Below, in pieces: positions 1 through 64,000 of a stretch of DNA of 64,000 nucleotides. The notes beneath the pieces are model-generated. The model worked only from the letters and a program-made list of their open reading frames with translations, was not told the origin of the DNA and did no database searches. This DNA comes from Buxus sempervirens (Eukaryota; Streptophyta; Magnoliopsida; Buxales; Buxaceae): the NCBI GenBank assembly GCA_947561395.2, contig OX387183.1, positions 44,138,890 through 44,202,889 of the forward strand, read 5' to 3'. The stretch's first letter is position 1; each line of letters starts with the position of its first letter. The translations under genes were made by a program, and so were the position numbers.

Positions 1-649
1 TGGACTACGGGCCCCAAGCCCCAATGTCCACAACCCTTTGGTGAATTTAAATAAGATAATTTGAAAACGTTTTGGCAACCATCATGGGGGCCCACCTAGG
101 GGCCCGCAAATCAATGCAGACCCATTTGTTACAGGGAAACCACATAAATGCCCAAATTAAACTTTACGGAAAAATCAATTCACTTCACCAAAGCCTACAG
201 GGCCTCCTAGGCTTAGACAGAGGCCCACATGGGTACATGGGCTTACCCAAGCCCACCAAGGACACCGTGGACCTTCCAACGGGGTCCACACCATCAGACA
301 CAGATCACCTAATTCAAGCGAGATAAAATCAACTAAAGGGACCCACACCACTCAGGTGATCCTGCCGAGACCTAAATAAAATGGCATGCTAGATTAGGAA
401 CCGGGTGAGAACCAAAATGGACAGCTGACTCAAATCTAGGAAGCTCTTTGGGACCTGTCAACCGACAGGGTGGATCGGGGTGTCTACGGACTTCTCCGAA
501 CCACAAATGAGACCTTACTTAGAATCTCACGCTGCAGACCAACCAATTAGACTAACTTAGGCACCCAGGTGTCCGCTTGCACCCCATCAGGTGGTGGCGA
601 CTCCGATTTCCCGTTTTCTACTAGTGCGACCGTTTTTCAGGCGCGCACA
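1..649 (+). repeat. 5' LTR of element A, 3' portion only
   Basis: This stretch matches the 3' LTR at 27942-28281 followed by 42383-42685. The match jumps exactly across element B, which proves that B is an insertion. It ends GCGCACA at 649, next to a primer-site-like sequence. Visible differences from the 3' copy are few and mostly transitions at CpG-like sites. The upstream part of the LTR, including the promoter, lies outside the window. Confidence 0.92.
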
Positions 650-652
650 GCC

Positions 653-671
653 TGGCGACTCCACTGGGGAG
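653..671 (+). other. Primer binding site of element A
   Basis: TGGCGACTCCACTGGGGAG begins with the TGG expected opposite a tRNA CCA end and sits 3 nt after the LTR end. Sites of the same form occur after the LTRs of B (31036), C (50016) and T (minus strand, 14785). Tat-lineage elements commonly use an arginine tRNA; I could not verify the tRNA here. Confidence 0.75.
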
Positions 672-1094
672 TTCTCGACCCGTTAGGACCCTAGGTTAGA
701 ATGAGTCAACACAATAGGGATTTAGTCGGTTTTAGGGTCTTTACCATCTTTTTAGTAAAACGTAGAATACGCGTAACTACGTATTCTGGGGAGTCCTGTC
801 AAAAGGACGTGATAATTGCCTAAGGCAAGTGGGATTTAAGAAGTCCCTTGTGACCCCCCACTTATCTGGGGACTCTCCCGGAACCTCGTATTGCGTGCTA
901 ATTCTGCACTTTACTATACGAGGCAGTAATAATCTCTTTACCAACCAAATCCAGACAAAACTCACCCGATTAGACACAGCACGCAACCTACCTGCACACA
1001 CGAGCACACCACCACACCGTGGATGGCGTATTTTCTTATGAACTACATAAACTGCGTGGGGTGACACGCACGAGGGAGGATGCATGGATGATCC
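672..1094 (+). other. Element A leader, first part
   Basis: Noncoding leader downstream of the primer site. It matches element C at 50035-50047, 52402-52585 and 61172-61410, so it is a family-conserved leader and not host DNA. Small ORFs here are not conserved in C and are not called as genes. The leader resumes at 16611 after element T. Confidence 0.8.
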
Positions 1095-2044
1095 GACCCT
1101 GTGAGACATGGGAAAAAATCAATTTAATGATTTCCTCCAATCATCACACGGGATTATATAAAACAAAGAGTCGCCACCATTCAATTTAGGTGTGAATGGA
1201 CACAAAAATATTAAATAAGCACAAAAGGCAAATTTTAGGGTAAAAATAACCCTCCTTTAAAAACAACCAGAGATGGGTAAGGGGATTAAGTTATGAACAA
1301 GGGAAGGTGTTAGGCACCCCTATTCATCCACACAAGGTGGTTGCCAGGTATTTGTTCATGTTAAAAATAAAGGAAAAAGCTTGCTATAAAAATCACACAA
1401 AATCACAAAAAAGGCAAAAATATATGGTTTTTTCATATGAATAGTCTGATTGATCCAGAACTATCAAACATGATCATACCATTCCTACGGTTTCATGATC
1501 AAAATAAAATTGAGATGAAATCAAATAAAATCAATTTAAAGTGAAAAATCCAAAAATCTGGCTTCAAGTCAAAATTCTAGAAATCTAGAAAAATATGATT
1601 TTTATAAAATATTTCAAAATTGAACTTGAATAATCCAAGACATAGATAAAGCCCAAATTTCACATTAAATCTGAAAATCAAAACCAAAAATATCCTCATT
1701 GATGAAAAACACCAAAATGGGAGAATTTAGACCGTAGGGTCTTCTCCCAATAATGAAAAACAATTTAAAATCATCTCATGAAACCCTAGAATTTATTTTC
1801 AGGCTTGTGGATTCAGATCTATCATATTGATCATGATAAATCCAAGATCCTCGCCTAAAACCACAAAAATCACGAAAATAGTGCTGTAGGTGCAAATATG
1901 TGGAAAATCCAAATTTTATCAAACAGTGGGGATCTCATGCTATAAACATCATGGATTCATGTTATTCATTCAGATATATCATAAAAAGCATTAAAACATG
2001 ATCAGGATATTCAAAGCAGCCACATCTCACAAATTAGAGCACAT

Positions 2045-2335
2045 GGGGGTCTACCCTACGGATCCACCTGTTCTCTTTTCCCCTAGTTCTCTCTTCACGT
2101 TTTACGGCTAGAGAGACTCTTGAGGTACTTAGAGATAGGTTTGGTTACACAAACACAATCACAGGTCTTATTCTATGAAAAAAGAAAAAAAACAGATATG
2201 GGGTTCTATTCTAGGGATCCACCTGTTCCCCTTTCCCCTAGTTCTCTCTTCACGTTTTACGGCTAGAGAGACCCTTGAGGTACTTAGAGACAAGTTTAGG
2301 AATACAAAAACAGATATGGCCTTATTCTACAGCAA
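2045..2335 (-). repeat. Tandem duplication inside the T LTR
   Basis: Two imperfect copies spaced about 154 bp apart (2045-2180 and 2199-2335). Each contains the conserved segment around CTCTTCACGTTTTACGGC and the GAGGTACTTAGAGA motif. The same duplication is in the other LTR at about 15733-16023, so it predates the insertion. Element B's LTR has one copy of the homologous segment (about 29370-29410). It lies downstream of the TATA box, in the probable R/U5 part. Confidence 0.8.
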
Positions 2336-2491
2336 TAGAGATGATCCTATTACTTCTAGAATTGAAGACAGAAAATAAAAAAGGATAGGGGACTTACCTG
2401 GATTGAGCAGGCAAAGCAGCAGGGATTCCTTTCCTTCTCTTGGAGCTTTTGATTCTTCAAAATTTCGTGGCTTAGCTAGAGAAAAGGCCCT

Positions 2492-2500
2492 CTATTTATA
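2492..2500 (-). promoter_or_regulatory. TATA box in T 3' LTR
   Basis: Minus-strand TATAAATAG within a CCTATAAATAGAG context, matching the TATA site of element B's LTR. The copy that would drive the element is the one in the 5' LTR at 16180-16188. Confidence 0.7.
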
Positions 2501-2699
2501 GGCAAACACAGGGGTATGGTTGGTCCAAGGTTTGGCAAGATAGAGTTTCAATTTGAGTTAAACACAAGATCATGCCAATCCTTTATCCACAAGGATAAAT
2601 GAGATAATTCGAACAGATAAATAAGAGAATTCGCTTATCCAAGAGAGATATTTGGGTGCAGATAAGGCTCAAAAATCAAAAAGGTAAAATTCGCACAAG

Positions 2700-2830
2700 G
2701 ACCCCCGTGCCCGTATATATATTACGGTCACGCCCTGCCCGTATTATTAATACGGGCACGCCGTGACCGTATATCAACTGCAGGTATGACCAGACCGAAA
2801 ACAAAATACGGTCATGATCAGTTTGGCAAG
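2700..2830 (-). other. Palindrome cluster in T LTR (CCCGTA hairpins)
   Basis: Adjacent inverted repeats. One pairs GTGCCCGTA with TACGGTCAC over a 7-nt loop (one mismatch). One pairs TGCCCGTA with TACGGGCA over a 7-nt loop. A wider one pairs TGACCGTAT with ATACGGTCA. It lies in U3, upstream of the TATA box in element sense. The 5' LTR carries the same cluster at about 16388-16518. Confidence 0.7.
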
Positions 2831-2917
2831 ATTTTATACTTTTTTTTGACCTGTTTCAAATCCCAATTAATATTTTCAATTATTTTCTCATTTTTAGTGC
2901 AATTTGGGGTGTCTACA

Positions 2918-2933
2918 GCTGCCCCCTCTTTGC
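2918..2933 (-). other. Polypurine tract of element T
   Basis: In element sense the purine-rich GCAAAGAGGGGGCAGC directly abuts the 3' LTR start. Elements A (24790-24802) and B (39623-39635) have nearly the same tract, ending GGGGCAGC. It is the expected plus-strand DNA primer site. Confidence 0.85.
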
Positions 2934-3063
2934 TAGTAATTGGAACCAATTACGAGCAGAGAGCAAAAAGACCCACCAATTGCGGAAGATTTTGGTAAAA
3001 AGAATTCATTGCGGAAGATTTGCTAGAAGTCCCTCAGCTTAAGGGCCAAATCCTCCTCTCTCC

Positions 3064-3095
3064 TCTCACTGAGCTCTCGTGGCTATGAAGTGAGA
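3064..3095 (-). other. Hairpin with conserved 20-nt loop, short-stem copy
   Basis: On the plus strand the arm TCTCAC (3064-3069) pairs with GTGAGA (3090-3095). The 20-nt loop (3070-3089) contains GAGCTCTCGTGGCTATGAA. The same loop occurs at 3410-3429 on an unrelated 17-bp stem. Confidence 0.75.
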
Positions 3096-3392
3096 TTTAA
3101 GACAAAATTTTTGAACAAAAGTGGGTAAGGTGGCAATCCTTGCAACTTACAACTAATATAAACATTGATCTCCTGAAAAGTGTGGAGAAAATGATGAAAA
3201 AGACAATTTTTCTGGGTGGCCTGCAGTTGTAGCACAATGAACAGGAAAGAACAGACACAACTCAAATTTGCACATTTGAAAGACATCTCATTAATTGAAC
3301 TTGCTTTGGTCAAAAAAATGAGTGATAAAAACATGGATTCGAAGATAGCCAATGAAACCCCTGCTTGAAGTCTGATGGGATGGCGTCTCTTC

Positions 3393-3446
3393 CTTATCTC
3401 AGATTTCTTGGAGCTCTCGTGGCTATGAAAAGAAATCTGAGATAAG
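3393..3446 (-). other. Long hairpin with conserved 20-nt loop
   Basis: A perfect 17-bp inverted repeat: CTTATCTCAGATTTCTT (3393-3409) and its complement (3430-3446). The loop (3410-3429) matches the loop at 3070-3089 at 19 of 20 positions. Element B has the homologous hairpin at 39392-39445, also with a 19/20 matching loop. Confidence 0.85.
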
Positions 3447-3540
3447 CAAATTTTGAAAAGGATGTGGATTTAAAATTGACCACTGCAAACTCAACTAATT
3501 TTGATGTTTTTCACTTTTTGAATTTTCCTAATTGATTTTC

Positions 3541-3807
3541 TTATTTGATATACCTGGGTGCCATTTGATGCCCAAACCTGTGCTTGAATATTCTGCAACT
3601 TGCTTCTGCTTCTTCATCTTCTTGCTCTCTTAATAACGATGTATGTGCCTTTACTGCCCATAACCTGTCTTCATGCTTTTTAAGTGCCCAAGTGAATGCC
3701 CTCATCTTGATTGATGGATCATGATCTGTTGATATAATCTCATGCCCTTTACAACCTATGATCTGTCTTTCATGCCTTCTTGCTGCCCCAGTAAAATCCT
3801 TCTTCAT
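3541..3807 (-). CDS. Small conserved ORF downstream of pol (unknown function)
   Basis: An 88-codon ORF in element sense, between pol and the 3' LTR. I do not recognise its family. The C-terminal half is charged and includes AHTSLLREQEDEEAEASCR followed by IFKHRFGHQM. Element B has a matching segment at 39055-39327 (AHTSLLREQEEEEAKASCR), where a stop codon separates the upstream matching part. Nucleotide identity is very high in the last 40 bases, so the conservation may be partly noncoding. No membrane segment or signal peptide is visible. Tat-lineage elements are known to carry extra ORFs of unknown role; this could be one, or a remnant of one. Confidence 0.4.
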   Translation of the reverse strand: MKKDFTGAARRHERQIIGCKGHEIISTDHDPSIKMRAFTWALKKHEDRLWAVKAHTSLLREQEDEEAEASCRIFKHRFGHQMAPRYIK

Positions 3808-4644
3808 GACTGAGGAATTGGGAACCCTTGTTTAATGAAGAAAACATGCCATTGCTTCGAAGCCTTTTTTTTTTCTTTCAAATTCGAAGAATAAAGCTTG
3901 ATTGCTTCTTCCAAATGTTGGAATTCATTCCAATGAAAACCCAGAAGGAAAGACACTGAGCATGCCCCGGTTTTGATTGTTTGAAGAAGTATTTGCCCCT
4001 CAGTAGAGATGATCCTCTTTTTTCCTTTTTCTCTCTTTTTTTTTCTTTCTCTCTTTTTTTTTTTCTTTTTCTCTCTTTTTTTTTTCTTCTCTTTCTTTTT
4101 TTTTTTTTTTTTTAACCTTTGCCAAAAAGAAACCCTAATAGAAGAATGCAAATGCAAACATAAGAAAATATGTTTTATACTAGTGGCCTCATAATTCTCT
4201 AATGCTTGCAAAACCAATGTTTTATGAAAAGATATAGATTCTCATCATAGGCCAAAGTATAGTTTTTTTTTTTTTTTTTTGAAAGCTGATCCAAAACACT
4301 TAATCACATATAATTAAAGGAATTAAAATCAGGTTGAATAATGAAAAGGGTAGTCCAAGCAATAGGGAGAGACCAAATTTGTCTACCCCGTGACCTTTAG
4401 AATCATCCCCTAATGATTTTTCCTTCATGATTGGCCTTGCTAATCTGCTCAGTTTCCAGTGCTCATGCTGATTTGAAACTTAGACCACATGATCAACTCA
4501 ACCCTTGATTCTTTCTTCTTCTTTTGTTTTTTTTTTTTTTTTTTCTTGCCCCTAGTGCCATTTATGGTTTTCACTAGGGTTGGCCTCTGCATTCCGTCAT
4601 CACCAATCTTACTCTGAAAATTGAATGACTATACTAAAATCACC
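3808..4644 (-). other. T 3' noncoding region with poly-pyrimidine/purine tracts
   Basis: No credible gene. It has several long T tracts on the plus strand (about 4013-4113, 4262-4281 and 4527-4544) and the phrase ACTGGGGCAAA in element sense. An ORF rich in lysine and arginine across the tract is an artefact of the homopolymers. Parts align with B at about 38640-38950. Confidence 0.6.
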
Positions 4645-4683
4645 GAGGTCTTAATAATAGGACGAAACAAAGGCTAGGTTCGG
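4645..4683 (-). other. Conserved noncoding block, T copy
   Basis: In element sense it reads AGCCTTTGTTTCGTCCTA followed by TTATTAAGACCTC. It matches the blocks at 37884-37921 (B), 22076-22119 and 22280-22317 (A), although the surrounding DNA is strongly diverged. No ORF spans it in all copies. Confidence 0.7.
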
Positions 4684-5014
4684 TTTATGAAAGAAAAGGT
4701 ATTAAAGGCTCAAAATTTTCTAAGTGTGAAAATGGGTCAACTGGACTTACAGTCATGGTGAATTCAATCCCATTCCCCTTCTTTTGTATTTGGCATTTAT
4801 TTGCCCCTATTTTTTCTTTTCTTTTTTTTTTTTTTTCAAAATTTTCTTTTTGCCCCTATTGTCCTTGCCCTTATTGGCTTTGCCCCAGTATAAGGCTGTA
4901 AGTCCAGTTTGGGTTTAACAAAAAAGACGAACAGGCTCAAATTGGTTTGACTAAGGATTCAAATTTTGGGTTATAAAGAACAATGGCCTCAGATCATTTC
5001 CTAGTAATATTCAT

Positions 5015-5503
5015 TCATGGAAAATATCTCTTTACTGCATCAGAGTTGATTGGCTCAGGAAAATCCTTCCCATCCATTTCTGTTAAGATGAGAGCACCCC
5101 CTGATAGGACTTTCTTGACCACATAAGGTCCTTCCCAATTTGGTTTGAACTTTCCACGAGGATCTTCCAAAAAGGGTAAAATCTTTTTTAATACCAAATT
5201 TCCTTCTTGGAAAGTTCTGGGCTTCACCTTTTTATTGTAAGCCCTAGCCATCCTCTTCCGATATAATTGGCCATGACTAAGTGCCTTCAAACGCTTTTCT
5301 TCAATTAAATTGAGTTGATCATGTCTAGACTGTATCCATTCAGCTTCTTCTAATTCTGCTTCCATTAGCACTCTTAGTGAAGGTATTTCCACTTCCACTG
5401 GTAAAACTGCTTCCATTCCATAAACTAAGGAGTATGGAGTTGCCCCTGTAGAAGTCCGGATTGAGGTTCTGTAAGCATGTAGAGCAAGTGGCAGCATTTC
5501 ATG
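5015..5503 (-). pseudogene. Integrase C-terminal part, separated by a stop codon
   Basis: The frame continues directly from the pol ORF after a TGA at 5504-5506. It contains ALHAYRTSIRTSTGATPYSL and YGMEAVLPVEVEIPSLRV, typical of the end of the gypsy integrase core, then a GPY-like chromatin-facing segment (NWEGPYVVKKVLSGGALIL). The first ATG (5497) is an internal methionine and not a true start. With a single stop, this copy cannot make full-length integrase without readthrough. The frame is otherwise open to its natural end, in line with a recent loss. Confidence 0.85.
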
Positions 5504-8500
5504 TCAATCTTTGAAACTCACTACCATTTTCTGAATAATCTTCTTTATATTCTTATTTGCTGCTTCCACTGCCCCATTCATCTTTGGTCTGTAAGGCGCT
5601 GACTTGTGGTGGGTAATCTGAAATTGTTCACACATCTTCCTCATGTCTTTGTTCTTAAGGTTTGAAGCATTGTCTGTTACTATGGCACTTGGCAAACCAT
5701 AGCGGCAAATGATGTTGTGCTTCAAAAACTTAAGAACATGGCTACTCGTAATGTTTGCATAAGAAGCCGCTTCTACCCACTTGGTAAAATAATCGATTGC
5801 TACAAGTATAAACCTGTGTCCATTTGATGCCTTTGGAGAGATCATTCCAATGACATCTATACCCCACATAGAAAAGGGCCACGGAGACGTCATACTGTGT
5901 AATTCACTTGGGGGTGCATTCTTGTTATCTGCGTACACTTGGCATAAATGACACCTTTTAACGTGCATATAGCAATCATGCTCCATAGTCGACCAGTAAT
6001 ATCCCAATCGCAGAATCTTCTTGGCAAGCATATGCCCATTCATATGGGGTCCACACACTCCTCCATGTACGGTTTCAACTATCCTTTCTGACTCAGTTTT
6101 TGCAACACATCTAAGTAGTATATCATTGTGTGATCTTTTGTACAACTGACCACCACTTAGTAAGAACTGTCCTGCCAGCCTCTGTATTGTTCTTTTCTCT
6201 GTAGAGGTGACATTTTCTGGTAAAGTTCGATCCTTTAGGAAGTTCTTAATGTCTTGAAACCATGGTACTTCTTCTTCTGGGGTTTCTTCTAGAACAAGGC
6301 AGTAAGCTGGTTCATCCCTGACTTCAATTTCCAATGGTCTAATATCAACCCCTTCTGGCATACTGACCATTGAAGCCAATGTTGCCAGAGCATCTGCAAA
6401 CTGGTTTTTGGCCCTTGGCATATAATTGAAGGAAATTCGAGTAAATTTATTGCTTATTTCTTCCAAATACTGGTGATAGGGGATCAATTTGTGATCCTTG
6501 GTTTTCCATTCACCAGTTGTTTGGAAGATGATAAGACTCGAATCCCCATATACGTCAAGTTCCTCTGCCTCATGGTCTAAGGCTGCTTGTAACCCAATTA
6601 TGCATGCTTCATAATCTGCTATATTGTTCGTGCATTGGAACCTTAACTTCACTGCGATCGGGATATGTGCCCCATCTGGCTTGATCAATACAGCCCCTAT
6701 TCCATTTCCATTCATATTGGCGGCCCCATCAAAAAACATTTGCCATGAGCTTTCCTCTTCTTCCTCTTCAGCAAACAGGATTGCCTCATCAGGGAAGTTG
6801 GTCTTTAAGGGTTGGTATTCTGGTAAAGGGTGTGCGGCTAAGTGATCTGCAATAGCTTGACCCTTAATGGCTTTCTGTGTGATATAGGTGAGGTCAAATT
6901 CAGAGAGTAACAACTGCCACTTTGCTGTTCTGCCAGTTAAAGCTGGTTTCTCAAATAGATACTTCAAAGGGTCCATGCGGGATATCAATAAGGTGGAATG
7001 ACTAAGGAAATAGTGCCTTAGTCTCTGAGTTGCCCATACTAAAGCACAACAAGTCTTCTCTAATGGAGAGTACTTTGCTTCATATTCTGTAAATTTCTTG
7101 CTTAGGTAGTAAATCGCCCTCTCCTTTCTGCCTGTATCGTCATGCTGTCCTAAGACACACCCCATTGATGTCTCCAAAACTGACAAGTATAGAATTAATG
7201 GCCTTCCTGGAGTTGGTGGTACTAGCACAGGTGGGTTTAATAAGTATTCCTTTATTGTGTCAAAGGCTTCTTGGCACTCATCATTCCAGACTGTCGATTT
7301 ATTCTTTCTTAGAAGTTTGAAAATTGGTTCACAGATAGCGGTGAGCTGTGCTATGAACCGGCTTATGTACTGAATCCTCCCAAGAAAACCCCGAACTTCC
7401 CTCTCGGTTCTGGGTGATGGCATTTCAATGATGGCTTTAGCTTTAGCTGGGTCAATCTCAATTCCCCTTCTGCTTACTATAAAACCCAATAATTTTCCTG
7501 ATGTAGCCCCAAAGACACACTTAGCAGGGTTAAGCCTTAGACTGTATTTCCTAAGCCGGTCAAATACCTTCTTCAAGTTGATCAAGTGGTCTTCTTCCTC
7601 ACATGATTTGGCTATCATATCATCCACATAAACCTCCATCTCCTTATGGATCATATCATGGAATAAGGCTGTCATGGCCCTCTGGTAGGTTGCCCCAGCA
7701 TTCTTAAGTCCAAATGCCATGACAGTGTAGTGGAAGGTACCCCAAGGGGTGATAAAGGCTGTCTTCTCTTGGTCTTCCTTAGCCATCTTAATCTGATTGT
7801 ACCCAGAAAACCCGTCCATGAATGAGAATAGACTATGTACAGCGGTGTTATCCACCAAGATGTCTATGTGTGGAAGTGTAAAATCATCCTTTGGACTTGC
7901 CTTATTCAAATCTCTATAATCTACGCACATTCTGACCTTTCCATCCTTCTTTGGTACTGGCACTATATTTGCAAGCCATTCAGGGTATGTGGACACTGCT
8001 AAGAATCCAGCTTGGAATTGCTTAACCACTTCATCTTTAACCTTCAATGTCCATTCAGGTTTTAACCTTCTCAGTTTCTGCTTAACTGGCTTAGAGTCTG
8101 GTAGAATGGGTAGCCTGTGCACCACCATATCTGTGTCTAACCCCGGCATATCCCGATACGACCATGCAAACACATCTTCATAATCAGCCAAAAATCGTAT
8201 CATTTCTTCCCGCTGTACCTCAGATAGACATACCCCAATCTTCACTATTTTTGGGTCATCCTCGGTCCCTAGGTTGATTGATATGGTCTCTTCGATATTG
8301 GGTTGGACCCCCTTTTCATGACGCTCTAATTGATATGTGATTTCTATTGGAACATCGTCTTCTTCGTCCTCGGTCTCTTCTTCAACCCCCATTAGGTCAA
8401 AGTCGAGCTCAAGGTCGAAGTCATATTCATCCTGATCCAATTCCGTTTGCTTATATGGTTCATAAATGGTTTGGACCTTTTTGAAAACTTTATCTTTTCT

Positions 8501-8641
8501 AGAAAAAACTGAAAAATCTTTTTGTGTTATTTGAGAGCCTTCTACAAAATCTTTCCCTGAAGACGAAGGCTCATTAAAACCTTCAGGAAAAGGGCATTCC
8601 ACTAATGGAGTTTTTTTTTGGAAGCCATGTCTGTTTGCCAA
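5504..8641 (-). CDS. pol: Pol: reverse transcriptase, RNase H, archaeal-type RNase H, integrase N-terminus and core
   Basis: Copies element RNA to DNA and integrates it; acts in virus-like particles. The order is an acidic linker (about 1-190), RT (about 195-390, YVDD at 338-341), a canonical RNase H-like region (about 480-600), a second RNase H (about 633-757, with D638 in FFDGA, E678, D700 and D750), and integrase with an HHCC zinc module (H859/H870, C897/C900) and catalytic D929, D990 and E1026. In the first RNase H the usual LYLDAS-type aspartate is replaced (LYLSVLETS), as is usual in the Tat lineage where the second domain is thought to take over. The ORF has no early ATG and lies in the -1 frame of gag-pro with a 40-nt overlap, so frameshifting is the likely route. 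It ends at a TGA inside the integrase core. Confidence 0.95.
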   Translation of the reverse strand: MANRHGFQKKTPLVECPFPEGFNEPSSSGKDFVEGSQITQKDFSVFSRKDKVFKKVQTIYEPYKQTELDQDEYDFDLELDFDLMGVEEETEDEEDDVPIEITYQLERHEKGVQPNIEETISINLGTEDDPKIVKIGVCLSEVQREEMIRFLADYEDVFAWSYRDMPGLDTDMVVHRLPILPDSKPVKQKLRRLKPEWTLKVKDEVVKQFQAGFLAVSTYPEWLANIVPVPKKDGKVRMCVDYRDLNKASPKDDFTLPHIDILVDNTAVHSLFSFMDGFSGYNQIKMAKEDQEKTAFITPWGTFHYTVMAFGLKNAGATYQRAMTALFHDMIHKEMEVYVDDMIAKSCEEEDHLINLKKVFDRLRKYSLRLNPAKCVFGATSGKLLGFIVSRRGIEIDPAKAKAIIEMPSPRTEREVRGFLGRIQYISRFIAQLTAICEPIFKLLRKNKSTVWNDECQEAFDTIKEYLLNPPVLVPPTPGRPLILYLSVLETSMGCVLGQHDDTGRKERAIYYLSKKFTEYEAKYSPLEKTCCALVWATQRLRHYFLSHSTLLISRMDPLKYLFEKPALTGRTAKWQLLLSEFDLTYITQKAIKGQAIADHLAAHPLPEYQPLKTNFPDEAILFAEEEEEESSWQMFFDGAANMNGNGIGAVLIKPDGAHIPIAVKLRFQCTNNIADYEACIIGLQAALDHEAEELDVYGDSSLIIFQTTGEWKTKDHKLIPYHQYLEEISNKFTRISFNYMPRAKNQFADALATLASMVSMPEGVDIRPLEIEVRDEPAYCLVLEETPEEEVPWFQDIKNFLKDRTLPENVTSTEKRTIQRLAGQFLLSGGQLYKRSHNDILLRCVAKTESERIVETVHGGVCGPHMNGHMLAKKILRLGYYWSTMEHDCYMHVKRCHLCQVYADNKNAPPSELHSMTSPWPFSMWGIDVIGMISPKASNGHRFILVAIDYFTKWVEAASYANITSSHVLKFLKHNIICRYGLPSAIVTDNASNLKNKDMRKMCEQFQITHHKSAPYRPKMNGAVEAANKNIKKIIQKMVVSFKD

Positions 8642-11600
8642 ACAAACGTGGCTTCAAAAGTAAGGGGAGTTTCCTCCCAATTATTCAGAATGAAAGAATC
8701 TGGGGCAGGGATACAAGCCTGCTCCTCAAGCTCAGGGTCTGCATCTGAGATCACCAGTACTGGGTGAGTTGCATCGCCTGCTTCTTCTGTAGGGCTAGTT
8801 CCAGATGGAACTTCTACTGCAGCCCAATCAATAAAAGGTAGCTCCTCTGCTACTTTTTCTTGCTTGCCTTCTGTCATGGCGAAGAATGCCCCTATGTCCT
8901 CAGAAAAGTCCTGCTCCTGTTCTGCCTGTGGCCCAGGCCCACCAAATGCTTGTGGATGTGGAGGTGGAACATATGGTTGTATGGTGGAGGGTTTAGGTTT
9001 CTGGAATGGGTTGATATTGTAGTATGGAGGTTTGGACTGATCCTCAGGAGGAGACAGCTGAATCATGTGAGACAGCTTAGGAAAAGTTTCCCTGATGTGC
9101 GGGAATTTCATAACTTCTATCTGCCCCTGACTTTTCCATTTCCTTGGCTTGGACCCCAATCCTGCTCTGTGAACCATCTTCTTAACCTGTACTGGTTCTA
9201 TCCTTCCTTGTAGGTTAACCCCCAGACCTTTTCCAGGGTGAAAATGGTATTTTTCTAGCACATTTTTGACCATTTTTTCAGCACAGGTCAATTTTCCTTC
9301 TTTTTCCTGATACCCCCCAGGTATATAATTCACAGCTTCAAATTGAAAAGAGTGAAATGTTAACTTGTCTGCAGTCATTTCCATGTCAATACAGGGTACA
9401 TCAGGGGACCACATGGGGGGAACCAAATTTTCGGCTAGGACGGTAATCACTTTTTGCCCTCTAATATACTTGACTCTTTGGTGGAGGGTAGATGGTATGG
9501 CCCTAGCTGTATGAATCCACGGCCTTCCTAGGAGTAGGTTGAAGGCTGCAGGTATATCCATCACTTCAAATGTGATGTTGAAAATATACGGTCCAATTGT
9601 GACCGGTAGTTCAACCTCCCCTAGGGAGTGTGTTTTAGAGCTGTCAAATGCTCTTATAATTCTTCCGTTTTGTTTTATTTTGTTTCGCTCCAGATTGAGC
9701 TTAACAAAGGTTATCAATGGGCAGACATTGAGAGCCGACCCATTATCAATCAGAACCCGGGCTATCATGCAACCCTTACTGAGCACAGCAATGTGCAAAG
9801 GATCCACATGATGGTATCCTGCTGGACTAATTTCAGTTTCAGAAAAGGTTATGACATTATGGGATAAAATTTGACCAACCATCCGGCCTAGTTGGTCTGG
9901 TTCAATGTTTTTAGGCACATGGGCCCCCTGGAGTATCCTTAACAAGGAGTCCCTATGTTTTTCTGAATTTAACAATAGGCCCAGTATTGAGATCTGGGCA
10001 AGGACTTTGTTCAATTGCTCGAGGACATTGAACTCACTCTTTTTTATTACCTTCATGAGGTCAGCAGCCTCACTGTTAGTTACCTGAGGGGCCTCTTCCC
10101 CTACTTTGGCCTTGCCTTTATTTTTTTCTTCTTCTTTATCCTTCTCTGTTTCTTTCTGTTTTTCTTCCACCCCTACACACTTTCCTGACCTCATCATGAG
10201 GTTTACTTCTTCCTTGCTTTCAACTGCAGGGCATGTAGTGGTAAATGCTTCACTATAGTTCCATGGTACAGCCGATTCAATGTAGGAAGGCTTAGGGACG
10301 TTTACCACCAATGGGGGAAGTTTGGACTTGGCGATGGAAGTCTGAGTAATAGGAACATTAACAACCAATGGAGGAAGTTGTTTTGGTTGGGGGTTTGCAG
10401 AAGTGACTGATGCACTAAGGGGGTCACAATTTATGACCAATGGTGGCTTAGACTGAATGGGCGGAGTAAAAGTGGATGAATGGCAATTAATGACCAAAGG
10501 TGGCTTGGTGATGTTCATCTGGGCCATGAGGGATGAGACCCGGTCCAAAGATGAGCTAATGTTCTTTGCAGCACTATCATTCCCCTTTGAAATCATATTT
10601 ATTTCTTTGCCTTCACTTCTCCTGTCAAAATATACTTTGACCGTTGTCCCTATGGGAGCAATTAATTGAGATGGGTCAAAGGTTATTTTGTCAGAAGAGA
10701 TGACTCCTATGACATTAGATGGGCCTGCCCCGTGATGCTGGGGTAGTGGGTTTTGTCCAATATCTGTTCTTGGAGGATTGGGCGCCCCTGTATTGAAAGA
10801 CAGGGTATTCTGGTCTAGTAAATCATGAATGGCATGTTTCAAAGGCCAGCACTTGTCTGTAGGGTGCCCAGGTGCACCCATATGGTAATCACAAGTGGTG
10901 GAGGGGTCAAAATTTCTCCCATTAGATGCATTCGGATTAGGTTCTCTTAAGGTGATATACCCTCCTTGCAATAAAGTGGGCAGCAATTGAGAGGGAGTCA
11001 TTGGAATAGGGGTGAAAACCCTATTTCTCCTTGCTGCAAAATAGGCATCTTTTTCCTCTTTGGTAAAAACCCTTTTTTGGTCTGAAGGTGCTGCTGGAAC
11101 ATTGACCCTCATAGGGGCCTGGGTGGATGGAGATGGAGTAGGAAAATGAGTGGGTACGTTGATTTGTATGGGCTTGTTAGGGCCAGATGGTGGCTGTACC
11201 ATGTTTACCTCACCCTCCTTCTTGTTCCCATTCTTTTTTGTCCCGCTTCCTTTCTTTAGGTTGGGGTCCTGCTGGCTAACCATGGCAGAGTGGTCAATTA
11301 TCTTACCTGACCTTATTCCATCTTCAATTCGGTCAGCCACCTGAACCAAGGCTGCAAAATTAGTGGTGGTCTGACCCACCAAGTGACTGTAGAATGGTTG
11401 ACCCAAAGTGCTTATGAAGGTAGAAATCATTTCCTGTTCTAGCATGGGTGGCCTGACCTGAGAGGCTGTCTCCCTCCATCTCTTGGCATATTGTCTTACA
11501 GTCTCTTCCCTTCCTTTGCTCATTCTCATAACGTCGTACCTATCTGGCATGATCTCTGAATTAAACCGGTATTGAGCCAGGAAGGCATCGGCTAGGTCCT

Positions 11601-12234
11601 TCCATCTTTTGATCTTCCCATGGTCCAGAGTGGCGAACCATCTTAATGCGGTTCCTGTCAGGCTCCTTTGGAAAATTTGGATCAAGATACCCTCATCCTG
11701 CCCGAACTGGCATAGGGCACCACAATACAACTTTAGGTGGCTCATGGGGCAACCAGTGCCATCATACTTGTCCAAGTCTGGGCACTTAAACTTAGCCGCC
11801 AGGTTAACATTGGGGTACAGGCACAGGTCTTCAAAATTGGTGCCTCCAAAGTTGTTTACCCCTTTGACTTCCCTTAGTTCATCTTGGATCATTTCTAACT
11901 TATGCATGAACTTTCTTTCAACCTCTTCCCTTATCCTTTCCTTTTCCTTAGCCCTGTTTGATTCAGCTGTCTCATCCCTGGTCAGTATAGGTTCAGGGGT
12001 GGGTTCATAGACGGGTTCAGGAGTTGGTTGCACTGGAGGTGGAACGTTGACTTGGGGTGGAGGTGCAGGGTTGGATGTGGATGCTTGGTTCTGGGCCTGC
12101 ATTTGTTGGGCCTGCACTTGTTGGGCCTGTACTGACAGTATGTTCTCTAGCATTCGGGCTAGTCCTGCCACTTGTTCTTGGAGTAGAACGACATCTGGAT
12201 GAGGAGCATCAACTTCATCTTCAATGGGATTCAT
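8602..12234 (-). CDS. gag-pro: Gag-protease polyprotein
   Basis: Capsid/nucleocapsid plus aspartic protease, intact at 1210 residues. It has a coiled-coil-like and Gln/Pro-rich N-terminus (1-90), a charged helix (90-125), the retrotransposon gag core (about 145-310, with FKCPDLDKYDGTGCP and FQRSLTGTALRWF), a C-x2-H...GH-x4-C zinc-knuckle-like motif (448-462), four PPLV(I/V)N repeats (578-648) and a Lys/Glu-rich stretch (685-715). Protease follows, with LIDNGS (D830) and LLLGRPWIH (900-908), then a G-patch-like segment (about 985-1030). Similarity to element B's gag continues upstream of this ATG (IIAPVTRSRARAMNP), so upstream codons may be translated or may follow a splice junction. It overlaps pol by 40 nt. 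Confidence 0.94.
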   Translation of the reverse strand: MNPIEDEVDAPHPDVVLLQEQVAGLARMLENILSVQAQQVQAQQMQAQNQASTSNPAPPPQVNVPPPVQPTPEPVYEPTPEPILTRDETAESNRAKEKERIREEVERKFMHKLEMIQDELREVKGVNNFGGTNFEDLCLYPNVNLAAKFKCPDLDKYDGTGCPMSHLKLYCGALCQFGQDEGILIQIFQRSLTGTALRWFATLDHGKIKRWKDLADAFLAQYRFNSEIMPDRYDVMRMSKGREETVRQYAKRWRETASQVRPPMLEQEMISTFISTLGQPFYSHLVGQTTTNFAALVQVADRIEDGIRSGKIIDHSAMVSQQDPNLKKGSGTKKNGNKKEGEVNMVQPPSGPNKPIQINVPTHFPTPSPSTQAPMRVNVPAAPSDQKRVFTKEEKDAYFAARRNRVFTPIPMTPSQLLPTLLQGGYITLREPNPNASNGRNFDPSTTCDYHMGAPGHPTDKCWPLKHAIHDLLDQNTLSFNTGAPNPPRTDIGQNPLPQHHGAGPSNVIGVISSDKITFDPSQLIAPIGTTVKVYFDRRSEGKEINMISKGNDSAAKNISSSLDRVSSLMAQMNITKPPLVINCHSSTFTPPIQSKPPLVINCDPLSASVTSANPQPKQLPPLVVNVPITQTSIAKSKLPPLVVNVPKPSYIESAVPWNYSEAFTTTCPAVESKEEVNLMMRSGKCVGVEEKQKETEKDKEEEKNKGKAKVGEEAPQVTNSEAADLMKVIKKSEFNVLEQLNKVLAQISILGLLLNSEKHRDSLLRILQGAHVPKNIEPDQLGRMVGQILSHNVITFSETEISPAGYHHVDPLHIAVLSKGCMIARVLIDNGSALNVCPLITFVKLNLERNKIKQNGRIIRAFDSSKTHSLGEVELPVTIGPYIFNITFEVMDIPAAFNLLLGRPWIHTARAIPSTLHQRVKYIRGQKVITVLAENLVPPMWSPDVPCIDMEMTADKLTFHSFQFEAVNYIPGGYQEKEGKLTCAEKMVKNVLEKYHFHPGKGLGVNLQGRIEPVQVKKMVHRAGLGSKPRKWKSQGQIEVMKFPHIRETFPKLSHMIQLSPPEDQSKPPYYNINPFQKPKPSTIQPYVPPPHPQAFGGPGPQAEQEQDFSEDIGAFFAMTEGKQEKVAEELPFIDWAAVEVPSGTSPTEEAGDATHPVLVISDADPELEEQACIPAPDSFILNNWEETPLTFEATFVWQTDMASKKKLH
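8611..8619 (-). promoter_or_regulatory. Candidate -1 ribosomal frameshift site (A9)
   Basis: In element sense there are nine consecutive A residues just before the gag-pro stop (TAG at 8602-8604). The gag frame reads through AAA AAA AAA; the pol frame is one base back and is open across the same run. The overlap of the two ORFs (8602-8641) is confined to this spot. The position and direction fit -1 slippage. A downstream stimulatory structure was not identified. Confidence 0.65.
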
Positions 12235-12283
12235 GGCTCGAGCTCTTGATCTGGTTACAGGAGCTATGATTGCAAGTGTGTTA

Positions 12284-12310
12284 GTACCTGGCGAAAATAA
12301 AGAGAAAATA
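12284..12310 (-). other. 3' splice-site-like sequence upstream of T gag
   Basis: In element sense a pyrimidine-rich run (TTTTCTCTTTATTTTCGCCAG) precedes GTAC, about 55 nt before the gag ATG. Element B has TTTCTTTGCTTTTCCTTATCCAG and then GTAC at the same place (about 34539-34568). Conservation of the CAG-GTAC junction in both elements suggests a leader intron acceptor; no donor was identified. Confidence 0.4.
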
Positions 12311-12434
12311 TCAGTGCCAATTTAATCTCATTCACATGTCTAGGTATGCCTATGTGCAAGCTGGGTGAACACGAGTTTGGATTTTTTATTTTTTTTAATT
12401 GCTTCTTTTTTTTATTTTTTTTTCTTTTTTTTTG

Positions 12435-12480
12435 AATTGAATTGTTGGAATATTCTAGGGCTTCCAACAGGTCCCACAAA
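12435..12480 (-). other. Single GCCCTAGAATA-loop hairpin in T leader
   Basis: In element sense TGTTGGAA pairs with TTCCAACA across the loop GCCCTAGAATA, an 8-bp perfect stem. Element B has several copies of the same loop on shorter or different stems (about 32888-33215 and 34386-34412). Confidence 0.65.
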
Positions 12481-12490
12481 AGAGAGAAAG

Positions 12491-13275
12491 GTCTGAAATT
12501 CAAAGGCTTTCAGAGGCCCGGGGGTTTTTTTTTGAAAAAGGTCTGAAATTCAGAGGCTTTCAGAGGCCCAGGGATATTTTTGGAAAAGGTCTGAAATTTA
12601 GAGGCTTTCAGAGGCCCAGGGATGTTTTGATGAAAGTCTGAAATTCAAAGGCTTTCAGAGGCCCAAAAGGAAAAGGTCTGAAATTCAAAGGCTTTCAGAG
12701 GCCCAAAAGTTCTGAAATTCAAAGGCTTTCAGAGACCCAAAAGAAAAAGGTCTGAAATTCAAAGGCTTTCAGAGGCCCAAAAGTTCTGAAATTCAAAGGC
12801 TTTCAGAGGCCCAAAAGAAAAAGGTCTGAAATTCAAAGGCTTTCAGAGGCCCAAAAGTTCTGAAATTCAAAGGCTTTCAGAGGCCCAAAAGAAAAAGGTC
12901 TGAAATTCAAAGGCTTTCAGAGGCCCAAAAGATTTGAAATTCAAAGGCTTTCAGAGGCCCAAAAGTTCTGAAATTCAAAGGCTTTCAGAGGCCCGGGGTT
13001 TTTTTGAGAAAAAGTCTGAAATTCAAAGGCTTTCAGAGGCCCAGGGATTTTTGAGAAAAAGTCTGAAATTCAAAGGCTTTCAGAGGCCCAGGGATTTTTG
13101 AGAAATAGTCTGAAATTCAAAGGCTTTCAGAGGCCCAGGGATTTTTTTGAAAAATCTGAAATTCAAAGGCTTTCAGAGGCCCAGGATTTTTTTGAAAAAT
13201 CTGAAATTCAAAGGCTTTCAGAGGCCCAAGAGCTTTGAAAAAGTCTAAAATTAAAAGGCTTTCAGAAGCCCAAGG
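12491..13275 (-). repeat. Tandem hairpin array in T leader (19 units)
   Basis: Nineteen units of about 30-50 bp. In each, TCTGAAA (element sense) pairs with TTTCAGA around the 9-nt loop GCCTTTGAA, followed by a variable spacer. Stems are almost uniform here; the last unit reads TCTAAAA on one plus-strand arm. The array occupies the same place, just upstream of gag, as the B array at 33262-34375, whose loop is GCCTCTGAA. No ORF runs through it. Confidence 0.9.
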
Positions 13276-13427
13276 AACCTTTCTCTCACATTTTTTCTTT
13301 TAATTATTTTGTTTGTTTTTTTTTTTTTTGAAGCATTTTATTCAAACTTGTTTCCCTTTATCATTATTTAAAGGTTAAAAGAATATTTTAGTGGGAAAAA
13401 CTGATTAAAGTTGAATATTCCGAGAAA

Positions 13428-13531
13428 ACCGTATACACAGTACGGTCCAGCTCTGCCCGTATTCAAATTACGAGCCTGCCGTGACCGTATGCAATCCACG
13501 GGCGAGCCTAGCCCGTATGACTAATACGGGC
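13428..13531 (-). other. Cluster of 7-nt-loop hairpins in T leader
   Basis: Four consecutive inverted repeats: ACCGTA/TACGGT with loop TACACAG (13428-13446); GCCCGTA/TACGAGC with loop TTCAAAT (13455-13475); GACCGTA/CACGGGC with loop TGCAATC (13483-13503, two mismatches); GCCCGTA/TACGGGC with loop TGACTAA (13511-13531). All loops are exactly 7 nt. Confidence 0.75.
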
Positions 13532-13559
13532 AAGCCCAGCCCGTGTACGAAATGCTGTT

Positions 13560-14766
13560 TTACGGAACTCTGTTATATTTTTCCAGTTTTTACATGGTTT
13601 GATCACTTTCATTGTTCATCCAAACGTACGGTTCACCCATTGCAGAGCTTCTAAACTGTCCCAAAGTGGACTTTGGCCTTTTTGTTAAAACACATGCTTG
13701 GGAGGGCACATGTACCCTTCGAATTGACACCATACTCAAGAATTTGGTACCCTTTTGTTGCCTCTTGTATGAACATTGGGTAGGATTGATTCTAAACAGA
13801 GTTAGAAACTCTTCCTATGGGCTGCACCAATTTTAAAAACATGTAAATTTTGGGACCAATTTTATCCCAAACCAATGGGTACCATGACACCCCTATGACA
13901 TGAAAATAATGCAAAACAATAGGATTACCTTGTTACCTTGTTTACCTTCAATATGGCATCCGCATTATGCCTTGGTTTGTAAGCCATGCACACGGCCTTC
14001 CCACAATCATACAAACCCATATTCCCACGGAATTGTGTACTTTAGCTAAAAAAAACATGTAACTCCACCTTCAAGCGTAAGGGTTTTGGGTTTTGGCTTA
14101 ATGGCAACTTAGCACTCAAGCCTAGTGATGACCAGAATCCCAGATCCACATTATCATCACATCATTAGCTCAAAGTTCTAAGGTGAATGTTTTCACTTTC
14201 GCTTTCCGAAGTATCGACCTCGTTGCGCCAAGCTACACACATTCGGGTTCAACTTCCTATAGGTTAAGGGTAGGCCGTGTAAAAAAAATAAAAGGTGCAC
14301 AGTTCATTGTAAACATAGGTTACATTCACAACGTCCCAAACCCTTGCCACTCTTTTCGCAGCCATGCATAAACAAACCAAGGCATAATAGGAAAGCATAT
14401 TTAAAATAAACAAGTAAACAAAGCAATCCTATAGCACCCAAAACATGCTCATAAAAAAAATCATCTAATCATGCAAACATATGATCATGTTATACACCCA
14501 AAATCATCATGGAGATCATGCTGCAAATTAAAACATGCTATCCTAAAAATATAGCAAGAAACAAGCATATTTCAGCAAAACGGACCTCCCCTATGCATGT
14601 TTGTAGAAACAATCCTATAAATCAAAATTAAGCATGTTTCTACCCCCATGAATTCTTAAGCAATAATCCAGATTTAAAATATACTCAACATGCTTAAGAA
14701 CACAAAATAGCAAGCAAATCAAAAAATCAAAAACATGAACAAACACCAAAAGGCTCAAATCCACAA
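13560..14766 (-). other. T leader, noncoding
   Basis: No conserved ORF. The part around 14090-14380 aligns (reverse complement) with B's leader at about 31910-32340, including the segment containing GGCGCACCGAGGTCGTGACT in B. It is therefore a family leader and not captured host DNA. Confidence 0.7.
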
Positions 14767-14785
14767 GTCCCCAGCAGAATCGCCA
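14767..14785 (-). other. Primer binding site of element T
   Basis: Minus strand TGGCGATTCTGCTGGGGAC, 2 nt inside the 5' LTR end. It matches B's site at 31036-31054 at 17 of 19 positions. Confidence 0.8.
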
Positions 14786-14787
14786 GT

Positions 14788-16605
14788 TGTGAGACATGGG
14801 AAAAAATCAATTTAATGATTTCCTCCAATCATCACACGGGATTATATAAAACAAAGAGTCGCCACCATTCAATTTAGGTGTGAATGGACACAAAAATATT
14901 AAATAAGCACAAAAGGCAAATTTTAGGGTAAAAATAACCCTCCTTTAAAAACAACCAGAGATGGGTAAGGGGATTAAGTTATGAACAAGGGAAGGTGTTA
15001 GGCACCCCTATTCATCCACACAAGGTGGTTGCCAGGTATTTGTTCATGTTAAAAATAAAGGAAAAAGCTTGCTATAAAAATCACACAAAATCACAAAAAA
15101 GGCAAAAATATATGGTTTTTTCATATGAATAGTCTGATTGATCCAGAACTATCAAACATGATCATACCATTCCTACGGTTTCATGATCAAAATAAAATTG
15201 AGATGAAATCAAATAAAATCAATTTAAAGTGAAAAATCCAAAAATCTGGCTTCAAGTCAAAATTCTAGAAATCTAGAAAAATATGATTTTTATAAAATAT
15301 TTCAAAATTGAACTTGAATAATCCAAGACATAGATAAAGCCCAAATTTCACATTAAATCTGAAAATCAAAACCAAAAATATCCTCATTGATGAAAAACAC
15401 CAAAAGGGGAGAATTTAGACCGTAGGGTCTTCTCCCAATAATGAAAAACAATTTAAAATCATCTCATGAAACCCTAGAATTTATTTTCAGGCTTGTGGAT
15501 TCAGATCTATCATATTGATCATGATAAATCCAAGATCCTCGCCTAAAACCACAAAAATCACGAAAATAGTGCTGTAGGTGCAAATATGTGGAAAATCCAA
15601 ATTTTATCAAAAAGTGGGGATCTCATGCTATAAACATCATGGATTCATGTTATTCATTCAGATATATCATAAAAAGCATTAAAACATGATCAGGATATTC
15701 AAAGCAGCCACATCTCACAAATTAGAGCACATGGGGGTCTACCCTACGGATCCACCTGTTCTCTTTTCCCCTAGTTCTCTCTTCACGTTTTACGGCTAGA
15801 GAGACTCTTGAGGTACTTAGAGATAGGTTTGGTTACACAAACACAATCACAGGTCTTATTCTATGAAAAAAGAAAAAAAACAGATATGGGGTTCTATTCT
15901 AGGGATCCACCTGTTCCCCTTTCCCCTAGTTCTCTCTTCACGTTTTACGGCTAGAGAGACCCTTGAGGTACTTAGAGACAAGTTTAGGAATACAAAAACA
16001 GATATGGCTTTATTCTACAGCAATAGAGATGATCCTATTACTTCTAGAATTGAAGACAGAAAATAAAAAAGGATAGGGGACTTACCTGGATTGAGCAGGC
16101 AAAGCAGCAGGGATTCCTTTCCTTCTCTTGGAGCTTTTGATTCTTCAAAATTTCGTGGCTTAGCTAGAGAAAAGGCCCTCTATTTATAGGCAAACACAGG
16201 GGTATGGTTGGTCCAAGGTTTGGCAAGATAGAGTTTCAATTTGAGTTAAACACAAGATCATGCCAATCCTTTATCCAGAAGGATAAATGAGATAATTCGA
16301 ACAGATAAATAAGAGAATTCGCTTATCCAAGAGAGATATTTGGGTGCAGATAAGGCTCAAAAATCAAAAAGGTAAAATTCGCACAAGGACCCCCGTGCCC
16401 GTATATATATTACGGTCGCGCCCTGCCCGTATTATTAATACGGGCACGCCGTGACCGTATATCAACTGCAGGTATGACCAGACCGAAAACAAAATACGGT
16501 CATGATCAGTTTGGCCAGATTTTATACTTTTTTTTGACCTGTTTCAAATCCCAATTAATATTTTCAATTATTTTCTCATTTTTAGTGCAATTTGGGGTGT
16601 CTACA
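14788..16605 (-). repeat. 5' LTR of element T
   Basis: 1818 bp, the same length as 1100-2917 and almost identical to it (I counted about six substitutions by eye). It carries the probable active promoter: the minus-strand TATA box at 16180-16188, in a CTATAAATAG context. It abuts the GACCC target duplicate at 16606-16610. Confidence 0.95.
16180..16188 (-). promoter_or_regulatory. TATA box of element T (5' LTR)
   Basis: TATAAATAG on the minus strand, in the LTR upstream of gag-pol. The palindrome cluster at 16388-16518 lies upstream of it in U3. Confidence 0.75.
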
Positions 16606-16610
16606 GACCC

Positions 16611-17704
16611 AAAATGAATGAGGGTTACGGATATTGCATCTTCTTTACCAAGACTTAGACCTCTCTAGCAGCCTATCCTTCTGATTCCTACAAACTGATC
16701 TTTGGGATGGTATTAGCACCTACGCTCCCGTGGCTTGCCGGGGAAAGCAGGGTAAACCCATCCCCCCAGTTTTCTGGAGTCCATTAGACCCACCGGTTTC
16801 TTGCCGTGGCACGCGAGGATCCAGTACTGGTCCAGACCCTTGTAGGCTTATGTCTCGGGCTGGGTATCCTTCCTCACGTAACGTTTCTGAATGAACCTCG
16901 CGTTGAGCATGAGAGGGTGAGTAGGATGTGAATGATGAATAAAATTGGAATAAAATCCAGAGTCCATTAGGGGCAGCAACCCCCGCTTTTTGCATCAAAT
17001 GGAGTAAACCCTAGATCATGGGCGACCTCAGCCCTAATTTAGGAAGCTCACCTAATTATGATCAGGGGAACCACCCCAGATCCATGCATGGAGTCCTATA
17101 TGATATGGGTCTTGACCCATTAGAGTCCGCTGGAAGCACTTTAAATCCAGATTGGTCTTTTAGAGCAGACGAAAGCCGGCCAGATCAGACAAACAGATGA
17201 AAGCCTGCCAGATCAGAACATAGGCACTAAACCCTAGATCTAGGAATTTTTAGCCTACCCGCTTTGAAAGCAATTTGTATCCTCCCTCTTGGCTCCCAAC
17301 AGCCTTAAGGATGAATTCTTTGAGGTTTTTGTAAATATCTTGTAAAAATTCGCCCTCGATGGCAAGTTGTAATTTTCGCTGTGGTCCGACACCGAAAGCA
17401 GATGAAAGAACAGATGAAAGACAAAAGGCCAGTCGGGACTTGGACGTGCTTCCTTACACAAGTATGTCTAGGAGTCATGCCTTGATAGGCACCAACCATT
17501 TTTTAAGACTATGCACACACTTTTTGGTGTTTTTTATGATTGTTTAATGACATAGAGTTGCTAGATGGTAATAGGATTTGAGTTCATTTTTGCTAATGTA
17601 CATGCCTGTTTATATGTTAAGTGCACGCACTTCAAGATCATTTGCACAAATGTTTTTGGTCAAACTGCTTTCAAAAGTGCACAAAAGAATTTCCTAAACC
17701 AAAG
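16611..17704 (+). other. Element A leader, second part
   Basis: It continues the leader from 1094. It aligns with element C at about 61410-62340, including the CTCCCGTGGCTTGCCG segment (16725 versus 61515). No ORF is conserved between the two copies, so this is treated as a noncoding leader. Confidence 0.75.
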
Positions 17705-18016
17705 TCGCCTCTGGGCGTACATCAAATCGCCTTCGGGCATACATCAAATCGCCTTCGGGCGTACATTAAATCGCCTTTGGGTGTACATCAAATCGCCTGC
17801 GAGCGTACATCAAGCCGCCTCCCAAGGCGCACATCAAAGTTGCTTTTTCAAAGCACACAATAAAGTGGCCACCAGGCCTACATTGAATCATCTCCCATGA
17901 CATAAACACCGTCTCTGGTGACGCACAATAAACCGTCATCTGTGGCATATTGGGCTAGCCATATAGACAAAAATTAAATCACTTTTGGCGTACATTCTCC
18001 ATGCCAGTCATGGCAT
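17705..18016 (+). repeat. Stem-variable hairpin array in A leader
   Basis: About a dozen short units spaced about 22-30 bp, mostly separated by AAAT and ACATC. The arms change together: CGCC/GGCG with loop TTCG or TCTG; CGCC/GGTG; CGC/GCG; TGCTTT/AAAGCA with loop TTC; GGCC/GGCC with loop ACCA; TCAT/ATGA; CGTC/GACG with loop TCTGGT; and CATGCCA/TGGCATG with loop GTCA. Spacers are better conserved than arms. It lies upstream of gag, as do the arrays of T and B. Confidence 0.8.
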
Positions 18017-18534
18017 GATGCGGGCTGTCCAAAATGCATTTTCTGATCTTTATAATTCATTTGCCGTTGCATGATTTTAAAGGATTTTACAATCGCTGTT
18101 GATCAAGGTATGAAGTTTGAGGTTTAGTCCTCGCAACTTTTTTTCAAGGATTTCCACGCATAAAGCACATGTTGCACGATTTTTGAAAACTGCCAGATAC
18201 GGCAGGGTCTCCAGGGCTTCAGATCTATGAAAGACCATATTACAAGGTTTAAACTTCACACCCTAGGGGTTCTCCGATCAACCGGTGCACTGTCACACTT
18301 TCTTCACAATATTGTTTTGTCAAGTCGTGGTTTTTATGCATGAGCCGCATCAGATTTGTTTTCGCCAAGCACGGCACAAAAGCACCACTCAGTGTAATGA
18401 TCTCGTCACAGACGACACTTCATTCATAATTAAGGAAGGAACTGATCAAAATTTCTCTTAACCAGGTACAGTTTAGATAATTCACATTTAGAGCACCATT
18501 CGTAACTTGGCCTTCACAGTGAGAGGGGACTGCA
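18017..18534 (+). other. A leader between hairpin array and gag
   Basis: No gene is visible. There is one further small palindrome, CTGCC/GGCAG, near 18190-18206. Overlapping minus-strand ORFs here and in gag are frame shadows. Confidence 0.5.
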
Positions 18535-19941
18535 ATGAATCCCGCCGAGGCCCCAATTCCATCATCATCACAGCAAAGGGCCGAAGAACGGCCGGCCATA
18601 ACGGATCCAATCCCATAGGCAGCCATGATACATGCCACAGGGATTCGAATGCCAGAAATCCCACAGGGGCAACCACCTCAGCCAGCACCCAGGGCAGGGC
18701 ATCCGCCGCCACAAGACGTTCCAGTTCCTTTCCCTCCTCCACAGCAAGAGCCGTTTGTGCCTATCCAACTGAGACAGGAAGAGCTAGACTGGAATAAGGC
18801 ACGGGAAGCCCGGCTGGAGGAAAGATTGGCAGCAATCAAAGAGGATCACATGCTGCAGCTGGCGGCATTAAAGGAAGATAGCAGGGCACAGATGGCCGCC
18901 ATACGTGAGGACCTTTTGAAGCAGCTTCAACCAAGCACTGTTTGGAACGAGGCTACGCTAGAAAGTCTTTGCTTCTTCTCGGATATCCAATTCCCAGCCA
19001 AGTTCAAATGCCCTGAACTGCACCAGTTCGACGGCACAGGCTGTCCATTGAACCACTTGCAATCCTATGTTGGCGACATGTGCCAATATGCGAAGGATGA
19101 GAAGATTATGGTTCAATTCTTCCAAAGATCTCTAACTGGGGCAGCATACGCTTGGTTCTTAAGTCTGGATAAGCAGAAGGTTAAGGCATGGAATGACCTC
19201 GCCGCCGTGTTCATTCAGTGGTACCACTTAAATAGCCAAGTGGTTCGGACCAGGATTGAACTACAGAGACTGTCAAAGAGAAACTGCGAATCTGTGAGAG
19301 ACTATGCTAAGAGGTGGACGGAACTGGCAAACGTGGTGCAACCCCCTCTTCTCGAACAAGAGTGGACTCCGCTGTTCATATCCTCGTTGGGGCAACCATA
19401 CTTCACAATGCTATTGGGACAGTGCACTACAAGCTTCACTGACCTAATCATGGCAGCAAAAAGAATTGAAGAGGCGATTAAAATGGAGAAGCTCGGAGGC
19501 CCCATGACGAGTTTGTTGCATGGAACAATCCCAAGTAGCATGAGGCAAGAGAATGACGCCGGAGCAAGTTCAGTTAACCATGTACAACCTTCGGCGCCAT
19601 TTCGCATCCCTTCCTCAAGGAGTGCAAGCCTCCCCTCTGCTAACAATGCCGCGTCTCGCCTCAGGAGCCATCTCACCAAGGAGGAAAGAAAGAACCGGGA
19701 GTTCACTCCACTTCCGTACACGCTGGCTGAGTTGTTACCAACGCTCCTGAGAGAGGGACACCTGCAACTAGCGACGCCAAATCCTAAGGTGCAAAAAATG
19801 AAGGGCTATGATCCAAACAAGAGCTGTGAGTACCACATGGGCGTGCCAGGCCACGATACTGATGGATGTTGGGGCCTTCGGCATGCAGTCCAAGATCTTC
19901 TTGAAGCCGGGGGACTCAAAATTGATCCTCCGTCGGATTAA
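18535..19941 (+). pseudogene. gag: Gag of element A, with an early stop
   Basis: Structural protein for virus-like particles. The likely original start is ATG at 18535 (MNPAEAP, echoing MNPIED of T). A TAG at 18616-18618 interrupts this frame; from the next ATG (18625) 438 codons are open. Counting from 18625, a Pro/Gln-rich start is followed by a coiled-coil-like charged helix (about 50-100), the gag core (about 125-275, FKCPELHQFDGTGCP and FFQRSLTGAAYAWF), the conserved FTPLPYTLAELLPTLL segment, and a zinc-knuckle-like C-x2-H...GH-x4-C motif (401-415). The ORF ends soon after that motif with no protease. Reinitiation at 18625 could still give a near-complete gag. Confidence 0.88.
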
Positions 19942-20120
19942 AAAACATAAAAAAGAAAAAAGAAAAAAAAGAGAGAAAGAAAAAAAAGAAGAAGAAAAGA
20001 AAAAGAAAAAAAAAATTTAATGGAAATCATCAGCATCATCAGGCATCTTGGCATTTCATATCATGTATCCTGGCTTCTAAAGTTTGTTTCTACTAGCAGG
20101 AACTCCCCTCAACAATCAGC

Positions 20121-20882
20121 ATGGACCATACCTCCGGGGCAAATCATGATGTAGCCCAGCAAATAACCAGCATAGTGGCCTCTCTACAGAGCCTACTACG
20201 GACAATAACAATCAAGGAAGAAACAATGAACAAATGCTGGGAAGCGTTAGGAGAAGAAAATTTTGAGCTGCGATCCCGAGTAAGGGTCCTTGAAGAAGAG
20301 ATCAAAAGCATGAAGGGAAAGATACCCCTAAGCAGACAAGAAGTGAGCCTTCCGCCCACATTCGCAGATGGTCGGATGCAGAGGGAGAAAGGAAAAGCCG
20401 TCGCGGCAGATGGTCTCCACCTTACAAAGAAGCTGAATGTCTACCGTTGCAAGGGGCAGCATGACAAACTGATGGATCATTCGGAGGGTCCCCCAAGGAG
20501 AACAAAAGAAGAAATTGAGGCTAGAATAAGGAGGATTTTTACCCCACTACCATATACACCGGCGGAGTTACTACCGACGCTGTTGAAGGAGGGGTATGTG
20601 CAGATTAAGCCCCCGAACCCTCGGTTGGTTAATGCCAAAAGCTACAACGCCGCAGAACGGTGTGAGTACCATTCTTGTGCTCCAGGGCACCACACAAGCC
20701 GGTGTTGGGATCTGTGGCACGACATCCAAGATCTGATTGATCGAGGATTCTTGAAGGAACTTCTTGAGGAGCCAAGGTCCATCGAAGGACGAGACATCTC
20801 TGACATGTTAGCGCAGATTCAGACATCTGAACCAGCCATCTTCCCGCAAGAAGCTGAAGATGATGACAAGGAAAGCACTTAA
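20121..20882 (+). CDS. Second ORF of element A: coiled coil plus duplicated gag C-terminal domain
   Basis: An intact 253-residue ORF 180 bp after gag. Residues about 30-68 look like a coiled coil (LRSRVRVLEEEIKSMKGK). Residues 139-210 repeat the end of gag: FTPLPYTPAELLPTLLKEGY, then C181-x2-H184, GH190-x4-C195 and WHDIQDLI. So the zinc-knuckle-like module occurs twice, in two separate ORFs, while the capsid core occurs once. The C-terminus is acidic. Its role is unknown; an RNA-binding or gag-binding accessory protein is an inference. The intervening 19942-20120 is purine-rich with a long A/G tract. How this ORF would be translated is not evident. Confidence 0.75.
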   Translation: MDHTSGANHDVAQQITSIVASLQSLLRTITIKEETMNKCWEALGEENFELRSRVRVLEEEIKSMKGKIPLSRQEVSLPPTFADGRMQREKGKAVAADGLHLTKKLNVYRCKGQHDKLMDHSEGPPRRTKEEIEARIRRIFTPLPYTPAELLPTLLKEGYVQIKPPNPRLVNAKSYNAAERCEYHSCAPGHHTSRCWDLWHDIQDLIDRGFLKELLEEPRSIEGRDISDMLAQIQTSEPAIFPQEAEDDDKEST

Positions 20883-22075
20883 AGGCTTCCTCCCATGGCA
20901 TACAACTGAATTCCAAGAACGCCGATCTGTGTCGGCCATTCCTTGCATAGCTTGCCGCTCTGTTTTTGTTTATCTTTTCTTTTCTTTTGAATTCAGAACT
21001 TGATAATATGTTTCTTTTGCAAACTGATGAAATCTTTTGGGAAATCACTAGAGTGTTGGACCACACCAAGGCATGACGGTGATCTCGGGCCAAACCTAAG
21101 CAATCAAATTTGACAAATGGAATGTGCCAAACGGCACAAACTGTGCGGGTCTCGACATAGCCAAGGGATCCCCCGCCAGTACCGCATTTGAACCCTACCA
21201 TGCCAAACACAAGTTGTGATATGAGAGGAAAAAAAGAAAGGGCAAGGTGCCCCATACCAATCGAAGGTCACTAACATGATCCAGGATCAATGATCTCAAT
21301 GAAATGATGAGAGGCCATTTTTTGGCTAAGATACTTCAAATAAATTCCGCTAGTTAAACGTGTTGAGCTTGATCGTCTCATTTCTGACCCACGTTACGTC
21401 TAGCCACCCCAAACTGGGGTAAAGTCAAAAAGCAAAAGAGAAAAAAACAAAATGAACAAAGAAAAAAAAATGGTTCTTGAACCAGTTAATCGTGCAAAAA
21501 TAATTAAGTGTTACATTCTCTGTGAAAGGATGGAAGGCCATCCTTGATCTTCTCCAAAAATCATCTGACACAAGATGAAACCCTTGCAAAACACTTCGAG
21601 CCTAACAATTCCTTCACTAACCCTACCATGTCTTGTCTTCAAAACTGGGGTATGAAGCTTCGTGCAATTGGAGACACAAAAAGGATGAAGGTGAAGATAG
21701 GGCAAAGCGAAAAGCACCCTAAGAACAAAGGGGGCAGAAAGGAAGAATGGGGAGAACCCCAGAAAACAAGAATCCAAAGAAAGAACTGGGGCAATCCCTG
21801 GAAAGAAAAAAAAAAGAAAAGAAAAAGAAAAAAAAAACAACAAAAGCCGGGGCAAACCCCGTGAGCAGGAATCAAGGATTGGGGCAAAAGACCCAAGAAG
21901 GAAGGGAAAGAAAGAAAAGAACAAAGATGGAAAAAAGGAGAAGAAGCTAAGCAAAGTTGAGTGTAAAGTTGCGGGAACAAAGGTGGAGCAAGCCCTAACA
22001 AAAAAGGTGGACAGGACATGGCTCTTACCCCATTCATCAATTTTGAGCCTTCTTATCATTTCTTCTAGACCCTTG

Positions 22076-22119
22076 AACCCAGCCTACATTTCGTCCTACT
22101 GTGAAGCCCTTTCTGATTA
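22076..22119 (+). other. Conserved noncoding block, A copy 1
   Basis: CAGCCTACATTTCGTCCTAC followed by TGTGAAGCCCTTTCTGATT. It matches A copy 2 and the B and T blocks. Confidence 0.7.
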
Positions 22120-22279
22120 CAAAGAATGTAACATTGAATCTTGGACAAACTGGCAATGACAGAACCAAAAAAAAAAAAAAGGATAGAAAAGAACTTTGGC
22201 TAGACATAATGGTTACCCATAGAGTGAAGCTATATAGGGTTCGAACCTGTTTATCCTTCATTTCTAAACACTGGAACCA

Positions 22280-22317
22280 AAGCCTACATTTCGTCCTACT
22301 AATAAGTCCTCTCTGAT
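22280..22317 (+). other. Conserved noncoding block, A copy 2
   Basis: AAGCCTACATTTCGTCCTAC followed by TAATAAGTCCTCTCTGAT. It matches B (37884-37921) closely although flanks are unalignable by eye. Confidence 0.72.
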
Positions 22318-23039
22318 CATTGGATCATGATCCGTGGAAATTGACAAGGCCCTCGGACTGGGGCAAGGCACCTAACCCGAACGAGGGAGCCAATGAGAAA
22401 AACATTCCACAACCCCTAACCAAGGGAGGGAAAAAGAAAAAAATAGAGAGATCAAGGAAAAGCCAGGGCGGGGCAGTGCCAAAGAAACCCCCTGAACCAA
22501 AACAATCCCCTTCGTTCCTACACGGGACATGCTATTTGAAGGCAAAAAATGTTGAGACCCTTACAGGGAGTGCCGGGAGGCATAACTTCCTAAGTCTAAA
22601 TGAGAGTGTCAGGTAACTGACCCAAGGATTACTAGTCCTGCCAATGGACCCACCTGAGAGGGAAAAATCCAAACACTTGAGGAATCCCCAAGAGATTTCA
22701 ATCAAAGAAAAATTGCTTGAGCTTGCATATAATTGTGATAAATAAATTCCAATTGAATGAATTCTACATGAATTTTTCCAGGTACCAACCAAAACCTCAA
22801 ATAGACAGAAGAAGGCATCACAGCGAATCTCACATGTCAGATGGAGAAAAGAATCGCCACCATGTATTCTCACATAGGGGACATAGAAAGAGTCATCACA
22901 GTGTATTTACATACTGGTTGACCAAGTTTGTGAAGCCAAAGCCACCGGCGAATAAGTCAGAGATTGGTGGAGGCAACTTTGAATGCAATCAAGAAAGAAA
23001 AAGAAATAACCAAGTCAGAATAAGTAATGGACGAAGACA

Positions 23040-24130
23040 GAATGGAGCAAAGAGCCTCCAAGAATTGAAGAATTAAGGAGCAAGGTGTCTCCCACCCTGA
23101 TGGAGCAAGGAGCCTCCAAGAATTTGAAGACAGAAGGAGCAAGGTGCCTCCTAACCCTAATGGAGCAAGAAGCCTCCAAAATTTGAAGACAGAAGGAGCA
23201 AGGTGCCTCCAAGAATTAAGGGCAGCAGGAGTAAGGCGACTCCGAACCACAGAGAGCAAGGCATCTCTCAAGACTAAAAGGGCAAGGCGTCCCTGGAGCA
23301 AGGTGTCTCCCAAAACTAATGGAGCAAGGTGTCTCCCAACCATAGAGAGCAAGGCGTATCTCAAGACTAAAAGGGCAAGGCGTCCCTGGAGCAAGGTGTC
23401 TCCCAAAACTAATGGAGCAAGGCGACTCCCAACAACTAATGGAGCAAGGCGACTCCCAACCACCGAGAGCAAGGAGTCTCTCAAAACTGAAAGGGCAAAG
23501 CTTCCCTGGAGCAAGGCGACTCCGACCATTTGAATGACACGGAAATGTGTCCCTAAGGAGCAAGGCGACTCCGACTTTTGAAATCCCCAAGGAGCAAGGC
23601 GTCTCCCACATCTAAATGACACGGAAATGTGTCCCTCAGGAGCAAGGCGTCTCCCACCACTTGAAATACTAAGGAGCAAGGCGACTTCTACATTTAAAAT
23701 ACTAAGGAGCAAGGCGACTCCCACATTTGAAATACTAAGGAGCAAGGCGACTCCCACTTTTGAAGTACCTAAGGAGCAAGGCGACTCCCACTTTTGAAAT
23801 CCCCAAGGAGCGAGGCGTCTCCCACATCTAAATGACACGGAAATGTGTCCCTCAGAAGCAAGGCGTCTCCCACCACTTGAAATACTAAGAAGCAAGACGA
23901 CTTCCACATTTAAAATACTAAGGAGCAAGGCGACTCCCACATTTGAAATACTAAGGAGCAAGGCGACTCCCACTTTTGAAGTACCTAAGGAGCAAGGCGA
24001 CTCCCACTTTTGAAATCCCTAAGGAGCAAGGCACCTCCCACATCTAAATAACATAGGAATGTGTCCTCAAGGAGTAAAGCATCTCCCAATGTTGAAGGAC
24101 ACGGAGTCCCCAGAGCAAAGTGTCTCCACC
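23040..24130 (+). repeat. Tandem short-hairpin array, CAAGGYG loop, in A 3' region
   Basis: Several dozen units of about 20-30 bp around the core GCAAGGCG. The flanking arms vary but remain complementary: GGAG/CTCC, GAGAG/CTCTC, GGG/CCC, plus a GACAC/GTGTC unit with loop GGAAAT. Stems are short (3-5 bp). Long minus-strand ORFs across this array (Leu/Ser-rich repeats) are artefacts of the repeat unit. Confidence 0.75.
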
Positions 24131-24789
24131 AAGCCGAACAAGTTGTTCCCATTGCTGGAATGATAGAGAATCAAGACATGAAGAAGAAGGCAAAATGAAG
24201 ATATCATCGGGCAAGATGGCCCTTTTGTAATTTTTGATTTCACACTTTTGTAAATAGAATAGAGCAGGTGTGCGGGCTCCCTTGAGGCACTGGACAGCGC
24301 TGGAAGCACCTCCTCACCAACAGCAGCTCCTCCTCCGCTCATCCCTCCTCTTTTCTCCATTCAGTCCACATCCTAACCCAACCCTTGGCCATCAAATCCT
24401 TAAAAAAAAAAAAATGCAAGCAAGCTTCAAGTAAAAGACACAAAATGGATCAGAATTCTGAAGCCACTTAAAAGCTTTCATGGAACAAACAAGAAAAGAA
24501 GAATATTGTCAAGTGCCCGGCATCAACGCCGAAACAGGTTGGCGAGCTCAAGTCCAATCTAATCTCTTTCAAACATAAACTAAATGCTAAAGAGTTGCCC
24601 CGCAAAAACCCGAAAAGCAAAGGGTAAGGAAACTCCGAAGCCTAGAAGCGACTCCATATCATTTGGACGCTTCCCTTTCTTCATAAAGACTTCAAAGGAC
24701 TAAGCTCGTCGACCATGTCGACAGAAATGCCAGCCGCAAAAACGAGTTTCTTTTTTATCTTTGCCGTTCATCCGCAAAGTGACTCCGGC
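24131..24789 (+). other. A 3' end before the polypurine tract
   Basis: No gene is visible. A GTCGAC/GTCGAC palindrome with loop CAT lies near 24707-24721. Confidence 0.5.
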
Positions 24790-24802
24790 AAAGAGGGGCA
24801 GC
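24790..24802 (+). other. Polypurine tract of element A
   Basis: AAAGAGGGGCAGC directly before the LTR start TGTAAGCACC; the same tract is found in B and T. Confidence 0.85.
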
Positions 24803-25335
24803 TGTAAGCACCTCATTTTTGCGCTCCCGGAAGTGCCGGAAATGCAAACCCTGGACAGAAAGTTAAAACCTAAGGGGTGGAAAGTTGACCTTTTAATCAG
24901 ATAAAATTTGGCCACCTTGCTTTATACCATTGGATAGAGAATCTCGACACGGTTCCAACGCAACTGAGTTTGCTGGAATCGGAGTCCGGATGAGGGTTCT
25001 GCGGGCGGTCAAACTTGAGGATGAGCTGAAAGTTGACTTTTCCTCGATTTCCGTGCCAAGTACCTTGCCCTATATCATTGGATAGAGAATCTCGACACGG
25101 TTCCAACGCAATTGAGTTTGCTGGAATCGGAGTCCGGATTAGGGTTCTGCGGGCGGTCAAACTTGAGAATGAGCCGAAAGTTGACTTTTTGCCGAACCCC
25201 GAGCCAAGTGTTTAGCCCAATCCCAATGGATAGAGGACTTCGATACGATTCCAACGCAATTGAGTTTGCTCAAATCGGAGTCTGGATGAAGAAGATATGA
25301 GCAGTCAAAGCTAGGGGCATTATTGGAATTTTAGT

Positions 25336-25500
25336 GATGCCACATGGGATGCCACGTGTGCACAAAGAGTGCTCGCATGGGATGCCACGTGTGCACATGG
25401 GTGCTCCACATTGGATGCCACGTGTGCATAAGGGGTGCTCCACATTGGATGCCACGTGTGCACAAGGGGAGCTCCACATTGGATGCCACATGTCCCTCTC
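25336..25500 (+). promoter_or_regulatory. Cluster of ACGTG (ABRE/G-box-like) motifs in A LTR
   Basis: Four copies of ATGCCACGTGTGC in about 150 bp within repeats of about 35-40 bp. ACGTG cores of this kind are bound by plant bZIP/bHLH factors, ABRE-type in ABA and stress responses. The related LTRs have CACACGTGGCAG at 47300-47312 and 54032-54043. Function is inferred only from the motif. Confidence 0.5.
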
Positions 25501-25760
25501 TCCATCTCCCAACACACCTCTTCATCTCCCAACACCCCTCTAACCAATTGCCACATGTCCCTCTCTCCATCTCCCAACACAACCCTTCATCTCCCAACCC
25601 CTCTCTCCATCACACATGTCAACCCTCCATCTCCCAACACCCCACTAACCATCTTCATTTACCCAACCCTCCATCTCCCAACACCCCACTAACCATCTCC
25701 ATTAACCCAACCCTCCATCTTCCAACACAACCCCTCATCTCCCAATCCCTCTCTCCATGA
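25495..25760 (+). repeat. CT-rich minisatellite in A LTR
   Basis: Irregular repeats of CCATCTCCCAACAC with CCACTAACCATC variants. Pyrimidine-rich ORFs in all frames are artefacts. Confidence 0.7.
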
Positions 25761-26680
25761 CACATGTCATCCCTCCATCTCTCCCATCTCTCTCCCATTC
25801 GAACAACTCCCCACCTCTCCCTCCATCTCTCCCACATTCTCTCCAACCTCTCTCCATTCTCTCCAACCTCTCTCCCTTTTCTCCAGCAACCCCACCTTAT
25901 CCAAATGATCCAAAAACCCACTCCAACCCCATCTCAAGCCTAAAAACCCTACTCAAATCTCTTCTAATCACTTCTCTACACTTATTTCTTCCTTCTAAAC
26001 ACTAAAAGAGATCTTTGGAGTGCATTTGGAGAAGAGGAAGTGCTGCTCAAGTGCTGCTCTAGCACAAGAGGAGGTCAAGAATACTCTAAACGGTTTTGTA
26101 AACTCAAGGTGAGTTCCCTTATGTATTTTTATTTAACATACTTGAATATTAGCATGATTGGAGCACTTTTTATTTCTTTTCTAGTGTCATACATTTGCTG
26201 TTCTTATCATGGTATGTTTCACCCCTTGTCTTGAGTTCATGCTAGCCTAAATTTTTAGATAAGCCCATGGTAAGGGGGGAATAGCTTCCGGTAGTATAAA
26301 GAGAGGAAGGAGATCATTTTTGACTGATTTAGAGGGTTCATAGGTTATTTTTTGATTGCTGTATTTCTTTTATTTGTGCTTTATTTTCATCAAAAGGAGG
26401 AGTATGTTCCTCTTCTATCTCATCCAATGTACCCCCTACATAAGCCCCACTATCCCTTTGCTCCCTTTCTTTGTGGTTTTCATTCCTATTTTTTGTGTGT
26501 TTTCTCATGATGAATGGTTCTCTCTTGGGTAGGATTTATTGATTTTGAAATATGCATACTCACATGTATAAATGTGTTCCCCTTTCTCCTTCGGAATGCT
26601 ATTGTTTTTGAGTCCTCCTTAGCCCCTTTTAGTTTGTGGTATTGTATATTGATAAGCCGCTCCATTTGGCCGCTGTTATG

Positions 26681-26696
26681 CCCCCCCCCCCCCCCG
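26681..26696 (+). repeat. Poly(C) tract
   Basis: A run of about 16 C residues in the A 3' LTR. A similar C run lies at about 54573-54592 in the related solo LTR, at a different LTR position. Confidence 0.8.
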
Positions 26697-28728
26697 TAGC
26701 TTGCTGTATTGGGTCCATTAAAGTGCGTGCTCCTTCACCCCACCAAAACCCCCTAGGTTCAGCATGTTAGTATCCCGAATGAGGGGTGGCTTTCCCCCTC
26801 CCTAATCCCCATGGTTTCCAACCCTTTTGGCATGGTCAATCACCATTACTAGCTGCTGTCCAAGGCACCTACAGCATGCTTTTATTCAAATATGTTTGCA
26901 TGGTAGGACCATTACTTGCACGCACACCAAGTGCACACACCTATCCCCAACTTAGTGGCATGCTAGGTCACTTTCCCTCCATTTCTAGCCCCCTTTTAGC
27001 ATGCTAATCCCCTCCAAACAGCTGCTGGTTTGGCTCACCTGCAGCGTGGTTTCTCTTTATAAATTTGTGTAGCATGCCTATGTACATTTGTATTTCTTGA
27101 ATACATGCACATTTCTCCATTAGAAGCATGCTAGGTCACTCTTTTTACTTGCATTATTATTTAATTTGTTTACATGAGCACCGACTTCGCTTCATATGTA
27201 CATGTTATGTGAGTACTTATTAGGGTTTAAGTCATGCCACCAAGACCTATGTGGTTGTCCCCCTTTTACCTTATTTGATTGCTTGTGGATTTATGGAATG
27301 AAGATGCCAAAAAAACACAGGGACACTCAAGTCCCTGTTTCACTGCTGATTTGGATGTAAATGGGAGAAGGCAAAGCCCGTAGCCTTCTCCCCCTCACCC
27401 ATGGTTCAAAGGTCCCTAGAGAGACCCAAAATGGGGTATTCCCCCACACTTTGCACCACTGTGGGCCCACACAGGGGCCCACATGGTCACTAGAACCTCC
27501 TAGGAAGCCCAAAAACCACCCCAACTGCAAAGCCCTTAAAAATGCATGGTTGGGTGTGACTTTTGGTTTTTGTTAATTTGAATAACCTCACAAGTGAACC
27601 AAGCGAACCGATAGGGTTTCCGGGTCATCCGGAAACCCGACATGGGACCTGGACCCTCGGTCCAATTTGGAACATCCATGGGCCTTCCAACGGGGCCCAC
27701 CAAGCCCGATGAACCGGAAAGCATGCAAATAAGCAAAATTAAGTGAAATTAACCAATCAAATCGGATGGGCCAAACCTAATGCGGCCCACCCTAACTTTG
27801 TTTGTGGAATGATGTTTAAATTGCGTGGTTTGGCCGAGACCAAGGGCAAGGGCCTATCGGGCCCGTCAAAGCCCACCAACCAACCAAGTGAGGGTTTAAA
27901 ACCCTAAACTTCAGGAACATGGGCTTGCAAGCCTAAGATTGGACTACGGGCCCCAAGCCCCAATGTCCACAACCCTTTGGTGAATTTAAATAAGATAATT
28001 TGAAAACGTTTTGGCAACCATCATGGGGGCCCACCTAGGGGCCCGCAAATCAATGCAGACCGATTTGTTACAGGGAAACCACATAAATGCCCAAATTAAA
28101 CTTTACGGAAAAATCAATTCACTTCACCAAAGCCTACAGGGCCTCCTAGGCTTAGACAGAGGCCCACATGGGTACATGGGCTTACCCAAGCCCACCAAGG
28201 ACACCATGGACCTTCCAACGGGGTCCACACCATCAGACACAGATCACCTAATTCAAGCGAGATAAAATCAACTAAAGGGACTGTAGAAACCCCAAAATTG
28301 CACGATTTTTGATAAATCTTCAAGGAGAGAAATATTTTATTGGAATTTCCAATTCTTTGCATTGGGTTTGAGATACTTAAACCATTTGAATCCAAAACGG
28401 AAAAGGAAAATGCCCGAATTCAATCTTTTGTGCAAAGTCAAGCTTTTTCCGGTTGAATTTTGTTGACTTTTGACCCCAGAAAATGAAATATTTTTTAAAG
28501 CCAGATTTCAAGATAATTTTTCCCGGTAATCAGGTTTTTAGCCATGTTATTGCATAAAAGAATTTTTTGTGATTTTAAATCTTGACGAATACCTTGGTTT
28601 TAACATATTGAACCTTTTTTCCAGACCTGAAAAATCGGAATTTTGCCTAGAACTGGAAAGTTGACTTTTTATTCACTTGGAATTTGGGTCTGGAACTATT
28701 TTTAATGGATTCAAATGGGGGGTGTTTG

Positions 28729-28800
28729 CTTATTTACATATAATATCTTAAGTAAATGGAGATTAAAACATTTACTTAAACGATATTACATGTAAATAAG
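28729..28800 (+). other. Long imperfect inverted repeat in B LTR
   Basis: The left arm starts CTTATTTACATATAATATC and the right arm ends GATATTACATGTAAATAAG. About 30 bases per arm pair with a small bulge and a loop of about 10 nt. The 3' LTR copy (40083-40142) has the same arms with one more paired base and a shortened tip. Confidence 0.75.
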
Positions 28801-28840
28801 TATTGCCTATGTTAAAATTTGGAAAAAAGGCTTTTTTCCC

Positions 28841-28990
28841 TGTATCCGGCAACTCAGGCCGGATACAAGTGCTTCTCTTTGTATCCGGTGGAAAGTGCAG
28901 GATACAAACGAACTTTAGTGTATCCGGCATTATATACCGGATACATTAAAGCTCTAGTGTATCCAGCCTGATATGCCAGATACATTAGTT
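28841..28990 (+). other. Four 27-nt hairpins (10-7-10) in B 5' LTR
   Basis: Units of fixed length 27 with stem TGTATCCGGC/GCCGGATACA and 7-nt loops (AACTCAG, GGAAAGT, ATTATAT, CTGATAT). In this 5' LTR some arms have G-to-A or C-to-A changes (for example ATCCAGCC) that break pairs kept in the 3' LTR at 40186-40330. They lie in U3 about 150 bp upstream of the TATA box. Confidence 0.85.
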
Positions 28991-29138
28991 TTGCTCAAAA
29001 TTAGGGTTTTCCGAGAGAAATCACTTTTTACCATCATGTCCCTCATTAAATGAGGGGAAATCTCGGAAAAAGCCTTAGGGTTAAGGTTGAGGGGTTCTAG
29101 ACATTAAGTTGTGTCTACCAACAACCCTAGCCTTTGCC

Positions 29139-29146
29139 TATAAATA
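29139..29146 (+). promoter_or_regulatory. TATA box of element B
   Basis: TATAAATA in a GCCTATAAATAGGAGG context, identical in the 3' LTR at 40482-40489. Confidence 0.75.
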
Positions 29147-31035
29147 GGAGGCTCCTCTTCAAGCAAAGGGCCAAGTTTTTGGAGATCGAAGAACTCCGAG
29201 TGAAGAAGGGAACCGCTGCTGGATTGCTTCCAGAACCCCAGGTAAGCCTCAACCCTCATTTATTTTCTGTATTTAATTTATTAGATCTAGATCTCTTCTT
29301 CTACCTTTCTGTAGAATAAAGCCTCTTTTTGTGTGTGGAAATCCTTCCCCGGCTCAAAGTATCTCAAGACTCCCCCTAGCCGTAAAACGTGAAGGAGGGA
29401 TCAAGGAGAAACGAGACTGGGGATTGACCCTAGTGCTAGAACCCATGTAGCATAAGGCTTTTGAATGATTGAAAACCGTTCCATAATCAAAGTACCCTTG
29501 ATTATCTCGAAGAACCGTGTTTAACGGGGAGAGAGAACAGAGGGAAACGATAATGGAACGGGACCCTAGGCTATTTTAGAACCTCATTTTGATGAAGATA
29601 TATGCATGCTATGTTGTTCTATTGATCTTATATGGTTTCTCACATTTGCACATACATAGCACCGTTTTGACGGGATAGGCTCATATTTGGGGTTTATTAC
29701 ATTCATTGTGATAAATCTCAAATAAATGGCCTCAATCAAATTCTGGAATGTTTTAAATGTTTTTCAAAAGTTTTAGATTCATCTCACACGAATCTCACAC
29801 ACTTGATCACAGTTTTGAGTCGGTTTTACTCAAAAGTGGCCTAACTGGACAGCACCTGTACCCTGACTTCGGACGCTCATAACTTCATCATCCGGATGAA
29901 TTTTGGCGTGATTCCAGAACCATGGGAAAGGTGAGGCTGTCTAGTTTATGTCCACCAAATTTCATAAATTTCCCTCAAACGGATTTTTGACACCTCTCTG
30001 TCGAAGTTAAGTAGACAGTTCAGGTTCACATACAGAACTTGTCACTTCGACGGACCGCCATGTGTTCGTTTTAAATCCGATTCAAGTGATTTTTGTTTTT
30101 GAGTACTCCTTTATGAGTCTATTTTCAAATCCAGTTGGTTTCATAATTTTTGGATTCCATTTGAAGTATTGGTAGCCGATTTACTCAGAACTGTTCATTT
30201 GTACTTTTCTGGGTAAATCTGTGATCTTCGGGGCCTGTTCGGGAGACCACCCAAGGCACATCCCAAGGGATTTTTATATGAGGCTAGTTTCTTTTGAAAG
30301 ATGGCCATACAGACTTCAATCACACCAAATTTCGTGGATTTTTATGCAGTGGATGTTTCTATGCAATTTCCCAAAGTTGCCCACTTATCACTTTTAAAAA
30401 TCCCCAGCAGCAACTTCAAAGGAGCATAACTCCTAGGATTTTCATCGGAATGAAGTGAAATTTTGCATGAGATTCTCATTTACCCTAATCTTTCAAATTA
30501 ATTTGGTTTGGTTCAATTTAGAATTGGATTTGAATGATTTCAAGGCAAATGGCATACTTTTTACCGAATTTTCCGGATTTGATTTAACTTGGTTTTTGAG
30601 CAACTTTTGCTTTGATTTCCATCTTTTGAGATATTCCAGAAATGATATTGACATAAGAGAGGATCTAAAATCCATTTAGATCTTCATGTGAAAATATCAT
30701 ACATTGTTCCTTTTTCAAGGTTTTCTATGATTTTAGCAAGCTTTCTTATTTTTGCATGAACATACACTTGGCTACCACTTCGTGTGGATGAATGGGGGTG
30801 CCTAACACCTTCCCCCGTTCATAATCTAATCCCCTTACCCATCTCTGGATTTGATTTTCAAGTAGGGTTATTTTTATCCTAGAATGTTTTTTTGTCTCTT
30901 TTTGCTTATTTTTGAACTCTTTGGTGTCCATTCTCACCCCAAAATCATGAATGGTGGCGACTCTCCCATTTTTGCGTTGAGCCCGTGTGTTGACGGAGGG
31001 ATGATCATTCCTGTGATTTTCCCATGTCTCACAAC

Positions 31036-31054
31036 TGGCGACTTTGCTGGGGAC
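31036..31054 (+). other. Primer binding site of element B
   Basis: TGGCGACTTTGCTGGGGAC, 2 nt after the LTR end TCTCACA. Confidence 0.8.
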
Positions 31055-32403
31055 CTGTGGATTTAAGCCATTTTTTGTATTTGTTAATGCTTTTCTATAC
31101 TTTTGGATGCTTGCTATTTTGATTACTTTATTTGGGCATATTGTTACATTTCAAATCAGATTGGTATGCTTTGGATAAAGGCATAAGCATGTTGCTTGAT
31201 TTTTGTTGAAAAGAAAACCCATATTGTGATAAGACTTGGCTATATTATGTGATAGCATGTGTTATTTTGGGGTTTGAAGGCCATGAGCTAAAAAAAAAAT
31301 ACAATATTTGAAATCTGGAAATTTTATGTCTATTTTGGGTATTCAAGCATGTTTCGCCATGAATAAAGTTTTTTGTGCTTAATGTTTGTATGATGCCATG
31401 CATTTGATTTGGGGGTATAGGAGGACTTGATTTGAGCATGAAAGTAAAAAAAAAAAAAAAAATCTGGAAATTTAGTGCATATTTTGGGAGTTTTAAAGCA
31501 TGCTTTTACCATCAAAACTTTTCTTGTATCATGTCTAGTAGTGCTAAATTTTTAGGCATCAACTTGGGTAGAAATGGTACACTTTGAGCATGAAAAAAAA
31601 GCATGAAAATCCGGAATTTTAGGGAATGCTTTTGAGTTTCAAGCATGCTTCCATGGTTTAATTGTTGTTTGTACAAATGACATGTTTTGTATACCACTTT
31701 TTGGGCATGTAATATTTTTTGTGCATATTTAGTTGTTGGTGCTTGCTTGCTTGTATTTAGCTTCATCATTTTTGTCATATATACCTTGGCTTGAAATTAA
31801 ATGCATGGCTACGAAAAAGAGTGGCAAGGGGCTGGGACGTTGTGAATGTTACCACAATTTTAAAATTGCACTTGAGCACTTGAAACAATTTGCACAGCCT
31901 ACCCATTACCTATTAGGAAGTTGAACCATGAATGTGTGTAGCTTGGCGCACCGAGGTCGTGACTTCGTAAAGCGAAAGTGAAAACATTTACCTTAGAATT
32001 TGGGTCAATGATGTGATGACAATGGGATCTGTGATTCAATTCCGGGCATCACTAGACTTGAGTTCTAAGTTGCCAATTAAGCCAAAACCCAAAAACCATA
32101 CGCTTGAAGGTGGAGAAACACGTTTTCAGCTAAAAGCACACAATTGCGTTTGGGGGAATTGGGTGTAATTGTGGGAAGGCCGTTTGCATGTTTTACAGGC
32201 CAAGGTATAATGTGAATACCATATTGAATGAAGGTAATACAAGGTAAAGTCATTTTCTTTTCATGAATTTGGGAATTCTGCAAGTATGATGTCCAAGCCC
32301 AATCTAGGGCAAGTTTTGAGGGTCAAGTTAAGGTGAACATCAAGTGGGAATGAAAAAAAAACCTAATCTGGTGAAAAAATGAGTCAAAAAGGGCCATTTC
32401 GGC
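31055..32403 (+). other. B leader, proximal part, noncoding
   Basis: It contains three degenerate copies (about 31250-31650) of a segment around AAATCTGGAAATTT followed by AAGCATG, each with an A-rich tract. The part at about 31910-32340 aligns with T's leader. No conserved ORF. Confidence 0.65.
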
Positions 32404-32548
32404 AATAACCGGCAACTCAGGCCGGTTAATAACAACTGTATTCATATCTGGTATATATTACCGGATACAAAGACATATGCGTGTATCCGGTTAGGGTTAC
32501 CGGATACAATAAGGCATATTCTTATCCGGTATATTATACCGGATACAT
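32404..32548 (+). other. 7/8-nt-loop hairpin cluster in B leader
   Basis: TAACCGGC pairs with GCCGGTTA around AACTCAG, the same loop as the first LTR hairpin (28851-28857) but with a different lower stem. Three further units follow: TATCTGG/CCGGATA, TGTATCCGG/CCGGATACA and TATCCGG/CCGGATA. Confidence 0.75.
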
Positions 32549-32835
32549 TCAAAAAATGCACAAATTGGCTTTTTTAGCTCGAATTTTCAGAATAAAAATG
32601 CCTAAACACTGTGTATAATCCTTAGGCACCCCAAATAAAATATAAAAATGTCAAAAAAAATAAAATAAAAAAAATAAAAAAATGTATATTCTTTTAGGAT
32701 TAAACTTAAGGTTGAAACTCAAAGAATGAGCTAAGGTGTTATATTTTTTGACATCAATTCAATTCAAGCATGTGTCAATCAAGCTTTAGAACTTGAAAAT
32801 CTTCTAAAATTCATCAAATTTCAAAAAAAATAAAA

Positions 32836-33235
32836 ACCTTGGTTGGTCTCCTTTTTACCAATCAAGTCCAACAAAAAAAAGTGGGACCTCTGGAAGCCCT
32901 AGAATATTCCATGAACCCTTGGTTGGTCTCCTTTTTACCAATCAAGTCCAAAAAAAAAAAATGGGACCTCTGGAAGCCCTAGAATATTCCATGAACCCTT
33001 TATTGGTCTTCTTTTTACCAATCAAATCAAAAATTGTGGGACCTTTGGAAGCCCTAGAATATTCCATAAAAACCTTGGTTGGTTATTTTTATCAATCAAA
33101 TAAAAAATTGTAGGACCTTTGGAAGCCCTAGAATATTCCAAGAAACCTTGGTTGGTTATTTTTATCAATCAAATCAAAAATTTATTAGGACCTTTGGAAG
33201 CCTCAGAATATTCCAAAAACCTTTGTTTGGTCACG
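32836..33235 (+). repeat. B leader repeats with alternating hairpins
   Basis: Four to five units of about 80-100 bp. Each has TTGGTTGGT facing ACCAATCAA or ATCAATCAA (G-U pairs allowed), then a GCCCTAGAATA loop between TGGAA-type and TTCCA-type arms (TTTGGAA/TTCCAAG in later units). They precede the main array. Confidence 0.75.
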
Positions 33236-33261
33236 AGAACCATTCAAAGTCAAAAAACTTT

Positions 33262-34375
33262 TGGGTCATTTGAAAGCCTCTGAATTTCAAACATCAACTT
33301 TTTTTGGGCCGTCTATAAGCCTCTGAATTATAGACACATATCCTTTGGGCCATCTAAAAGCCTCTGAATTTTAGACACAACTTTTTTGGGCCGTCTAAAA
33401 GCCTCTGAATTTTAGACAAATTATTTCTTTGGGCCATCTATAAGCCTCTGAATTATAGACATATATCCTTTGGGCCATCTAAAAGCCTCTGAATTTTAGA
33501 CACATATCCTTTTGGCCGTCTAAAAGTCTCTGAATTTTAGACACAACCTTTTTGGGCCGTCTAAAAGCCTCTGAATTTTAGACACAACCTTTTTGGGTCA
33601 TTTGAAAGCCTCTGAATTTCAAACATCAACCTATTTTGAGCCGTCTATAAGCCTCTGAATTATAGACACACATCTCTTTGGGCCATCTACAAGCCTCTGA
33701 ATTATAGACACATATCCTTTGGGCCGTCTAAAAGCCTCTAAATTTTAGACACAACCTTTTTGGGCCATTTGAAAGCCTCTGAATTTCAAACATCAACCTT
33801 TTTTGGCCGTCTTAAAGCCTCTGAATTTTAGACACAACCTTTTTGGGCCATTTGAAAGCCTCTGAATTTCAAACATCAACCTTTTTGGGCCGTCTAAAAG
33901 CCTCTGAATTTTAGACACAACCTTTTTGGGCCATTTGAAAGCCTCTGAATTTCAAACATCAACCTATTTTGGGCCGTCTATAAGCCTCTGAATTATAGAC
34001 ACATATCTTTTGGGCCGTCTAAAAGCCTCTGAATTTTAGACACAACCTTTTTGGGCCGTCTAAAAGCCTCTGAATTTTAGACAAATTATTTCTTTGGGCC
34101 GTCTATAAGCCTCTAAATTATAGACATATATCCTTTGGGTCATTTAAAAGCCTCTGAATTTTAGACACAACTTTTTTGGGCCGTCTATAAGCCTCTGAAT
34201 TATAGGCACAACTTTTTTGGGCCATCTAAAAGCCTCTGAATTTTAGACACAATCCTTTGGGCCGTCTAAAAGCCTCTGAATTTCAGACACAACTTTTTTG
34301 GGCCGTCTATAAGCCTCTGAATTATAGACACGTATTCTTTGGGCCGTCTAAAAGCCTCTGAATTTTAGACATTTC
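33262..34375 (+). repeat. Tandem hairpin array in B leader (27 units, covarying stems)
   Basis: I counted 27 units of about 35-45 bp with loop GCCTCTGAA. Three stem classes: GTCTAAAA/TTTTAGAC (14 units including variants), GTCTATAA/TTATAGAC (8, one with a single mismatch) and TTTGAAA/TTTCAAA (5). Changes on one arm are almost always matched on the other. The classes are interspersed, so this is not one recent block duplication. Spacers include TTTGGGCC and ACACAACC. It lies directly upstream of gag. Confidence 0.92.
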
Positions 34376-34529
34376 TCATTCTTTGGGACCTTTGGAAGCC
34401 CTAAAATATTCCAACAATCAAAAAAACAAAACAAAAAATGGAAAAATATAGAAAAAAAACAAATAAATCCGGACTTGTGTTCACCTAACCCACTTATCTA
34501 CATTTATAGGTGTGTGACTCAGATTAAAT

Positions 34530-34570
34530 GGGAGCTGACATGTTTCTTTGCTTTTCCTTATCCAGGTACA
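34530..34570 (+). other. 3' splice-site-like sequence and duplicated GTAC block upstream of B gag
   Basis: A strong pyrimidine tract ends CCAG at about 34564. It is followed by two near-copies of GTACAYTTAYTTGCAA, the second preceded by another CCCAG. The second copy leads into the codons conserved with T (AIIAPVTRS). Confidence 0.4.
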
Positions 34571-36713
34571 TTTACTTGCAACCCAGGTACACTTATTTGC
34601 AATCATTGCTCCCGTGACCAGATCCAAAGCCAGAGCTATGAACACTGAAGAGAATCAAGCCCAAGCCACTGTACCCGCTCAAGACTTTGCTCAGCTGCAG
34701 GAGCAAGTGGCTGGTCTGGCCAAGATGCTGGGAGACCTACTGGCGGCTCAGGCCCAACAGGCCCAGGCCCAAAACCAAGCATCGACTTCCCATCAAGCAC
34801 CACCACCTCAGGCCTACATTCCGCCTCCGGCTCAACCCATGCCTGAGCCCATTTCTGAACCAGTCCCTGAACCCATTCTGATCAAGGAAAATACAGCAGA
34901 ATCCGAGAAAGAACTGGAGAAAGAAAAAGCCAGGGAAGAAACTGAAAGGAAAATGCTGCTCAGGATAGAAAGGATCCAGGAAGAACTGAAAGAAGTGAAA
35001 GGGGGAAATAGCTATGGAGGCACCACTTTCGAGGATCTGTGCATATATCCTGACGTATGTCTACCGGCCAAGTTCAAGGGCCCGGACTTCGACAAGTTCG
35101 ACGGCACAGGCTGCCCTATGAGCCATTTGAAACTATACTGCGGGGCTTTGTGCCAGTTTGGCCGGGATGACGGCATATTGATCCAACTCTTTCAGAGGAG
35201 TTTGACAGGATCGGCTCTTAGGTGGTTCGCCACAGTTGATCATGGGAAGATTAGAGGATGGAAGGATCTGGCAGACACCTTCTTAGACCAATACAAATTT
35301 AACTCGGAGATCGTGCCAGACCGGTACGACATTATGAGGATGAGCAAGGGCAAAGATGAATCTGTGCGGAAATATGCCAAGAGGTGGAGAGAGGTTGCCT
35401 CCCAGGTCAGGCCGCCTATGCTGGAACCTGAAATGATCTCAACATTCATGGGTATGCTGGGGCAGCCCTTCTACAATCACCTGGTGGGTCAGATCACCAC
35501 CAATTTTGCTGCCCTGGTACAGGTGGTAGACCGGATTGAGGATGTGATCAAATCTGGCAAGATAATTGATTATTCCGCCCTGGTCAGTCAACAAGACTCC
35601 ATTCATAACAAGGGAAATGGAAATGGAAATGGAAAGAAAAAATCTGAGGAAAGGAGAGAAGCAGAAGTGAATATGGTGCAGCTTCCCAAGGGACCCTTTC
35701 AAGCCAATGCCCATCCAATTCCTTTGCTGCCTATCCAAATTAATGTCCCTTCTGCACAGCCTGTGAAGGAGGAAACAGAAGTAAGGAAGAGAAGGGAGTT
35801 TTCAAAACTGCCTATGAGACCATCTGAACTTTTGCCTACCCTACTTCAAAAGGGTTATGTGACTTTGAGGTTGCCAAATCCTCATGCAAGCAAGGGGAAG
35901 GGTTATGATCCATCTGCAATCTGTGAATATCATATGAGCACTCCAGGGCATACCACAGATCGTTGCTTGGCCCTAAAGCATGAAATTCAGGATTTGCTGG
36001 ATAATAACTCTTTATCATTCAATTCAGTCACACCCACTCCTCCTCCCACCAGCAACAATGGGGCAAGCAGCTCAAATGCAATAGGGTCAATTTTTTCAGG
36101 AAAAAGAAGATTTGACCCTTCTCAACTTATTGCTCCGGTTGGTACCACAATCCAGGTTTATTTTGAAAAAGAAGATGAAGGGGGCCATGTGGAGAAAGAG
36201 ACTCACACAGGGGCAGATTTTAAGCCGAAGGTGAAAGAAAATGAAATGACAGGTGAAAGGGCAAAGGAGGTGCAAACAATTCCATTTGAGCAGTTTAAGC
36301 AAACAAGTGGCCTAGCACGAGATGTTGAACAAGAAGTCAGTATGGACGATAATGATTGTCTGAAGGGTATGGAATCACTCTTCATACAAGAAGAAAATGA
36401 AGTAGAAGCAATTGAAAAGGGAGAATCCCAGGAAAAGAAAGAACAAGATTTAAAAGAAAAGATTGAGGCCAAGTTTAAGCTTCCATTGATTGACTGGGCT
36501 GCTATCCAGATTCCGTATAAAGGAATGTCACTTCTTTCAGAAACTAAGCACAATACCCCAGAGAAGGGGATCATCCCCATTCATGAAAAGAGAAACTTGC
36601 CTCATTCAGCAGCAGAAAGAAATTTTCTGAAAAAGAAAGAAAAGCTAGCTTTTGCCTTTGAGAACAGGGGTAAATTTCAAATTCCCTTGTTCTCTGAAAA
36701 GAAACCCCCTTAA
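34548..36713 (+). CDS. gag: Gag of element B (no protease or pol)
   Basis: Structural protein; intact at 721 codons from the first ATG, but the ATG at 34638 (residue 31, MNTEEN) corresponds to T's start and is the more likely initiator if no splicing occurs. Coiled-coil-like region and Gln/Pro-rich N-terminus (48-110), charged helix (115-150), gag core (about 165-340, FKGPDFDKFDGTGCP and FQRSLTGSALRWF), conserved MRPSELLPTLLQKGY, zinc-knuckle-like C459-x2-H462...GH468-x4-C473, then the FDPSQLIAPVGTT segment. After a charged linker it ends with KLPLIDWAAIQIP, which matches ELPFIDWAAVEVP near the end of T's gag-pro. The PPLV repeats, protease and G-patch-like parts of T are missing between these anchors. 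Sequence after about residue 670 is not recognised. Confidence 0.92.
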   Translation: MLFLIQVHLLATQVHLFAIIAPVTRSKARAMNTEENQAQATVPAQDFAQLQEQVAGLAKMLGDLLAAQAQQAQAQNQASTSHQAPPPQAYIPPPAQPMPEPISEPVPEPILIKENTAESEKELEKEKAREETERKMLLRIERIQEELKEVKGGNSYGGTTFEDLCIYPDVCLPAKFKGPDFDKFDGTGCPMSHLKLYCGALCQFGRDDGILIQLFQRSLTGSALRWFATVDHGKIRGWKDLADTFLDQYKFNSEIVPDRYDIMRMSKGKDESVRKYAKRWREVASQVRPPMLEPEMISTFMGMLGQPFYNHLVGQITTNFAALVQVVDRIEDVIKSGKIIDYSALVSQQDSIHNKGNGNGNGKKKSEERREAEVNMVQLPKGPFQANAHPIPLLPIQINVPSAQPVKEETEVRKRREFSKLPMRPSELLPTLLQKGYVTLRLPNPHASKGKGYDPSAICEYHMSTPGHTTDRCLALKHEIQDLLDNNSLSFNSVTPTPPPTSNNGASSSNAIGSIFSGKRRFDPSQLIAPVGTTIQVYFEKEDEGGHVEKETHTGADFKPKVKENEMTGERAKEVQTIPFEQFKQTSGLARDVEQEVSMDDNDCLKGMESLFIQEENEVEAIEKGESQEKKEQDLKEKIEAKFKLPLIDWAAIQIPYKGMSLLSETKHNTPEKGIIPIHEKRNLPHSAAERNFLKKKEKLAFAFENRGKFQIPLFSEKKPP

Positions 36714-37883
36714 GAAGAATGCACATTTCCTGAGGATCCTAAGGAGCCTTGTTCTCAGGAAGTGATTTCAATAAAGGCTCTTTCAAAAAAAAAAAAAGAT
36801 TTTCCCCTTTAACATTTTTCTAAAAGAAAAAAAAGGTTTTCAACAAGGTCCTGTTTTACTTATGAGTCATATCTCTCATTGAATTTCATTAAGTTGAATA
36901 TGACTTCGACATTGGGCTCAATTTTGAGACCGAAAGCGAAGAAAAAGACATTTTATATGAAAATTCAAATCTTTTTAAGTGTCATGAGAAGAATATTTCT
37001 GCAAAATTTTGAAGTGACCAATCTTATGGACTTTAGAACCAAAGATGACCCGAAGTTTTCACTTGAAAGCAGCAAGTACAAATATTTATTTCATAAAAAT
37101 ACAGAGAGGATCGCATCACTTGCTCATCAAGGAAAATTAGATGGAGAAGAAACTGAAAGATGAAATTTTTGCATTTGAAGATGACTCCTGGTTTGCACTC
37201 TCCATCGGAAAATATGGAAAGATTTGGATTGCGATTTAAGAGGCTGATCCGATAAGAAGGATGTTTTATGGTTGAAATTTTATCTTCCCAGGTCGCGATG
37301 ATTAAAAAAAAAAAAGAAAAAGAAAAATCCTGAGCCAGTCATGTAGTACAACTCTGTCAAGTCTAAAAATTCAAACTTTTCTTAAAATGATAAGAGGCCT
37401 TTCTTTCTTATATCCCCAAAATTTTTGAAATCCCTAGTTAGACTCTTTGAGCTTGATAAATTTTTCCAAGTAACCTAAACTGAGAATTGCAACCCCACAC
37501 TGGGGCAAATTTATAAGGCATAAAAAAAAAAAAAAAGAATGAAGGGACAAGAGAAGGGGGGCATTATTGAAGTTCAAAAGGGATTTTGAAGATGTTTTCA
37601 GAAAAGGGGGCGAAGAAATGAAAAAAAAAGAGGGAAGAAAGAAGAAAAACAGATCAATAAATGCTATATCTTCAAAATTGTAAAGGGAAGAATGAGAAAA
37701 GAAGTTCAATAATGGGAAATAAGTTTTAAATGAAGAAATCAAAGTGGGTGAAGAACTTCATTACTGGGGGCAATTTTGTATTCATTCCAAGGGAAGAAAT
37801 GCCTTAAAAATTGCAATTTCAGTTAACCCATTAGATAATATGGTATTTGAGCCTTTTATTCCTTTTCTTTCTAAACAAACACC
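36714..37883 (+). other. B 3' region, noncoding
   Basis: No pol remnant. A-rich tracts, and CACTGGGGCAAA near 37497-37508 as in the 3' regions of A and T. Confidence 0.6.
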
Positions 37884-37921
37884 AAGCCTTCGTTTCGTCC
37901 CATCCATAAGTCCTCTTTGAT
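37884..37921 (+). other. Conserved noncoding block, B copy
   Basis: AAGCCTTCGTTTCGTCCCAT followed by CCATAAGTCCTCTTTGATT. It aligns with both A copies and with T. Confidence 0.72.
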
Positions 37922-39054
37922 TAAGAAATTTTGAATTAAGGCGGTTCTAACTACATAGCTGCTGATGATGAAGGATTAAAAACAAAAAAAAAACAAAACA
38001 AAACAAAAAGAGAAAAATGTAGAAAATGTAGTGAAAACCTAGAAGGGCGCTACATGGCAAATAATCAGCTATCTACAAGAAGGAAATTGTCAGAGAGAAA
38101 AATCCAGAATTGGCATAGATCCAGGTGAAATCCTCAGGTTGGTGGTTATTTTTCACTCTTCAAGTGATTGAGGAAAGTCTTCTTTTCAAGATTGAAGCAA
38201 ACATAATAAGAGCTATGGTATAAAGCATTTGTGAACAAGTTGATGGCCATCAAAATTGCCATTAGGAAATTATTGCTGAAGTTGAAGTCATAAATTCTCA
38301 TATCATGGATACAATGGAGAAACAATTGCTCTTCAATTGGATGAAGGAAAATGTCTTTCTAGACTGGGGCAAAATAGTTAGATTGAAAGAGTCGGCATAT
38401 CTGGAGCATCAATTGACAAGCCGATGGTCATGGGAATGATTCTAAAGGTTCTGAAGGCTTATTTTGGTCTTTCTTCATTTTCTGAAATAATCTTCTCATT
38501 ATTCAACTTGATTTTAATTCTTTTGGACTATATGCTAATAAGTGATTGGATCATTCTTCAAAAAAAAAAAAGCACAAAAAAAGCAAAAAAATATATTTTT
38601 GGCCTATGATGAGCATCTATGTCTTTTCATAAAAACATTAGTTTTGCAAGCATTAGAGAATTCTTAGGCCACTAGTATAAAACCTATTTTTTTATTTCCA
38701 TTCCTTTATAAGGGTTTCTTTTTGTAAATGTTAAAAAAAAGAAAAAAAAGAAGAAAGAGAAAAAGAAAAAAAAAGAAAGAAAAAAGAAAAAAAAAAGGGA
38801 AAAAAGAGGATCATCTCTGCTGAGGGGCAAATACTACTTCAAGCAATCAAAACTGGGGCATGCTCAGCGCCTTTCCCTCTGGGTTTTCATTGGAATAAAT
38901 TACAGCATCTGGAAGAAGTAGTCAGGCCTTAGTCTTTGGATTTGAAAAAAAAAAAGAAACTTCGAAGTAGTTGCATGTTTTCTCCTTTAAACAAAGGTTT
39001 CTAATTCTGAAGAAGGATTTTACTGGAGCAGTAAGAAGGCATGAATGAGAGGTC
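37922..39054 (+). other. B 3' region between conserved block and small ORF
   Basis: Noncoding; ACTGGGGCA motifs (for example 38361 and 38852) and A/G tracts, collinear with T 3808-4640 in reverse. Confidence 0.55.
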
Positions 39055-39327
39055 ATGGGTGGTAAGGGCATGAGGTTAGATCAACAGATCATGATTTTCA
39101 AATCCATCAATAAAGAAGAGGCAGTCACTTGGGCAGTTGAGAAGCATAAAGGCAGGCTATGGGAAGCAATGGCACATACATCCTTATTGAGAGAGCAAGA
39201 AGAGGAAGAAGCAAAAGCAAGTTGCAGAATATTCAAGCACAGGTTTGGGCATCAAATGCACCAAGGTAAATCAAATAAGAAAATGAATCGGGAAAATTCA
39301 ATAAAATATTTCCTTCCTTATTGTTGA
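39055..39327 (+). pseudogene. Homologue of the T small 3' ORF
   Basis: A 90-codon ORF whose central part matches T's ORF at 3541-3807 (TWAVEKHKGRLW, AHTSLLREQEEEEAKASCR, IFKHRFGHQM). The matching region begins upstream (KKDFTGA at about 39011) but is cut by a TGA, so it is probably broken relative to T. Function unknown. Confidence 0.4.
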
Positions 39328-39391
39328 AAAACATCAAAAGCAATTGAGTTTGCAGAGGTCAATTTTAAATCCACATTCTTTTCAAAATTTG

Positions 39392-39445
39392 CTTGTCTCA
39401 GATTTCTTTTCATAGCCACGAGAGCTCAAAGAAATCTGAGATAAG
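39392..39445 (+). other. Long hairpin with conserved 20-nt loop (B copy)
   Basis: Arms CTTGTCTCAGATTTCTT (39392-39408) and 39429-39445 pair over 17 positions with one G-U. The loop (39409-39428) contains TTCATAGCCACGAGAGCTC, identical at 19 of 20 positions to T's loop in element sense. Confidence 0.85.
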
Positions 39446-39622
39446 GAAGAGACGCCACCCCATTAGACTATACACAGCAGGGGTTTCATTGGCTATCTTC
39501 AAATCCATGTTTTTATCACTCATTTGTTTGACCAAAGCAAGTTCAATTAATGAGGTGTCTTTAAACCGTGCAATTTTGAGTTGTGTCTATTCTTTGCTGT
39601 TCATTGTGCTACAACTCCAGCA

Positions 39623-39635
39623 AAGAGGGGCAGCT
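39623..39635 (+). other. Polypurine tract of element B
   Basis: AAAGAGGGGCAGC directly before TGTAGACACCCC. Confidence 0.85.
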
Positions 39636-42377
39636 GTAGACACCCCAAAATTGCACGATTTTTGATAAATCTTGAAGGAGAGAAATATTTTATTGGAATT
39701 TCCAATTCTTTGCATTGGGTTTGAGATACTTAACCCATTTGAATCAAAAACGGAAAAGGAAAATGCCTGAATTCAATCTTTTGTGCAAAGTCAAGCTTTT
39801 TCCGGTTGAATTTTGTTGACTTTTGACCCCAGAAAATGAAATATTTTTTAAAGCCAGATTTCAAGATAATTTTTCCCGGTAATCAGGTTTTTAGCCATGT
39901 TATTGCATAAAAGAATTTTTTGTGATTTTAAATCTTGGCGAATACCTTGGTTTTAACATATTGAACCTTTTTTCCATACCTGAAAAATCGGAATTTTGCC
40001 TAGAACTGGAAAGTTGACTTTTTATTCACTTGGAATTTGGGTCTGGAACTATTTTTAATGGATTCAAATGGGGGGATGTTTGCTTATTTACATGTAATAT
40101 CTTAAGTGGACATTTACTTAAACGATATTACATGTAAATAAGTATTGCCTGTGTTAAAATTTGGAAAAAAAGGCTTTTTTCCCTGTATCCGGCAACTCAG
40201 GCCGGATACAAGTGCTTCTCTTTGTATCCGGTGGAAAGTGCCGGATACAAACGAACTTTAGTGTATCCGGCATTATATACCGGATACATTAAAGCTCTAG
40301 TGTATCCGGCCTGATATGCCGGATACATTAGTTTTGCTCAAAATTAGGGTTTTCCGAGAGAAATCACTTTTTACCATCATGTCCCTCAATAAATGAGAGG
40401 AAATCTCGGAAACAGCCTTAGGGTTAAGGTTGAGGGGTTCTAGACATTAAGTTGTGTCTACCAACAACCCTAGCCTTTGCCTATAAATAGGAGGCTACTC
40501 CTCAAGCAAAGGGCCAAGTTTTTGGAGATCGAAGAACTCCGAGTGAAGAAGGGAACCGCTGCTGGATTGCTTCCAGAACCCCAGGTAAGCCTCAACCCTC
40601 ATTTATTTTCTGTATTTAATTTATTAGATCTAGATCTCTTCTTCTACCATTCTATAGAATAAAGCCTCTTTTTGTGTGTGGAAATCCTTCCCCGGCTCAA
40701 AGTATCTCAAGACTCCCCCTAGCCGTAAAACGTGAAGGAGAGATCAAGGAGAAACGAGACTGGGGATTGACCCTAGTGCTAGAACCCATGTAGCATAAGG
40801 CTTTTGAATGATTGAAAACCGTTCCATAATCAAAGTACCCTTGATTATCTCAAAGAACCGTGTTTAACAGGGAGAGAGAACAGAGGGAAACGATAATGGA
40901 ACGGGACCCTAGGCTATTTTAGAACCTCATTTTGATGAAGATATATGCATGCTATGTTGTTCTATTGATCTTATATGGTTTCTCACATTTGCACATACAT
41001 AGCACCGTTTTGACGGGATAGGCTCATATTTGGGGTTTATTACATTCATTGTGATAAATCTCAAATAAATGGCCTCAATCAAATTCTGGAATGTTTTAAA
41101 TGTTTTTCAAAAGTTTTAGATTCATCTCACACGAATCTCACAAACTTGATCACAGTTTTGAGTCGGTTTTACTCAAAAGTGGCCTAACTGGACAGCACCT
41201 GTACCCTGACTTCGGACGCTCATAACTTCATCATCCGGATGAATTTTGGAGTGATTCCAGAACCATGGGAAAGGTGAGGCTGTCTAGTTTATGTTCACCA
41301 AATTGCATAAATTTCCCTCGAACGGATTTTTGACACCTCTCTGTCGAAGTTAAGTGGACAGTTCAGGTTCAAATACAGAACTTGTCACTTCGATGGACCG
41401 CCATGTGTTCGTTTTAAATCCGATTCAAGTGATTTTTGTTTCTGAGTACTCCTTTATGAGTATATTTTCAAATCCAGTTGGTTTCATAATTGTTGGATTC
41501 CATTTGAATTATTGGTAGCCGATTTACGCAGAACTGTTCATTTGTACTTTTCTGGGTAAATCTGTGATCTTCGGGGCCTGTTCGGGAGACCACCCAAGGC
41601 ACATCCGAAGGGATTTTTATATGAGGCTAGTTTCTTTTGAAATATGGCCATACAAAATTCAATCACACCAAATTTCGTGGATTTTTATGCAGTGGATTTT
41701 TCTATGCAATTTCCCAAAGTTGCCCACTTATCAATTTTAAAAATCCCCAGCAGCAACTTCAAAGGAGCATAACTCCTAGGATTTTCATCGGAATGAAGTG
41801 AAATTTTGCATGAGATTCTCATTTACCCTAATCTTTCAAATGAATTTGGTTTGGTTCAATTTAGAATTGGATTTAAATGATTTCAAGGCAAATGGCATAC
41901 TTTTTACCGAATTTTCCGGATTTGATTTAACTTGGTTTTTGAGCAACTTGTGCTTTGATTTCCATCTTTTGAGATATTCCAGAAATGATATTGACATAAG
42001 AGAGGATCTAAAATCCATTTAGATCTTCATGTGAAAATATCATACATTGTTCCTTTTTCAAGGTTTTCTATGATTTTGGCAAGCTTTCTTATTTTTGCAT
42101 GAACATACACTTGGCTACCACTTCGTGTGGATGAATGGAGGTGCCTAACACCTTCCCCCATTCATAATCTAATCCCCTTACCCATCTCTGGATTTTATTT
42201 TCAAGTAGGGTTATTTTTATCCTAGAATGTTTCTTTTGTCTCTTTTTGCTTATTTTTGAACTCTTTGGTGTCCATTCTCACCCCGAAATCATGAATGGTG
42301 GCGACTCTCCCATTTTTGCGTTGAGCCCGTGTGTTGACGGAGGGATGATCATTCCGGTGATTTTCCCATGTCTCACA
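39636..42377 (+). repeat. 3' LTR of element B
   Basis: 2742 bp. It matches the 5' LTR with dozens of substitutions and small indels. Hairpins at 40186-40330 are better paired than in the 5' copy. TATA at 40482-40489. Confidence 0.94.
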
Positions 42378-42382
42378 GGGAC

Positions 42383-42685
42383 CCACACCACTCAGGTGAT
42401 CCCGCCGAGACCTAAATAAAATGGCATGCTGGATTAGGAACTGGGTGAGAACCAAAATGGACAGCTGACTCAAACCTAGGAAGCTCTTTGGGACCTGTCA
42501 ACCGACAGGGTGGATCGGGGTGTCTACGGACTTCCCCGAACCACAAATGAGACCTTAGAATCTCACGCCGCAGACCAACCAATTAGACTAACTTAGGCAC
42601 CCAGGTGTCCGCCTGCACCCCATCAGGCGGTGGCGACTCCGATTTCCCGTTTTCTACCAGTGCGACCGTTTTTCAGGCGCGCACA
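42383..42685 (+). repeat. 3' LTR of element A, final segment
   Basis: It continues the LTR after element B and ends GCGCACA at 42685. It matches 347-649 with transitions and one 4-bp indel. The following TCAGG (42686-42690) should be the target duplicate. Confidence 0.9.
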
Positions 42686-43248
42686 TCAGGTATTGGATAA
42701 TATACTTAGAGTTCATCCCATAATCTTTTAAGTTTTCCATAATAGATACTCACCTGATCTTGTTCCTAGAGATGTCCTACTAATGCCTTCTTCAATTGGA
42801 AGATTCTTGGACCATTTTGCTAGGTAAATCTATTTTTGAGTTTGGTCCATAGCTCAGCTGCATCATCAACAAGTGCTACACTTGATGTCAAGGTGTCACT
42901 GATTGAGTTCTGCAGCCAAGACACCACCATGTCATTACAACGTTCCCAAGCTCCAAGAAGTGGATCTCCAAAATTTGTGGGTTGGGGAATATCTCCATTG
43001 ATGAATCCCAGTTTGTTCTTGACTCTAAAAGCATGTTTCATAACTCTGGACCAGGTTCTATAGTTGTCAATGGTGAGGAGGTTTGAACCCAAGGCAATTG
43101 AGGGGTTGTCTCCATTGTCCAACTGGTAAGGATTGGTTGGATCATTAAAATTCAGAAATCAAGGGGGATCAAAATTGATGGAAGAAGAAGAAGGCCTGAT
43201 GTTTGCTGTTTTAGTAGAAGGCCTGATGTTTGCTCTTTCAGTCTCCAT
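42686..43248 (-). pseudogene. Copia-type gag remnant
   Basis: Reading from an ATG at 43248 the frame shows NPYQLDNGDNPSIAL, LTIDNYRTWSRVMKHA, KNKLGFINGDIPQP and, further on, IYYGKLKRLWDEL. This order is typical of the N-terminus of plant Ty1/copia gag. At least four in-frame stops interrupt it (one before 43150 and three below 42823). It is cut off at 42686 by element A. The rest of this copia element should lie left of the window. Confidence 0.85.
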
Positions 43249-43264
43249 GGTGTTTTGTTTTCAT

Positions 43265-43276
43265 TGCTCTGATACC
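43265..43276 (-). other. Copia primer binding site
   Basis: Minus strand GGTATCAGAGCA, the classic complement of the plant initiator methionine tRNA 3' end, lies 17 bp upstream of the copia gag ATG and 1 nt from the LTR end. Confidence 0.8.
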
Positions 43277-43277
43277 C

Positions 43278-43530
43278 TGTTAGTAAATGGAGAATTCAAA
43301 GTTGAGAAGAAAAGATTTTTCCATCCAATTCTAAAGAAAGAGAGGTTTATATACGTTATGGTCTTCCATCTAACTAAATAAGTCCAAATCTGCACTATAA
43401 CAAACTAACAGACTAACTATAACAACAGAACTAATCAACAACCTTCAACTAATTGAAAAGACAGCTACCTAACTATCTAAAATGACTACTAATTGAATTA
43501 CAAGAATCCCCTGTTACTTTTGATCTGTTG
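43278..43530 (-). repeat. Copia 5' LTR (outer boundary approximate)
   Basis: On the plus strand it starts TGTTAGTAAATGG next to the primer site. The far end is placed near GTTGCATCA at about 43525-43533 by size expectation only; no second LTR is in the window to define it. Confidence 0.45.
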
Positions 43531-44446
43531 CATCATTTTTTTTGCTGCAATACCATAGCCCAAATTAAACCAGGGAGTAAGAGGCCAAAACTGAGGAAGC
43601 TTTACTCAATCTCTTTAACAATGTGACCAAAGTCATAAACTTGAATTTTATTGAACCTATTTGGCATGTGTTTTGGTCTACATCAGAACTGCACTTTATA
43701 TTTACTCAAATCTCTTCAACAATGTCACCCAAGTAAGCACAGGGGTTGTTGAAACCTTCTCTTTCTTTCCCTATCTTTCTAAGGCAGATATATTTTTTCG
43801 AATTATCTTCTCTCTCTTATTCTTTCTCTTTGATCTTTTAGTCGGGGAAGACTTTGGTACAATTGCATTGAAGTGAAAAGAAGAAATTTGGATCTCTTTG
43901 CATATACTGTCATGGGTACACTTTGTTGCTTTTCTTGTTAACAAACAAGTGCTAATTATTACTCCCAAAAAAATTAGGAGTTGTAGATATCCATCCATGT
44001 AATCTAGGTCGTATATATGTTTTACCTTAATTCTTAAGAGTCTTCTTGGAAATTTTAGCCTTGATAAAAGAATGTTTTACTTGTTGTAGTGGTGCAGTAA
44101 AAAACCTCTTGTCCCTCGGTTGTTGCAATGAAGTATTCATGGCGCCATGTTGTCAACTGAAGCACATGCATCTGGATCACTCTATTTCAGGGCTATCAAG
44201 AAATGACAAAAAATGGTAGATTCTATTTCACTTGGGTTAATCCTATTATTTCGTTGTGTAAATCCTATTGTTTCGTGGAGTTACCATGACACTTTTGTCT
44301 TGTCCCATTGATCAGAATGGCATTATGTACAAAGCATTGAATCACCTGCCAAACAAAAAAAGAGGGTTGCTTATGTTGTTGGTAGGAGTTGGTGTACATA
44401 AAATTCATTTTACAAGTTAGTGAACTGACGTGTTAATACTTCACAG
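43531..44446. other. AT-rich sequence, nothing recognised
   Basis: No repeat, RNA gene or convincing coding exon is recognised. Short open stretches (for example around 44150-44210) lack conserved motifs. Confidence 0.4.
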
Positions 44447-44946
44447 CTTGTAGTAATTTGGTAGCATTGGAGCTTTTGCAGGGTCAAACAGCATGGGCTA
44501 TATGCTACCTAGTTTTTGCCTCTGTTTCTAGGTAAGATATGGTGTCCTTTTACTTGTAATCTTATTATTTATTAGACAAGAGTACGAGATCAACGAATAA
44601 AAGTTCAAAGAAGGACAATGCAAACAATTTGCCAACTTCTGATTTTCATTCATGTTTTTAATTTATTAGGTGAGTGAGAATGGGTTTGCAACTTCAGTAA
44701 TGCGGCTCAAAATAAGGTCCATCCTTGGTCCAAGCATGGCCATAAACAGATTTTTGCATTGCATATAAAGTGCTAACTTATTTATTTAATTTAGTTTTCT
44801 TTTATAAAATATTTGGTTAAAATGAAACCTTTATTTATTTTCCCAGTAATCCCATCGTTGTTAAAGAAGGTGAAGGGGCAGGGGAGGGTTTGCATATGCT
44901 CTTAAGGAGTGATAAACTGCAAGTACCGGTCATGATTGTAAAATAG
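44447..44946 (+). other. Possible two-exon gene end (unidentified)
   Basis: An acceptor-like TTCACAG precedes 44447. Bases 44447-44531 are open in one frame (VALELLQGQTAWAICYLVF). A GTAAGA donor at 44532 and a TTTTCCCAG acceptor ending at 44846 would leave a 315-bp intron. The next stretch, 44847-44943, joins in phase and reads NPIVVKEGEGAGEGLHMLLR to a TAG at 44944-44946. Splice signals and phase agree, but I do not recognise the protein and see no 5' exons, so it may be a fragment or chance. Confidence 0.3.
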
Positions 44947-45471
44947 GCTGTTGCTTGTGGTTTGACATGATCTGGTTACAAAGAAAAACCAATAATCATA
45001 TTAGGTTGTTGGTTTTGGTCTCGCATGATTGCAAAATAGGCCATCTATAAAATATTTGTAAGCTAATAAGATTTGGGGCGGGTGAAGAGGCAGGGATGGC
45101 ATTGATGGGATGGGTTCAGCGGGTAGGAGGTGCGGGGGGCAGCAGGTAGGTGGGGGGCAGGTACAAGAACCTAGCGGGAGTGAGGAGGGGTAAGCTTCAA
45201 TAAAATTTTTTTTTGGGGGAATTTACAACTACAACCCCTGAGGTTTGGGAAAGTGGCACGGACACTCCCTGTGGTTTGAAACCAATCACTTACTATCCCT
45301 AAAGTCTTAGAAACCATCACCGACCACCCCTACTGTTAGATCAAACCCCAACACCATTAATCTACTTTTGTAAGTGCCTGAAGTACCCCTCCTTGCCTTC
45401 TTTGTTCTTCCCCAAGGTAAAGAGCTTTCACCCAAAAAAAAACCTTGATCCTCCTTCTTCCAAACCCCTTG
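44947..45471. other. Intergenic, with G-rich tract and a possible dispersed repeat
   Basis: 45073-45195 is G-rich on the plus strand with many GGG/GGGG runs. 45215-45400 has the look of a dispersed plant repeat (CCCCTGAGGTTTGGG and CTCCCTGTGGTTTGAAAC in series), but no ends or target duplicates are seen. Confidence 0.35.
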
Positions 45472-45660
45472 TCATAAATAAGGTTCTATGCTATTGTTAG
45501 AGGCATTCTGAGAACTAAATTCAGACCTTGATCTCCTCACTTCACGCTCAATTGACATTGAAGTGAAGGACTGAACCAGGATAGACTTTGTAGTCTTTCG
45601 TTTGTCCTTCTTCTCTCTATTGGAGAACAAGAAACGCTTCATTGCGAAAAAATTTCTCAC
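45472..45660 (-). pseudogene. Fragment resembling the N-terminus of a receptor-like cytoplasmic kinase (RLCK VII/PCRK-like)
   Basis: A 62-codon ORF containing MKRFLFSNREKKDKRKTTKS, SMSIEREVRRSRSEFSSQNA and SNNSIE. This resembles the variable N-terminus of PCRK-type kinases (short MKCF-like start, Lys-rich KTTKS, RRSGSEFNSQNVS-like segment). No kinase domain follows on either side within the 4 kb of non-retroelement DNA. It is probably a truncated gene copy, perhaps moved by a transposon; a CACTA end lies 456 bp away. Identification is from memory of the family pattern. Confidence 0.45.
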
Positions 45661-46115
45661 TGCATATTAGAGATAGTTTCTGCAATTCAAAACTTTAAAA
45701 ACCTTAATTGCTCTCTTCAAACACCCAAGAAAGAAAAATGAACTGCATAATCCAAAAAAAATGTGGTAAACAACAACTCGGATTTACAGTCAACATCATT
45801 CTATTCCTTTCTTTTTGTCATCTAGACAGATTTGAGAAGAAAACTGGTGAATTCTGAATAGAAACTCTTCTTGCTTCATTTTAGCAAAAACCAAAAAGAT
45901 TAATCAGAAGCAAGGTTTTCATCATTTGTTACACCCTGCAATACCCTTTTCAGAAATGTGGATTCTTTGAGAGAACATTCACCAGAAACCTTATAAAAAG
46001 GAAAAAAATTATAAACAACATCGCAATTGAAATGGAACAAGCATCCCTTATTAATTTTTAGGGAAAATAATTATTTTAACTAGAAATTAAATATAAAAAA
46101 ATTCACCCTAAGATG
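45661..46115. other. Intergenic AT-rich sequence
   Basis: No feature recognised between the kinase-like fragment and the CACTA end. Confidence 0.4.
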
Positions 46116-46391
46116 CACTACAAAACAGGACACTTTTACTCTACTGCCGGTAAAAACACATTTACCGCCGGTAAAAACATTTCCGGTGATAACCCCTCTT
46201 GTCATAAAAGATGTTGTCCTTAAAGGTTATAGCGGCGGTAAAAAAGCTACTGCCGCTATTACTTGCTCATTACCGGCGGTAACTTACCACCTCTATTGCT
46301 TGCTTATTTTTAGCGGCGGGAATTACCGCTGCTAAAAATAACACTTAAAAAATAAAAAAAAAATTTGCTGCCGTCCTTCGGTAGCATACAT

Positions 46392-46483
<92 letters not shown>

Positions 46484-46979
46484 AGAGGGAGAGAGAGAGA
46501 GAGAGAAAGAGTGATGGAGAGAGAGAGAAAGAAAAAGAGATGGAGAGAGAGAGAGAGAAAGGAAGAGAGATACAGAGAGAGAGAGAGAGATATAGAGAGA
46601 GAGAGAGAAAGAGAGATAGAGAGTGAGACATACCTTTAGTTGAAGAGAAGAAGAGACTCGGGTGGTATTTGTAGAGTCGACTTTTACCGGCGATACGTAC
46701 GTTACCACCCCTAAAAGTTGACTTTTACTGCGCCTACACGCCGAACTAAAATTCAAAAATCACGCTTTTATTTTTAGCAGCAGTAATTTACCGCCCCTAA
46801 AAGTCGAAATAAATTTGAAAATCTCGCTTTACTTTTAGTGGTGGTAACCTACTGCCCCTAAAAGCCTAGTCAAAATTCAATCCACTAGGAACGCAGGGAA
46901 AATTCCTGCTTTCATTTCAAAGAAAGGCCTTTTACGTGTTTCATTTCAACGAACAAGGCCTTTTAGCGGCGGTAAATTT
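46116..46979 (+). mobile_element. CACTA (En/Spm-like) transposon end, truncated by element C
   Basis: It begins CACTACAAAA and is followed by many copies, in both orientations, of subterminal motifs such as TACCGCCGGTAAAA and TAGCGGCGGTAA, typical of CACTA ends. It carries a GA microsatellite. No transposase is visible. It is interrupted at 46980 by element C; the other end should lie beyond the window. Confidence 0.65.
46394..46630 (+). repeat. (GA)n microsatellite
   Basis: A near-pure GA run to about 46480, then imperfect with AGGA, GATG and GATA interruptions. The Ser/Leu ORFs read from it are artefacts. Confidence 0.95.
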
Positions 46980-47489
46980 TGTAAGCACCTCATTTTTGCA
47001 CCCCCAAAAGTGCCGGAAATGCAAACCCTAGTTGAAAAGTCAAACCCGAGGGGCAAAAATTGACTTTTTGATCAAGTGATAATTGGCCACCTTGCTTTAT
47101 CTCAATGTGTAAAGAATCCCGACACGGTTCCAACGCAACTGAGTTTGCTGGAATCGAAGTCCAGATGAAGGATTTACAGGCCGGTCAAACTTGAGGGGGA
47201 GCAAAAATTGACTTTCTGCTAAACCCTGAATCACCTGCTTAATCCTATCCCAATGGATAGAGGGCAGTAGTGCCAGAAACTGCACATGTGGCAAAAGAAC
47301 TGCACACGTGGCAGGAAACGCAGATAAATATCTCAGGGTGTAATCCATAAATATCTAAAATCTGTAAAATATCTCAGGGATTAATCTCAAATTGCGCAGG
47401 GGGCAATCTTAGGTGTCAAATCGGTCAAATCCGGGGGCAATCTGTAAATATAAAAAATTCGCCTTTTTGATCCGACGAAATATGCCGGA

Positions 47490-47692
47490 TATGCACAAAT
47501 TTGTTCATATCCGACATCATATGCCGGATATAGAAAATCTCCGCCGAAATCTTGTCGGATTTTCCGATAGATTTTCTAGCAACATTAAATTTTCGTAATC
47601 ATGCTGTTTGTATCCGACCTTTTATGTCGGATACAAAAGTAACTTAGTGTATCCGACCCTAGTGTATCTGACCAGATAGGTCAGATACATTT
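47490..47692 (+). other. 10-7-10 hairpins upstream of the C TATA box
   Basis: Perfect units: TGTATCCGAC/GTCGGATACA with loop CTTTTAT (about 47609-47635) and TGTATCTGAC/GTCAGATACA with loop CAGATAG (about 47664-47690). Less perfect units lie at 47470-47530. The second perfect unit ends about 10 bp before the TATA box. Both arms differ between units in a compensating way. Confidence 0.85.
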
Positions 47693-47699
47693 TGTTGCC

Positions 47700-47707
47700 T
47701 ATAAAAG
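47700..47707 (+). promoter_or_regulatory. TATA box of C LTR
   Basis: TATAAAAG in a GCCTATAAAAGGCC context. The homologous solo LTR has TATAAAAA at 54475-54482. Confidence 0.7.
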
Positions 47708-48882
47708 GCCAGCAGCTCCCCCATTTCTGAGGTTGGCTCCTTTTTGCTCATTTCCACCCCTTCTCCCCCATACCACCTGGTACGAAACCCTCCCTTCTTG
47801 CCCCTCCTTGCCTATTGAACCTCAAAAACCTTATTGTGTGACCATCCTACCCCTTTCTACTCTCTTCTCCTCACTTGATCCTTGAAGGATAGCAAGAGTT
47901 GGTGTTCTTGGTGCCAAGAGGAGGAGCTCCAGCCACTTCCTTTGCCTCAAGGAGGTTCAATCACACCTCTCCAAGGTTGGTAAGCCCTAAGGTAATGATC
48001 TCCATGGTGTTTTATCCAACATAAATGAGAATGGGCATCTTTTGAATATGTCATAGCTTCTTCCATTTTGGCATGTTTTTCTCTTCCTTCCAAGCATATT
48101 ATTACCTATTTTCTTCACTTTTCACACTCACTTTGGAATGAGGAAACCACATGGTAAGGGGGAAGCATGCATATGATTTCATGAGAGGAGGACGTTCCGT
48201 TTATGCACTACTTTAAGGGTCCTTCTAGGGTCACCTTGTTGTTGATTGTGTCATTCGAATAGGGGGAGGGTGTTCCCCCTTTTGTTTGCCCATCTATTGT
48301 ACCCCCTCTTAACCTCCCCCTCTTTCCCTTCTTTAAATATATTTGTTCAAATGCTTGCGTGTTTGTTTGAGCATGAGAGTAATGATAGGGTTGTGTTGTT
48401 GGCTTGTTTAGGTTAGACCATTTGTGCATGTTTGCTTTTCTTTAAGATGCATGCTCCCTAAGGTCTTCTTGTTGATGCTTTCTAGCTACTATTATAGGCA
48501 ATAAACATGTTATTTCTTCTTTCTTATATGTATGGTTACACATGCCTTAAATATGACCTCATGCATGCACTTCCTCATTAGAATCATGCCAAGTCATCCC
48601 TTTGCTTGCTTTTCACTTGATCTCCACATACATGAGCACACACATGCATTCCACTTTTCAGGCACATAATATGTAAAAATGCATCCATATGCATCATGGT
48701 TCAAAATCATGTAGATAAGGTTCGGCTCATTGCTTGTCCTTATCTTGTTTGTTTGCTCTTATGTGGAAGATGATGAACCGAAAGAGGGACACCTAGGTCC
48801 CTGTCCCACTGCTGGAACACCCTATGGAGCCCAGGAATCTGAACCCACTTCAAAAAACCATGAAAAGGCCATTTCCAAGCTG

Positions 48883-48988
48883 ATCCGACAACGCAGGTCG
48901 GATCAGCAGAGTAGTTTGTGTAGCCAACCAAGGTTGTCGGCTACACTAGCTTCTGTGTGTAGCCGACAACCAAGGTCGGCCACACTGT
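48883..48988 (+). other. Second hairpin cluster in C LTR (TGATCC/TGTAGCC type)
   Basis: TGATCCGAC/GTCGGATCA with loop AACGCAG; TGTAGCCAAC/GTCGGCTACA with loop CAAGGTT (one mismatch); TGTAGCCGAC/GTCGGCCACA with loop AACCAAG (one mismatch). All loops are 7 nt. The homologous cluster is at 55670-55783. Confidence 0.8.
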
Positions 48989-50015
48989 TAAAATTCCTTT
49001 TTTCTCATTTCTTTGTTTTGTGCAATATTTCTTGCTCTCTTAATTTAATCGAATGAACCAACAAGGTTTCCGGGTCAACCGGAAACCCAAAATGGGACTT
49101 GGACCCTCTGGTCCAACAAGACACACTTGTGGGCCTTCCAACGAGGCCCACCAAGCTCGACATTCATGCTTAAACTTAAATAAGATAATAAGATGATTGA
49201 GTGGGCCGGACCATCTGAAGCCCACCAAAGCCCAATTCAGGACATGCATGCTTAGAATAAGTTGTGGTTTGGCCATGACCGCAGGCTAGGGCCCGTCAAG
49301 CCCATCAACCGAACAAGAAGGGGTCAAAACCCTAATTCCTAGGCTAAGGGCCCCAAGCCCAAGGCCTAGCCCATTTTGGCACAAGTTAAACAAGATAATT
49401 CAAAATCACTTGGCAGCCCTCGCGAGGCTCGCCTAAGGGCCCACCAATCAATCTAGGCCCGCCTTTGCATGAAAATCAACTTAATAATCAAACTTAAACT
49501 TCAAATAAAATCAATTCATTGAACCGAAGCCCAAAGGGCCTCTTAGGCTTAGACTGAGGCCCAACAAGAGGCGTGGGGGTTGGACTTAGCCCACCAAGGA
49601 ATCCGCGGGCCTTCCAACGGGGCCTGCCCAACCTGACTCATCTCACTTTAAGCTAAAAAGATAAAATCAAGTAAAGGGACCCACACCACTCAGGTGGTCC
49701 CGCCAGACTTAGTCAAACTGTGCATGTTGGAATAGGAATCGGGTGAGTAGACAGACTAAAGGTTGACTCAAACCAGGAAACCATGGGACCCGTCATTCGA
49801 CGGGGCGGACCAGGGTGTCTATGGACTTCCCCGGACCGTAACCGAGACCTTGCTTAGAATCTGAAGCTGCAGACCAACCTAATAGACAAAACTAGGCACC
49901 CAAGTGTCTGCCTGCACCCCATCAGGCAGTTGCGACTCCAACTTTCCCATTTTTCCCATCAGGAGCGACGCATGAATCCGTGGGCCCCGCCGTGCGATCT
50001 CCCACACGCACAGCC

Positions 50016-50034
50016 TGGTGACACCACTGGGGAC
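50016..50034 (+). other. Primer binding site of element C
   Basis: TGGTGACACCACTGGGGAC, 3 nt after the LTR end; differs from A's site at 3 of 19 positions. Confidence 0.75.
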
Positions 50035-50052
50035 TTCTCAGCCCAATAGAAT

Positions 50053-52396
50053 TATAATGCCCCGAACCCGGGTTAGTGCAAAGCCGGCACCCAACCCGAA
50101 CCCGATTCATTACTATAACAACCCAAAGTCAGTTCAACAACCAAATCTGAGGTGTTACTGGCCCATAACAAATATACATCAAAAATATACCAGACTAAAG
50201 AATTAAATAATCCATTCACTTTATTATACTATCAGAGTGCGGAAACAAGTATGCTGGAAGTGTAGTCTAAAATCCTCAATAACCAATAAAGTTAATCAAG
50301 AATCATTAATATCAAAGTCTGGTAAAATAAAATGGTTACTATCTCTCTCCTCTCTCTAGTACATCAAATCCAAATGAATAATAATCTATCAAATATAACT
50401 AAGTCTATATCAATCATCCACCTCAGACAATATCCGGATAAAAGTAATCTTTCGGTGAATACTCAGCTACCTCTCCCTGGAAATCACTATGATCCCCCTC
50501 TCGCATATCAGCTGAAAAATGAAATAAAAGTAGGGTGAAATACGAATATCCCAGTAGGTAACACATGCATGATTAAAAAGTTAATATAAGTAAAATAACA
50601 GTTCATGCACGATTAAGCAATATCGACTAATCAGGCTCGTATAATCATTCGTATCATTCATGAATTCAAAACAGTATGATAAATAGTTCTAGAGATGTAT
50701 TTCAGCAAGTTCTATTATAAGAATCCAACATTAAAATCAATAACATAATTCATACTTTGCTAGGATGTACTAAACAGTCACATACGATCAATATCTCAAT
50801 CACATGCCTCCAGCATGTATACAATAATAATAACAAGTATTTGATTTCAGTGTCATTGTAGGACTCACAAAGATAGATAAACCCTTTGAGATGATTCTCG
50901 ACCAATCGCTATACCACTGTGCGGCTTAGGAGCAATGCTACTAATGATACTCAAGTCCCATGCAGCGCAGCTTAGACAAGAGCCGTAGTCACTGACTTAT
51001 TGCACACGTACCCATCAAAGTTGGCATGTACCACCAGCATGCAGCACCAGAATTAATACATGGAGATGGTCGCTTATCCACATATACAGGGAATCACGAG
51101 CGGCTCACCGGGGTGTCCCTCCAGACATAGGACCTTCCCAGACAAACTAACTTGCAAAGGAAGTGCGTCGCACAAGGGAGAAACTCAACCCAAATGACAT
51201 ATCCCTCAGCTATCTAGCAACAACCATGGATCCATAATCAGCTATGCCCACTAGACTCCAAAATTCCCTAAAATATAATATTTCTATAAGGGTTGGTGCC
51301 TAGCGGCATATAAAGGTTAAATTTGTCAATTACTTCAATATTCAGATCATCTGAGTTTTGAATTCTCTTTATGTAATTTTTTGGTTTATAGTGTAATTTA
51401 AAAGATGTTCTAGTAATTAAATAATAGTTAGGTTTTCCAAAAACTAGATTTCTCAATTACTTTCAAAGTTTGGCAACTAATGTCCTAAATATCTTTCTAA
51501 TTTATTTTTCTATAAAACAGGGAATTAGATAATTTATTTTAGTCTTAAAACATCTTAATTAATCATTAAAATTGTCTAAAAATAGTTTAGAATTGAATCA
51601 GGGTTTAAAATTACGAAAATCGGGGAAATCTGCACAGAGCACCTAGGATCGCTCAGGATTGCCTCGGCGGTCTGTGGTTGGCGGTAGTTCAAAACAGGAC
51701 GCCGACGATAAGTCTTACAGCGGTCTTCGGCGGTCTAAGATTTATAACTAGCGCCGAGGATCTCTGAGTACAGTTGAGGTCGGCGGTCTCCCAAAAATGA
51801 ACAGAAACACTTTCAAAACGTGATTTTTCTCGTCCAATATCATTCTAACATACTTATAAAATTGATATTAAACTAAATACATCAATAGCTCATATAAAAA
51901 CATGCTTTTGTGATTAAACGAATGTAAATACCAAAAATGAACAAAAACAGTGTCACCTACCTCTTGAACGTACGTTCCCCTTCTTCTCTTCTTTAAACAA
52001 TGATTCTCTATCACCCAGAAATACCCTAGATGATGAAGAACACCAAACCCAGTCCTTTCTTCCTCCTTCTTCTTCTTCCTCAGTCGTTCAAACTTGGTTT
52101 GTCGCTTGCGGCTGAAGCATACAAACGAAAATACAATCGTATGTGTTTAGGTTATTAAACTAATATTTATACTCATTTATCCCATGTAGCGCACATGCAT
52201 TCTTTCCTATACACACTGCCCAATCAGAACACATACCTCGATATTTTGTGATCGGACGGTCAGATCTGCGTCCAACTCTGGATCTCCACTAACTATATCA
52301 TCCCATACAATAATAAAATATTTCCATCAATTATAACTCTCAAGAATATTATTTATTAATTTATTTTATTATTTAAGGAAAATTCGGGGTTTTACA
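50053..52396 (+). mobile_element. Solo LTR of family E, copy 1
   Basis: 2344 bp from TATAATGCCCCG (first G mutated) to GGGGTTTTACA. It is flanked by AGAAT (50048-50052) and AGAAC (52397-52401), a 5-bp target duplicate with one transition. Element C's leader continues on both sides. No internal region is present, so this is an LTR-LTR recombination product. The end sequence style (TGTAATGCCCC...CGGGGTTTTACA) resembles Tekay/Del-type chromovirus LTRs. No gene inside. Confidence 0.88.
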
Positions 52397-52401
52397 AGAA
52401 C

Positions 52402-52585
52402 CCCTGGTTAAAATGAGTCAACATGAGAGGGATCTAGTCGATCTTAGGGTTTTCACTATCTTATTTTAGTAAGGTGTAGAATATGCACAAATACACTTTC
52501 TGGGGAGTCCTGTCAAAAAGATGAGATAATTGCCCAAGGAAAGTGGAATTTAAGTGGTTCCCTGTGACCCTCCACTTACTTGGGG
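52402..52585 (+). other. Element C leader fragment between two E insertions
   Basis: It aligns with A at about 680-860, including the shared segment CTGGGGAGTCCTGTCAAAA. Confidence 0.85.
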
Positions 52586-54214
52586 TGTAATGCCCCAAAC
52601 CCGGGTCAATAAAAACCGACCTTGACCTGAATCCGATTCGTCACTGTAACAACCCGAATTCAGCCCAACAACCGAATTCAAGATGCTACTGGCGCATATC
52701 AAATAATAATCAATGAATAACCAGACTAAAGAATTAAATAATTCATTTATTAATAAACTATCAGAGTGCGGAACATCAATGTGCGAAAGTGTAGTCAAAT
52801 ATCATCATAAGATGAATCAAATAAAAGCATCCAAAATCCAATGATCATGTAAGTCTGGTAATAGTCAAAAGGGTTACTAAACTCTCAATCTCTCTAATAT
52901 ATCAAAACCAAATAATTAAAATAATGAAACTGTCTAAAGTACTAATATGAATCCTCTGTCCACGACCTCAGATCTAGTCGGGATAATAATAGTCCTTCGG
53001 CGAATAGTTGACAAGATCACCCTGGTAATTACCACTATGATCCCCCTCTCTCGTATCAGCTGAAAAATAACATAAAGAAGTAGGGTAAGATATGAATATC
53101 TCAGTAGACAACACATGCATGCTATAAACAGTTTATATTCACTAAAATAGATTTTTATGCACGTATAAGCAGTCTCGAGTAAACAGGCTCGTATAAACAT
53201 TCATCTCGTTCATGAAAATACAAATCATCATGTAAAACAGTTTAATATTTGTGAACAGATAAAGTATATCAAGATCATGATTCAGAAGTCATTAATAGAA
53301 TCCAACATAAATCCGGGATGTACTAAACTGTCACATCCAACCATAACATCCAATACATGCATCCTGCATGTGAACAACATCAGAAGTAAGTGTTTATGAT
53401 ATCAGTATCATTGTAGGATTCATAAAGAAAGATATACATTTGAGATGACTCTAAACCATATGATATACCACCGTGCGGCTTATGGGCGACGCTACTAATG
53501 ATACTCAAACTCGTGAAGATCACCTTAGATAGCAGCCGTAGTCATCGACTTATTGCACACGAACTCAACCAAGTTGGCAAGTACCACTATCATGCAGCAC
53601 CAGAATCAATACATGGAGATGGCTGTGTAAGCACCTCATTTTTGCGCCCCCGGAAGTGCCGAAAATGCAAACCCCAGACAGAAAAGACAAATCTCGAGGG
53701 GACAAAAATTTGAATTTTTGATCAAGTAAAAATTGGCAACCTTGCTTTATCTCAATAGATACAGAATCTCGACATGAGTCAAACGCAACTGAGTTTGCTG
53801 GAATCGGAGTTCGAATGAAGGTTCTAGGGGCCGGTCAAACTTGAGGGTGAGCCGAAAATTGACCTTTTTTTCGAACCCCGAGCCAGGTGCTTAGCTCTAT
53901 ATCATTGGATAGAGGGCTTTGATACGAGTCCAACGCAACTGAGTTTGCTCAAATCGGAGTCTGGATGAAGGAGATATGAGCCGTCGAAGTTTCCGAGCAG
54001 AAAAACCAGAAACTGCACACGTGGTGCAGGAACGGCACACGTGGCAGCCAACGCAGCAAAATATCTCAAGGGGCAATCTTTAAATATCCAAAACTTGCCA
54101 AATATCTCAGGGACTAAACCAAAATTCGCAGGGGGCAATCTGCAGATATCCAAAAGTGTCAAATCGGTCGAATCAGTCAAATCGGTCAAGTTGAGGGGCA
54201 AATCCGTAATTTTT

Positions 54215-54470
54215 TTGATATCCGATCACATATGTCGGATACACATGCTTTTATTCATATCCGACATATAATGCCGGATACAAGAGATTTGCCCGCGATA
54301 TTCGCGCAGATTCGCTGATCGATACGAGTCGAAAATTAAATTTTGGAAATGATTGTGTTTGTATCCGATATAATATGCCGGATACAAAGGAAGTGCAGTG
54401 TATACGACATAATATTCCGGATACAAAGGAAGTGTAATGTATCCGACATTAAATGCCGGATACAAAAATG
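54215..54470 (+). other. 27-nt hairpins in A-type solo LTR
   Basis: Repeated units TATCCGAY, then a 7-nt AT-rich loop (for example CACATAT, ATATAAT, ATAATAT, ATTAAAT), then RYCGGATA. Several contain one C-A mismatch from likely CpG decay. Confidence 0.8.
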
Positions 54471-55669
54471 TTTCTATAAAAAGGCAACAGTAGCCCCATT
54501 TCGGGGGTTGGCTCTTCTTGGCTTGCTTCCACCTCTTTCCCCCCATTGTTCCAGGCACGAAAGCCCTTCCTTCCCCCCCCCCCCCCCCCCCCACCTTGCT
54601 CCCCAAACCCTAAACACTTCTCTTTTGCCTATTTTACCCCCACTTTCCCCTCTTCTACTTCTCCACTTTCCCTAAGCAAGGAGGAGGTTTGCTGCTGTTG
54701 GTGGCCAAAGGAAGAGCTCTAGCCACCTCATTTGCCTCAAGGAGGCTCAAATACACCTCTTCTGGGCTTGTGAACCCTAAGGTAATATTTCTATAACATT
54801 TTGTTCAACATAAATCAAAATGGGCATGTTTCAAGAATGTTGACTGTTCTCTCTTCTTAGCATGTTGTTTCCTTCTATTTCTAGCATGAGTAGTGTTCTT
54901 TTCCCACCATTTCCTTCTCCATGTTGAATGTGGAAACTCCCATGGTAAGGGGAGTATGTGTATGCCTTCAAGGGAGGGGGAAGTCCCATTCACGTATGGC
55001 TCTAAGGATCCTTAGGGTGTTATTGTGCACCCTTTGACTCATTCGAATGGGGGAAGCTCGTTTCCCCTTTGTTTGCTCTTATGTAACCCCCATGTAATCC
55101 CCTTTCTCTTCCCTTCTTTAGGTATTTCTAAGGCTACGAGAATAGGTCGCGTGGGTGCTGCTATGTGGAGGATTTTTTTGATGATACATGCTAGTTTCCT
55201 TTATCTGTATTTTGTATGATTATGCATGCTAGGGCACCTCCATGCATGCACGTGTGCTATCTCATTGCTTGGTGAACTTGTTAGGGTTCTTTGGAACTAT
55301 GTACATGCTACTTCTGTTATTATTTTCGGGTGACATATCATGATTTTCGCCCCACCCTTGCTACTGTTTTCGACCATACAAGATCACCCCACTTTGGTTT
55401 ATACATGGGCTATAGGTGTATGTTTGCACATTTGATTATTAGGAATGCCTTTAGGTGTTCCAAGTGTCCTATTATTTACATGGATTTTGCATGTCTACAG
55501 ATCAATTTTAGTCCTTAGACGCAATAAGCACACACAATGCACATCATGATGTGGAATATGCCCATGTGAAGCATGCTTTATGTGACTTCTCTTTTTTGCT
55601 TTCTTTGGTTGTTTGTCTCAATTGCTGTTCACCTTGGCCATAATCAACCAAAACAGAGGTACATGACCT

Positions 55670-55783
55670 CTGATCCGGCAACTCAGGTTGGATCAGCCTG
55701 TGTTTGTTTGTAGCCGACATCTAATGTCGGTTACACTGGTTCCTGTGTGTAGCCGGCATCTCAAGCCGGCTACATTGCCGAAA
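55670..55783 (+). other. TGATCC/TGTAGCC hairpin cluster in A-type solo LTR
   Basis: TGATCCGGC/GTTGGATCA with loop AACTCAG, TGTAGCCGAC/GTCGGTTACA with loop ATCTAAT, and TGTAGCCGGC/GCCGGCTACA with loop ATCTCAA (perfect 10-bp stem). Confidence 0.82.
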
Positions 55784-57794
55784 TCTCATTTTCCCATTTT
55801 GCTTGGTTTTGTGCAATTTTCTTGCTCTTCCAATAGAACTGGATGAGCCAGTATGGTTTCCGGGTCAACCGGAGACCCAAGATGGGCCATAGACCAACCC
55901 GGTCCAATTTGATACACAGTGGGCCTTCCAACGGGGCCCACCAAGCCCAACAAACTCATATCGTCTTAAATAAGCAAATTCAATCAATCCAGTGGGCCAG
56001 ACCATGTGAGGCCCACCAAAGCCCAAATTGAAGCATGCTTGCTAGTCTAGTTTGGCCGTGACTCGGGCTTGGGCCTATTGGGCCTATCTCCCTTCAAGGG
56101 AAGCCCACAAAACCAAAGGATAGGGTCCAAAGCCCTAATCCACTATTGCCTTGGGCTTTCAAGCCCAAATCTAGGTAATGGGCCCCAAGCCCATTCCTAG
56201 CCCACTTTGGCACAAATAAATCAAGATAAATTAAAATCACCTGGTCACCATTGTGTGGCCCACCCAATGGGCCCGCAAGTCAATCCAGACTCACTTTTGC
56301 ATGGAATTAAATTTAATCTCCAACTTGGAATTTAAATAAAATCAATTCACTTAAACCAAAGCCCAAAGGGGCCTCTCAGGTTAGTCCGAGGCCCACCAAG
56401 GGAGATGTGGGCTGGTCTTAGCCCACCAAGGAACCCGTGGCCTTCCAACGGGGCCCACCCAATCAGACTCACTTCGTTCAATAATAAGAAGATAAAATCA
56501 AGTAAAAGGACCCACACCACTTTGGCGGTCCTGCCAGACTTAACCGAATTGAATGCTGGAATAGGAATCAGGTGAGTGAGAGACCAAAGTTGACTCAAAC
56601 CAGGGAAACCATGGGACCTATCACCCAACGGGGTGGACTGGGGTGTCTACGAACTTCCCCAGACCACAACCGAGAACTTACGTAGAATCTCAATCCTCAG
56701 ACAAAGCCTTAATAGAAAAACTTAGGCACCCAGATGTCTGCCTGCACCCCATCAGGCAGTGGCGACTCCAAACGAATCCCGAGACACACATCATTTTGCA
56801 TGTGCCTCGTCGTGCGACTGAAATCAGGTGCGCACAGGCTGCTTATCCAAATGTACAGGAATCACCTGTGAGGCTCGAAATGACCATACAGACACAGGAC
56901 CCCCCAATGCAAACTAACTTGCAAAGGAAGCACATTTGCAACAGGGAGTAACCCAACCCAAATGAAATATCCCTTAGCTATCTAGCCAAAACTATGGATC
57001 CATAACCAGCTATGGCCACTAGACACCAACAATCCCTAAGGACTAATATTACTGTAAGTAATAGTGCCTAGCGGCATATAATGGTTATATATGTAATTTT
57101 CCTTCTTTATTGGGTTAACTGTGTTCAAAATCTTATCTAGAAATCTGTATAAGATATTCTGGTTAACAATATAACTCTATAGGTCATTTAATCAACTCTC
57201 ACAAAGTTACAAGTTCGGTTCTTCCAAAAACATAGACTCTTGCTATTTACAAAGCTTGGCCACTAATCACCCTAAATACCTTCCTATTTTTGTTCATTTG
57301 TAAAACAGGTAATTGGTAATTTATTTTGGTCTGAAAACATCTTGTTTGAAGGTTAAAATTTGTTAAAAATAGTTTAGAATTGAATTAGGGTTTGAAAATA
57401 CGAAAATCTGCATTTTTTGCACAGAGTGCTCAGGATCGCCTAGGATCTCTCAGGAAGTCTAGGGTAGGCGGTAGTTAAAATCGAACGCCGACGATAAATC
57501 GTGTAGCGGTCTCAAGCGGTCTTGAATTTTTAACGAGCGCCTGGGAGTGCCGAAGATCGCAGAGCACAATGAGCTCGACGGTCTCCCAAAAACGAACAGA
57601 AATAGTTTAAAAACTTGATTTTTAACGTCCAAGATCCATCTAACATACATATAATATTGCTATCAAACTAAATACATGATTTTATAATACAAAAACATGC
57701 AATGAAGATTAAACCACTCGTGAATACCAAAGAACATTAAAAACTAGTGTTGCCTACCTCTATGCGATTGTTCTCCTCTTCCTTCTCTAACCAG

Positions 57795-60724
57795 TGTAAA
57801 ACCAATTAATATTCTTGAGGATTATTATGGACGGAAATAATTTATCATTGAAGAGAATATCATTATTAGTGAAGATCAGGAGTTTGGCGCAGATCGGAGC
57901 GTCTGATCGCGAGTTATCGCGGTAGGATTAATATTTTAAAGCTAATGTATTTTGATTGAGCGATGTGCGTTGTGTTTGCTGTGCGTGAGTTGCGTGGGAT
58001 AGAAGGTATATAATAAGATGAAATAACCTAATAGAATACAAAGAGTATTTTAATCGTATTGGTATCCTTCAGCCGCAAGAGAGAACTGCTGAGAGCGACC
58101 GAAGAAGAAGAAGAAGGAGGAGAAAGGAAGGACTTTGGTCTTGTGTTCTTCACCATCTGGAGTGTCTTGCGTCTGTGAATAGTGTTGCTGTTTAGAGAAG
58201 GAAGAGGAGAACGCACGATCAGAGGTAGGTGACACCGTTTGATCGATTGTTTTGTATTTACGTGTATTTAATCTTCAAACCATGTTTTTATGATGTAGAT
58301 ATATGTATGAAGCATGATATAATCGTTATAAGTATTGTGGAATTGCTTAGAATAGGAAAAATCACATTTTGAAACTGTTTCTGTTCGTTTTTGGGGGACC
58401 ACCGACCTCAACTGTGCTCGGCGATCCTCGGAGCTCCTAGGCTCTAGTTAAAAATCTTAGACCGCTGAAGATCACGTGACGACTTATCATTGGCGATCTA
58501 ATTTGCACTACCGCCGACCTTTGACCGCCGAGGTGATACTAGGCGCTCTAACCAGAAAATGCAAATTTTCATGTATTAAATCCCTAATTCAATTTTGAAC
58601 AATTTTTAATCAATTATAATCAATAATTAAGAAGTTTTAAGACCAAAATATATTATCAAATACCCTTTTTGGGCAGAGAAATAAATAAGGAATTATTTTA
58701 GGTAATTAGTTACCTAACTTGATCTTAAATAAGAAATTCTAAGTCTAATGCAGATAAACCTTTATAAATTAGATTAATTAATTAAGAGACATTAATTTAT
58801 ATATAAATAACCAGATTTCTACAAATAAAGACTTTAAATCAGAAACTACCTTATAGACATTGGAGCAAGGACCCTATATACCTTTTGGTCTCATTGGTTA
58901 ATTTAAATTGGAAAGAGACATTAATTTATATATCAATAACCAGATTTCTACAAATAGAGACTTTAAATCATAAACTACCTTATAGACATTGGAGAAAGGA
59001 CCCTATATACCTTTAGGTCTTGTTGGTTAATTTAAATTGAACTACCCTAATTTCCCTCCACTAAATGACAAGTATCATATTGCTTTATGTGACCACCTTT
59101 AAACTTTAAATAACCTTTAAATTACCTTAATCGATCGCACCACTACCATTAACCACTTGAGTCTTCCATTATTAAGATAATCTCATAATCAATATGAGTA
59201 CACATTAATGAACTGGTTATGGAACAAGACTTTGGATTAATGATTGAAACATGAATCAACAATGATATAAGCAGCAATGAACTACAGATTTCTGATATAA
59301 TGGCTTGGTGGCCAGTTTTATTAATAACCTACTTGGTGGCAGAGATGTATTGTATATTACCTGCTTGGTGGCAGAGACAACCCGCTTGGTGGCGGAGACC
59401 CTAACCCGTTTGGTGACGGAGACCCAACCTGCTTGGTGGCAGAGACAAGCCGCTTGGTGGCGGAGACCCAAACCCGTTTGGTGACGGAGACCCAACCTGC
59501 TTGGTGGTAGAGATAACCCGTTTGGTGACGAAGACCCAACCTGCTTGGTGGCAGAGATTACCTGCTTGGTGGTGGAGACATTACCTCCTGCGGGAGAGAC
59601 ATATTACCTCCTGTGGGGCAGATGTATTTCTGATGGATTGCATCCTATAGGAGAGGTACCTCATGTGGGGGGAGATGTGATTATGCGTGATTGCATCCCA
59701 CATGGAGGATGGGTTTGTGAGTTACTACTAGAAGGTGAGGAAGCTATCTCCTACGGTAGAGGTAGATGCTAAGTGTTCACATCCTGCGGTAGAGTTATAC
59801 TGTCTCCTGCAGGGGGTACCTGTAGTCTTAGAGATGTGTATTCTCCTGCGGAGCATGTTTGGATACTATGTGTTTACGTCCTGCAGTAGACGTAGGCTAC
59901 TACCTGAAGGTTGGTTTATTATTGATACAATGATTGGTTCGCTGATTGATGGATTGTTTTGGACAGATCTGACAAGATTGTTTATTAAAAAGGAAATAAT
60001 GAAATGTCATAATTGAACAGAATTGCTATAATTTAATGTGAACTGTTAAAAAGGGAATATTATGGAATCATGAATAATATGTAGAATTATTCTTAGGAAG
60101 ACAATAATTGAAATAAATTAGAAACCATGGGGACGTGAATTAAAATACATTGTCCTTCAAATTGAAATGAACTACACATGATTAACTTCTTTTAATTCGA
60201 GCATCAATTCAATGTTTGTTTTGTATCGTGATTATTCGTTATCTTATTGACCGTAAATTACTCGTTATTTTACCGTGCACGAAACCACTGTTATTTTCTA
60301 TATATAAACTGTTTTCCTCATGCATGTGTTACTTACTGAGATATTCGTATCTCACCCTTACTTTATATTCTATTTTTCAGGTCATCTTGGAGAGGACGCC
60401 ACAGGTTAGACTGTAATGGGTTAAAGTCTAGAAAATCCTGAAAACAAGTGTAGGACCTCTTATATAGTTGTATTTGTTTTATTGAAAAGCTCATAGTTGA
60501 TTTGGTAGGATGTAAAGAGTTGGATAATTTGTAGTTGCCTTTCATTTGATTAATTGATATAATAGGGAGATTCAGTTTCTAATAAATGATTTAAGCTTCC
60601 TAGTACTCTGATAAATCTTAGTTCTTTATTTCCTTATATTTGAATTGATTGTAATGTACCACAAGTTAATGCCTTGATCCGAGTCAAAATGAGAAAAAAA
60701 ATGACCCGGATTCGGGGCGTTTCA
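57795..60724 (-). mobile_element. Inverted solo LTR of family E, copy 3, inside copy 2
   Basis: Reverse-complement E ends: it starts TGTAAAACC and ends GGGGCGTTTCA. The perfect target duplicate ACCAG is at 57790-57794 and 60725-60729. At 2930 bp it is longer than copy 1, largely because of a tandem array (59303-59890). It makes an imperfect large palindrome with the host copy. Confidence 0.88.
59303..59890. repeat. Hairpin minisatellite in E copy 3 (TTGGTG loop)
   Basis: Twelve units to about 59578 with loop TTGGTG between arms TGGC/GCCA, CTGC/GCAG, CCGC/GCGG and CCGT/ACGG, with a few one-pair breaks. It continues to about 59890 with CTCC/GGAG around TGC(G), CATCC/GGATG and CGTC/GACG units. 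E copy 1 lacks an obvious equivalent. Confidence 0.82.
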
Positions 60725-61171
60725 ACCAGCAACTCTCAGACCTCCATATGATTGCAAAGTGAGCCTTGAAGGGAGAAGAAACCTGGTTCTTCCTCTCTTC
60801 TTCTTCTCTTCTCTTCTCCGGTCACACAGTCGCTCTCGGTATCTTGCGGCTACCGAGTCTCAAACGAATACAAGCACGTATTTCCGCCGTATGTCATTAG
60901 GTTATTTTAACTTATATATATATACTCTATTCCATGCATCTCACATGCATATGACTCTACACACACGCCCAATCAGAATACATCCAACTTAAAATATCGA
61001 TCATACCTTTATATCTCGCAATCAGATGGTCGGATCTGCGCTCAACTCTGGATCTCCACTATTTGTAATATCTCCTACACTAATAAGATATTTCCGTTAA
61101 TTAAAATCTTCAAGAATATTAATTATTATATTTACTTTTATATTTAGGAAAATTCGGGGTCTTACATGGGG

Positions 61172-62760
61172 ACTCTCCCGGATCCTTGTATTGCGTACCA
61201 ATTCTGCACCTTACTACACAAGACGGTAAAAATTCCTTTTATCAACTAAATCCAGACAAAACTCACCTGATTAGACACAGCACTCAGCCCAATTACACAC
61301 ACGGGCACACCACCACACCATGGATGGATTTCTTTTCCAGTTTTGTGATAAACTGCTTGGGGTGACATGCACAAGGGAGGCTGCATTAATGATCCGACCT
61401 TGAATGAATGAATGAATACGGATATTGCTCTTCTCATCCAAAACTAAGACCTCTCTAGCAGCCACCCTTCTAATTTCTATGAATTGACTCTTGGGATGGT
61501 ATTAGCACCTATGCTCCCGTGGCTTGCCGAGGAAAGCAGGGTAAACCCATCTCCTTAGTTTTCTGGAGTCCATTAGCGCCACAGGTTTCTTGCCGTGGTA
61601 CACGAGGATCTAGTACTGGTCCACACCCTTGTAGGCTTATGTCTCGGGCTGGGTATCCTTCCTTACCTAACGCTTCTGAATAAATTGGGACTTTGTGAAT
61701 ATGCTGTGAATGATGAAATAAGAGGAATAAAATCAATCTAAAACCCAAGAGTCCATCAGGGGCAGCAACCCCCGCTTTTTTGCACCAAATTTAGTGAACC
61801 ATAGATCATGGGCTACCTCAGCCTTAATTTAGGAAGCTAAGCCTAACTTTGATCAGGGGAACCACCCCAGGTCCATGCATGGAGTCCTACGAGCTGTGGG
61901 CCTCGACCCATTAAGTCCACTGGAAGCACCCTAAGTCCGAGTCAGCCTTTTGAGCAGATGAAAGCCGGCCAGATCAAACAATCAGATGAAAGCATGTAAC
62001 ATCAGAACAAGCGCACCGAACCCTAGACTTAGGAATTTGGCCTACCCGCCTCAAAGCAAATTTGTATCCTTTCTTTTGGCTCCCAACAGCCTTAAGGATG
62101 AATCCTTTGAGGATTTCTGTGAATATCATGTAATTTTCGCCCTCGCTGGCAAGTTGTAATTTTTGGTCTGACAGCTAAAATCAAAGGTAGATGAAAGAAC
62201 AGATGAAAGAAAGGTTGGCTGGGACTCAGATGTGCTTCCATATACAAGTATGTCTAGGAGTCGTGCCTCGCTAGGCACAAACCTTTTTAGGGCTGCGCAC
62301 ACACCTTTTTGATGTACTTTTCACATTTATTTGTTGATACTAAGTCTTTCTAAATGGTTATATCATTTAGCCCTTGCTTTAATTTTGTGCAAGAATCTTC
62401 ATGCATTGAGTGCACACACTTCAAGATCATTCGCACAAACATTTTTTATCAAATCATTTTCAAAGGAAATAATGCAAAATTTTCCAAAATCATAGCTACA
62501 CTGGGACTAAGAATGGCTTCAATTCCCTGTGCCTCAATCAGCTTCCCCATTCAGAAAAAATTATGAAATTAATTGGCTGTGACCTAGCCCAAAATAATAA
62601 GTCAAGAAAAATCAAGGATAAGCCTGACCCTTGCTGAGGACCCTCAGTCAAATTGAAAAGACCACGAAAAAAGAAGAAAAAAATCCAAAGAAAGATCAAA
62701 TGTGTCAAAATGCCAATTGCTAATCTAAAATCTTGGTCGAAACCATTTCGTGTTTCTGCA
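61172..62760 (+). other. Element C leader, main part
   Basis: Collinear with A's 860-1099 and 16606-17640. This comparison defines exactly where element T entered A. No conserved ORF. Confidence 0.8.
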
Positions 62761-62799
62761 GCCCTAGGAAATCATTGTGTTTCCCAAAATCGGGGACTC

Positions 62800-63900
62800 C
62801 CCCAAAATCAGAAATCAACTCCTTGAGTTTCCCAAAAGGAAACCAACTCTTGGAGTTTCTTAGAAATCAACCCCTCGAGTTTCCCAAAAGGAAACCAACT
62901 CTTGGAGTTTATTGGAAATCAACCCCTTGAGTTTCCCAAAAGGAAATCAACTCTTGGAGTTTCTTGGAAATCAACCCATTGAGTTTCCCAAAATGAAATC
63001 AACTCTTGGAGTTTCTTAGAAATCAACCCCTTGAGTTTCCCAAAAGGAAATCAACTCTTGTGAGTTTCTTAGAAATCTACTCCTTGAGTTTCCCAAAAAG
63101 AAATCAATTCTAAATCAACTCCTTGAGTTTCCTAAAAGGAAATCAACTCTTGTGAGTTTCATGGAAATCAACTCCTCGAGTTTCCCAAAAGGAAATCAAC
63201 TCTTGCGAGTTTCATGGAAATTAACTCTTGTAATTTCCAAAACCTTCAAAAATCAACTCTTGCAGTTTTTGAGGATCAAAACCAGGGACTCTCCCCTTGC
63301 CCCCGAAGGGTGGCTAAAAAGAGATCAAAAGGAAATCAACTCTTGTAGTTTCCGAAACTTTCAGAAATCAACTCTTGCAGTTTCTAGAAATCAAAACCAG
63401 GGACTCTCCCCTTGCCCCTCAAATGGCGGCTAAAAAGAGATCAAAAGGAAATCAACTCTTGTAGATTTTGAAACTTTCAGAAACCAACTCTTGCAGTTTA
63501 TGGAAATCAAAACCAAGGACTCTCCCCTTGCCCCCCAAATGCGGCTAAAAAGAGATCATATGGAAATCAAGTCCTCAAGTTTCCCAAAAGGAAATCAACT
63601 CTTGCAGTTTTTGAAGATCAAAACCAGGGACTTTCCCTTTGCCCCTGAAAGGCGGCTAAAAAGTGATCAAAATGGAAATCAACTCTTGCAGTTTCCAAAA
63701 CTTTCAGAAATCAACTCGTGCAGTTTTTGAAGATCAAAACCAGGGACTTTCCCCTTGCCCCCGAAATGCAGCTAAAAAGAGATCGAAATGGAAATCAACT
63801 CTTGTAGTTTTCGACACCTTCAGAAGACAACTCATGCAATTTCTGGAGACCCAATCTAGGGACTCTCCCATTGACTTGTCCAAACCTTTGGAAATCGACT
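62800..63900 (+). repeat. Tandem short-hairpin array in C leader
   Basis: Repeated GGAAATCAACTCTTG-type units. Small palindromes include AACTC/GAGTT with loops TTG, CTT or TTGT, AACT/AGTT with loop CTTGC or CTTGT, and TTTCC/GGAAA with loop CAAAA. A longer period adds GGGACTCTCCCCTTGCCCC and GGCGGCTAAAAAG segments. ORFs here come from the repeat. It occupies the position of A's 17705-18016 array but with unrelated sequence. Confidence 0.75.
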
Positions 63901-64000
63901 CTTCGGTTTTCCACATCACAATCAAATATGAAAAAAAAAATCATCACAAATAACCTACATTGACATGCATTGTATCTCAATATAAATATGAATTCCTTGC

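What the first reader, a model, noticed from the sequence alone, without database searches (positions are those of the whole stretch)
33262..34375. 27-unit leader array in which the loop is fixed and the stems covary
Seen directly: loop GCCTCTGAA is nearly invariant, while arms switch among GTCTAAAA/TTTTAGAC, GTCTATAA/TTATAGAC and TTTGAAA/TTTCAAA, with both sides changing together in almost every unit and the classes interspersed. Ordinary tandem-repeat drift does not conserve pairing. Inference: the RNA (or single-stranded cDNA) hairpin matters, for example for genome packaging, dimerisation by loop contacts, or gag binding.
Basis: partly seen in the sequence, partly recalled or inferred. Interest (0 to 1): 0.87.

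Follow-up and report, generated by a model that had tools for sequence, protein, structure and literature searches.

The report
Hairpin array in plant retrotransposon leader
A family of plant retrotransposons carries, just before its gag gene, tandem arrays of small hairpins whose loop stays fixed while the paired arms change together, which suggests a repeated RNA recognition signal, though its function is untested.

Summary
33258-34371 has 27 units; 22 have fully Watson-Crick 7-bp arms in three classes, 24 if G.U counts, with loop GCCTCTGAA. It lies between LTR and gag of a Ty3/gypsy element (E2) in which no reverse transcriptase was found; a second element (E1), with gag, RT and two RNase H domains, has a homologous array with a fourth stem class. 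Of 62 leaders examined, 58 carry hairpin arrays: this type (37) or a related two-hairpin unit. Interspersion inside arrays is block duplication: three classes recur in 30-36 leaders, and 843 units hold no compensated change beyond them. So independent covariation events are few (my estimate: 3-6 pairs). Yet loop and arms are 4-17 times less diverse than the spacer, covariation exceeds shuffles, and the companion hairpin keeps G.U pairs on the sense strand. I favour selection on an RNA hairpin motif, most likely a multi-copy Gag-recognition or packaging element; template-switch upkeep of palindromes is the main rival. Strand tests were mixed. A pseudoknot is possible, not shown. No function was tested. 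New variant of a known kind.

The parts
33258..34371 (+). 27-unit hairpin array: upstream GGGCC, 7-nt arm, loop GCCTCTGAA, arm, A/T-rich spacer
32837..33232 (+). about five units of about 80 bp, mostly with two hairpins each: H1 (TTGGTTGGT or TTGATTGGT with ACCAATCAA or ATCAATCAA) and H2 (TGGAA, loop GCCCTAGAATA, TTCCA)
34390..34416 (+). H2-type hairpin between the array and gag; the same sequence type lies before gag in E1
28281..31033 (+). 5' LTR of E2
   Evidence: 97.6% to 39634-42377
31036..31055 (+). probable primer binding site, TGGCGACTTTGCTGGGGACC, 2 nt after the LTR
   Evidence: role inferred from position
34638..36713 (+). gag ORF of E2 (open frame 34539-36713); zinc-knuckle-like CX2HX5HX4C starting at residue 462 of the frame
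   Evidence: PF03732, 5.9e-11; motif by script
36714..39621 (+). rest of the E2 internal region: no match to the RT/RNase H pieces of E1 at E <= 1e-3; short matches only at 36654-37003
   Evidence: tblastn of E1 ORF pieces
39622..39634 (+). polypurine-tract-like stretch before the 3' LTR of E2
   Evidence: role inferred from position
39634..42377 (+). 3' LTR of E2
12487..13276 (-). homologous leader array of E1: 19 loop sites, 17 with arms TCTGAAA/TTTCAGA, loop mostly GCCTTTGAA
12440..12475 (-). H2-type hairpin between E1 array and gag (TGTTGGAA/TTCCAACA)
8602..12321 (-). E1 open frame: gag (PF03732) and G-patch (PF01585), from two 400-aa pieces scanned
5504..8653 (-). E1 open frame: RT, RT_RNaseH and a second RNase H (RVT_3), from one 400-aa piece scanned
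1100..2918 (-). 3' LTR of E1
   Evidence: 99.67% to 14788-16606
14788..16606 (-). 5' LTR of E1

Best explanation
The array is a multi-copy RNA motif in the 5' leader of the genomic RNA of a family of Tat-like Ty3/gypsy retrotransposons. Each unit folds into a 7-bp hairpin that presents a fixed loop (GCCTYTGAA), with a fixed GGGCC just upstream. Selection keeps the loop sequence and the pairing of the arms, not the arm sequence. A few founder hairpins arose long ago, already compensated, and were multiplied by block duplication, perhaps during reverse transcription. The most likely job (inferred) is recognition in cis: many weak, like binding sites for Gag or its nucleocapsid-like part, for packaging or dimerising the genomic RNA. 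Shown: position, pairing, founder classes, conserved loop, hairpin arrays in 58 of 62 leaders. Inferred: that it acts as RNA, that it is under selection for a function, and that Gag binds it.
For: Homologous arrays before gag in two elements of the window, about 66-73% alike, with different paired stems. 801 loop sites (exact motif GCC[TC][CT]TGAA) in 37 leaders, 17 of them off-register sites from E1: pairs 1-7 are 95-98% Watson-Crick, and pair 8 is 49%. Pair 3 takes A-T and T-A, pair 4 A-T and G-C, pair 6 C-G and T-A; the related H2 hairpin has G-C at pair 3. Covariation score above 500 of 500 shuffles. Six paired arm types: 42 of 42 pairs, reached by 1 of 720 permutations; I picked them from the common fully paired types, so this is partly circular. 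Diversity per site, in units with the commonest spacer length (A 331, B 224, C 50): arms 0.004-0.023, loop 0.018-0.028, GGGCC 0.039-0.045, spacer 0.12-0.21. Hairpin H1 (529 units, 54 leaders): pair 2 G.U 374, G-C 132, A-U 20, A.C 2, other 1; pair 6 G.U 441, A-U 79, G-C 6, A.C 1, other 2. 58 of 62 leaders hold an array. Gag has a zinc-knuckle-like motif in both elements.
Against: No compensated change within 843 units beyond the three classes: the covariation rests on few old events. G.U over A.C departures 58:39, p = 0.067; in the H2 core it is reversed, 9:13. Antisense folds lower than sense in 6 of 7 window arrays by MFE; in 12 hand-picked leaders with the 76-bp unit sense is lower in 8. Local folding is below dinucleotide shuffles in the E2 array (z -3.1) but only -1.6 in the E1 array, while a non-array stretch of the E1 leader reached -2.7. 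Local-stem probability is 0.54 on the sense strand of the E2 array (antisense 0.25) but 0.21 in E1. A single 7-bp hairpin is weak, -2.5 to -5.1 kcal/mol. Common H2 forms (TTCCATG, 181 units in the two main types) lack the outer pairs. Hairpin-like arrays in other repeats of the window could point to a general mutational cause. E2 keeps gag, so keeping the leader does not tell packaging from gag translation.
Confidence: 0.5

Rival explanations
1. Mutational upkeep without RNA function: template switching inside imperfect palindromes, in DNA replication or reverse transcription, copies one arm onto the other, so arms change together; block duplication then spreads the founders.
For: The mechanism is published (PMC8794818, passages seen). 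A-T to T-A at pair 3 has no paired intermediate. Other arrays in the window show changing arms round a like loop. The founder classes spread as blocks.
Against: It does not by itself predict a loop and GGGCC several times less diverse than the spacer. Two G.U pairs in H1 stay uncorrected in 331 units of 45 leaders. The A.C at pair 8, next to the stem, stays in 336 of 801 sites. No inverted loop was found in an exact search, which is weak, as the paper calls loop inversions with compensated changes extremely rare.
Confidence: 0.27
2. A translation device: the array holds the leader in a form that lets ribosomes reach gag (shunt or internal entry) or keeps the stretch before gag free of start codons.
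For: The array ends 267 nt before the gag ATG. 36 arrays hold 52 ATG where base composition predicts about 536, with 820 CAT (ATG on the other strand); 22 of 36 have none. Repeats are not independent, so this is suggestive only.
Against: The whole E2 leader has 56 ATG (about 66 expected) and the E1 leader 50 (about 47), so scanning from the 5' end is hard anyway. A form of the H2 hairpin has ATG in it (TTCCATG).
Confidence: 0.13
3. Each unit is an H-type pseudoknot: upstream GGG (or GGC) pairs with CCC (or GCC) in the loop. This is a refinement of the best explanation, not exclusive with it.
For: In the loop-11 hairpins, upstream GGG goes with loop CCC (421 units, 54 leaders) and AGG with CCT (69 units, 13 leaders); crosses AGG/CCC 3 and GGG/CCT 5 units, TGG/CCC 6. 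A 7-bp stem with a 1-2-nt first loop suits pseudoknot geometry (recalled, from no call). Loop positions GCCT are conserved.
Against: The GGG/AGG switch may be one event. A short H2 form (TTGGATAGAGTAGTCCAA) has lost the CCC. In the 9-nt-loop units the first G is the most variable of GGGCC, and GGCC of neighbouring units can pair instead.
Confidence: 0.3
4. A DNA-level role (cruciform, recombination or satellite-like array) with no RNA function.
For: Tandem repeats of Ogre elements are known to turn into satellites (PMC7004042, passages).
Against: Hairpin arrays lie in the leader in 58 of 62 cases; H1 tolerates G.U.
Confidence: 0.05

Closest known systems
Tandem repeats in the 3' region of Retand/Ogre/Tat elements (PMC11963269, PMC7004042; passages seen)
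   Same: same broad lineage; family-specific tandem arrays inside LTR elements
   Different: those lie between pol and the 3' LTR; these lie between the LTR and gag and are hairpins with a fixed loop and compensated arms. The word hairpin occurs 0 times in the main text of both papers
Ty1 5' TIPIRT domain (PMC5454406; abstract and passages seen)
   Same: cis-acting structured RNA near the 5' end of an LTR retrotransposon; pseudoknot and loop contacts
   Different: single-copy parts tested by compensatory mutants; here dozens of tandem copies, untested
Retroviral psi packaging stem-loops (as described in PMC5454406, passages)
   Same: several stem-loops in the leader before gag
   Different: here tandem copies of one unit; Gag binding is not known here
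Template-switch-maintained hairpins (PMC8794818; passages seen)
   Same: arms change together
   Different: here the loop and the sequence upstream are conserved, and G.U and A.C pairs last
BARE1/BARE2 pair (PMC3735527; passages seen)
   Same: a parasitic element that keeps cis signals
   Different: BARE2 lacks Gag; E2 here keeps a gag frame and shows no RT

Membership tests
Tat-lineage Ty3/gypsy LTR retrotransposon | Paired LTRs with PBS and polypurine tract | tested here: met
   E2: LTR pair, PBS-like and PPT-like sites. E1: LTR pair and PBS-like site; its PPT was not found by the one motif search made
Tat-lineage Ty3/gypsy LTR retrotransposon | Second (archaeal-type) RNase H behind RT-RNase H (recalled as a lineage mark) | tested here: met
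   E1: RVT_1, RT_RNaseH and RVT_3 in order; RVT_3 at 22.9 bits against a cut-off of 21.6
Tat-lineage Ty3/gypsy LTR retrotransposon | Own reverse transcriptase, in E2 | tested here: not met
   tblastn of E1 ORF pieces finds gag and short matches only; E2 is placed by LTR, leader and gag likeness
Tat-lineage Ty3/gypsy LTR retrotransposon | Place in an RT tree among named lineages | not tested
   no tree was built
Leader packaging signal (psi or TIPIRT type) | Position in the leader near gag | tested here: met
   58 of 62 leaders hold arrays
Leader packaging signal (psi or TIPIRT type) | Pairing conserved while sequence changes | tested here: met
   few independent events
Leader packaging signal (psi or TIPIRT type) | Binds Gag and is needed for packaging | not testable with these tools
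   bench work
H-type pseudoknot | Upstream strand pairs with the loop, with covariation | tested here: inconclusive
   GGG/CCC and AGG/CCT association; may be one event; short H2 form lacks it
Template-switch-maintained hairpin | Loop inversions or correction to perfect pairing | tested here: inconclusive
   0 inverted loops in an exact search, but these are rare by the paper; lasting G.U and A.C
Tat 3' region tandem repeats | Position between pol and 3' LTR | tested here: not met
   the array is upstream of gag

The most novel reading that the evidence does not exclude
Plant Tat retrotransposons carry arrays of up to 44 near-identical hairpins, perhaps pseudoknots, as a repeated recognition code in the genomic RNA. 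Families have their own stem types but a like loop, and derivatives without their own reverse transcriptase keep the code and so share the particles of autonomous relatives. It would be a tandem, high-valency packaging signal.
Probability: 0.22. Interest if true: 0.8.

Novelty: new variant of a known kind. Interest (0 to 1): 0.58.

Why it matters
Little seems known of what marks plant retrotransposon RNA for packaging; [quoted passage not shown] A tandem motif with many natural variants per element is a ready test bed: loop, arms and GGGCC can be compared apart. If the motif is functional it also gives a reason why some internal tandem repeats of plant elements persist, instead of their being only copying errors.

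Tried and rejected
Sense against antisense folding energy as a strand test: no consistent sense preference. G.U against A.C in stem departures: 58:39, p = 0.067, suggestive only; the 9-nt-loop units alone 30:16, p = 0.054. Protein search with the gag domain: 415 candidates, none at E <= 0.001, so no relatives or species from there. The pattern was mistaken (three extra N) and its zero means nothing. A genome-wide count of the motif did not complete. The X-array test holds off-register sites (its 40 units include some read out of register) and is rough. Paper searches: (and 62 on template switching) listed 15 of 75, 15 of 26, 10 of 12, 1 of 1, 0, 0, 8 of 34 and 10 of 28 papers; none of the listed titles or abstract beginnings is about leader hairpin arrays in plant LTR elements. 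Papers not listed were not looked at, and only open-licence papers are held.

Full report
What is there. The window lies in a 676.5-Mb genome of unnamed species; that it is a plant is my inference from its elements. At 33258-34371 there are 27 tandem units of about 41 bp. Each has GGGCC (or a near form), a 7-nt arm, loop GCCTCTGAA, the complementary arm and an A/T-rich spacer.

Where it lies. Element E2 has LTRs at 28281-31033 and 39634-42377, 97.6% alike, a PBS-like site behind the first and a PPT-like site before the second. Its gag frame (PF03732) has an ATG at 34638, 267 nt behind the array. Pieces of the E1 frames find gag and short matches in E2 but no RT or RNase H region at E <= 1e-3. 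Element E1 on the other strand has LTRs 99.67% alike, gag, a G-patch, RT, RNase H and a second RNase H (from three 400-aa pieces). Its leader holds a homologous array, 19 loop sites, 17 with arms TCTGAAA/TTTCAGA, loop mostly GCCTTTGAA. Four more short stretches upstream of E1-type gag hits (of 150 listed) hold 60 units, 58 of them with the same paired arms.

The family. A gag-domain search scored 150 of 8682 candidates. I fetched 3 kb upstream of 60 of the 150, chosen by hand down the list. With E1 and E2 that makes 62 leaders. 37 hold this array type (at least 3 units), 52 hold at least 3 H2 hairpins of a related 76-80-bp unit with two hairpins, 58 hold at least one of the two; L035, L036, L055 and L062 hold neither. 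In 36 leaders (E1 left out) there are 3-44 units. Of 35 leaders with at least 10 units of this type, 34 have open frames of up to 830 aa; of 13 leaders with frames over 1000 aa, 1 has such an array (Fisher p = 5e-5, E1 left out). Frame length is a rough sign, decay shortens frames, and the copies are related, so a subfamily without its own pol is an inference.

Is the covariation real? On 801 loop sites in 37 leaders, 17 of them off-register sites from E1, pairs 1-7 are 95-98% Watson-Crick and pair 8 is 49%. On 26 of 88 distinct cores, those found in at least 2 leaders, the covariation score is twice the shuffled mean and no shuffle of 500 reaches it; three pairs change on both sides, a number that shuffles reach in 146 of 500. 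The number of events is small. Classes A, B and C occur in 36, 35 and 30 leaders, each tied to its spacer. Within 843 units, assigned to the nearest class, there is no double change, only one-sided ones: 34 G.U, 18 A.C, 33 other. It does not account for the founders being paired: six common paired arm types pair 42 of 42, and 1 of 720 permutations does as well. I chose these six from fully paired types, so the test is partly circular; common H2 forms with TTCCATG, whose outer pairs are broken, were not among them.

RNA or DNA? For RNA: H1 holds G-C, G.U and A-U at two pairs and A.C in 3 of 1058 cells (units were found by fixed loop strings and a likeness of either arm to templates). Loop and GGGCC are less diverse than the spacer within each class, in 605 of the 843 units that have the commonest spacer length; arm diversity is lowered in part because classes were assigned by likeness. 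Arrays have few ATG on the sense strand, but repeats are not independent. Against or neutral: G.U to A.C departures 58:39, p = 0.067. By MFE the antisense strand is lower in 6 of 7 window arrays, and the sense strand in 8 of 12 hand-picked leaders. Local folding against shuffles: z -3.1 for the E2 array, -1.6 for the E1 array, but also -2.7 for a non-array stretch of the E1 leader, with +1.3 and +0.4 for two other controls. Template switching can keep hairpins paired (PMC8794818, passages); lasting G.U and A.C and a conserved loop speak against it as the whole story; the absence of inverted loops is weak, as they are rare.

Pseudoknot. In loop-11 units an upstream G or A goes with a loop C or T where a pseudoknot would pair them (421 and 69 units; crosses 3 and 5; 6 with T). 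This may be one old event. A short H2 form has lost the loop partner, and in the 9-nt-loop units GGCC can pair with the GGCC of the next unit. I leave it open.

Known or new. Tandem repeats in the 3' region of Tat-lineage elements are known (PMC11963269, PMC7004042, passages), and structured 5' RNA of Ty1 is well studied (PMC5454406, passages). The papers listed by my searches include none on hairpin arrays in the leader of plant LTR elements; the lists were capped and the library is partial. I rate it a new variant of a known kind. The packaging role is an inference from position, the conserved loop and a zinc-knuckle-like motif in gag.

Noticed in passing
23041-24110: A second hairpin-like array (GGAG-CAAGGCGA-CTCC, GGG/CCC, GAGAG/CTCTC, one GAAG/CTTC), about 700 bp before a PPT-like site at 24790 on the + strand, so probably the 3' region of an element, perhaps the one with gag at 18619-19941.
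   Followed up: partly
59305-59580: 12 units with fixed TTGGTG and changing arms (CTGC/GCAG, CCGC/GCGG, CCGT/ACGG, TGGC/GCCA); permutation p = 0.007 on 8 distinct arm pairs.
   Followed up: partly
17704-17990: Short hairpins of changing stems (CGCC/GGCG with TTCG loop, TGCTTT/AAAGCA, GGCC/GGCC) between repeats like ACATCAAA, before another gag frame.
   Followed up: partly
62810-63873: Another tandem array with short inverted repeats (AACTC...GAGTT).
   Followed up: no
8605-9804 (-): A G-patch domain (PF01585, 29.3 bits) in the gag-side open frame of E1.
   Followed up: no
33258-34371 and 35 fetched leaders: ATG scarce on the sense strand of the arrays: 52 against about 536 expected from base composition, CAT 820.
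   Followed up: partly
2708-2772, 16396-16460, 28900-28984, 40241-40327, 54360-54466: 39-bp and 28-bp palindromic repeats (CCGGATACA...TGTATCCGG; TGCCCGTATTATATAATACGGGCA), the first four inside the LTRs of E1 and E2.
   Followed up: no
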